Shown here: piece after piece, positions 1 through 35,084 of the stretch | Layout of the letters: each line of letters begins with the position of its first letter | Numbering within the stretch: the stretch's first letter is position 1 | Assembly: GCA_020725625.1 (NCBI GenBank) | Contig: DYET01000202.1 | Span: forward strand, 1 to 35,084 | DNA: 35,084 nt | Source of the DNA: Desulfovirgula sp. | Lineage (GTDB): Bacteria > Bacillota > Desulfotomaculia > Desulfotomaculales > Desulfocucumaceae | Direction of reading: 5' to 3' | The notes under the pieces: model-generated | Seen by the model: only the letters and a program-made list of their open reading frames with translations | What the model was told of the DNA's origin: nothing | The model's database searches: none | Position numbers and translations under genes: made by a program

Positions 1-102
1 ATCCGCAAGGCCCTGGCAGAATTGAGGTACCATTTAAGACGCAACTTTGTTGCGTACCAGTCTCATCGGAAAAAGAAGTTGATGTTTCTGGAATCCGGAT
101 AA
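1..102 (+). CDS. C-terminal end of an unrecognised reading frame (partial)
   Basis: The first 33 codons are open and end in TAA at 100-102. The peptide is basic, with RYHLRR and HRKKK segments, and I do not recognise it. This stretch and the bases up to about 150 are visibly more AT-rich than everything after position 160. It could be the end of a gene that was inserted or joined here, since the next gene lacks its expected 5' part, or it could be chance. It is cut by the window edge, so nothing more can be said. Confidence 0.22.
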   Translation: MRKALAELRYHLRRNFVAYQSHRKKKLMFLESG

Positions 103-153
103 TTGTCAAGGTTCAGGAATTAATTTACGCTGTAGTACTATTACGGTTTAGAA

Positions 154-1689
154 ATGACCGGCGAGTCCATGAGGTCCGGGGAAGTGACGGCCAACGTTCT
201 TTATATCAAGGTTTGGATTATCCAGGCCGGCATATTCGTGGGCGGGCTGCTGATGTTCCTGCAGTGCATCAAGCTGGTGGCCTCCCAAGCCGCCGAGGCC
301 TGGAAAAACAGGTCGCAGCCGGTGTATGGCCTTTTGGATAACCCGTACCTGGTGGTTCCCTTCTTTGTATCGCTGTTGGCGTTGGGGACATGGCTGCTCA
401 CCGTGAACGGGCTGCTGGGCATGATCATACTGCTGCTGGCCTTTCTTTTCAGCGGGGTGCCGGTGTTCTCCGCCCTGGCCATGACCGGAGTGCTGGGTTT
501 CTTCATGGTTTTTAACGGCGCTTCCAACTGGCCCATGGTGCCGGTCATTGCCCTTAGGTCGCTGAATGACTACACCCTGGTGGCCCTGCCGGTGTTTATC
601 CTGGGGGCCCAGATGCTGGAGCACAGCAAAATCGGGGACCAGATGTTCAACCTGTGTACCAAATGGGTGGGACACCTGCCCGGAGGCTTGGCCATTGCCA
701 CCGTCATCGCCTGTGCCATCTTTTCGGCCATATCCGGGTCCAGCGTGGCAACCGCAGCCACTATCGGCATAATCGCCATACCGGCCATGATTAGCCGGGG
801 GTACAACCCCAGGCTGGCTGCCGGGGTGCTGGCTGCGGCCGGGACTTTGGGTATACTGATACCGCCCAGCGGGCCCATGATCATATACAGCAGCATAACC
901 GATGAGTCCACCGGGGCGCTTTTCATGGCCGGGGTGATGCCGGGGCTGCTGCTGACTGCGCTGTTCACCCTTTACGTCTACCTGTACTGCCGCCGGACCG
1001 GCCAGTATCAGCCCGAGGAGAGGGCCACCTGGCGGGAAAGGTTCATCGCCTTCAAGGAGTCGGCCTGGGGGCTGATGACACCGGTGATCATCCTGGGGGG
1101 CATCTACACCGGTCTGTTCACCCCCCTGGAGGCGGCGGCGGTGATGGTCATCTACGCCCTGATAGTTTCCATTGCCACGGGAAGCCTGAAGCCCAAAGAC
1201 ATCCCTCAAGTAATGGCCCTTAGCACCAGGAACAGCGCGATGATCCTGATGATTATCGCGGGGGCCATGATTATGGGCACGGTGTTTACCATGCTCCAGG
1301 TTCCGCAAAAGGCTACGGAATTTATCGCCACCGCCAAAATTCCGACCTGGGGAGTAATCGCCGGAATTATGGTGTTGCTAATGATTATGGGAATGTTCCT
1401 GGACGTGGTATCGATACTATTGATTACCGTGCCCATACTCTACCCCATAATCACAAGCCTGGGGCTAAACGGCATCTGGTTCGCGGTGCTGCTGGTAATC
1501 AACATGGAGATGGCGGTGATCACACCCCCGGTGGGACTTAACCTTTACGTAATCAAGGCCATGACCAGGCTTAGCCTGTCGGACATCGTAAGGGGCGTAT
1601 TCCCGTTCTTCTTCATCATAGTTCTGCTACTGTTGCTTGCGGCGCTGTACACCCCCCTCAGCCTGTGGCTGCCCTCCACCATGAAATAG
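154..1689 (+). CDS. dctM: TRAP transporter large permease (DctM), with remnant of a fused small permease at its N-terminus
   Basis: This is the membrane subunit of a tripartite ATP-independent periplasmic transporter, which uses the Na+ or H+ gradient to import carboxylates delivered by a binding protein. The body from about residue 85 is a full-length DctM, with many hydrophobic segments, an early GVPVF motif, an IPPSGPMIIY motif and a TPLEAAA motif. The first ~80 residues are extra. They hold a hydrophobic segment and a charged tail that look like the last helix of a DctQ subunit, so the intact gene was probably a dctQ-dctM fusion. No good ribosome site precedes ATG 154 or ATG 169, and the DNA just upstream is AT-rich and unrelated. 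I infer a truncated 5' end, so expression is uncertain. The downstream mutase genes suggest that its substrate feeds them. Confidence 0.85.
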   Translation: MTGESMRSGEVTANVLYIKVWIIQAGIFVGGLLMFLQCIKLVASQAAEAWKNRSQPVYGLLDNPYLVVPFFVSLLALGTWLLTVNGLLGMIILLLAFLFSGVPVFSALAMTGVLGFFMVFNGASNWPMVPVIALRSLNDYTLVALPVFILGAQMLEHSKIGDQMFNLCTKWVGHLPGGLAIATVIACAIFSAISGSSVATAATIGIIAIPAMISRGYNPRLAAGVLAAAGTLGILIPPSGPMIIYSSITDESTGALFMAGVMPGLLLTALFTLYVYLYCRRTGQYQPEERATWRERFIAFKESAWGLMTPVIILGGIYTGLFTPLEAAAVMVIYALIVSIATGSLKPKDIPQVMALSTRNSAMILMIIAGAMIMGTVFTMLQVPQKATEFIATAKIPTWGVIAGIMVLLMIMGMFLDVVSILLITVPILYPIITSLGLNGIWFAVLLVINMEMAVITPPVGLNLYVIKAMTRLSLSDIVRGVFPFFFIIVLLLLLAALYTPLSLWLPSTMK

Positions 1690-1696
1690 CCCGGGG

Positions 1697-1716
1697 CCCG
1701 GCGGCCGGCCGCCGGG
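1697..1716. repeat. 20-bp perfect GC palindrome between dctM and the mutase operon
   Basis: The sequence CCCGGCGGCC followed by its own complement forms a perfect 20-base palindrome seven bases after the dctM stop. In RNA it would give a very stable hairpin. No T-run follows, so it is not a classical intrinsic terminator. It may protect the 3' end of the upstream message or dampen read-through into the mutase genes. Confidence 0.55.
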
Positions 1717-1752
1717 GAAGGGGGCGAGAAATAATCACGGAGGTGTTATTCC

Positions 1753-3486
1753 TTGTCGGACCACGAAAAAATTAAGGAACAGAAAAAATTCTGGGAAGAA
1801 GTGGCCCTTAAAATGGCCCTGGCCCGGTTCAAAATGGAGAAAAGCCCCAGCAGGTTTTACACCCCGCTGGACGTGGAAGGGTTTGACTTCCTGGAGAAGG
1901 TGGGCTTCCCGGGGCTCTATCCGTATACTGCCGGGACCTATCCCCTTATGCCGTATACCGCCTTCACCGCAAAGGGGGCGCCTCCGGCGGGCAAAGGCCT
2001 GGTCAGGGCGTCCAGGTATTCGGGCTACGGTACTCCCGAGGACACCAGGGACTACTACAAGGGGGTCCAGCAGCGCGGAGGCCGGGGCGGCCCCAATCTG
2101 GCCTTCGACCTTCCCACCCAGATCGGTTACGACTCCGATAACCCTCTGGTCCGGGGCGAGGTGGGAAAGGTGGGAGTGTGCGTAGACACCCTAAAGGACT
2201 TTGAGATAATCTACGAGGCATACCAGGGAGACCTGAACCTGGACCGGATCGCCTCCAATTTTACCATCAATGCCCCGGCCAACATAATCATAGCCTTTTA
2301 CGCAGCCCTGGCCGAAAAGAGAGGGGTGCCCCTGGAGAAGCTCAGGGCAACGCCCCAGAACGATATCCTCAAGGAATACGTGGCCCGGGGAACGTACATA
2401 TTTCCGCCTCGGCCGGCCATGCGGCTGTTCAGGGACAGCTTGACGTTCCTGATCAAGTATATGCCCAACGTCAACGTCACCAGCATTGGCGGGTACCATA
2501 TCAGGGAGGCCGGGGCCACCCGTGTGCAGGACCTGGCCTTCAGCATGGCCATTGGGGCGGCCTACCTGCAGGAGGGAGTAAACGCCGGGCTACAGGTGGA
2601 CTCCTTCGCCCCCAAATTTACCTTCAACGCCTTCGGCGGGAGCATGGAGATGTTCAAGGAGGTGGCCTTCCAGCGGGCGGCCCGGAGGATGTGGGCCAAA
2701 ATACTGAAGGAAAGATTCGGCGCCCAGGACTTCCGCAGCATGCTCATCCGCCAGGTGCTGGGGGCCCATATCGGTTGCTCCAGCACCACCGCCCAGCGGC
2801 CGCTGAACAACCTCACCAGGGCTGTTGTGGGAGCCATCGCCGGGGCCATGAGCGGCGCCCCGCCCATCGTCTACCCACCATACGACGAGCCCCTGGGGTT
2901 GGGCTGGAGCCTTGAGGCGCAGCAGCTGTCCGAGGACGCCAGCAGGATACTATTGTTCGAGGCCAAGCTTAGCGAGGTTATCGACCCTCTGGCCGGATCC
3001 TACTACATCGAACATTTGACCGACGAGATAGAAAATGCGGCCTGGGAGGAGTTAAAGAAAATAGACGACATGGGCGGGGCGGTGGCAGCTGTGGAAAACG
3101 GCTATATGCAGCGGGAAATCGCCAGGAGCGCCCACGAGCGGCAGCAGAGGATAGAAAGGCAAGAAGACCTGGTGGTAGGAGTGAACTGCTTCACCGACGA
3201 AAAAGAGCTGGACATCAGCATCAACAGAATTGTACCCCACCCTTACGACGAGAACAAGAGGGAAGAGGCCGAGGAAAAGCAGATCAAAAACCTTACCGAA
3301 ATCAAGCGAGCTAGGGATGGCAGGCTTGTCAGCCGGCTGCTGGGCGAATTGAAGGAGAAGGCCAAAAACGAAACCGAAAACCTCATACCCCACATGATTG
3401 AATGCGCCAAGGCCTATGTCTCGATCCAGGAAATGTGCGACGTGCTCAGAGATGTGTTCGGCGAGTACGAATTGTCGGAGATTTGA
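1753..3486 (+). CDS. Divergent B12-dependent acyl-CoA mutase, catalytic subunit (methylmalonyl-CoA mutase family)
   Basis: This is the catalytic TIM-barrel subunit of an adenosylcobalamin carbon-skeleton mutase, 577 residues, without its own B12 domain. Family motifs are clear: [28 protein letters not shown] and [12 protein letters not shown]202, R212 and H249 correspond to the active-site Gln, Arg and His of methylmalonyl-CoA mutase. The substrate- and CoA-contacting stretch near residues 56-92 is remodelled. The usual PFTRG reads YPYTAG, the usual MYRGRLWTMRQYAGF block is replaced by a longer segment from P67 to Y92 rich in Ala, Gly and Pro, and the usual Arg-Gln pair before Tyr89 reads Ser-Arg. 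The substrate is therefore probably not methylmalonyl-CoA. TTG 1753 has a good ribosome site (GGAGGTG). The B12 subunit follows 20 bases downstream. Confidence 0.9.
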
Positions 3487-3506
3487 TAGCAGGGGGGCAA
3501 GAAAAA

Positions 3507-3914
3507 ATGGATCACAAAAAACCAATCAAGGTGCTGATAGCCAAGCCGGGGCTGGATGGCCATGACCGGGGGGCCAAGGTGGTTGCACTGGGGCTGCGAG
3601 ACCAGGGTATGGAGGTAATATACACCGGGCTGAGGCAGACTCCAGAAAAAATAGTCCAGGCCGCTATGCAGGAAGATGTGCAGGTAGTGGGCCTTAGCTG
3701 CCTATCCGGCGCCCATAAGCACCTGTTCTCGGAAGTAGCCCGCCTGCTGAAGGAAAGGGGTATGGACGACGTATTGATTATTGCTGGCGGGATCATTCCT
3801 GAAAAGGACATCCCCTTACTCAAAGAAAAGGGGGTCAGCGGGGTGTTCGGCCCCGGTACCTCAATTAAAAAAATAGCCCAGTACATCCGGGAAAATGTAA
3901 AGGAACAGGTATAG
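3507..3914 (+). CDS. Acyl-CoA mutase B12-binding subunit
   Basis: This is the small cobalamin-binding subunit that partners the preceding catalytic protein, 135 residues with a flavodoxin-like Rossmann fold. The base-off/His-on B12 motif DGHDRGA is present, with H19 as the lower cobalt ligand. The companion motifs GLSCLSGAH and AGGIIPEKD, which hold the dimethylbenzimidazole tail, are also present. ATG 3507 follows the motif GGGGGG at about ten bases; longer upstream reading frame is not needed. Separate large and small subunits are the arrangement of isobutyryl-, 2-hydroxyisobutyryl- and archaeal methylmalonyl-CoA mutases. B12 assembly is probably assisted by MeaB two genes downstream. Confidence 0.93.
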
Positions 3915-3939
3915 GACCGGATTCAAGGGGGGAAGGCCG

Positions 3940-5826
3940 TTGTCACGGGAAGATTACGTTTTTCGCTACAGGGTGGACCTTCCGGGCGAAAGTTCCGCAG
4001 GGGCCGCAAGCCCGGCGGCAATGGCCGGAGAATTGCTCAAGAGTCTCCTGGACGTACTGATCCCCTGTTCCGGAGACCAAGAATTGAAGGTTGACGGGTT
4101 TAAGCTGCTAAGCGACAGGTCGGTGGTTAACAGCCTGTATCAGAGTATGCCCGGGCATTCCGGCGGGAAAGAGGGGGCGGGCAGGGAAGGCCGGGACCTT
4201 TCCTCCCTGCCCGCCTCTCCCAGGGACACCTTGGAAGGGTACCAGGATATAAAAAACGCGGCGCTTTTTTCGCCGCTTATCGAGCTGGTCAAAAAGCAAC
4301 TGGAGAGCTTGCTGTCCCTGGTGGATCTTGAGTGCCAGGGGAGGCCTGTAAAGGTTGACGGCTTCCGGCTGAAGGATCTTAGCCAATGGCTGGTGCCTTC
4401 GGCCTGTGACCCGTCGGAGGTCATCGAGCACATTGGGACCCGCTGCAACTGCGACTGTGTTTTCTGCTACAACAAGGGGGCACCCCCCTCCCTAGCCTTG
4501 CGGGGCCCGAATAGGAAGGTTTCAGAGGAATACGAAGAAATTATGACCCGGATCAGGTATTTCAGTCCAGGAGCCAGGAGGAGCCTTTTTCCGGGCCTGG
4601 GGAGCACCTGCGAGGTGCTGGCACACCCTCACGCCCTGGATTTTCTCTCCGCCCTCCGGGAAAAAACCGGCGAGCCTTTCCGGATTGCCACCAACGGATC
4701 TGCCCTCACCCGGGGGAATATACAAAAGTTGGCCAGTCTGAAGCCGGTTTATCTGGATATATCGCTGAACAGCTCCAGCCCCGGCCGGCGGAAAAGGCTG
4801 ATGCAGGACGCCAAGCCGGAGACGGCCATCAGGTCCCTGCCGCTCTTAAGGGATGCAGGCATCCCCTTTTCCGTGGTGGTGGTTCCCTGGCCCCTGAAAT
4901 CCCAGGCTGAAATGCTGGAAGATCTTGAAAGGACAGCGGTTTACGCCGGGGCCAACGACGCCCGCATGGTTCAGGTCAGCCTGCCCGGGTACTCAAGATA
5001 CTTTTCCCCCGCCAGGCCCCTTGAACTGGAGGACCTCTGGCCCGCAACGGTGGCAAAGGTGCGGGAAATCCGCCTCCGGTGCGGCTGTCCGGTGGTGATT
5101 ATGCCCGGCATGTACGAGGAGTACCTGAGCCGGCCTAAAAAAAATGTCCCCGAGGTTATCGGCGTGGTCAGGAACTCCCCGGCCCACCTGGCTGGATTAA
5201 AACCTGGAGATGTAATCAGGGGGATAGCAGGTATTATCATCAAAAACCGGCCTCAGGCCAGGGATATACTATCCCTGCTGCAGAGAGGGCGGTCCGGGGC
5301 AGTGTCAGTAAGGGTTCAGAGGGGGGAAACAGAAATTGAGATCAGGATTGACCCAGACAAACACGCCTACCCGTACTGCAAACTGACCGGGAGCCACCTG
5401 GGGGTGGTTTTCATGGGAACGGGGTTGCGCAGCGGATACCTGGAAAGGCTGGGCGAGGTAATACGGGCTCGGGGCGCCCGGAAGGTGCTGTTTTTGTCCT
5501 CCAGGCTGGTCAGGCCGGTTTTTGAACAGATGATCGGGGAATCCCACTTTTTCGGGGGCATTGACCTGACCATCGAGGTTCCGGAAAATAAATTCTTCGG
5601 GGGCAACATTTTCATGGGCGATCTCCTGGTGGTGGACGACTTTATTTCGTGCATTGCGGGGTACATACGGAAAACAGGTACCAGGCCAGACCTGGTGGTG
5701 ATTCCCTCTTCCCCCTTCAATCTCGGTCAGTGGGGCAGGGACCTTACCGGCCGCTGCTACCTGGACATAGAGAGGGAAGTGGGGGTGCCGGTGGAACTGC
5801 TGGAATGCAGTACCATTTATGACTAA
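3940..5826 (+). CDS. Radical SAM protein with internal PDZ domain and DUF512-like C-terminus
   Basis: 628 residues. C169, C173 and C176 form the CxxxCxxC motif that binds the [4Fe-4S] cluster of radical SAM enzymes (ending CVFCYN). A PDZ-like domain follows at about 405-470 (GVV-NSPAHLAGLKPGDVI). The C-terminal ~150 residues resemble DUF512, with an NKFFGGN motif followed by a hydrophobic DLLVVDDF stretch. In the usual DUF512 proteins the PDZ comes first, so this order is unusual. The N-terminal ~165 residues are of unknown type and contain two similar short segments beginning VDGF. The gene sits between the B12 subunit and MeaB, so a role in making, repairing or supplying the mutase, or in modifying its substrate, is likely but unproven. 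TTG 3940 follows AAGGGGGGAAGG. Function unknown. Confidence 0.82.
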   Translation: MSREDYVFRYRVDLPGESSAGAASPAAMAGELLKSLLDVLIPCSGDQELKVDGFKLLSDRSVVNSLYQSMPGHSGGKEGAGREGRDLSSLPASPRDTLEGYQDIKNAALFSPLIELVKKQLESLLSLVDLECQGRPVKVDGFRLKDLSQWLVPSACDPSEVIEHIGTRCNCDCVFCYNKGAPPSLALRGPNRKVSEEYEEIMTRIRYFSPGARRSLFPGLGSTCEVLAHPHALDFLSALREKTGEPFRIATNGSALTRGNIQKLASLKPVYLDISLNSSSPGRRKRLMQDAKPETAIRSLPLLRDAGIPFSVVVVPWPLKSQAEMLEDLERTAVYAGANDARMVQVSLPGYSRYFSPARPLELEDLWPATVAKVREIRLRCGCPVVIMPGMYEEYLSRPKKNVPEVIGVVRNSPAHLAGLKPGDVIRGIAGIIIKNRPQARDILSLLQRGRSGAVSVRVQRGETEIEIRIDPDKHAYPYCKLTGSHLGVVFMGTGLRSGYLERLGEVIRARGARKVLFLSSRLVRPVFEQMIGESHFFGGIDLTIEVPENKFFGGNIFMGDLLVVDDFISCIAGYIRKTGTRPDLVVIPSSPFNLGQWGRDLTGRCYLDIEREVGVPVELLECSTIYD

Positions 5827-5875
5827 AAGGCCTTGTGCGAAGTTTGCGGTGGGGCCGGGGAGTGAAGGCGATACC

Positions 5876-6796
5876 ATGCTTTTGGAGAGGTTTTTCTCGG
5901 GGGACCAGCGGGCCCTTTCAAGGGTGATTACGCTGATCGAGAATGAATATGCGGGATCGATGGAAATCATGGCCTCCCTCCACCGGAGAAGCGGGTCGGC
6001 GCACATTGTGGGCGTAACAGGGCCGCCGGGGGTTGGCAAGAGCACCCTTGTGGACCGGCTGGCTCGGCGGTTCCGCTCGGCCGGAAAAACGGTGGGGGTG
6101 CTGGCCGTTGATCCCTCAAGCCCGTTCAGCGGCGGCGCGGTGTTGGGAGACCGGGTGCGGATGCAGGAATTGGCCCTCGACCCCGGGGTGTATATCCGCA
6201 GCATGGCCACCCGGGGGCACCTGGGCGGGCTGGCCAGGGCCAGCGCCAGCGTGATCAAGGCCATGGATGCCTTCGGGTTCAGCGTAATACTGGTTGAGAC
6301 CGTGGGTGCCGGCCAGTCCGAGGTGGATATAATGAAGTTTGCCCACACCACGGTGGTGGTCCTGGCGCCGGGGCTGGGGGATGAGATCCAGGCCATCAAG
6401 GCCGGAATACTGGAGATTGGCAATATTTTCGCAGTAAACAAGGCAGACCGGGAGGGGGCCGAAAAAACTGCGGCGGACCTTGAGATGATGGTGGAGATGG
6501 GCACCAAATCCTCGTGGAAGCAGCCGGTGATCCGGACAGTGGCCAGGGACAACCGGGGTGTGGCCGAACTTGCCGGGGCCATAGAAGAACACCGCAGGGC
6601 CTTCGGGGAACTGGGGCTGCTGGAGGAATTCGAACGCAAAAAGGCCCTGCTGGAGTTGAAACAGATTGTCACCGACAGGGTATTGGGCCGGCTGTTCTCC
6701 CCGGAAAGGGGGAACGGGCTGGTGGAAAGGCTGGTGCACCAAATCGCCGACAGGTCCACCGACCCGTACGCTGCTGCCGAACAACTGCTTAAATAA
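5876..6796 (+). CDS. meaB: MeaB/ArgK-type G3E GTPase, acyl-CoA mutase chaperone
   Basis: This P-loop GTPase gates adenosylcobalamin loading and protects or reactivates B12 acyl-CoA mutases. Motifs visible are Walker A (GPPGVGKST), VDPSSPFSGGA, the switch segment VETVGAGQSEVD and NKAD for guanine recognition. A short C-terminal dimerisation arm completes the family's usual length of about 300-330 residues. ATG 5876 is chosen because GAAGG lies seven bases upstream and the protein then begins at the conserved LLERFFSGDQRAL. An in-frame ATG at 5819, overlapping the previous gene, would add 19 residues. It is part of the mutase operon, which fits its known role. Confidence 0.93.
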   Translation: MLLERFFSGDQRALSRVITLIENEYAGSMEIMASLHRRSGSAHIVGVTGPPGVGKSTLVDRLARRFRSAGKTVGVLAVDPSSPFSGGAVLGDRVRMQELALDPGVYIRSMATRGHLGGLARASASVIKAMDAFGFSVILVETVGAGQSEVDIMKFAHTTVVVLAPGLGDEIQAIKAGILEIGNIFAVNKADREGAEKTAADLEMMVEMGTKSSWKQPVIRTVARDNRGVAELAGAIEEHRRAFGELGLLEEFERKKALLELKQIVTDRVLGRLFSPERGNGLVERLVHQIADRSTDPYAAAEQLLK

Positions 6797-6941
6797 ATCC
6801 TTGAAAAACTCTTTTTAAACCCCGGATTTTCATTATTCGTGGTGCTGCAATCTGCGGCATAAGCGTCTCGATTCTTGCTTCCGGATTCTGAATTCTGATG
6901 GGAGAGACTACATCCATATTCAGGAAAGCGGGGTCCTTTGC

Positions 6942-8012
6942 ATGTACAAAATCGCTGTTTTACCCGGTGACGGCATCGGGCCGGAGGTCATTTCTCAGGC
7001 CGTAATGGTGCTGGAGGCAGTGTCCAGAAGGTTCGGCCTCCCGCTGGAAATGCGGGAGGGGCTGGCCGGAGGGGCAGCCCTGGAGGCTACGGGATCGGCC
7101 CTGCCTCAGGAGACAAGGGACTTGGTTATGAACAGCCAGGCCATACTTTTTGGGGCCATGGGAGGACCCAGGTGGGACAAAGACCCCCGGATGGCGGGAG
7201 GCTCCCTGCTTATAATGCGCAAGACTCTGGGGCTCTTCGCCAATCTGAGGCCGGTCCGACTGTATCCGGCGCTGGAAAACGCCTCTACGATTAAGAAAGA
7301 GGTGGTTTCGGGCACTGACATCCTGGTGGTAAGGGAAAACACAGGGGGGCTGTATTTCGGGGAGAAAAGAATGGAGGAGGGGGAAGACGGTCCCCGGGCT
7401 ATAGACACCATGGTGTACAGTCGGGGAGAGGTGGAAAGGGTGGCCAGGCTGTCCTTCGATCTGGCCCGCCGGAGGAGGAAAAAACTGACCTCGGTGGATA
7501 AGGCCAACGTACTGCTCTGCTCTCGTCTGTGGCGGGAGGTGGTGGACGAAGTCTCCAGGGACTACCCCGACGTAGAACTGAATCACCTTTACGTGGACAA
7601 CTGCGCCATGCAACTGGTGCGGGCGCCCAGGCAGTTCGATGTCATAGTCACCGAAAACACCTTCGGCGACATACTCAGCGACGAGGCGGCAATGGTTACA
7701 GGTTCCCTGGGGATGCTGCCTTCGGCCAGCATCGGCGGCAAAATAGGGCTTTACGAGCCGGTTCACGGGTCGGCCCCGGACATCGCCGGGGAAGACAGGG
7801 CAAACCCCATCGCCGCCATACTTTCGGCCGCGCTGATGCTGCGCTACAGCTTCAGCCTTGAGGACGGGGCCTCGGAAATAGAAGCCGCAGTGGGCAGGGT
7901 GTTGGACAGGGGGTACCGGACGGCTGACATTATGGAGGAAGGCTGCAGACTGGTAGGCACAAGGGAGATGGGCCGGCTAATTGCTGAAGAAATATATCCA
8001 TCAGGGGAATAG
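6942..8012 (+). CDS. leuB: 3-isopropylmalate dehydrogenase family protein (LeuB-like)
   Basis: This is an NAD-dependent beta-decarboxylating dehydrogenase that turns a 3-substituted malate into a 2-oxoacid plus CO2. It has 356 residues, the normal length. It has the N-terminal GDGIGPEV, the [12 protein letters not shown] motif binding the malate part, [10 protein letters not shown] with the catalytic Tyr, SVDKANVL with the catalytic Lys, the [16 protein letters not shown] metal-binding Asp cluster, and HGSAPDIAG for NAD. Nothing is visibly broken. No leuA is nearby and the neighbours are mutase and PrpD-type genes, so a catabolic substrate other than isopropylmalate is plausible. The 145-base gap upstream holds only a short TTCTGAATTCTGA repeat and no clear promoter. 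LeuC follows 11 bases on. Confidence 0.9.
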
Positions 8013-8023
8013 GGGGCATTGCC

Positions 8024-9286
8024 GTGGGCATGACCATCAGTGAAAAGATACTGGCCAGGGCCGCCGGACTGCCCTCGGTGCGGCCGGGGGAAATAGTGGA
8101 GTGCGCTGTGGACCTGGCCATGACTCATGAGGGGACGGCGGCCGCGGCCCAGAAATTCTTTGCCATGGGGGGAGCCAGGGTGTGGGAGCCCGGAAGGATA
8201 GCATCACTGCTGGATCACTGGGCCCCAGCTCATACCGAACGCATCGCCGGCGTCCACAGCCTGATTAGATCCTTTGTGGCCGCCCAGGGGATAAAAAACT
8301 TTTACGACATCAGGGAGGGGATCTGTCACCAGGTAATTCCGGAAAAAGGCCATGTCAGGCCAGGATGGCTGATAGTGGGAACAGATTCCCACACCACCAC
8401 CTACGGGGCCTTTGGGGCCTTCGCCACCGGGGTGGGGGTCACGGATATGGCAGCGGTGTTCCTGGACGGGAGGATCTGGCTGAAGGTGCCGCCCACTATC
8501 CGGTTTGTCATTGAGGGCGATCTGGGCCCCCATGTCACGTCCAAGGACGTCATGCTCTACCTGCTGGGGAGGTTCGGCACCGAGTACGCCACTTACAAGG
8601 CGGTGGAATTTGCCGGCGGCACTGTGCGGGCCATGAGCGTTTCCTCCCGGATGACCCTTACCAACATGGCGGTGGAAATGGGGGCCAAGGCAGGGATAGT
8701 GGCACCCGACGATAAGACCCTTGACTGGCTGGAGCCCAGGTTGGGGTTCAGGCCGGAGGTGATGAACAACGACACTGACGCCGTCTTTGAACTGGAAATA
8801 GTAATAAATGCCGGCGAAATAGGGATTCAGGTAGCCTGCCCCCACAGCCCCGGAAATTCCGTGCCACTACATCAGGTGGCCGGCAGGCCCATCAACCAGG
8901 CCTTTCTGGGAAGCTGCACCAACGGCCGCCTGGAAGACCTGGCGGCGGCAGTGGCGGTGATGGGCGGCCGACCGGTGGCGCCGGGGGTAAGGATGATTGT
9001 TATCCCCGCCTCCCGGGAGGTTTACCGGGAGGCCATGGGGATGGGCTACATCCAGGCCCTGTCCGAGGCCGGGGCGGTAATCTGCAATCCCACCTGTGGC
9101 GCCTGCATCGGGGCTCAGATGGGGCTCCTGGCGCCGGGAGAGGTGTGCATAGCCTCCTCCAACCGCAACTTCAAGGGAAGGATGGGCAGCCAGGATGCAG
9201 AGGTTTACCTGGCCAGCCCGGCGGTGGTGGCAGCCTCGGCAGTGGCCGGGTTAATAGCCGGGCCGGAGGAGGTGGCGGGGAAGTGA
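8024..9286 (+). CDS. leuC: Aconitase-family dehydratase/isomerase large subunit (LeuC/HacA/DmdA type)
   Basis: This [4Fe-4S] hydro-lyase large subunit moves a hydroxyl group on a substituted malate through an alkene intermediate. Cluster ligands are C298 (GSCTNGRLEDL) and C358/C361 (CNPTCGAC). The substrate loop SSNRNFKGRMGS and the early GTDSHTTTYGAFGAF motif are intact. At 420 residues it is the short, two-subunit type that includes isopropylmalate isomerase, homoaconitase and dimethylmaleate hydratase; sequence reading alone cannot choose among them. The GTG 8024 start follows AGGGGG at about eight bases. It overlaps leuD by four bases, so the two are translated together. Confidence 0.9.
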   Translation: MGMTISEKILARAAGLPSVRPGEIVECAVDLAMTHEGTAAAAQKFFAMGGARVWEPGRIASLLDHWAPAHTERIAGVHSLIRSFVAAQGIKNFYDIREGICHQVIPEKGHVRPGWLIVGTDSHTTTYGAFGAFATGVGVTDMAAVFLDGRIWLKVPPTIRFVIEGDLGPHVTSKDVMLYLLGRFGTEYATYKAVEFAGGTVRAMSVSSRMTLTNMAVEMGAKAGIVAPDDKTLDWLEPRLGFRPEVMNNDTDAVFELEIVINAGEIGIQVACPHSPGNSVPLHQVAGRPINQAFLGSCTNGRLEDLAAAVAVMGGRPVAPGVRMIVIPASREVYREAMGMGYIQALSEAGAVICNPTCGACIGAQMGLLAPGEVCIASSNRNFKGRMGSQDAEVYLASPAVVAASAVAGLIAGPEEVAGK

Positions 9287-9771
9287 AAATAAGGGGTTTT
9301 GCCTGGAAATACGGGGACAACATAGACACCGACCTGATCATACCGGGGAAGTACCTGGATATAGGGGATGTCAGGGAGCTGGCCAGGCACGCCATGGAGG
9401 GGCTGGACCCGGATTTTGTGTCCAAATTCAGGCCCGGCGATGTAATCGTGGCCGGCCGCAATTTCGGGTGCGGGTCGAGCCGGGAAAACGCCGCCGACGT
9501 ACTCAAGGAACTGGGCGTCGGGGCGGTGGTGGCGGAGTCCTTCGCCAGAATATTTTTCCGAAACGCCATAAATATAGGCCTCCCGGTGCTGGAGTGCGAA
9601 GGGTGCGGGAAGATCGAAGGAGGTCACGAAATCGAGCTGGACATGAGGTCGGCCATGGTTTTCAACCATACATCGGGGTCCGTCTACAGGGCGGGGTCCC
9701 TGCCTGACTTCATACTGGATATAGTGGAGGCCGGGGGCCTCGTAGAGTACAAGAAAAAATCAAGGAGGTAG
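9283..9771 (+). CDS. leuD: Aconitase-family dehydratase/isomerase small subunit (LeuD type)
   Basis: This is the 162-residue swivelling domain that closes over the Fe-S active site of the LeuC-type large subunit. It shows DNIDTDLIIPGKYL near the start, GRNFGCGSSRE (the substrate-carboxylate-binding loop) and FARIFFRNAINIGLPVLEC. The start is GTG 9283 inside the GTGA overlap with the leuC stop. It begins KIRGFAWKYGDN, as in the family, and has a purine-rich ribosome site. A longer open frame upstream lies within leuC and is not used. The loop after DTD, which sets substrate specificity, reads IIPGKYLDIGDV and does not decide the substrate. Confidence 0.9.
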   Translation: MKIRGFAWKYGDNIDTDLIIPGKYLDIGDVRELARHAMEGLDPDFVSKFRPGDVIVAGRNFGCGSSRENAADVLKELGVGAVVAESFARIFFRNAINIGLPVLECEGCGKIEGGHEIELDMRSAMVFNHTSGSVYRAGSLPDFILDIVEAGGLVEYKKKSRR

Positions 9772-9776
9772 CCCTG

Positions 9777-11159
9777 ATGGGTTCAGTCACAGAACGATTT
9801 GCTGAATTTGTCGGGAGTTTCAAATACAGCGACATACCCCCGGAGGTCAGGGACCTGGCCAAGGTGGCCATAACCGACTGCATAGCGGTAATGGTGGCGG
9901 GCTCCCGGGAAGAAGCGGGTCCTATAATCATCCAGTGGGCCAGGGAACAGGGAGGGGTTCCGTCCTCGGGGATACCGGGGGCGGGCTTCAAAACCTCCCC
10001 GGCCCTGGCGGCTCTGGTGGGGGGGACCACGGGCCATGCCCTGGACTTCGACGACGCCAACGTGGCCATGCACGGGCACCCCACCGTCCCGGTACTGCCG
10101 GCGGTTTTGGCCCTGGGGCATAAGCTGGGGGCCTCCGGGGAGCAGGTGCTGGCAGCCTACGTGGCGGGCTTCGAGGTGGAAACCAAAATCGGCATGGCCA
10201 GTGCCCTTCCCCATTACCTTAAGGGTTGGCACACCACCTCCACCCTGGGCTGCCTGGGGGCGGCCGCCGCCTGCGCCAACCTTCTGGGGCTGGACAGCGG
10301 GAAAATACGTCACGCCATGGGCATCGCGGCCTCCCACTCCTCGGGGCTGCGCCAGAATTTCGGCACCATGACCAAGCCCTTTCACGCCGGCCACGCGGCC
10401 TTTGCCGGGCTTACGGCCGCCACCCTGGCCGGGATGGGGTTCACCGCCGACCGGAATATACTGGACGCCCCCATGGGGTTCGCCAGTGTATTCTGCGGGG
10501 AGGGAAGCTATGACTTCGGCCCCGCCCTTGACAGCCTGGGCAAATCATTCGGACTGAGCGATTTGGGTGGGCTGATGGTAAAAAAATACCCGTGCTGCGC
10601 CCTTACCCACCGGGCCATAGACGCCATGCTGCAGTTGGTTCACGAGCGGGGAGTCAGCCCCGGAGATGTCCAGGAGGTGGAGTGCCTGGTGCATGCTAAG
10701 GTACCCGGGGTACTCATCCATGACCGGCCAAAAACGGGGCTGGAGGGAAAATTCAGCATGCAGCACTGCCTGGCCACGGCGCTTCTGGAAGGCAGGGTGG
10801 TACTGAGGCACTTCACCGACCAGTGGGTAAACAACAGCCGGGTAAAGGAATACCGGGACAAAGTGATCATGAGGGTTGACCCGGAACAGAAATCGCACGA
10901 CAACCCCCTTGCAGAGTACAGCACCGTTATCGTAACCACCACCGGCGGAGAAAAGCTGTCCGCCATGGTGAACATACCTAAAGGATCGGTGGGTAACCCC
11001 CTGACCCCGCAAGAGCTAGAGGAAAAATTCAGGGAGTGCTGCGCCGGGGTGATTAAGGAAGCAGCTGCGGAGGAGGCTCTGGCGATACTGAATAACCTGG
11101 AAAATACCGCCGGCATAGGCAGGCTGATGGACCTGCTGACCTTTGAGATTCAGGACTGA
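9777..11159 (+). CDS. MmgE/PrpD family protein (2-methylcitrate dehydratase / cis-aconitate decarboxylase-like)
   Basis: 460 residues, full length for the MmgE/PrpD fold. Members dehydrate 2-methylcitrate, decarboxylate cis-aconitate or epimerise related acids. The conserved core HALDFDDAN followed by MHGHPT carries the active-site Asp and His residues. KKYPCCALTHRAIDAM matches the family's KPYPCCRFTH segment. ATG 9777 sits five bases after AAGGAGGTAG. No citrate synthase or methylisocitrate lyase is present, so the classical methylcitrate cycle is not indicated. The position just after LeuBCD-type genes suggests a step on a tricarboxylate or a substituted fumarate. Exact reaction unknown. 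Confidence 0.87.
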   Translation: MGSVTERFAEFVGSFKYSDIPPEVRDLAKVAITDCIAVMVAGSREEAGPIIIQWAREQGGVPSSGIPGAGFKTSPALAALVGGTTGHALDFDDANVAMHGHPTVPVLPAVLALGHKLGASGEQVLAAYVAGFEVETKIGMASALPHYLKGWHTTSTLGCLGAAAACANLLGLDSGKIRHAMGIAASHSSGLRQNFGTMTKPFHAGHAAFAGLTAATLAGMGFTADRNILDAPMGFASVFCGEGSYDFGPALDSLGKSFGLSDLGGLMVKKYPCCALTHRAIDAMLQLVHERGVSPGDVQEVECLVHAKVPGVLIHDRPKTGLEGKFSMQHCLATALLEGRVVLRHFTDQWVNNSRVKEYRDKVIMRVDPEQKSHDNPLAEYSTVIVTTTGGEKLSAMVNIPKGSVGNPLTPQELEEKFRECCAGVIKEAAAEEALAILNNLENTAGIGRLMDLLTFEIQD

Positions 11160-11200
11160 AACCGTCCGGAAGGAATACTTTCATAGGCGAGATTTGCGGG

Positions 11201-11226
11201 GTACTCGGGAAGTATTCGGGGAGTAC
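11201..11226. repeat. Tandem 11-bp repeat with inverted GTACTC/GAGTAC ends
   Basis: In the 151-base gap before the crotonase gene, GTACTCGGGAA (11201-11211) is followed directly by GTATTCGGGGA (11212-11222) and then GTAC. The outer six bases, GTACTC and GAGTAC, are perfect inverted copies 14 bases apart. This is the largest gap inside module A, so an operator for an internal promoter is possible. I see no convincing -35/-10 pair. Confidence 0.4.
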
Positions 11227-11310
11227 AGTGAAAAACCGGACTTTAAGGGCTGTTAACTGCTGGTTTCAAAATCCCAAAGTTATTTCAGTATGTAAAAGGA
11301 GATGCATCTG

Positions 11311-12105
11311 ATGGATACGGAAAAGCAATTGATTATCTGGACCAAGGGACGGGTCTGCACCATGGAAATAAACCGGCCCCAGAAAAGGAACACCCTGAAC
11401 CCCGTGGTCCTTCAGGCCATGTCCGAAGCCATGGATGATCTTGAAAAACAGGAAGACATCCGGGTGGTGATTATCCGGGGGGTTGGCGACAAGGCATTTT
11501 GTGCCGGGTTCGATATTTCCGAAATTCCCGCCGGGTCCGGCGAGCAGGTGGCCGGGGGGGGGCAGGGACTGTTGGAGGCGGCATTCTCAAGAGTGCGTAA
11601 CTTCAAATATCCCGTTATTGCTATGATTAACGGGGTGTGCGTAGGTGCCGGCCTGGACCTGGCCGCAAACTGCGACTTCCGCATCGCCGCGGAGGGGGTC
11701 AGGCTGGGCATAACCCCGGCCAAGCTGGGGGTGGTTTACCACGCCTCGGGGCTAAACCGTTTTATCAGGCTGGTGGGAGTGGCCGCCACCAGGGAATTGT
11801 TTTATACGGGAAGGCTGATCCCTGCCGAAAGGGCGTTGGCAATGGGGCTGGTGGACCAGGTGGTGCCGGCGGGCGGGCTGGAGGAGGCCGTTTACGGCTT
11901 GGCGGAGGAGATAGCGGAAAACGCACCCCTTTCGGTTTGCGGCAGCAAGTACATCATCAACCGCCTGGTGGAAAAATTCTTCCTCTCCCCGGAAGAGGAA
12001 GAGGAAATCCGCCAGATGACTATCCGGGCCTTTAACAGCCAGGACCTGCTGGAGGGACAGATGGCATTTCTCCAGAAAAGAAAGCCCCAGTTCAAAGGAA
12101 GGTAA
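11311..12105 (+). CDS. Crotonase-family protein resembling methylmalonyl-CoA decarboxylase (YgfG/ScpB-like)
   Basis: 264 residues. The oxyanion-hole segments are present (DKAFCAGFDISE and GVCVGAGLDLAANCD). The two Glu residues that define an enoyl-CoA hydratase are not: the first position reads Asp and the second region reads TPAKLGVVYHASG rather than PEI-LG-PG-GG. That second region, Y143 within it, and the C-terminal SQDLLEGQMAFLQKRKPQF match what I recall of E. coli methylmalonyl-CoA decarboxylase (TPVNLGVPY, active-site Tyr140, EGMNAFLEKRKP). I therefore favour decarboxylation of a malonyl-CoA-type mutase product. ATG 11311 is chosen over ATG 11302 because AAGGAG lies nine bases before it and touches the other. 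A simple hydratase is the alternative. Confidence 0.85.
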   Translation: MDTEKQLIIWTKGRVCTMEINRPQKRNTLNPVVLQAMSEAMDDLEKQEDIRVVIIRGVGDKAFCAGFDISEIPAGSGEQVAGGGQGLLEAAFSRVRNFKYPVIAMINGVCVGAGLDLAANCDFRIAAEGVRLGITPAKLGVVYHASGLNRFIRLVGVAATRELFYTGRLIPAERALAMGLVDQVVPAGGLEEAVYGLAEEIAENAPLSVCGSKYIINRLVEKFFLSPEEEEEIRQMTIRAFNSQDLLEGQMAFLQKRKPQFKGR

Positions 12106-12110
12106 TCGAT

Positions 12111-13460
12111 GTGGATGAGTTGAGGATTTTATCGCCCACGGCCATACTGGGGTACGGATTTCCCCCCGAATCCTTCGAGGCCGCCTTGGGGGCAAAGCCT
12201 GATGTCATCGCGGTGGACGCAGGCTCCACCGACGCCGGGCCGTTTCTTCTGGGGGGAGTTATCCCCAGGGGGATGTTGATTCCGGTCAGGAAGGATGTTG
12301 AAAAGCTCCTTCTGGCGGCAAGGAGGCTGGGAATACCCCTGCTGATCGGGTCGGCGGGGGGTGCCGGGGCTGACCCCCATCTGGAGTCCGTGGTGGAGGT
12401 TGTCAGGGAGGTGGCCGCCTCCCACGGCCTGCACTTTACGATGGCCGTAATCTACTCTGAGGTGGACCGGGAGGTGGTGATTAAGGCCTTGGGCCGGGGC
12501 AGAATACACCCAATGGAAAACACCGGCCCCCTGACCGAAACTGAAGTGCGGCAGAGCGCCCACATTGTGGCCCAGATTGGCCCGGAGCCCTTCGTTGAGG
12601 CCCTGAACCGGGGGGCGGAGGTGGTGGTGGCGGGAAGGTCCTACGACCCCTCCATGTTTGCCGCCCCGGCCCTGAGACTGGGCTACCCCGAGGGCCTGGC
12701 GCTGCATTTGGGCAAGATACTGGAGTGCGGGGCCATAGCGGCGACGCCCGGGTCGGGCAGCGACTGCATGATGGGTTACCTGCGGAGGGACCACTTCCTG
12801 GTGGAGCCTACCGGCCCGGGCCGCAGGTGCACGCCTCTCTCGGTGGCGGCCCATACCCTCTATGAAAAGCCTCACCCGTACCTGCTACACGGGCCGGGAG
12901 GGTGCCTGGACCTCTCGGAGTGCCGGTTTGAACCCGTGGATGACCGCAGGGTCAGGGTCTCCGGGAGCCGATTCCTGGCTGACCGGTCGTATCGAGTCAA
13001 GTTGGAGGGGGCGGGCCCCGCCGGATTCAGGAGCATTTTTATCGCCGGGATCAGAGATCCTATTCTGATCGCCGCCCTGGATCAAACCCTTCAAAACGTG
13101 GAGGGGCAGGTCAGGGATTACTTCTCCGGCGAAGGGGAATTCCACGTCAGCTACCGGGTATACGGCCGGGACGGGGTCATGGGTGCGATGGAGCGGGAGC
13201 CATTCACGGCCAGCGAAGTCGGGCTGGTGGTGGAGGTTGTTTCCAAGAGCGGTGAACTTTCGGCCGGGGCCTGCGCCATGATCAGGTCCACCCTGCTGCA
13301 CTGTGATTATCCCGGCCGCAAGGCTACCAGCGGCAACCTGGCGTTCCCCTTCTCGCCGTCGGATATCTCCATGGGCCCGGCTTACAGGTTTACGGTATAT
13401 CACCTGATGGAGGTGGACCACCCGTGCAGCCTGGTCCGGATCCGGTACATCAATGTGTGA
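12111..13460 (+). CDS. AtuA family protein (DUF1446)
   Basis: 449 residues. It matches the family named after AtuA of acyclic terpene utilisation: the N-terminal DAGSTDAGPFLLGG, IGSAGGAGADPH, VVAGRSYDPSMFAAPALRLG and a CGA motif near residue 205 are typical. The biochemical role of the family is not established as far as I know; members occur in clusters for branched acid and terpene breakdown. GTG 12111 lies five bases after the crotonase stop and follows AAGGAAGG. It is paired with the DUF4387 gene 16 bases downstream, and these two families commonly travel together. They probably act as a unit on an intermediate of this pathway. Confidence 0.87.
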   Translation: MDELRILSPTAILGYGFPPESFEAALGAKPDVIAVDAGSTDAGPFLLGGVIPRGMLIPVRKDVEKLLLAARRLGIPLLIGSAGGAGADPHLESVVEVVREVAASHGLHFTMAVIYSEVDREVVIKALGRGRIHPMENTGPLTETEVRQSAHIVAQIGPEPFVEALNRGAEVVVAGRSYDPSMFAAPALRLGYPEGLALHLGKILECGAIAATPGSGSDCMMGYLRRDHFLVEPTGPGRRCTPLSVAAHTLYEKPHPYLLHGPGGCLDLSECRFEPVDDRRVRVSGSRFLADRSYRVKLEGAGPAGFRSIFIAGIRDPILIAALDQTLQNVEGQVRDYFSGEGEFHVSYRVYGRDGVMGAMEREPFTASEVGLVVEVVSKSGELSAGACAMIRSTLLHCDYPGRKATSGNLAFPFSPSDISMGPAYRFTVYHLMEVDHPCSLVRIRYINV

Positions 13461-13476
13461 CGGGATGGTGTGAATA

Positions 13477-13800
13477 ATGTCGGCAAATTTGAAGCTGGGC
13501 GAGATCGCCAGCGTGGTCAGGAGCAAGAACGCCGGGCCCTATCTCTATACCTTCGACGTTATTTTTGGTGACGGCGCCACCTATGAAAAAGTAAAGAGGA
13601 GCGGCCTTCTGACTGCCGGCAAGATGGCGGAGGTTTACGGGGTGCCCCCGGAAAACATAATCTGGGCGGGTTTTTTCGACCCGGCCCTGGCCTTTAAATT
13701 TACCATGGCCAGGCCTTTGGTCAGCGGAAGTCCCGGAGAGAGGGATGCGTACGGGGCGCAGCAGCACATGCCGCTTTTTAACCTGCTTGTCAGCTTTTGA
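13477..13800 (+). CDS. DUF4387 protein, partner of AtuA
   Basis: A 107-residue protein of the DUF4387 family, beginning SANLKLGEIASVVRSKNAGPYLYTFDVIF, with the family's central GV-PENIIWAGFFDPALAFKFT and a SPGERDAYGAQQHMPL tail. It is normally encoded next to, or fused to, DUF1446 proteins, and is here directly after one. No catalytic motif can be named. It is probably a small subunit of the AtuA-family protein. A 96-base gap follows before the next start. Confidence 0.85.
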   Translation: MSANLKLGEIASVVRSKNAGPYLYTFDVIFGDGATYEKVKRSGLLTAGKMAEVYGVPPENIIWAGFFDPALAFKFTMARPLVSGSPGERDAYGAQQHMPLFNLLVSF

Positions 13801-13896
13801 CTGTTGGATCACAGCCGTAAACGCTGCGGGTTCGTTCTTGAGGGTGCCGCATTCGGCATGAGGACTGACGAACTTTTTAACGAAGGAGTGATTGAA

Positions 13897-14526
13897 ATGA
13901 AAATACAGTGGCTGGGGCATTCTTGTTTCGCCATTACTCTTTCAGATGGCAGGACAATTATTACCGATCCCCATGAGGGTATAGGGTACCCGCCGCTAAA
14001 CAAGTCAGCCGATATAGTGACCGTAAGCCACCAGCATTTCGACCACAACGCTGTAGGGGCGGTTTCGGGCGGTCCGGAAATAGTCCAGTCGGAGGGGGTC
14101 CACTCCCTGGGCGGGGTTGCCATTACCGGCGTGCCATCTTTTCACGACGGGCAGGATGGATCCCAGAGGGGAGAAAACCTTATATTTATTATCGAGGTGG
14201 AAGGGCTCCGGGTCTGTCACCTGGGAGACCTGGGGCATGTGCTGGACTCCATGCAAATCGGTGCTATCGGTCAGGTGGACGTACTCATGGTCCCCGTGGG
14301 GGGGTTCTATACCATTGACGCCGTCCAGGCGGCAGAGGTTGTCCGGCAGATTGGCCCCAAATACATACTGCCCATGCATTATAAGACCAGCTACATCGAT
14401 TTTCCCATCAGCGGGCCGGACGAGTTCCTTGCCGGCTATCCGGACCACCGGACACTGAGGGTACTGGAGATTTCAGCCGGGAGCCTGCCCTCCGAACCCC
14501 AGGCGGTTTTGCTTGAGCTTGCCTGA
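13897..14526 (+). CDS. Metallo-beta-lactamase-fold hydrolase (UPF0173/YtkL-like)
   Basis: 209 residues. The HxHxDH metal-binding motif is present as SHQHFDHN, preceded by WLGHSCF and TDPH and followed by later metal ligands in HLGDLGH and MHYKTSY. This pattern matches the small zinc-dependent hydrolases of the UPF0173 group, whose substrates are mostly unknown. ATG 13897 follows AAGGAG at eight bases; an in-frame TTG 31 codons upstream has no such support. It is the last gene of module A, so it could hydrolyse a thioester or lactone in the pathway, but this is inference. Confidence 0.85.
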   Translation: MKIQWLGHSCFAITLSDGRTIITDPHEGIGYPPLNKSADIVTVSHQHFDHNAVGAVSGGPEIVQSEGVHSLGGVAITGVPSFHDGQDGSQRGENLIFIIEVEGLRVCHLGDLGHVLDSMQIGAIGQVDVLMVPVGGFYTIDAVQAAEVVRQIGPKYILPMHYKTSYIDFPISGPDEFLAGYPDHRTLRVLEISAGSLPSEPQAVLLELA

Positions 14527-14573
14527 CATACAGCGTTTCCCGTCTTCCTGATTACGAAAGCGAGGTGGCCAAG

Positions 14574-15029
14574 TTGTATAAAAGAATACTCATTCCCATA
14601 GACGGGTCCGAGGGGTCTTCCCTGGCTGTAGACCACTGCATAAGATTATTGGATGAAATTAGGCCGGAAAAAATAGTTTTACTCCATGTGACTTCATTCC
14701 CCAGTCAGTTGGAGTCTTATTCCGGCAAGCTGGGCGCCGCCCTTTATAAAATTAAGGACCAGATACAAGAGCATGGGGAGGAAATACTGGCCATCGCCAA
14801 AAATAAATTTGCGGAAAAAAAATTGGACGTTCCGGTGGAAGCTAAACTTGTTTCAGGTGACCCTAAATATGAAATTGTGAGGGAAGCCGAAGAATGCGCT
14901 TGCGACCTCCTGATTATTGGCAGCAGTGGGTTAAGCGGCGTTAAGAAATTCTTCATAGGAAGCGTAAGCAGCCACGTGGCTAACAATGTTAAGTGTACGG
15001 TAACCATTGTTAAGAAGAAAAGCAAATAA
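14574..15029 (+). CDS. Universal stress protein (UspA family)
   Basis: A 151-residue single-domain Usp with the N-terminal RILIPIDGSEGS and the ATP-binding signature toward the end (IIGSSGLSGVKKFFIGSVSSHVANN, then TVTIV). I prefer TTG 14574, because GAGGTGG sits five bases before it and the family start YKRIL follows. GTG 14565, three codons earlier, is possible. It is followed by an inverted repeat and a strong terminator, so it ends a transcript. Any link to the catabolic genes is only positional. Confidence 0.9.
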   Translation: MYKRILIPIDGSEGSSLAVDHCIRLLDEIRPEKIVLLHVTSFPSQLESYSGKLGAALYKIKDQIQEHGEEILAIAKNKFAEKKLDVPVEAKLVSGDPKYEIVREAEECACDLLIIGSSGLSGVKKFFIGSVSSHVANNVKCTVTIVKKKSK

Positions 15030-15053
15030 AGCAGGTACCTACCCTTTCATTAA

Positions 15054-15094
15054 ATCTTTCAGGTATTTATTTCACTCTCAACACCCTGAAAGAT
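15054..15094. repeat. Perfect 10-bp inverted repeat, 21-base spacer
   Basis: ATCTTTCAGG (15054-15063) is matched by CCTGAAAGAT (15085-15094). No T-run follows. It is centred about 130 bases upstream of the -24/-12 promoter at 15204, the usual distance for an upstream activator site. It could be one, or simply a stem-loop at the 3' end of the usp transcript. Confidence 0.5.
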
Positions 15095-15118
15095 CTTATA
15101 TAAAGCTTGAACTAAAAA

Positions 15119-15182
15119 GCTGCTGACGTTGACTTTGTCAGCAGCCTGGCCGGGCAATAGGATTGCCCGGTGTTTTTATTTT
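15119..15182 (+). terminator. Tandem hairpins ending in an intrinsic terminator after usp
   Basis: GCTGCTGAC (15119-15127) pairs with GTCAGCAGC (15137-15145). A second 9-base stem, CCGGGCAAT (15150-15158) with ATTGCCCGG (15162-15170) and a three-base loop, is followed at once by TGTTTTTATTTT. The second hairpin is a textbook Rho-independent terminator. It isolates the acyl-CoA dehydrogenase gene from module A and the usp gene. Confidence 0.88.
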
Positions 15183-15203
15183 CAGGAAGACCAAATTTTT
15201 CGT

Positions 15204-15219
15204 TGGCAAGCTTTTTGCG
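15204..15219 (+). promoter_or_regulatory. Sigma-54 (-24/-12) promoter for the acyl-CoA dehydrogenase gene
   Basis: TGGCAAG-CTTT-TTGCG fits the consensus TGGCACG-N4-TTGCW, with GG and GC at the required spacing. It lies between the terminator and the gene, about 42 bases from the TTG start, in non-coding DNA. A sigma-54 activator is encoded immediately downstream of the gene. Confidence 0.75.
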
Positions 15220-15260
15220 ATTATGGAAAAGCTGACTTGTCATCTCAAGGAGGGATCGTA

Positions 15261-16400
15261 TTGGATTTCAACATTCCGGAGGAACTTGCGATGATGAAAA
15301 GGGCGGTGCGCGACTTCGTCGAGAACGAAGTGGACCCGGTGGCCGCGGAAATCGAGGAGAGGGACGAAATACCGGCGCAGGTTATAGAAAAAGCCAGGGA
15401 GATGGGCCTTTTCGGGCTGAGCATTCCTTCCGAGTACGGCGGAGCAGGGCTTGACATGCTGGGGAAATGTCTTGTTTTTGAAGAGCTGGGCCGCACCCAT
15501 AACGGCTTTACAACGCTTGTCGGCGCGCACAACGGGATAGGCACCGTCGGTATTGTGAACCTGGGCACTCCCGAACAAAAACAGAAATACCTGCCCGCCA
15601 TGGCAGCGGGTGAAAAAATCGGCGCCTTTGCACTGACCGAGCCCAACGCCGGGTCCGACGCGGCGAACCTGAGCACTACCGCGGTTAAGAAGGGCGACAG
15701 GTACATCTTAAACGGAACCAAGCACTTCATCACCAACTCTGTAATCGGCCAGGTCTTTACGGTCATGGCGGTAACCGACAAATCCAGGGGGAGCAGGGGC
15801 ATCACCTCTTTTATAGTGGAAAAGAGCTTCCCCGGCTTTAAGGTGGGTAAGGTGGAGAAAAAAATGGGGCTGCGCGGGGCGCACACGGCGGAGCTTATTT
15901 TCGAGGACTGCGAGGTTCCGGCCGAAAACGTGCTGGGAAAAGAGGGGGAGGGCTTTGTCAACGCCCTGAAAATTCTCACCAACGGCCGGGTTGGAATAGC
16001 CGCCAGGAACCTGGGGTCCTCCGGAAAGCTGCTCGACCTGTCCATTGCCTACGCCAGGCAACGGGTTCAATTCGGCAGGCCCATCGCCGAGTTTCAGGCC
16101 ATTCAGCACATGCTGGCGGAAATGGCCACGGATATAGAAGTTGCCCGCAGCATGGTCTACCGCGTGGCCTGGATGGTGGACCAGCAAATACCGGTGATCA
16201 AAGAGGCGGCCATGGTGAAGCTGTTCACCTCGGAGGTTTACGGGCGGGTGGCCGACAAGGCGCTGCAGATTCACGGGGGCATGGGTTACATGAAGGAGTT
16301 CGAGATTGAGCGCTTTTACCGCGATGCCCGGATCAACAGGATTTTCGAGGGAACGTCGGAAATTCAGAAAAATATCATTGCCTCCCAGCTTCTGAAATAG
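15261..16400 (+). CDS. Acyl-CoA dehydrogenase (FAD)
   Basis: A 379-residue acyl-CoA dehydrogenase that introduces the alpha,beta double bond of an acyl-CoA and passes electrons to electron-transfer flavoprotein. It has LTEPNAGSDAANLST (FAD/substrate loop), RVQFGRPIAEFQ, IHGGMGYMKEFEIERFYRDARI and the catalytic base E363 in FEGTSEIQ, the standard position for short/medium-chain enzymes. The start is TTG 15261, nine bases after AAGGAGGG; the longer open frame upstream runs through the promoter and terminator and is not coding. It is transcribed alone from its sigma-54 promoter, with the activator gene following. Confidence 0.93.
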   Translation: MDFNIPEELAMMKRAVRDFVENEVDPVAAEIEERDEIPAQVIEKAREMGLFGLSIPSEYGGAGLDMLGKCLVFEELGRTHNGFTTLVGAHNGIGTVGIVNLGTPEQKQKYLPAMAAGEKIGAFALTEPNAGSDAANLSTTAVKKGDRYILNGTKHFITNSVIGQVFTVMAVTDKSRGSRGITSFIVEKSFPGFKVGKVEKKMGLRGAHTAELIFEDCEVPAENVLGKEGEGFVNALKILTNGRVGIAARNLGSSGKLLDLSIAYARQRVQFGRPIAEFQAIQHMLAEMATDIEVARSMVYRVAWMVDQQIPVIKEAAMVKLFTSEVYGRVADKALQIHGGMGYMKEFEIERFYRDARINRIFEGTSEIQKNIIASQLLK

Positions 16401-16471
16401 GGCCGGGTTGCAGCGAGGACCATAAAAGCGCGGCTGCCCGCGTACGAATACAACCCCCCGCCCGAAAAGAG

Positions 16472-16500
16472 TACACAAATAATATCTGGTGGTGTAAAAT
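16472..16500 (+). promoter_or_regulatory. Candidate sigma-70-type promoter of the activator gene
   Basis: TACACA (16472-16477) and TAAAAT (16495-16500) are separated by exactly 17 bases, in the AT-rich part of the 150-base gap before the activator gene. The -10 matches five of six consensus bases and the -35 four of six. Transcription would begin near 16507. Confidence 0.45.
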
Positions 16501-16511
16501 TAAGAAAAGTA

Positions 16512-16523
16512 TGCAAAAATGCA
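16512..16523. promoter_or_regulatory. TGCA-N4-TGCA operator in front of the activator gene
   Basis: TGCAAAAATGCA followed by GTC. The same arrangement recurs at 18646 and 18666; the copy at 18666 is also preceded by A and followed by GTC. Here it would overlap the first transcribed bases of the candidate promoter at 16472-16500, a position suited to repression by the activator of its own gene. Confidence 0.6.
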
Positions 16524-16550
16524 GTCCCATACCCAGGGGGGGAAAAAACG

Positions 16551-18635
16551 GTGTCAATGACGGTCCGCAACATAATGGTCAAGGTGGACGAGTGCCTTCC
16601 GGCCGGGGCCACCCTGGCCGACGCCCGGCGCTACTGGAAAAAGTACGGCGTGGGCGCCGCTCCCCTGCTCAATTCCCAAAACGAAATCATTGCCTTGATT
16701 TTGAGGGAAGAAACACTGGAGTTGTTGTCAGAAGATTTAGATATCGATTCGCCCGCCGTTGAGTACGCCCACTTCAACCCTGAATGCGTCCCGCCGGAAG
16801 CCGCTGTCGAAAAGGTATGGCCCCTGTCTTCCGCCTGGGCCGTGGTGGTAAACGGAAAAGGCGCGGTTTTGGGGCTCCTGTCGGTGCAGGCGCTGGACAA
16901 GGCCTATGCCTTCATCGCGGACCGCAGGCTGAAAGAACTCGACGCCGTGATCAGCTGCGCCCATAACGGGATTGTGGCCATCGACGCCGACGGAAAAATA
17001 ACCCTTTTCAACCCGGCCGCGGAGCGAATCTCCAAGGTAAGCAGGCGTAAGGCGATGGGCAACTACTACAACGACGTCCTGGCTCCCTCCGGCCTGATGG
17101 ACGTCATAAACACCGGCCAGACGCAATTGAGCGTCAACTACAAGCTCGGGAAAAGAAAATATATCACCAACCGCAGTCCAATCATCCAGGGAGGCAGGGT
17201 GGTAGGGGCGGTGGGGATCTTTCAGGACGTGTCGGAAATAGAGTCTATTTCCGAGGAATTGTCCACCGTCAAAAGGCTGAACGGCGAACTGATGACCATA
17301 CTCGATTCGTCTTACGACGGCATACTGATTTGCGACCGGGAAGGAAAGATTTTGCGTTACAACCAGGCATTCCTGAGAATAACGGGCTTCCGGCCGGCCG
17401 AATTCTCGACCCGGGCGGTGCATCACCTGTTTGAGAACAATATGTTGGGCGAGGTCCTGCGGAACAAGAAGTCCACCTCCTTTATCGAAAAAAGGAAAAA
17501 CGACCTCAACGAACTGCTGGTAACCTGTACCCCGGTTTTGGACGAGGACCTCAACGTGGAGCGGATCGTCATAAACGTCAGGGACATCACCGAACTTACC
17601 CGGCTGAAGCTGGAACTGGAGAAAACGAAGGAACTGTCCTGGCGCTACCACCTTGAACTGTCGGAACTGAGGGCCCAGCTCAAGGGGACCGGTGACCTGG
17701 TGGTAAACTCGGCGTCCATGACCAAGGTTCTGGACCTGGTGTTAAGGGTCGCCAAGGTGGATTCTACGGTACTTATTCTCGGCGAGTCGGGGGTGGGCAA
17801 GGAGGTCATCGCCCGTGCCATCCACAACAACAGTTCCCGCTGCAACAACCCCTTCATCAAGATAAACTGCGGGTCCATTCCGGAGTCGCTTTTGGAATCG
17901 GAACTGTTCGGCTACGAGGCCGGGGCCTTCACGGGCGCCGGAAAGCACGGCAAGCCCGGCCTGTTTGAGCTGGCCGACAAGGGCACGCTGCTGCTGGACG
18001 AGATAGGAGACCTGCCCCTGGGGCTGCAGGTAAAGCTTTTAAGGGTGTTGCAGGAGAAGGAAATAATCAGGGTCGGGGGGGTCAGGCCCCGCAAAATCGA
18101 TGTGCGCTTTCTGGCCGCCACCAACGTTGATCTGGCCAAAAGAGTCAGGGAAAAGGCTTTCCGGAAAGACCTGTTTTTCCGGCTGAACGTGGTGCCCATC
18201 AACATCCCGCCCCTGAGGGAGCGGCGGGAGGATATAATTCCGCTGGTGCACAAGTTCCAGAAGAAATTCGAACAGCAGTACGGCATAAAAAAGCAGTTGA
18301 GCGTTGAGGCGCTGGACAGACTGCTGCAGTACGAGTGGCCGGGAAATGTACGGGAACTGGAAAACATTGTCGAATTTCTTTACGTCACGGTGGGCGGTCC
18401 GGTGATCAAGCTGGAGGACCTGCCCTGGCAGGTGAGGGAATGGAATACGGAAACGCAGGAGGTGGTGTCGGTCAACGGCATAGTCCCGCTCAAGAAGGCG
18501 GTCAGCGAACTGGAGAAAATGCTTATTCAGAGGGCCATGAAGCAGTACAAAAGCACCAAAAAGGTGGCCTCCCTGCTGAAGGTGGACCAGTCCACCATAA
18601 TCAGAAAACTTCAGCGGATTAACAGAGGGGAATGA
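16551..18635 (+). CDS. Sigma-54-dependent transcriptional activator with CBS, two PAS, AAA+ and Fis-type HTH domains
   Basis: A 694-residue enhancer-binding protein. A CBS-type ligand-binding region (about 1-120) is followed by two PAS domains (about 130-240 and 250-360), a coiled linker, and the AAA+ motor with Walker A GESGVGKE from residue 411, the sigma-54-contacting GAFTGA loop at 458-463 and Walker B around D483 (LLLDEIGD). The C-terminus is a Fis/TyrR-like helix-turn-helix (KKVASLLKVDQSTIIRKLQRI). There is no receiver domain, so it senses a small ligand or redox state directly rather than through a kinase. The start is GTG 16551 after a G-rich ribosome site; ATG 16557 is an alternative. 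It very likely drives the -24/-12 promoters at 15204 and 18803. Confidence 0.95.
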   Translation: MSMTVRNIMVKVDECLPAGATLADARRYWKKYGVGAAPLLNSQNEIIALILREETLELLSEDLDIDSPAVEYAHFNPECVPPEAAVEKVWPLSSAWAVVVNGKGAVLGLLSVQALDKAYAFIADRRLKELDAVISCAHNGIVAIDADGKITLFNPAAERISKVSRRKAMGNYYNDVLAPSGLMDVINTGQTQLSVNYKLGKRKYITNRSPIIQGGRVVGAVGIFQDVSEIESISEELSTVKRLNGELMTILDSSYDGILICDREGKILRYNQAFLRITGFRPAEFSTRAVHHLFENNMLGEVLRNKKSTSFIEKRKNDLNELLVTCTPVLDEDLNVERIVINVRDITELTRLKLELEKTKELSWRYHLELSELRAQLKGTGDLVVNSASMTKVLDLVLRVAKVDSTVLILGESGVGKEVIARAIHNNSSRCNNPFIKINCGSIPESLLESELFGYEAGAFTGAGKHGKPGLFELADKGTLLLDEIGDLPLGLQVKLLRVLQEKEIIRVGGVRPRKIDVRFLAATNVDLAKRVREKAFRKDLFFRLNVVPINIPPLRERREDIIPLVHKFQKKFEQQYGIKKQLSVEALDRLLQYEWPGNVRELENIVEFLYVTVGGPVIKLEDLPWQVREWNTETQEVVSVNGIVPLKKAVSELEKMLIQRAMKQYKSTKKVASLLKVDQSTIIRKLQRINRGE

Positions 18636-18645
18636 TCCTGCCCTA

Positions 18646-18677
18646 TGCATAAATGCATAAACCTATGCAATATTGCA
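18646..18677. promoter_or_regulatory. Paired upstream activator sites (TGCA-N4-TGCA, twice)
   Basis: TGCATAAATGCA (18646-18657) and the perfect palindrome TGCAATATTGCA (18666-18677) lie exactly 20 bases apart start to start, near two helical turns. They are about 125-155 bases upstream of the -24/-12 promoter at 18803 and share their form with the site at 16512. This is the expected layout for enhancer sites bound by the activator encoded just upstream. Confidence 0.7.
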
Positions 18678-18726
18678 GTCAATTGTCTATATTGTAACAA
18701 TTCTTAATATACAATAAAATGTTTTG

Positions 18727-18757
18727 ACCATGCCCCCGATGGTGGGGTTTTTTGTTT
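18727..18757 (+). terminator. Probable intrinsic terminator of the activator gene
   Basis: CCCC (18734-18737) can pair with GGGG (18744-18747), or ACCAT with ATGGT at 18727-18743. A TTTTTTGTTTT tract follows. The stem is short but GC-rich. It separates the activator transcript from the sigma-54 promoter 46 bases downstream. Confidence 0.6.
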
Positions 18758-18802
18758 TACGGGCGGTATGGGACCCGGCCCGGCCGCGGCCTGCCCCGGA
18801 GG

Positions 18803-18818
18803 TGGCACGAGTTTTGTA
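18803..18818 (+). promoter_or_regulatory. Sigma-54 (-24/-12) promoter of the module B operon
   Basis: TGGCACG-AGTT-TTGTA. The -24 element is perfect; the -12 element has GT in place of GC, at the correct spacing. It sits in non-coding DNA about 45 bases before the SDR start. It is the only strong promoter I can see ahead of the long operon that runs to the right edge. Confidence 0.75.
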
Positions 18819-18863
18819 AGTTCAATGGTTACCGTCCCATTTTTTACGGAAGGGTGCCGGCGG

Positions 18864-19616
18864 ATGAACTTGAAAGACAGAGTTGCCATTGTCACCGGAT
18901 CGGGGAGCGGGATCGGCAGGGAGATCGTTTCCATGCTGGCCGAGCGCGGGGCCAGGTCGGTGGTGTTTGACATAGACGGCGACGCAGCCGCCTCGGTGGC
19001 GGATAAAATTCGGCGGCTGGGCGGGGAGGCTATGGCTGTCTGCGGAGATGTGACGGCTTGGAGCGATGTTCAGCTCATGGCCCTGAAAGCGGTTGAAAAA
19101 TACGGGCGGATCGACATACTGGTGAACAATGCCGGGGTGCTGCGGGACAACCTGATCTTGAACATGCCCGAAGAGGATTTCGACTACGTCATCAACGTGA
19201 ACCTAAAAGGGTGCTGGCTGGCCTCCAAGGCCGTGCTCAGGCACATGAAAGACCAGCAGTACGGCCGCGTCGTGAACATCTCCTGCAGGGCCTGGCTGGG
19301 CAGCGCGGGCCAGAGCAACTACGCGGCCTCCAAGGGAGGGGTGGTGAGCCTGACCAGGAGCCTGGCCCTGGAATTTTCCAGGTACAACATCACGGTCAAC
19401 TGCATTGCCCCGGGCCTGATCGATACCTCCATGATCCGGAGCCTGAGGCAGGATGTCCAGGAGGATTTAATCCGTTCCCAAATCTCGCCCATCATCGGCC
19501 AGCCGTACGACGTCGCCTACCTGGCCCTGTACCTGGTTTCCGACGAGGCCCGCTACATAACCGGCCAGGTCATCCACGTTGACGGGGGTAAAAGCCTGGG
19601 GGCAAGAAACATTTGA
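18864..19616 (+). CDS. Short-chain dehydrogenase/reductase (FabG-like 3-hydroxyacyl-CoA dehydrogenase)
   Basis: A 250-residue classical SDR. It has the cofactor loop TGSGSGIG, NNAG, catalytic S140 (NISC), Y153 and K157 (YAASK), and the C-terminal ITGQVIHVDGG. This is the pattern of 3-oxoacyl reductases, which in catabolic operons often run as (R)-3-hydroxyacyl-CoA dehydrogenases. That would fit the (R)-specific MaoC hydratase downstream. ATG 18864 follows GGAAGGGTG; the 32-codon upstream extension would begin before the sigma-54 promoter and is discarded. First gene of the module B operon. Confidence 0.92.
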   Translation: MNLKDRVAIVTGSGSGIGREIVSMLAERGARSVVFDIDGDAAASVADKIRRLGGEAMAVCGDVTAWSDVQLMALKAVEKYGRIDILVNNAGVLRDNLILNMPEEDFDYVINVNLKGCWLASKAVLRHMKDQQYGRVVNISCRAWLGSAGQSNYAASKGGVVSLTRSLALEFSRYNITVNCIAPGLIDTSMIRSLRQDVQEDLIRSQISPIIGQPYDVAYLALYLVSDEARYITGQVIHVDGGKSLGARNI

Positions 19617-19672
19617 GCCGGCAGAAAACCGCGCCCCTGCTCCGGCGCCGGGCGTGGGGATAAGGAAAGGGG

Positions 19673-21091
19673 TTGTTGATCTTGGCGGGGATTACTTCTT
19701 ACGGAGCCTACATACCGCTTTTCAGGCTGGGGGAGGGGACTGCGGGCTGGAGCGGGGGACTTGAAAGGGCCGTGGCCGGCTTTGACGAGGACAGCATCAC
19801 CATGGCGGCGGCGGCGGCCGTGGACTGCCTGCGGGGGGCGGACCGGAAGGAGGTCGACGGCCTCTACTTCGCAACTACCACCGCCCCTTACCTGGAAAAA
19901 CAGGGGGCCGCGGTGATTGCCGAGGCCGCCGACCTGCGCAGCGATATTTTTACTGTTGATTTCGCCAACTCCCTGAGGTCTGGGACGGCGGCCCTAAAGG
20001 CTGCCCTGGACGCGGTCCGGGCGGGGTCGGCCGGGAATGTCCTGGTAGCCGCGGCCGATCTGCGCATTCCCCAGCCCCGGTCTGAGTTTGAGCCGTTGTT
20101 CGGCGACGGCGCCGCCGCCGTCATGGTGGGCAGCGAAAATGTGATTGCCGAAATCGAGTGGACTTATTCCCTGACCCATGAAATACATGATCTCTGGAGG
20201 CCCGCCGGGGAGGTCTTTGTCCGCTCCTCGGAAGACCGCTTTGCCACCGACGAGGGCTATTCGGAAGTGATCCCCCGGGCCGTGGCCGGGTTGATGGAAA
20301 GGAGCGGCCTGAAGCAGGACGATTTCGCCTGCCTGGTCCTGTACGGCCAGGACGCCAGGAAGCACAGGCAAATGGCCGCCCGGCTGGGCTTCGGCGCCGG
20401 GACCCGGGTGCAGGACCCGCTGTTCAACAAGGTGGGCAATACCGGGGCGGCCTCGGTCCTGATGACGCTGGCGGCCGCCCTGGAGGAGTCCCGGCCGGGG
20501 GACAGAATCCTTCTGGCCGGCTACGGCGACGGGGCGGACGCCTTTGCCCTGAGGGTGACCGGGGAAATAGAAAAAATCGGGGTGAGAAGAGGAGTCAGGG
20601 GCCATTTAAAATCCAAAAAAATAATCGGTGACTATTTGACTTACGCCAAGTGGAGAGGCCTGATCGATATCGCTCCCCCGGTCCGCCGGCCACCGCTTGA
20701 TCCCCCTTCGCCGGCGGCCCTCCACCGGGAGCGGGACCAGAACATCCGCCTCTACGGGGTGAAGTGCAACAAGTGCGGCTGCCTGCAGTATCCTCCCCAG
20801 AGGGTGTGTACCAGGTGCCAGGCCAGGGACGATTTCACGCCGGTCAGGTTTTCGGACCGGAGGGCGACTCTCTTTACTTACTCCATGGACTACCTGGGGC
20901 CGACCCCGGATCCGCCGCTGGTGGTATGCTTCATCGACTTTGAGGGCGGGGGGAGAATGGCCTGCACGATGACCGACCGTGACGTGGCCGAGGTGAAGGT
21001 AGGGATGCCGCTGGAGATGAGCTTCAGGAGGCTGCACACGGTGGCCGGCATCCACAATTATTACTGGAAATGCATTCCGTCAAGAGACTAG
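19673..21091 (+). CDS. HMG-CoA-synthase-like (thiolase fold) protein fused to a DUF35 zinc-ribbon/OB domain
   Basis: 472 residues. The N-terminal ~330 have the 3-hydroxy-3-methylglutaryl-CoA synthase fold (ITSYGAYIP start, FGDGAAAVMVG, NKVGNTGAAS). The C-terminal ~130 are a DUF35 domain with a zinc ribbon (CNKCGCLQYPPQRVCTRC) and an OB-fold. By motif alignment the catalytic Cys of HMG-CoA synthase is absent (FANSLRSGTAAL in place of FAC-AGTAAL), and the active-site His region reads YGQD in place of FHQP. It is therefore probably not a synthase. Non-catalytic partners of this kind bridge thiolases in archaeal thiolase complexes, and a thiolase gene follows directly. Start TTG 19673 follows AAGGAAAGG. 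Confidence 0.85.
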   Translation: MLILAGITSYGAYIPLFRLGEGTAGWSGGLERAVAGFDEDSITMAAAAAVDCLRGADRKEVDGLYFATTTAPYLEKQGAAVIAEAADLRSDIFTVDFANSLRSGTAALKAALDAVRAGSAGNVLVAAADLRIPQPRSEFEPLFGDGAAAVMVGSENVIAEIEWTYSLTHEIHDLWRPAGEVFVRSSEDRFATDEGYSEVIPRAVAGLMERSGLKQDDFACLVLYGQDARKHRQMAARLGFGAGTRVQDPLFNKVGNTGAASVLMTLAAALEESRPGDRILLAGYGDGADAFALRVTGEIEKIGVRRGVRGHLKSKKIIGDYLTYAKWRGLIDIAPPVRRPPLDPPSPAALHRERDQNIRLYGVKCNKCGCLQYPPQRVCTRCQARDDFTPVRFSDRRATLFTYSMDYLGPTPDPPLVVCFIDFEGGGRMACTMTDRDVAEVKVGMPLEMSFRRLHTVAGIHNYYWKCIPSRD

Positions 21092-21108
21092 GAAAGGAGA
21101 TGCGTTCT

Positions 21109-22296
21109 ATGCCGGGGATAAGAGACCGGGTGGCGGTGGTCGGCATGGGCTGCACCAGGTTCGGGGAGCACTGGCACAAAAGCGCCGAGGACTTAATGGT
21201 GGAGGCCGCCTACGAAGCTTACCGGGACGCGGGCATCGGGCCCGGAGACATTCAGGCGGCCTGGCTGGGCTTCAATTACGCCTTCGGCACCGCCCGGGGA
21301 ACAATGTTGTCCCACGCCTTAAAGCTCGATTACATTCCCGTCACCAGGGTTGAAAACGCCTGCTGCACCGCCACCGACGCCTTCAGGAACGCCTGCTACG
21401 CGGTGGCCGCCGGTATATATGACCTGGTGCTGGTGCTGGGCGTGGAGAAGCTGAAGGATGCCGGGGTGTCCGGCCTGCCGGTTTCCTACGCGCCGATCTG
21501 GGGGTCCCGCGTGGAGCCGCCGGCACCCGCCCCCGTTCAGTTTGCCATGGCCGCAACGAGGTATTTTCACCATTACGGCCTCAGCTATGAAGAGGGAAAA
21601 AGGACGCTGGCCAAGATTGCAGTGAAAAATCACCGCAACGGGTCGCTCAACCCCAAGGCCCACTTTCAGAAGGAGATTACCGTGGAACAGGTAATCAAGG
21701 CGCCCATCGTCGCCTCTCCCCTGGGGCTCTTCGACTGCTGCGGGGTCAGCGACGGGGCGGCGGCGGCCGTCATCACCACCCCTGAAAGGGCGAAAATGAT
21801 GCGGGACGACTATATCCTGGTGAAGGGACTGGGATTAAGCTGCGGGTCGAAGCAGGCCGTTTTGCAGGACGACTACGATATGGTCCATTTCGAGGAGACG
21901 GTTGCCGCCGCCGGAACGGCCTACCAGGAAGCCGGAATTAAAAACCCGCGGGAGGAAATCGACCTGGCCGTGGTCCACGACTGCTTTACCATAACCGAGC
22001 TTTTGATATACGAGGACCTCGGCTTCAGCCCCCGGGGCCGGGCGAAGGAGGACATAGACTCGGGCTTTTTTGAACTGGACGGGGGGCTGCCGGTCAACAC
22101 CGACGGCGGCCTGAAGTGCTTCGGCCATCCGGTGGGGGCCAGCGGGCTGCGGATGATTTACGAAGTTTACAAGCAGCTTCAGGGAAAGGCCGGGGCCCGC
22201 CAGGTGAAAAAGGCAAATATCGGCCTGACTCACAACCTGGGCGGCTGGCCGGGGCATTTTACCTGTGCCGTGGCCATATTCGGACGGAGGGAGTGA
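21109..22296 (+). CDS. SCP-x type thiolase (acetyl-CoA acyltransferase-like), catalytic Cys present
   Basis: A 395-residue thiolase of the sterol-carrier-protein-x group, which cleaves a 3-ketoacyl-CoA with CoA. The nucleophile C85 lies in VENACCTATDAF. The later motifs HDCFTITELL and GGLKCFGHPVGASG supply the active-site His residues. ATG 21109 is ten bases after AAGGAG; earlier in-frame ATGs lie inside the previous gene or touch the ribosome site. Thiolases of this group usually need a DUF35 partner, and the preceding HMGS-DUF35 fusion can serve. It is the best candidate for the real thiolytic step of this operon. Confidence 0.92.
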   Translation: MPGIRDRVAVVGMGCTRFGEHWHKSAEDLMVEAAYEAYRDAGIGPGDIQAAWLGFNYAFGTARGTMLSHALKLDYIPVTRVENACCTATDAFRNACYAVAAGIYDLVLVLGVEKLKDAGVSGLPVSYAPIWGSRVEPPAPAPVQFAMAATRYFHHYGLSYEEGKRTLAKIAVKNHRNGSLNPKAHFQKEITVEQVIKAPIVASPLGLFDCCGVSDGAAAAVITTPERAKMMRDDYILVKGLGLSCGSKQAVLQDDYDMVHFEETVAAAGTAYQEAGIKNPREEIDLAVVHDCFTITELLIYEDLGFSPRGRAKEDIDSGFFELDGGLPVNTDGGLKCFGHPVGASGLRMIYEVYKQLQGKAGARQVKKANIGLTHNLGGWPGHFTCAVAIFGRRE

Positions 22297-22304
22297 TTTT
22301 TAGC

Positions 22305-23186
22305 GTGAGGCCGGTTGAAAGGATCTGCGTGGTGGGGGCGGGCAACATGGGTCACCAGATTGCGCTCAGCGCCGCCCTGGCCGGCTACAGGGTGAAGTGC
22401 ACCGACGTGAGCCGGGAAGTACTGGAAAGGGCTGATCAGTTTGCCGACAGCTACCTGGCCGACCGGGTGGCCAGGGGGAAGCTGGCGGAAGAAGCGGCCA
22501 GGTCCGCCAGGGCAAACATCCTGTTTACCCGGGACCTGAATGAGGCCGCAGGCGACGCCGACCTGGTCATCGAGGCCGTGCTTGAGAACCTGGAATTGAA
22601 AATCCAGATCTTCAGGCAGCTGGATGAAATATGCCCGCCCCACGCCATTCTGGCCACCAACAGCTCATATATCGTCAGTTCCAGAATAGCCGGCGCCACC
22701 GGGCGGCCGGAGAAGGTGTGCAACATGCACTTTTTCAACCCGGCCCTGGTCATGAAGCTGGTGGAGGTGGTCAAGGGCCCGCACACGGCCGGGGAAACGG
22801 CCGAAGCGGTCAGGGCGGTGGCCGAAAAAATGGGCAAAATCCCGGTGGTCCTGCAAAAGGAGATTTACGGCTTTCTGGTTAACCGCATCGTCTCGGCGGT
22901 CCGGAGGGAGGCGCTGTACCTCCTGGACATGGGCATCGCCTCCCACGAGGACATAGACTCCGCCGTGGTCCACGCCCTGGGTCACCCCATGGGGCCTTTC
23001 CGGCTGCTGGACCTGGTGGGAATCGACCTGGCCTACGACATCAGCATGGGCCTCTACCGGGAAACCGGGGATCCCGCCGACAAGCCCTCCCCCGCGCTGG
23101 TGGAGCGGTACGTGAGGGGCGAGTGGGGCAAGAAGAAGGGGAAGGGGTTTTACGACTACCGGGCCCCGGATCGGCCGGCGGGGTAG
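22305..23186 (+). CDS. 3-hydroxyacyl-CoA dehydrogenase (Hbd/PaaH type)
   Basis: 293 residues, the length of stand-alone (S)-3-hydroxyacyl-CoA dehydrogenases. It has the Rossmann GAGNMGHQIA loop, the catalytic His and its neighbours in MHFFNPALVMKLVEVV, NRIVSAVRREALYLL and the C-terminal LGHPMGPFRLLDLVGIDLA. It oxidises a 3-hydroxyacyl-CoA with NAD+. GTG 22305 has GGAGG/GGGAG upstream at 11-14 bases. GTG 22293, overlapping the thiolase stop, is an alternative adding four residues. An (S)-type enzyme beside an SDR implies two stereochemical routes or two different substrates in the operon. Confidence 0.93.
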   Translation: MRPVERICVVGAGNMGHQIALSAALAGYRVKCTDVSREVLERADQFADSYLADRVARGKLAEEAARSARANILFTRDLNEAAGDADLVIEAVLENLELKIQIFRQLDEICPPHAILATNSSYIVSSRIAGATGRPEKVCNMHFFNPALVMKLVEVVKGPHTAGETAEAVRAVAEKMGKIPVVLQKEIYGFLVNRIVSAVRREALYLLDMGIASHEDIDSAVVHALGHPMGPFRLLDLVGIDLAYDISMGLYRETGDPADKPSPALVERYVRGEWGKKKGKGFYDYRAPDRPAG

Positions 23187-23232
23187 TCCCGGGGGCCGGG
23201 ACGGAACAATATCGCGGGAGGAAGCAGGCAAG

Positions 23233-23676
23233 ATGATCAGCAAATACTACGACGACCTGGAAATTGGGGAAAAAACCAGGACCCGCGCCCGGACGATAAC
23301 CGAAACCGACATCGTTATGTTTTCCGCCCTGAGCGGCGACTGGTACCCGCTGCACACCGACTCGGAGTACGCCTCGGGAACCCGGTTCGGGCGGCGCATC
23401 GCCCACGGCATGCTGGTCCTGACCGTGGCCTCGGGCCTGGTGAACATCAACCCGGGTATTCTGGTCGCCTTTTACGGCATCGAGAAGGTGAGGTTTACCG
23501 CGCCGGTGTTTATAGGCGACACCCTGCACGTGGAAACCGAGGTCGTGGAAAAAGAGGACCGGGGGCCGTCCCAGGGGGTGGTAACCTTCAGGCAGGACAT
23601 TGTCAACCAGCGGGGGGAAACGGTCTGCGTCGCGGTTAAAAAGGCCCTGATCAAAAAAGGGAACCAGCCGGATTAG
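23233..23676 (+). CDS. MaoC-like hot-dog enoyl-CoA hydratase
   Basis: A 147-residue single hot-dog domain with the (R)-specific hydratase signature GDWYPLHTD, giving catalytic D36 and H41, followed by the family segment RFGRRIAHGMLV. It hydrates a trans-2-enoyl-CoA to the (R)-3-hydroxyacyl-CoA, or the reverse. ATG 23233 follows GGGAGGAAG. An 87-base gap downstream is more AT-rich and holds two CATGCA copies 19 bases apart (noted but not called). Confidence 0.9.
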   Translation: MISKYYDDLEIGEKTRTRARTITETDIVMFSALSGDWYPLHTDSEYASGTRFGRRIAHGMLVLTVASGLVNINPGILVAFYGIEKVRFTAPVFIGDTLHVETEVVEKEDRGPSQGVVTFRQDIVNQRGETVCVAVKKALIKKGNQPD

Positions 23677-23763
23677 GATCATGATTCCAAATCCGACAAA
23701 TATCGAAATAGTCATGCAAGTCGTAAAATTACATGCAGTGCCCGGCATATGGAGGGATAATTA

Positions 23764-25299
23764 TTGGAACTCACCCTTGGCTGGATGATCAGAAGGGCGG
23801 CATGGAAGCACCCGCAGGAGACGGCGCTGGTTTGTGAGACCGGGAGGGTGACCTACGCCGATCTGGAAGAGCGTTCGAACCGCCTGGCCAATGCGCTGAA
23901 GGGGCTGGGCCTGGGCAGGAACGACAAGGTGGCCCTGCTTCTCCAGAACTGCCGCCAGTTTATCGAGGCGGTTTTCGGCATCGCCAAAACCGGCGCCGTT
24001 TGCGTCCCGCTTAATTACAGGCTGAAGGCCGGGGAACTGGAGTACATTCTCAACCACAGCGACTCCCGGGCGATCATTTACCAGGCCGATTTCGGGTCCG
24101 CCGTGGAATCCCTGCTGCCGAAAACCCCTCAGTTAAAGCACCTCCTGGCGGTGGGCGGCGGGATAAATTCCGGTCCCGGGTACGAGGACCTGCTGGCCGG
24201 ATCAACGCCCGCCGACCCTGCAGCGGAGGTGAAAGAAAACGACCTGGCCTCACTGATTTACACCGCCGGGACAACCGGATCCCCGAAAGGAGTCATGCTG
24301 ACCCACAAAAACCACCTCTGGAGCTGCGTCAACTCAATGCTCCGGGAAGGGGACTACCGGCGGGAACTGAATGTGATCACCCCGATACCCGTTTTTCACG
24401 TGGCCGGGTTCCAGAGGTGTTTAATCACCCTGTACCTGGGGGGAAAGAACACGCTGGTAAGGCAATTCGAACCGGGCCGCTTTTTAACCCTGGTGGAACA
24501 GGAAAAACCAACGGCCACCTTTATGGTTCCCACGCTGGTTGCAATGCTCTCGAGGTTTCCCGATCTTGAACGGTTCGACCGCAGCTCCCTGTCGTGCGTG
24601 ATGGTCGGGGCCGCACCCAGCCCGGTCAAGCTCCTTCGGGAAATCCGCAGCATCTTTCCAGGCGCCGAGGTTATTCACATCTACGGCCTGACGGAGGCGT
24701 GCGCCACGGTCAGCTATCTTCCTGCCCGGGAGTTCACGGCCAGGATGGGGAGCGTGGGGAAAGGGTACATCAATACGGAAATCAGGGTGGTCAATGAGTC
24801 GGGAGGTGATGCCGGTCCCGGGCAGGCGGGGGAAATCGCGGTCCGGGGACCCAATGTCATGGCCGGTTACTACAAGAATCCGGGGGCCACGGCCGAAGCC
24901 TTTCTTGACGGAGGCTGGGTAAGAACGGGCGACCTCGGCAGGTTTGACCGGGACGGTTACCTGTACGTGGTTGACCGCAAAAAGGACGTGATTATCAGCG
25001 GGGGCGAAAATATTTTCTGCCCGGAGGTGGAGGCGGTTCTTCTCGAATTTGAGAAAATCGCCGAGGCGGCGGTTATCGGCGTGCCCGATGAACTGTGGGG
25101 TGAAACGGTCCGGGCCGTGGTGGTTCCCAAACCCGGCGCAACTGTTACTGAGCAGGAAGTCATTGACTTTTGCGGTGCCAGGCTGGCCGGTTTCAAAAGG
25201 CCGCGGAGCGTCGTAGTTGTTGACAGCCTCCCAATGAGCGGGTCGAACAAGATTTTGAAGGGAGTACTTCGGGAAAGGTACGGGCGGCCAAAAAATTAA
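23764..25299 (+). CDS. AMP-forming acyl-CoA ligase (FadD-like)
   Basis: 511 residues of the ANL superfamily. It activates a carboxylic acid with ATP to acyl-AMP and then to acyl-CoA. It has the phosphate loop YTAGTTGSPKGVMLTHKN, the acyl-adenylate motif YGLTEACATVSY, the hinge GDLGRFDRDGYLYVVDRKKD and the C-terminal catalytic Lys in NKILKGVLRERYG, all intact. TTG 23764 lies eight bases after GGAGG. It directly precedes the TRAP binding protein, so it may activate the imported acid. Chain length and structure of the substrate are not readable. Confidence 0.93.
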   Translation: MELTLGWMIRRAAWKHPQETALVCETGRVTYADLEERSNRLANALKGLGLGRNDKVALLLQNCRQFIEAVFGIAKTGAVCVPLNYRLKAGELEYILNHSDSRAIIYQADFGSAVESLLPKTPQLKHLLAVGGGINSGPGYEDLLAGSTPADPAAEVKENDLASLIYTAGTTGSPKGVMLTHKNHLWSCVNSMLREGDYRRELNVITPIPVFHVAGFQRCLITLYLGGKNTLVRQFEPGRFLTLVEQEKPTATFMVPTLVAMLSRFPDLERFDRSSLSCVMVGAAPSPVKLLREIRSIFPGAEVIHIYGLTEACATVSYLPAREFTARMGSVGKGYINTEIRVVNESGGDAGPGQAGEIAVRGPNVMAGYYKNPGATAEAFLDGGWVRTGDLGRFDRDGYLYVVDRKKDVIISGGENIFCPEVEAVLLEFEKIAEAAVIGVPDELWGETVRAVVVPKPGATVTEQEVIDFCGARLAGFKRPRSVVVVDSLPMSGSNKILKGVLRERYGRPKN

Positions 25300-25314
25300 A
25301 AGGGGGTTTTCCTG

Positions 25315-26421
25315 ATGAAAAGGGAGCGCTTCATTTTCCTGATTGTCTTTCTGGCCCTGGTTTCCTTTGCACTCAGCTCGTGCGGCCAGAAACAGGCTGA
25401 CACCGGCGACAAGGCAAAGGAACAGCCGAAACAGGTGTATAACCTGAAGATGAACGTGATTTATCCTCCTCCGACGTACGACTGGGAGGCCAAGAAGATC
25501 GCCACCGAGGTATTTGCCAAGCGGGTTGAAGAGGCGACCAAAGGCCAGGTGAAAATTCAATTCTTTTACAACAGCCAGCTGTCGCCCGTGCCCCAGGGGC
25601 TGGACGCCATCAGGAAGGGTGTCGCCGACCTGTGGAGCGGCAGTTCCACCTGGGGCGGAACCATCCCGGAAAGCGACGTAATCTGGCTTCCCTTCGGGTT
25701 CCGGGGGGCTGAACACGCCATGCATGTGATGAGGGAAACCGAGGTCGGGAAGATTTTCGACGAGGCCTATAAGAAGCAGGGGGCGCACGTGCTCATGTAC
25801 TGGCCCTCGGGGGGCATGGTGTTCATAAGCAAAAAGCCAGTCAGGTCGGTTGACGACGTCAGGGGGTTGAAGCTGAGGTTCTCCTATGCCATATGGAAAA
25901 GCTGGTACAAGCGGATGGACGCCTCGCCGGTGAACCTGGCCGTGGCCGAGCAGTACGAGGGGCTGATGAGGGGTACGGCCGACGCCACCATTTACCCCGA
26001 CTACACCATCACCACCTATAAGTTCGACGAGGTCTGCAAGTACGTCACCGAGCCGGCCATAGTGGACCCGGGGCTTTGCTACGTGCTGATCAACAACGAA
26101 AAGTGGAATTCCCTGCCGGCAGACGTCCGCAAGGCCATTGAAAAAGTCGTGGCCGAAACTGAAAAAGAAACCATCGCGGCCACCAAAAAGCTGACCGAGT
26201 ACGCCCTGGACAACGCGGTCAAAAAAGGTGTGCAGATTATAAAGCTGAACAGGAAGGAATTCGACAGGTTCAAGGAGTCGGCGATGCCGGCCTGGGAAGA
26301 GTTCGCCGCCAAGTCGCCGGAGTGTGCCCAGATGGTGAAGGTCCTCAAGGAAGACATCAAAAAGTGGGAAGAAACCAGGCCCGAGGCCAAGGAATGGTAT
26401 GACAAGTGGTTGTCCAAGTAA
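25315..26421 (+). CDS. dctP: TRAP transporter substrate-binding lipoprotein (DctP family)
   Basis: 368 residues. Positive start, a hydrophobic stretch and the lipobox LSSC place a lipid-anchored Cys at residue 23, as expected for a Gram-positive extracellular binding protein. The mature part is a normal DctP (KRVEEATKGQVKIQFFYNSQL, GVADLWSGSS, MFISKKPVRSVDDVRGLKLR-like segment, RGTADATIYPDY). The conserved Arg of the LKLR segment usually clamps the substrate carboxylate. Its permease subunits are not adjacent but seven kb downstream, in the same operon. A strong hairpin follows the stop. Confidence 0.94.
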   Translation: MKRERFIFLIVFLALVSFALSSCGQKQADTGDKAKEQPKQVYNLKMNVIYPPPTYDWEAKKIATEVFAKRVEEATKGQVKIQFFYNSQLSPVPQGLDAIRKGVADLWSGSSTWGGTIPESDVIWLPFGFRGAEHAMHVMRETEVGKIFDEAYKKQGAHVLMYWPSGGMVFISKKPVRSVDDVRGLKLRFSYAIWKSWYKRMDASPVNLAVAEQYEGLMRGTADATIYPDYTITTYKFDEVCKYVTEPAIVDPGLCYVLINNEKWNSLPADVRKAIEKVVAETEKETIAATKKLTEYALDNAVKKGVQIIKLNRKEFDRFKESAMPAWEEFAAKSPECAQMVKVLKEDIKKWEETRPEAKEWYDKWLSK

Positions 26422-26437
26422 CTTAAAGATATGGTCG

Positions 26438-26469
26438 CCGGCGGCGGCCGCAGTCACGGCCGCCGCCGG
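26438..26469 (+). other. 13-bp GC stem-loop after dctP
   Basis: A perfect 13-base stem (26438-26450 with 26457-26469) closes a six-base loop, CAGTCA. No T-run follows. Such hairpins after binding-protein genes commonly stabilise the upstream part of a polycistronic message, giving more binding protein than downstream products. Confidence 0.7.
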
Positions 26470-26552
26470 GGCACCGGCCCGGGAAGGCCGCCCGGGGCCG
26501 CTCCCGGTCATCCGACAGGAAGCGAAATTCAAGGGGAGGAAGGTTAGTTTTT

Positions 26553-27752
26553 ATGCGCAGAGTAGCAATTATCGGCGCCGCCACCACCAAGTTCAAGAGC
26601 CGCTGGCTGGACAGAACGTATTACGAGCTGGCCTACGACGTGACCAAGGAGGTCTTGGCCGACGCCGGCATAGGCAAGGACAGGATCGACTCCTGTGTGT
26701 ACGGCATGTACAACGATCTTTTTGCCCGCCAGTACCAGCCTGACTTGTTCGCTCACGATTATATCGGCATGGCGCCCCGCCCCGCGGTTAGGGTAAACAC
26801 GGGCGGGGCCACCGGCGGTTCGGCCATTCGCATGGGGATGGCCGAGGTGGCCTCCGGTATGTCCGATGTCACTCTGGTGCTGGGAGTGGAGAAATGCAAC
26901 GACTGTTTCAACTACGAGGCCGGGATCACCACGCCGGAGGTTTTGAAATCAATCAATTACACCGCGGATATGACTTACGAGTTTCCCACCGGAAGGACGG
27001 CGGCCTCTGTGTTCGCCCTGGCCGTCATCGCCCACCAGGAAAAATACGGCGGGCTTCCCACCAGGGAGCAGATGGCCAAGGTGTCGGTAAAAAACCACCG
27101 CAACGCCGTCAAAAACCCGGTGGCCCAGAGCCCGAAGCTGCTGACCGTGGAAGACGTGATCAACGCCCGGATGATCTCATACCCCTTCGGCTTTTACGAC
27201 AACTGCCTGTATACCGAGGGGGCGGCGGCCGTGATTCTGGCTTCGGAGGATGTGGCCAGAAAGCTGTGCCCGAAGCCGATCTGGATTACAGGGGTGGGGG
27301 CCGCCCTGGACTGGGCCTTCCTGGGCAACAGGCCCAATCTTTATGAGTTCCACTCCAGCCGCGAAGCCGCCGTAAGGGCGTACAAGATGGCCGGGATAAC
27401 CAATCCGCGCCGGGAGATAGACCTGGCCGAACTGCACGACGCCTTCACGGGGACCGAGATAATGGCCTACGAGGACTGCCTGTTCTGTGAACCGGGCGAG
27501 GGAGGCAAATTAATCGACCAGGAAGTGGTGGAGCCCTGGGGGGACCTTCCGGTTAACCTGAGCGGCGGGCTTATCGGCTGCGGCCATGCCGTGGGGGCCA
27601 CGGGAATCATGCAGACGGTGGAGGTAGTCATGCACCTGCGGGGCGAAGCCGGCGAAAGGCAGGTAAAGGAGGCGAGGAGGGGGCTGGTACAGAGCATCGG
27701 CGGCATAGCCAACGCCTGGACGGTGGTACTGATTCTGGAGAAGGAGGTTTAA
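26553..27752 (+). CDS. Thiolase-like protein lacking the nucleophilic Cys
   Basis: 399 residues of the SCP-x thiolase fold (MRRVAIIGAATTKF start, LGVEKCND, HDAFTGTEIMAYED, GGLIGCGHAVGATG). Aligned with the thiolase at 21109, the nucleophile position 85 is Gly: the segment reads RVNTGGATGGSA where an active thiolase has ENAC-SG-A. The His motifs remain. Proteins of this type may act through a different mechanism or serve as a structural partner. It forms a tight pair with the DUF35 protein five bases downstream, like the BbsB/BbsA-type pairs of anaerobic aromatic degradation. ATG 26553 follows GGGGAGGAAGG. Confidence 0.9.
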   Translation: MRRVAIIGAATTKFKSRWLDRTYYELAYDVTKEVLADAGIGKDRIDSCVYGMYNDLFARQYQPDLFAHDYIGMAPRPAVRVNTGGATGGSAIRMGMAEVASGMSDVTLVLGVEKCNDCFNYEAGITTPEVLKSINYTADMTYEFPTGRTAASVFALAVIAHQEKYGGLPTREQMAKVSVKNHRNAVKNPVAQSPKLLTVEDVINARMISYPFGFYDNCLYTEGAAAVILASEDVARKLCPKPIWITGVGAALDWAFLGNRPNLYEFHSSREAAVRAYKMAGITNPRREIDLAELHDAFTGTEIMAYEDCLFCEPGEGGKLIDQEVVEPWGDLPVNLSGGLIGCGHAVGATGIMQTVEVVMHLRGEAGERQVKEARRGLVQSIGGIANAWTVVLILEKEV

Positions 27753-27757
27753 GCGAG

Positions 27758-28309
27758 GTGCCGACCAAAATTGACGCCCAGAAGTGGTACGAAAGGAACA
27801 GCAAGCGGATAGGGGTCCCGGTGGATCTGATCAGGCAGAATTACCGGGAAGAGTTCGAGGGAGAGAAGGACATCGGGGAACCCCTGGAGATTCCCGATAA
27901 GATGGAAGTATTCTACAAGTACACTTACGGCCAGCAGTCCCGTTTCTTCAGGGAGATAAGGGAAAACCAAAAGCTTTACGGGGCCCGGTGCAAAAAGTGC
28001 GGCAAGGTTTTTTGCCCCCCGCGGGCCGGCTGCCCTCACTGCTTCGAGGACACCGAGTGGCTTCCCCTGGAGGGCACCGGCACACTGGTTACTTACACCA
28101 TCGTGTATTTCAGCAACTCCGTGTTTGCGCGGAAGGTGCCCTTCGTCTGCGGGTACGTGAAGCTGGACGGCACTGATTTCTTAATCCTGCAGAGTATATA
28201 CATGGACGACGTGGAAAAGGCCAGGCCCGGCATGCGGGTCAAGGTGTGCTACCAGGAGGAAAGGGACGGCAGGATTACTGACATTTACTTCACACCGGTG
28301 GATGAATAG
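27758..28309 (+). CDS. DUF35 zinc-ribbon/OB-fold protein, thiolase partner
   Basis: 183 residues. The zinc ribbon is clear at about residue 77 (CKKCGKVFCPPRAGCPHC), followed by an OB-fold (GTLVTYTIVYFSN, FVCGYVKLDG). Such proteins bind acyl-CoA or channel it to the thiolase encoded next to them. The N-terminal ~60 residues are an extension with many charged residues. GTG 27758 follows AAGGAGG at about ten bases. The stop at 28309 overlaps an unneeded upstream ATG of the next gene. Confidence 0.9.
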   Translation: MPTKIDAQKWYERNSKRIGVPVDLIRQNYREEFEGEKDIGEPLEIPDKMEVFYKYTYGQQSRFFREIRENQKLYGARCKKCGKVFCPPRAGCPHCFEDTEWLPLEGTGTLVTYTIVYFSNSVFARKVPFVCGYVKLDGTDFLILQSIYMDDVEKARPGMRVKVCYQEERDGRITDIYFTPVDE

Positions 28310-28322
28310 GAGGGCAAAAAAG

Positions 28323-29168
28323 ATGGCCGGAAAAGTGATTATCACCGCCGCCCTGACCGGGGGGATCCAGGGAAAGTCCCTAAACCCCAACATACCGGAG
28401 CAGCCGGAGGAGATCATCCAGGCCGCCTACGACTGCTACAACGCGGGGGCCGCCATTGTGCACCTGCACGCCCGCGACAGGGAGGGAAAGCCCACTTCCG
28501 ACTACAGGATTTACGGGGAGATTCACGCCGGGATAAGGTCCCGGTGCAACCTCATTTTACAGGACACCACCGGGGGCGGGGCCAACCTCAGCCGGGAGCA
28601 GAGGATCGAGGTGGTCAAGGCGAAGCCCGAAATGGCTTCCCTCAACATGGGAACCCTGGTCCGGACCATAGGGGAGTACAGGGGGTCGGTCTTTCTCAAC
28701 ACCCGCGACGACATTGAATATTACCTGGGTGAAATGAACAGGCACGGCGTGAAGCCCGAGATGGAGGTCTACAGCCAGGCCATGATGGAGGAAGTGGAGC
28801 GGCTGATAGAAAAGGGCCTGCTTTCACCCCCCTACGTGGTCAACCTGGTTTTGAACATGCCTTACCAGGGGGCCCTGCGGGGCACGGCCAGGAACCTCCT
28901 TTCACTGGTGACCGACTATATTCCCAAAGACACCCTTTTCAGCGTGACGGCGGTGGGCCGCTCCCAGCTTCCACTGACCACCATGTCCATGCTGCTGGGC
29001 GGCAATGTCCGGGTGGGCCTTGAAGACAACATATATTACCGCGAGGGGGAGCTGGCCCGGAGCAACGCCCAGCTCGTGGAAAGGGCCGTCCGCATTGCCC
29101 GCGAGCTGGAAATGGAGGTGGCCAGTCCGGACGAAGCCCGGGAAATCCTGGGACTGAAGGCTGTATAG
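28323..29168 (+). CDS. BKACE family beta-keto acid cleavage enzyme (DUF849)
   Basis: 281 residues. Family members exchange the carboxymethyl part of a beta-keto acid with acetyl-CoA, giving a new acyl-CoA and acetoacetate; the founding member cleaves 3-keto-5-aminohexanoate. Zinc ligands are visible in VHLHARD. The ITAALTGGIQGKSLNPNIP start, TTGGGANLS, LNMGT and GLEDNIYY segments are typical, with the Glu of GLEDN as a further metal ligand. ATG 28323 is nine bases after AGGAGG; ATG 28302 would include that ribosome site. It suggests that a free beta-keto acid arises in the pathway. The specificity subgroup cannot be told. Confidence 0.92.
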   Translation: MAGKVIITAALTGGIQGKSLNPNIPEQPEEIIQAAYDCYNAGAAIVHLHARDREGKPTSDYRIYGEIHAGIRSRCNLILQDTTGGGANLSREQRIEVVKAKPEMASLNMGTLVRTIGEYRGSVFLNTRDDIEYYLGEMNRHGVKPEMEVYSQAMMEEVERLIEKGLLSPPYVVNLVLNMPYQGALRGTARNLLSLVTDYIPKDTLFSVTAVGRSQLPLTTMSMLLGGNVRVGLEDNIYYREGELARSNAQLVERAVRIARELEMEVASPDEAREILGLKAV

Positions 29169-29180
29169 GGGGGTGCCGGG

Positions 29181-30626
29181 ATGATCAAGAGAAATCCCAC
29201 GGTTAAACAAAAGGTCTGGGAATTTGTGGAGAAATGGCCTGTTTACAAAAAAGACACCACCGATCCCCTGCTCTACATGAGCGACGGGGAGAGGCTGGAT
29301 CTGCAAAACAGGCTGCTGCGGAGACAAATGGCCTGGGTGGCCGAGGGAAGCAGGTATTACCGGGACAGGTTCAGGGAATGGGGCATTGAACCCGGGGACA
29401 TCAAGTCAGTGGAAGATTTGGAGAAAATCCCCCCAACCACCAAAAGGGACTACATGGGGAGGCCCGATGACTTCATTCTCCGGTTCCGGGAACCCACCAT
29501 CTACGACAACCTGTGGCAGGTGACCTACACTACCGGGACCACCACGGGCAGGCCCACTCCCTTTTACAGCACCAGCTACGACTACTACAGCAAGCTGGTG
29601 CAGTACCGCAGGAGGTGCAAGGCCTCCTGGATCACCCCGGAAGACGTGCAGGTGAGCATCATGCCCCTGGGGGCCCTTCCCCACCTGGCCTATTTCGGGG
29701 TGCTGGACAACGGACCGGCCCTGAGCTGCCCGGCCATCATGACCTGCGTGGGGTCCCCGCACCCCGAGTTCGACGTGCACAACTCGATGGACCACGCCAT
29801 TGAAACCATCGAAAAGTTCCGGGCCACGGTGATCTATTCCCTGACCAGCTATGCAAGGCGCCTGCTCATGAGGGCCAGGGAGCAGGGCCGGGACTTCTCC
29901 TCGGTCCGGATTATCCAGGTTTCGGGAGAGCCCTGCACCCGGGGCCTCAGGGACGATATCAGGGGCAGGCTCGAGGCGCTGGGGGCCAGGGATGTTTTTA
30001 TCACCAACGGCTTCGCCTGCACGGAAATAAACTGCACCATGCCGGAATGCCAGGAGTTCAGCGGGTCCCACAACACCAGCCCGGACCTCATCTACCTGGA
30101 GGTGGTGTCCGAAGACGGCAAAAGGGTGCCGGACGGCCGGCAGGGCCTTCTGGCGCTCACCCACCTCAACCGCCGGGGTACGGTGCTGCTGCGCTACCTG
30201 ACGGGGGACCTGGCCACCATGACCAATGAACCCTGCCCTTACTGCGGGCGGCCCGGACAGAGGCTGGTTCCCACCGAGGGCAGCGCCTACGCCGTGAGAA
30301 CCAAGGATCTGATCAAGGTCAAGGACACACTGATCAACCCGGTGATTCTTTTTGAAATCATGACCGCCATGCCCAGCGTGGAAGAGTACCAGATCAGGAT
30401 TGAAAAGGAGGACCCCGCCGATCCGTACTCCGCCGACAGGATGGTTGTCCGCCTTTCCGCCCCGTTGGCCGACAGGGCGGAACTGGAGGCGCAGATCATC
30501 GACAGGGTCAAAAATTCGTGCGAGATCAGGCCGCAGGTGGAATTTGTGGAGGCCGGAAAGATTTACGACGCCACTGCCTCGGGAAAAGCGGCCAGGCTGG
30601 TTGACACAAGGAAGAGGCCTGAATAG
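29181..30626 (+). CDS. Phenylacetate-CoA ligase-like AMP-forming ligase (PaaK family)
   Basis: 481 residues. The phosphate loop TYTTGTTTGRPTPF, the LRYLTGDLA hinge, CPYCGRPGQRL and DLIKVKDTLINP are those of the PaaK branch of adenylate-forming ligases, which activate aryl-acetic and related acids. At 481 residues it is somewhat longer than PaaK, mostly at the N-terminus. It is a second ligase in the same operon as the FadD-like enzyme, so two different acids may be activated, for example the imported substrate and a free acid made by the BKACE enzyme. Start ATG 29181 follows GGGGGG. Confidence 0.9.
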   Translation: MIKRNPTVKQKVWEFVEKWPVYKKDTTDPLLYMSDGERLDLQNRLLRRQMAWVAEGSRYYRDRFREWGIEPGDIKSVEDLEKIPPTTKRDYMGRPDDFILRFREPTIYDNLWQVTYTTGTTTGRPTPFYSTSYDYYSKLVQYRRRCKASWITPEDVQVSIMPLGALPHLAYFGVLDNGPALSCPAIMTCVGSPHPEFDVHNSMDHAIETIEKFRATVIYSLTSYARRLLMRAREQGRDFSSVRIIQVSGEPCTRGLRDDIRGRLEALGARDVFITNGFACTEINCTMPECQEFSGSHNTSPDLIYLEVVSEDGKRVPDGRQGLLALTHLNRRGTVLLRYLTGDLATMTNEPCPYCGRPGQRLVPTEGSAYAVRTKDLIKVKDTLINPVILFEIMTAMPSVEEYQIRIEKEDPADPYSADRMVVRLSAPLADRAELEAQIIDRVKNSCEIRPQVEFVEAGKIYDATASGKAARLVDTRKRPE

Positions 30627-30672
30627 ACGTCGGTGAACCAAATAATTACAATTGCCGGGGTGAAGCGATAAG

Positions 30673-31818
30673 GTGAAAAGCTTGGTTTTCAACGAGGACC
30701 ACGAAATCCTCAGGCGCAGCATCCGCGACTTCGTAAGCAAGGAAATAACTCCCCGCATCGAGGAGTGGGAGGAAAAGCAAATAATTCCCAGGGATCTGTT
30801 CAGGCGCATGGGGGACCTGGGTTTCCTGGGCCTGAGCTACCCCGAGGAATACGGCGGGCAGGGCGGGGATTACTTGAGCAACATCGTGCTGGCCGAGGAA
30901 CTGGCCCGCTGCGGCGCCGGCGGGGTCGGCATGGCGGTGGGGGTTCAGACCGGGATGGCCACTCCGCCCATATTCAAGTTCGGCACCGAGGACCAGAAGA
31001 AAAATTACCTTGTTCCCGCCATCCGGGGCGAAAAAATCGCCTGCCTGGGCATAACGGAGCCGAATGCCGGGTCCGACGTCGCCTCCATCCAGACCACGGC
31101 GGTGAAGGCGGGCGACAGGTGGGTCATCAACGGCCGCAAGATTTTCATTACCAACGGGGTCAACGCCGATTTCATCCTGCTTCTGGCCCGGACCGGCAGG
31201 GAAAAGGGATACCGCGGAATGTCCATCTTCCTGGTGGACAAAAACACGCCGGGCTTCACAGTGAGCCGGAAACTGGACAAGATGGGGATGCGCTGCTCGG
31301 ACACCGCCGAACTTCTTTTCGAGGACTGCGAGATTCCCGGCGGGAACCTGGTGGGCGAGGAAGGCAGGGGCTTTTTCCAGATCATGTGGGAACTCCAGGG
31401 CGAAAGGATAATCGGCGCGGCCAACGCTGTCGGCAGGGCGCAGGCGGCCTTCGAGGAGGCGGTCAGGTACGCCAGGCAGAGATCGCAGTTCGGCAAGCCG
31501 CTGGCCCAGTTCCAGGTAATCAGGCATTACCTGGCGGAAATGGCCACCGACCTGGAGGCGGCCAGGCAGTTGGTTTACAGCGTGGCCTGGGCTTTTCAGA
31601 ACGGGGATTATCCGGTCAGGGAGATTTCCATGGCCAAGCTGTTCGCCGCCCAGGCGGCATTCAGGGTGGTGGACAGGGCGCTGCAGATCCACGGCGGCTA
31701 CGGGTACATGATGGAGTATCCGGTCCAGCGCTACTGGCGGGACATCCGCCTGTCCCGGATAGGCGGCGGCACAGACGAGGTGATGCGGGAGATTATCGCC
31801 AAGGAACTGGATCTCTGA
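30673..31818 (+). CDS. Acyl-CoA dehydrogenase with displaced catalytic base (isovaleryl-CoA dehydrogenase-like)
   Basis: A 381-residue acyl-CoA dehydrogenase with TEPNAGSDVASIQT, RSQFGKPLAQFQ and IHGGYGYMMEYPVQRYWRDIRL. The usual base position, E in a YEGTSE motif, is Gly here (G365 in IGGGTDE). A Glu is found instead at E244 in QGERIIGAANA, matching the alternative base of isovaleryl-CoA and long-chain dehydrogenases. That suggests a branched or bulky substrate. GTG 30673 is used; TTG 30682 is possible. It is followed by a second dehydrogenase after 26 bases. Confidence 0.92.
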   Translation: MKSLVFNEDHEILRRSIRDFVSKEITPRIEEWEEKQIIPRDLFRRMGDLGFLGLSYPEEYGGQGGDYLSNIVLAEELARCGAGGVGMAVGVQTGMATPPIFKFGTEDQKKNYLVPAIRGEKIACLGITEPNAGSDVASIQTTAVKAGDRWVINGRKIFITNGVNADFILLLARTGREKGYRGMSIFLVDKNTPGFTVSRKLDKMGMRCSDTAELLFEDCEIPGGNLVGEEGRGFFQIMWELQGERIIGAANAVGRAQAAFEEAVRYARQRSQFGKPLAQFQVIRHYLAEMATDLEAARQLVYSVAWAFQNGDYPVREISMAKLFAAQAAFRVVDRALQIHGGYGYMMEYPVQRYWRDIRLSRIGGGTDEVMREIIAKELDL

Positions 31819-31844
31819 TCCGGGTATCGAGAGAGGGTGAACCT

Positions 31845-32990
31845 GTGGACTTCGATTTTACCGAAGAGCAAATGATGTTCAGGAATTCCGTCCGTTCCTT
31901 CGCAAACAAGGAAATCGCCCCCCTGGTGGAGGAGTACGAGAAAAGGCAGGAGTTTCCGATTGAACTCTTCAGGAAAATGGGGGCGCTGGGCTACCTCTGC
32001 GTCACCTTTCCGCCGGAATACGGCGGTGCGGGTGCGGGCCTGGTGGACGAGTGCATCCTGGTGGAAGAGCTGGCCCGTATCAACAGCGGCATCGCGGGAT
32101 CGATCATGGTCCAGGGCGGGATAGGAAGCACAATTATTCTTGATTACGGGAATGAGGATCAAAAGCAAAGGTACATCGTGCCGGCAATACGCGGGGAAAA
32201 GATCGGGGCCTTCGGCCTGACCGAGCCGGAAGCGGGATCCGACGCCGCGGCCATACAGACCAGGGCGGAGAAAGCGGGCGATTATTACATCATCAACGGG
32301 AGCAAGATTTTCATCTCCAACGGGCCCATTTGCGATTTCGTGCTGGTGGCGGCCTGGACCGACAGATCAAGGAAGCCCACCGACGGGATCAGCGTTATTG
32401 TTGTAGACAGGGGCACGCCGGGTTTCTCGGTTTCCCGCAAGCTGGACAAGGTGGGCGCCTGGACGGCCGAAACCGGGGAGTTGGTTTTCGAGGACTGCAG
32501 GGTTCCCCGGGAAAATTTAATCGGGGAAGAAGGAAAGGGACTGCGCTACCTGCTGCGATCCTTGAACCGGGGCAGGATCACTCACGCGGCGTCCAGCGTG
32601 GGGGCGGCCCGCACCATCCTGGAGGAGGCCCTGAAATACTCCAGGGAGCGGGTGCAGTTCGGACGGCCCATCGGGAAAAACCAGTCCATAGCCTTCAAGC
32701 TGGCCAGGATGGCCATGGAAACCGAGGCCGCGTCGCTGTTGACCTACCATGCGGCATGGCTGTACGACCAGGGCCGGAAATGCTCCAAAGAAGCCTCAAT
32801 GGCCAAGCTTTTTGCCAGCGAGGCCAGGGTCAAGGCCTCCAACGAGGCCATGCACATATTCGGCGGGTACGGCTACATGATGGAGTACCCGGTCCAGCGC
32901 TACTGGCGGGATGCCAAACTGAGCCTGATAACCGAAGGAACCTCTGAAATACAGCAGATTATAATCGCCCGGGAAATCGGGTTGTTATAA
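31845..32990 (+). CDS. Acyl-CoA dehydrogenase (FAD)
   Basis: A 381-residue acyl-CoA dehydrogenase, close kin of its upstream neighbour (both have GYGYMMEYPVQRYWRD), but with the catalytic base at the normal place, E364 in ITEGTSEIQ. It has TEPEAGSDAAAIQT and RVQFGRPIGKNQS. The pair may be two separate enzymes or a heteromeric enzyme, as found for some steroid and cyclic-acid dehydrogenases; the sequence does not decide. GTG 31845 follows GAGAGGGTGA. The frame is open for another 1 kb upstream, but that part is a shadow of the preceding gene. Confidence 0.93.
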   Translation: MDFDFTEEQMMFRNSVRSFANKEIAPLVEEYEKRQEFPIELFRKMGALGYLCVTFPPEYGGAGAGLVDECILVEELARINSGIAGSIMVQGGIGSTIILDYGNEDQKQRYIVPAIRGEKIGAFGLTEPEAGSDAAAIQTRAEKAGDYYIINGSKIFISNGPICDFVLVAAWTDRSRKPTDGISVIVVDRGTPGFSVSRKLDKVGAWTAETGELVFEDCRVPRENLIGEEGKGLRYLLRSLNRGRITHAASSVGAARTILEEALKYSRERVQFGRPIGKNQSIAFKLARMAMETEAASLLTYHAAWLYDQGRKCSKEASMAKLFASEARVKASNEAMHIFGGYGYMMEYPVQRYWRDAKLSLITEGTSEIQQIIIAREIGLL

Positions 32991-33009
32991 AGGCGGAAAG
33001 GAGGATATC

Positions 33010-33519
33010 ATGCGGCTGTTTGAAAAAATTGTGGGGGCGGTCAACCAGTCAATGATGTGGGTGTGCGGAATCGCCCTGGCCTTTATGGGTTTCCTGGTAA
33101 CGGCCGACATTGTTTTGAGGTCTTTGAAGATGCCCATCCAGTGGGCCTTTGAACTGACCACCTGGCTGTCCGCCTCCATTGCCCTGCTGGGTGGAGGCTA
33201 CGCCCTGTTCAAGGGCGGCCACGTAAAAATAGACATCTTTTATCTCAAGTTTTCGAGGCGAACCAGGGCAATCCTGGACGTTTTAACCTCCTTCTTCTTT
33301 TTCCTGCTGTGCGCCGTCCTGGTGGGGAAAGGGTCGATTACCGCCTACGAGTCGTTTCTGTCAAAGGCCACAACCGGCCTGCAACTGAACCCTCCCATGT
33401 TCATTCCCCAACTTCTCGTGCCCCTGGGCGGCGTTCTTATCGGATTGCAGGGAGTGGTCATTTTCGTCCGCAACCTGAAGCTGGCGCTGACGGGCCAAGA
33501 GGAAAAGGAGGGCGGATAG
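33010..33519 (+). CDS. dctQ: TRAP transporter small permease (DctQ)
   Basis: 169 residues with four hydrophobic segments and the normal DctQ layout: an N-terminal amphipathic start, a VTADIVLRSL motif after the first helix, FELTTWLSASIALLGGGYALFKGGHVKIDI in the middle and a last helix ending in a basic tail. It works with the DctM protein one base downstream and presumably the DctP lipoprotein at 25315. ATG 33010 follows AAAGGAGG. Confidence 0.93.
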   Translation: MRLFEKIVGAVNQSMMWVCGIALAFMGFLVTADIVLRSLKMPIQWAFELTTWLSASIALLGGGYALFKGGHVKIDIFYLKFSRRTRAILDVLTSFFFFLLCAVLVGKGSITAYESFLSKATTGLQLNPPMFIPQLLVPLGGVLIGLQGVVIFVRNLKLALTGQEEKEGG

Positions 33520-33520
33520 T

Positions 33521-34837
33521 ATGGAAATGTGGATGCTGGCGATTATTCTTCTGGCCTCGATGCTGATCCTGCTGGCCCTTGGACTCCCGGTGGCCTTTAC
33601 TCTGGGCGGCCTGTCCCTGGTAATCGGCTATTTCGTCTGGGGAGGGGATGCCGGTTTTTATGCCGTCGCCCTGGGTACCCTGGGCAAGGTGGCCGAATTT
33701 ACCCTCATCGCTGTGCCCCTGTTTTTGTTCATGGCCGCAGTACTGCAGTTCAGCGGCCTGGCGGACGCCATGTACGAAATGATTTACCGCTGGATGGGCC
33801 GTGTCAAGGGCGGACTGGCCATAGGCACGGTGATTATCTCGACCATTTTTGCCGCCATGGTGGGCATAGCGACGGTGGCTACGGCCACCCTGGGCCTGAC
33901 CGCCTACCCATCAATGCTCAAGAGGGGGTATGACAAGAGGCTGGTGGCCGGGGCAATATGCGCCGGCGGGGCGCTGGGAGTCCTGATTCCCCCAAGCGTG
34001 CTGATGATTATTTATGCCAGCGAGACCGACGTGTCAGCCGGCCAGATGTTTTTCGGAGGGGTATTGCCCGGGCTGGTGCTTGCAATTATCTACATTGTTT
34101 ACATCGCCGTCCGCTGCGCCCTCAACCCCGCCGCCGGTCCTCCCATCCCGCCCGAGGAGAGATTTTCCTGGGCGGAGAAAGTGCAGTCCCTGAAGGCTGT
34201 TTCACTGCCCATCCTGTTAATTCTTCTGGTGCTGGGAGTGATTTACCTGGGCGTGGCCACGCCCACCGAGGCGGCGGGGGTCGGCTGCATCGGGGCGCTG
34301 GCCTGCGCTGCCGTAAGGCGCCAGATTAACATCGAGAACATTAAAAAGATCTTCCACATGTCGGTTTCCACCAACGCCATGGTGTTCTGGATAATCATCG
34401 GGGCCGTGGCCTATTCCCGGCTGGTGACCGTCTCCGGGGTCGGTGAGTGGTTCAGCACCTGGATTACCGGCCTGGAAATCAACCGCTGGGTGGTTCTGAT
34501 TTTGATGCAGGCGGTTTTCTTCGTTTTGGGCATGATGCTGGACCCCGCAGGCATCCTGTACATCACGGCTCCCTTTTTCATTCCCACGATCAAGGCCCTG
34601 GGTTTTGATCCCCTGTGGTACGGAATTTTGTGGATAATCAACATGAACATAGCCTACCTCACGCCTCCCTTCGGCTTTTCCCTGTTTGTGCTGAAGGGCG
34701 TGGCGCCGCCGGAAGTCACCACCAAGGACATCTATATCGGGATCTGGCCCTTCGTCTGCCTTCAATTTATCGGCCTGGCCCTGTGCATACTTTTTCCGGA
34801 GCTTGTTACCTGGTTGCCGGGCAAAATGATTAAATAA
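33521..34837 (+). CDS. dctM: TRAP transporter large permease (DctM)
   Basis: 438 residues, the normal DctM length. GLPVAFTLGGLS opens the protein; GVLIPPSVLMIIYASETD and GVATPTEAAGVG are the two conserved re-entrant-type motifs, and TPPFGFSLFVLKGVAP closes it. ATG 33521 begins one base after the dctQ stop, with AAAGGAGGGCGG just upstream, so the subunits are translationally coupled. Compared with the permease at 154-1689 it lacks the extra N-terminal segment, supporting the view that the latter is a truncated fusion. Confidence 0.94.
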   Translation: MEMWMLAIILLASMLILLALGLPVAFTLGGLSLVIGYFVWGGDAGFYAVALGTLGKVAEFTLIAVPLFLFMAAVLQFSGLADAMYEMIYRWMGRVKGGLAIGTVIISTIFAAMVGIATVATATLGLTAYPSMLKRGYDKRLVAGAICAGGALGVLIPPSVLMIIYASETDVSAGQMFFGGVLPGLVLAIIYIVYIAVRCALNPAAGPPIPPEERFSWAEKVQSLKAVSLPILLILLVLGVIYLGVATPTEAAGVGCIGALACAAVRRQINIENIKKIFHMSVSTNAMVFWIIIGAVAYSRLVTVSGVGEWFSTWITGLEINRWVVLILMQAVFFVLGMMLDPAGILYITAPFFIPTIKALGFDPLWYGILWIINMNIAYLTPPFGFSLFVLKGVAPPEVTTKDIYIGIWPFVCLQFIGLALCILFPELVTWLPGKMIK

Positions 34838-34882
34838 CCGGCGGTCAGGAGATCCCCGGCTCCCTGACAGGAGGGATGATAC

Positions 34883-35084
34883 ATGCACACAGAAATACAG
34901 AAAGCCTGCGACGAGTGGCAGAAAAAACTTGAAGACAACAACGTCAAGGAGAGAAAGTCCAGATTTGCAAACTCTTCCGGCATAGAAATCAGCCGGCTGT
35001 ACACCCCCCTAGACACCGGCGGGGCGGACTATCTGGAAGACATCGGCTTTCCCGGCCGATACCCGTTCACCCGGGGCATCCAGG
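34883..35084 (+). CDS. Second acyl-CoA mutase catalytic subunit, N-terminal end (cut by window edge)
   Basis: The first 67 codons are present. LYTPLDTGGADYLEDIGFPGRYPFTRGIQ matches the opening of methylmalonyl-, isobutyryl- and 2-hydroxyisobutyryl-CoA mutases. Unlike the mutase at 1753, it has the canonical YPFTRG. The specificity residues lie beyond the edge. ATG 34883 follows AGGAGGG. The imperfect inverted repeat GTCAGGAG/CTCCCTGAC lies between this gene and dctM. Confidence 0.88.
   Translation, partial: MHTEIQKACDEWQKKLEDNNVKERKSRFANSSGIEISRLYTPLDTGGADYLEDIGFPGRYPFTRGIQ

Follow-up and report, generated by a model that had tools for sequence, protein, structure and literature searches.

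The gene at 19673..21091 of the window (the whole stretch of 35,084 nucleotides of Desulfovirgula sp. DNA analysed) encodes an HMG-CoA synthase (HMGCS)-like domain fused to a DUF35 domain. This protein, called FUS here, is probably not an HMG-CoA synthase but a subunit without catalysis of its own that gives a beta-oxidation thiolase a scaffold or substrate chamber. The probability that FUS has such a non-catalytic role in a catabolic thiolase encoded by two genes is put at about 0.7. The FUS gene and its domains are located as follows.

19673..21091, + strand: HMGCS-like/DUF35 fusion gene (FUS), 472 aa, TTG start
19673..20668, + strand: HMGCS-like domain of FUS (residues 1-332), matched in structure to 6esq_I
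20744..21028, + strand: DUF35 of FUS, consisting of a Zn ribbon (residues 358-386) and an OB fold (residues 395-452)

In Pfam, the N-terminal part of FUS matches KAS III/HMGCS-type domains, and zf-ChsH2 and OB_ChsH2_C follow at the C terminus. The scores for the DUF35 part are above the Pfam cut-offs, with 30.9 bits (cut-off 23.2) for zf-ChsH2 and 40.2 bits (cut-off 27.1) for OB_ChsH2_C. The zinc ligands are Cys365, Cys368, Cys379 and Cys382; they are invariant in 76 sequences, and FUS contains no other invariant Cys. In a sequence search of the PDB the best match of FUS is PhlA (9skh_A, 5m3k_A; E 3.3e-42), and the archaeal HMGCS 6esq_I and the archaeal DUF35 6esq_E match with E values of 1.2e-30 and 8.6e-13, respectively. 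FUS stays under the curated HMGCS cut-offs, reaching 167.7 against 353.35 bits for TIGR00748 and 229.6 against 244 for PRK04262.

An AlphaFold2 model of the whole chain, built with 76 family members, has a pLDDT of 92.9 and a pTM of 0.93, which indicates that the two domains are held in a defined arrangement. The top VIA-align match of the model is 6esq_I, with a Z score of 47.7 and an rmsd of 1.6 Å over 326 residues, followed by PhlA (9skh_A, Z 46.0) and then MucA (9vbo_A, Z 40.7). All of these matches fall on the HMGCS domain, and the assignment of the DUF35 fold comes from sequence only. The retained HMGCS fold and the attached DUF35 agree with what the earlier note had described for 19673-22296, a span that takes in FUS plus the adjacent thiolase gene. 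Its further statement, that the module lies on one polypeptide, holds for the HMGCS-like and DUF35 parts, which are fused, but not for the thiolase, which is a separate gene.

The loss of the nucleophile and His positions, also claimed in that note, is confirmed by alignment. With 6esq_I as the reference sequence, and Glu82 and Cys114 numbered as in PMC6392133, the residues Glu82, Cys114 and His238 are replaced in FUS by Thr69, Leu101 and Tyr224.

19877..19879, + strand: codon of Thr69, aligned with the catalytic Glu82 of archaeal HMGCS; 83 of 90 relatives also have Thr
19973..19975, + strand: codon of Leu101, at the position of the nucleophile Cys114; L/I/V/M in 85 of 90 relatives, never Cys
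20342..20344, + strand: codon of Tyr224, at the position of the catalytic His238; variable (Y in 45, P in 22 and H in 3 of 90 relatives)

In the alignment of the 90 fused relatives, Cys and Glu are kept in none and His in three. The replacements are not random: 92% of the relatives have Thr at the Glu site and 94% have an aliphatic residue or Met at the Cys site, indicating that the replacement itself is conserved. The columns are assigned correctly, since KAS III proteins aligned in this way retain both Cys and His. Unfused HMGCS-like homologues that lie beside a separate DUF35, one of them in the same genome, likewise lack the Cys. The deep nodes of the tree that join the fused, split and PhlA/archaeal groups are without support, and therefore no claim is made on the number of Cys losses or of fusion origins.

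An alternative active-site Cys had been named in the earlier note as evidence against its reading. Among 76 members, the alignment revealed no conserved substitute active-site Cys in the HMGCS-like domain. Two candidates were rejected, as neither replaces the nucleophile throughout the family. Cys225 adjoins the His position and is present in 23 of the 76 members, but it is Gly in the window FUS; Cys52, found in 61 of 76, is located where the first helix ends.

The same note had suggested that the locus is a bacterial counterpart of the channelling complex known from archaea. In a complex of the archaeal type, the thiolase would make acetoacetyl-CoA and FUS would convert it to HMG-CoA. The inventory of three domains is indeed the same, so that a thiolase/HMGCS-like/DUF35 module does occur in bacteria, and the best structural match of FUS is the archaeal enzyme. 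However, the HMGCS acceptor site, with Glu, Cys and His all lost, is dead both in the window FUS and family-wide, and a profile search of the own genome found no HMGCS above the TIGR00748 cut-off. Archaeal-type channelling therefore lacks an active HMGCS as its destination and fails as an explanation; we consider it extremely improbable. The known mechanism of HMG-CoA formation is closed to FUS-family proteins despite their sequence resemblance to HMGCS, so the HMGCS label would put a false mevalonate step into many uncultured bacterial genomes.

A new catalytic activity could in principle have arisen in FUS through other residues of the old pocket (Thr69/Thr70, Arg131, Asp145, Glu187 and Gln247). 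Arg131, Asp145, Glu187 and Gln247 are 94-99% conserved in the fused members and are not the residues found in the archaeal enzyme, and conservation enriched in FUS at Thr69 (92%), Asp145 (99%), Gln247 (98%) and Glu187 (94%) would be consistent with such an activity. Nevertheless, this is very unlikely, given that the elbow carries Leu101 and no nucleophile, that helix position 52 is the only conserved alternative Cys of the HMGCS-like domain, and that the conserved residues could equally be structural or part of an interface. Judged from the alignment, Arg131, Asp145, Glu187 and Gln247 are candidate interface or pocket residues.

The gene that follows FUS encodes a thiolase.

21109..22296, + strand: partner thiolase of the PRK06157/NF004810 type (586 bits against a cut-off of 403), SCP2-thiolase-like

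The thiolase most likely starts at 21109, in line with the earlier note; this is 17 bases behind the FUS stop codon, with the ribosome-binding site GGAAAGGAG at 21091-21099. It contains the Cys and both His residues, at positions 98, 303 and 353 (numbered from the ORF start at 21070), as expected from the active thiolase that the earlier note had placed next door. The nucleophile Cys, the HDxF His and the GHxxG His are retained in 78 of 78 full-length partner thiolases.

The linkage between FUS and this thiolase is near-obligate. The thiolase lies directly downstream of FUS in 79 of the 80 fused copies with enough downstream contig to be tested; the FUS copy at locus L036 has thiolases upstream and not downstream. 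Full-length FUS is confined to 15 of 398 genomes of the phylum, and an NF004810 thiolase above the cut-off to the identical 15; in the 14 of these other than that of the window the two genes are separated by 11-80 bp. The nominal hypergeometric probability of this co-occurrence is 2e-27, a value that overstates independence because several of the 15 genomes are congeneric. Pairwise distances of the thiolase correlate with those of each FUS domain (r of 0.85 and 0.87) to the same extent as those of the FUS domains with each other (0.83), and the thiolase/FUS correlation is 0.98 among five paralogues of the own genome. Co-inheritance of an operon, however, also produces linkage and correlated distances of this kind. 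A physical complex of FUS and the thiolase is likely, and by analogy with Phl(A2C2)2B4 a stoichiometry of FUS4:thiolase4 would be expected.

It is also conceivable that FUS is an acyl-CoA carrier or a dehydrogenase-docking protein that does not need to bind the thiolase, so that the linkage would reflect a shared pathway only. DUF35 was first proposed as an acyl-CoA-delivery domain (PMC2954200), and fusions of FUS with SDR exist. In addition, FUS and thiolase folded as one chain gave a pLDDT of 91.2 but a pTM of 0.59, with confident domains and a value close to that expected for unplaced partners. This co-fold was made for the own-genome paralogue L002 (80% identical), where the thiolase continues the FUS frame after a single TAG, which was read as Q. 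The short forced linker may account for the lack of a confident mutual placement, but the co-fold, as the one direct test of association, lends no support to a complex. We nevertheless regard a role apart from the thiolase as decidedly unlikely, because the gene beside FUS is almost invariably a thiolase of one subfamily while its other neighbours vary, and because the structurally known relatives of the FUS domain pair are complexed with a thiolase-fold chain (PDB 6ESQ, 5M3K, 9VBO).

The genes around the FUS-thiolase pair are as follows.

15129..16400, + strand: acyl-CoA dehydrogenase (ACAD) gene, upstream of FUS
16551..18635, + strand: PAS/sigma-54-dependent activator gene, upstream of FUS and likely the regulator of the cluster
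18864..19616, + strand: SDR of the 3-oxoacyl reductase/3-hydroxyacyl dehydrogenase type, directly upstream of FUS in the same orientation
22305..23186, + strand: 3-hydroxyacyl-CoA dehydrogenase (HCDH) gene, downstream of the thiolase
23233..23676, + strand: MaoC-type hydratase gene
23764..25299, + strand: acyl-CoA ligase gene

A TRAP transporter and acyl-CoA dehydrogenases are also found near the pair in the window. Across the relatives, ACAD, SDR, HCDH and ligase are recurrent neighbours of FUS, and neighbours other than the thiolase vary.

A close parallel is provided by PhlABC, the Friedel-Crafts acyltransferase PpATase from Pseudomonas protegens (PDB 5M3K/5MG5). In this complex PhlA lacks the Cys and Glu, PhlB (DUF35) bridges A and C, and only PhlC is catalytic; a single cavity is lined by all three subunits, none of them is dispensable, and co-expression of the whole operon is required (PMC6392133). 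FUS and its thiolase likewise combine an HMGCS-like part without Cys and Glu, a DUF35 and a thiolase-fold part bearing the catalytic Cys. The two systems differ in the replacements (Gly115/Cys83 in PhlA, Leu/Thr in FUS), in the A and B components, which are separate chains in PhlABC but fused in FUS and 90 relatives, and in setting, as PhlABC performs biosynthetic C-acylation and FUS lies in a beta-oxidation neighbourhood. PhlABC, with its dead PhlA, is thus an already known bacterial system whose HMGCS part is inactive, and it is a better analogue of FUS-thiolase than the archaeal channelling complex. The archaeal thiolase/HMGCS/DUF35 complex (6ESQ) contains the nearest structure to the HMGCS-like domain of FUS, and the same three components are encoded together. 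In contrast to FUS, with its dead acceptor site, the archaeal HMGCS is active and takes acetoacetyl-CoA from the thiolase, within a complex of three separate chains that serves the mevalonate pathway and has a CoA-binding site fused across subunits.

MucABC from Streptococcus macacae (PDB 9VBO/9VBT) is a multi-component acyltransferase that resembles the FUS module in having an HMGCS-like chain without the Cys, as seen by alignment, although its components are separate chains and only ~25% identical. It is proposed to carry out an acetylation step in tetramate biosynthesis (PMC10161427). The benzoylsuccinyl-CoA thiolase BbsAB (PDB 7PXP) and the Ltp2/Sal aldolases with ChsH2/Shy DUF35 (6OK1, 9MYR) are catabolic and, like the FUS pair, combine a thiolase fold with a zinc/OB DUF35 domain; unlike the FUS pair, they have no HMGCS-like component.

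The likeness to PhlABC and MucABC raises the alternative of a synthetic C-acyltransferase or condensing complex, of Claisen or Friedel-Crafts type, in which FUS would replace separate A and B subunits. PhlA is the best PDB sequence match of FUS, and both PhlA and MucA are without the Cys. We hold this alternative to be unlikely, because the partner thiolase, which in the PDB sequence search is related to archaeal and SCP2 thiolases, is nearer to these than to PhlC, because the neighbours are degradative (ACAD, HCDH, MaoC, ligase and TRAP transport), and because alkane degraders have FUS and SDR-SCP2 joined in one chain.

For FUS as the non-catalytic subunit of a catabolic thiolase, the following working can be proposed. 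The thiolase dimer (21109-22296) would do the chemistry with its nucleophile Cys and the HDxF and GHxxG His residues. As the DUF35 domains of the archaeal complex, PhlABC, BbsAB and Sal/Ltp2 do, that of FUS would sit on the thiolase and contribute to the wall of the thiolase active site. A dead chamber may be formed by the HMGCS-like domain beside the thiolase site, with the hydrophobic Leu101 replacing the nucleophile, and this chamber could hold or guide the acyl-CoA and stiffen the assembly. Either the SDR or the 3-hydroxyacyl-CoA dehydrogenase of the operon would produce the 3-oxoacyl-CoA, which the FUS-thiolase complex would cleave with CoA. FUS would then supply the roles of PhlA and PhlB on one chain, by analogy with PhlABC. 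We infer both the thiolytic direction and the chamber role.

The genome of the window (G000, 3.1 Mb) contains six HMGCS-like pseudoenzyme modules, five fused and one split, on contigs C20, C34, C79, C160, C125 and C195 (the window contig), near beta-oxidation genes. In the split module a TGA separates adjacent HMGCS-like and DUF35 genes. Fused relatives occur in at least nine phyla, as named in the sequence records, including Chloroflexota, Desulfobacterota and Actinomycetota. Extended forms of FUS are present in two alkane-degrading sulfate reducers.

L180:3515-6247, Desulfatibacillum alkenivorans: HMGCS-like/DUF35/SDR/SCP2 four-domain chain, directly before the partner thiolase
L181:5553-8303, Desulfosarcina alkanivorans: HMGCS-like/DUF35/SDR/SCP2 four-domain chain, directly before the partner thiolase

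Through these chains, the dehydrogenase step in which the substrate of the thiolase is formed becomes physically tied to FUS. Upstream of the four-domain chain in D. alkenivorans, the gene at L180 1316-3427 encodes an MFE-2-like hydratase/MaoC/SDR/SCP2 protein. Eukaryotic SCP2-type thiolases and MFE-2 proteins act on branched or bulky acyl chains, and the substrate of FUS-thiolase is likely a branched or bulky 3-oxoacyl-CoA. A candidate single-chain thiolase-HMGCS-DUF35 fusion at L063, a frame of 1163 codons, was discarded; its upstream part has no query match and contains no thiolase.

More tentatively, the family may represent a widespread and as yet undescribed beta-oxidation complex, mostly of anaerobes, in which the dead HMGCS serves as a relay chamber from the SDR dehydrogenase to the SCP2-type thiolase. 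The 3-oxoacyl-CoA would be handed on from the SDR, which in some cases is part of the FUS chain together with an SCP2 carrier domain, in a channelling like that of the archaea but in the catabolic direction. This is a possibility to which we give less than even odds.

Already known are the three-component architecture, its occurrence in bacteria with an HMGCS that is dead, and the partnership of DUF35 with thiolases; fusions of DUF35 to domains of the thiolase superfamily and to short-chain dehydrogenases have also been reported (PMC2954200). No described HMGCS-DUF35 fusion was found in the open-access literature, a scope outside which the original papers on the archaeal complex and BbsAB lie. 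The HMGCS-like/DUF35 fusion family, its near-obligate thiolase, the catabolic context, the spread over many phyla and the HMGCS-DUF35-SDR-SCP2 chains were not found described. If the FUS-thiolase pair is a complex, the dead-HMGCS/DUF35/thiolase architecture would extend from natural-product biosynthesis to the breakdown of fatty acids or hydrocarbons, and three systems with a dead HMGCS beside an active thiolase would suggest a positive role for the dead domain. The fused FUS also makes a two-protein experiment of the question whether other DUF35 complexes channel substrates, which was raised in PMC12329534.

Elsewhere in the window, a second thiolase-like gene (26553-27752, + strand) is paired with a stand-alone DUF35 (27758-28309, + strand). 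It encodes Gly at the position of the nucleophile Cys (RVNTGGATGG) and keeps the HDxF and GHxxG His residues; ST0096 (4YZO) also lacks the nucleophile Cys. This type of Cys-less thiolase/DUF35 pair adjoins FUS-thiolase at loci L016, L017, L020-L022, L050 and L058, a recurrence which indicates that it may belong to the same pathway or assembly. Directly 3' of the pair in the window is a beta-keto acid cleavage enzyme (BKACE) gene (28302-29168, + strand), possibly an alternative to thiolytic cleavage. A catabolic island at 1753-13460 (+ strand) encodes a B12-dependent acyl-CoA mutase that is split into a large and a small subunit, a radical SAM/PDZ protein and MeaB, as well as isopropylmalate dehydrogenase-like, aconitase-like, MmgE/PrpD, enoyl-CoA hydratase and AtuA-like proteins. 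This gene content suggests the degradation of branched acids or terpenoids.
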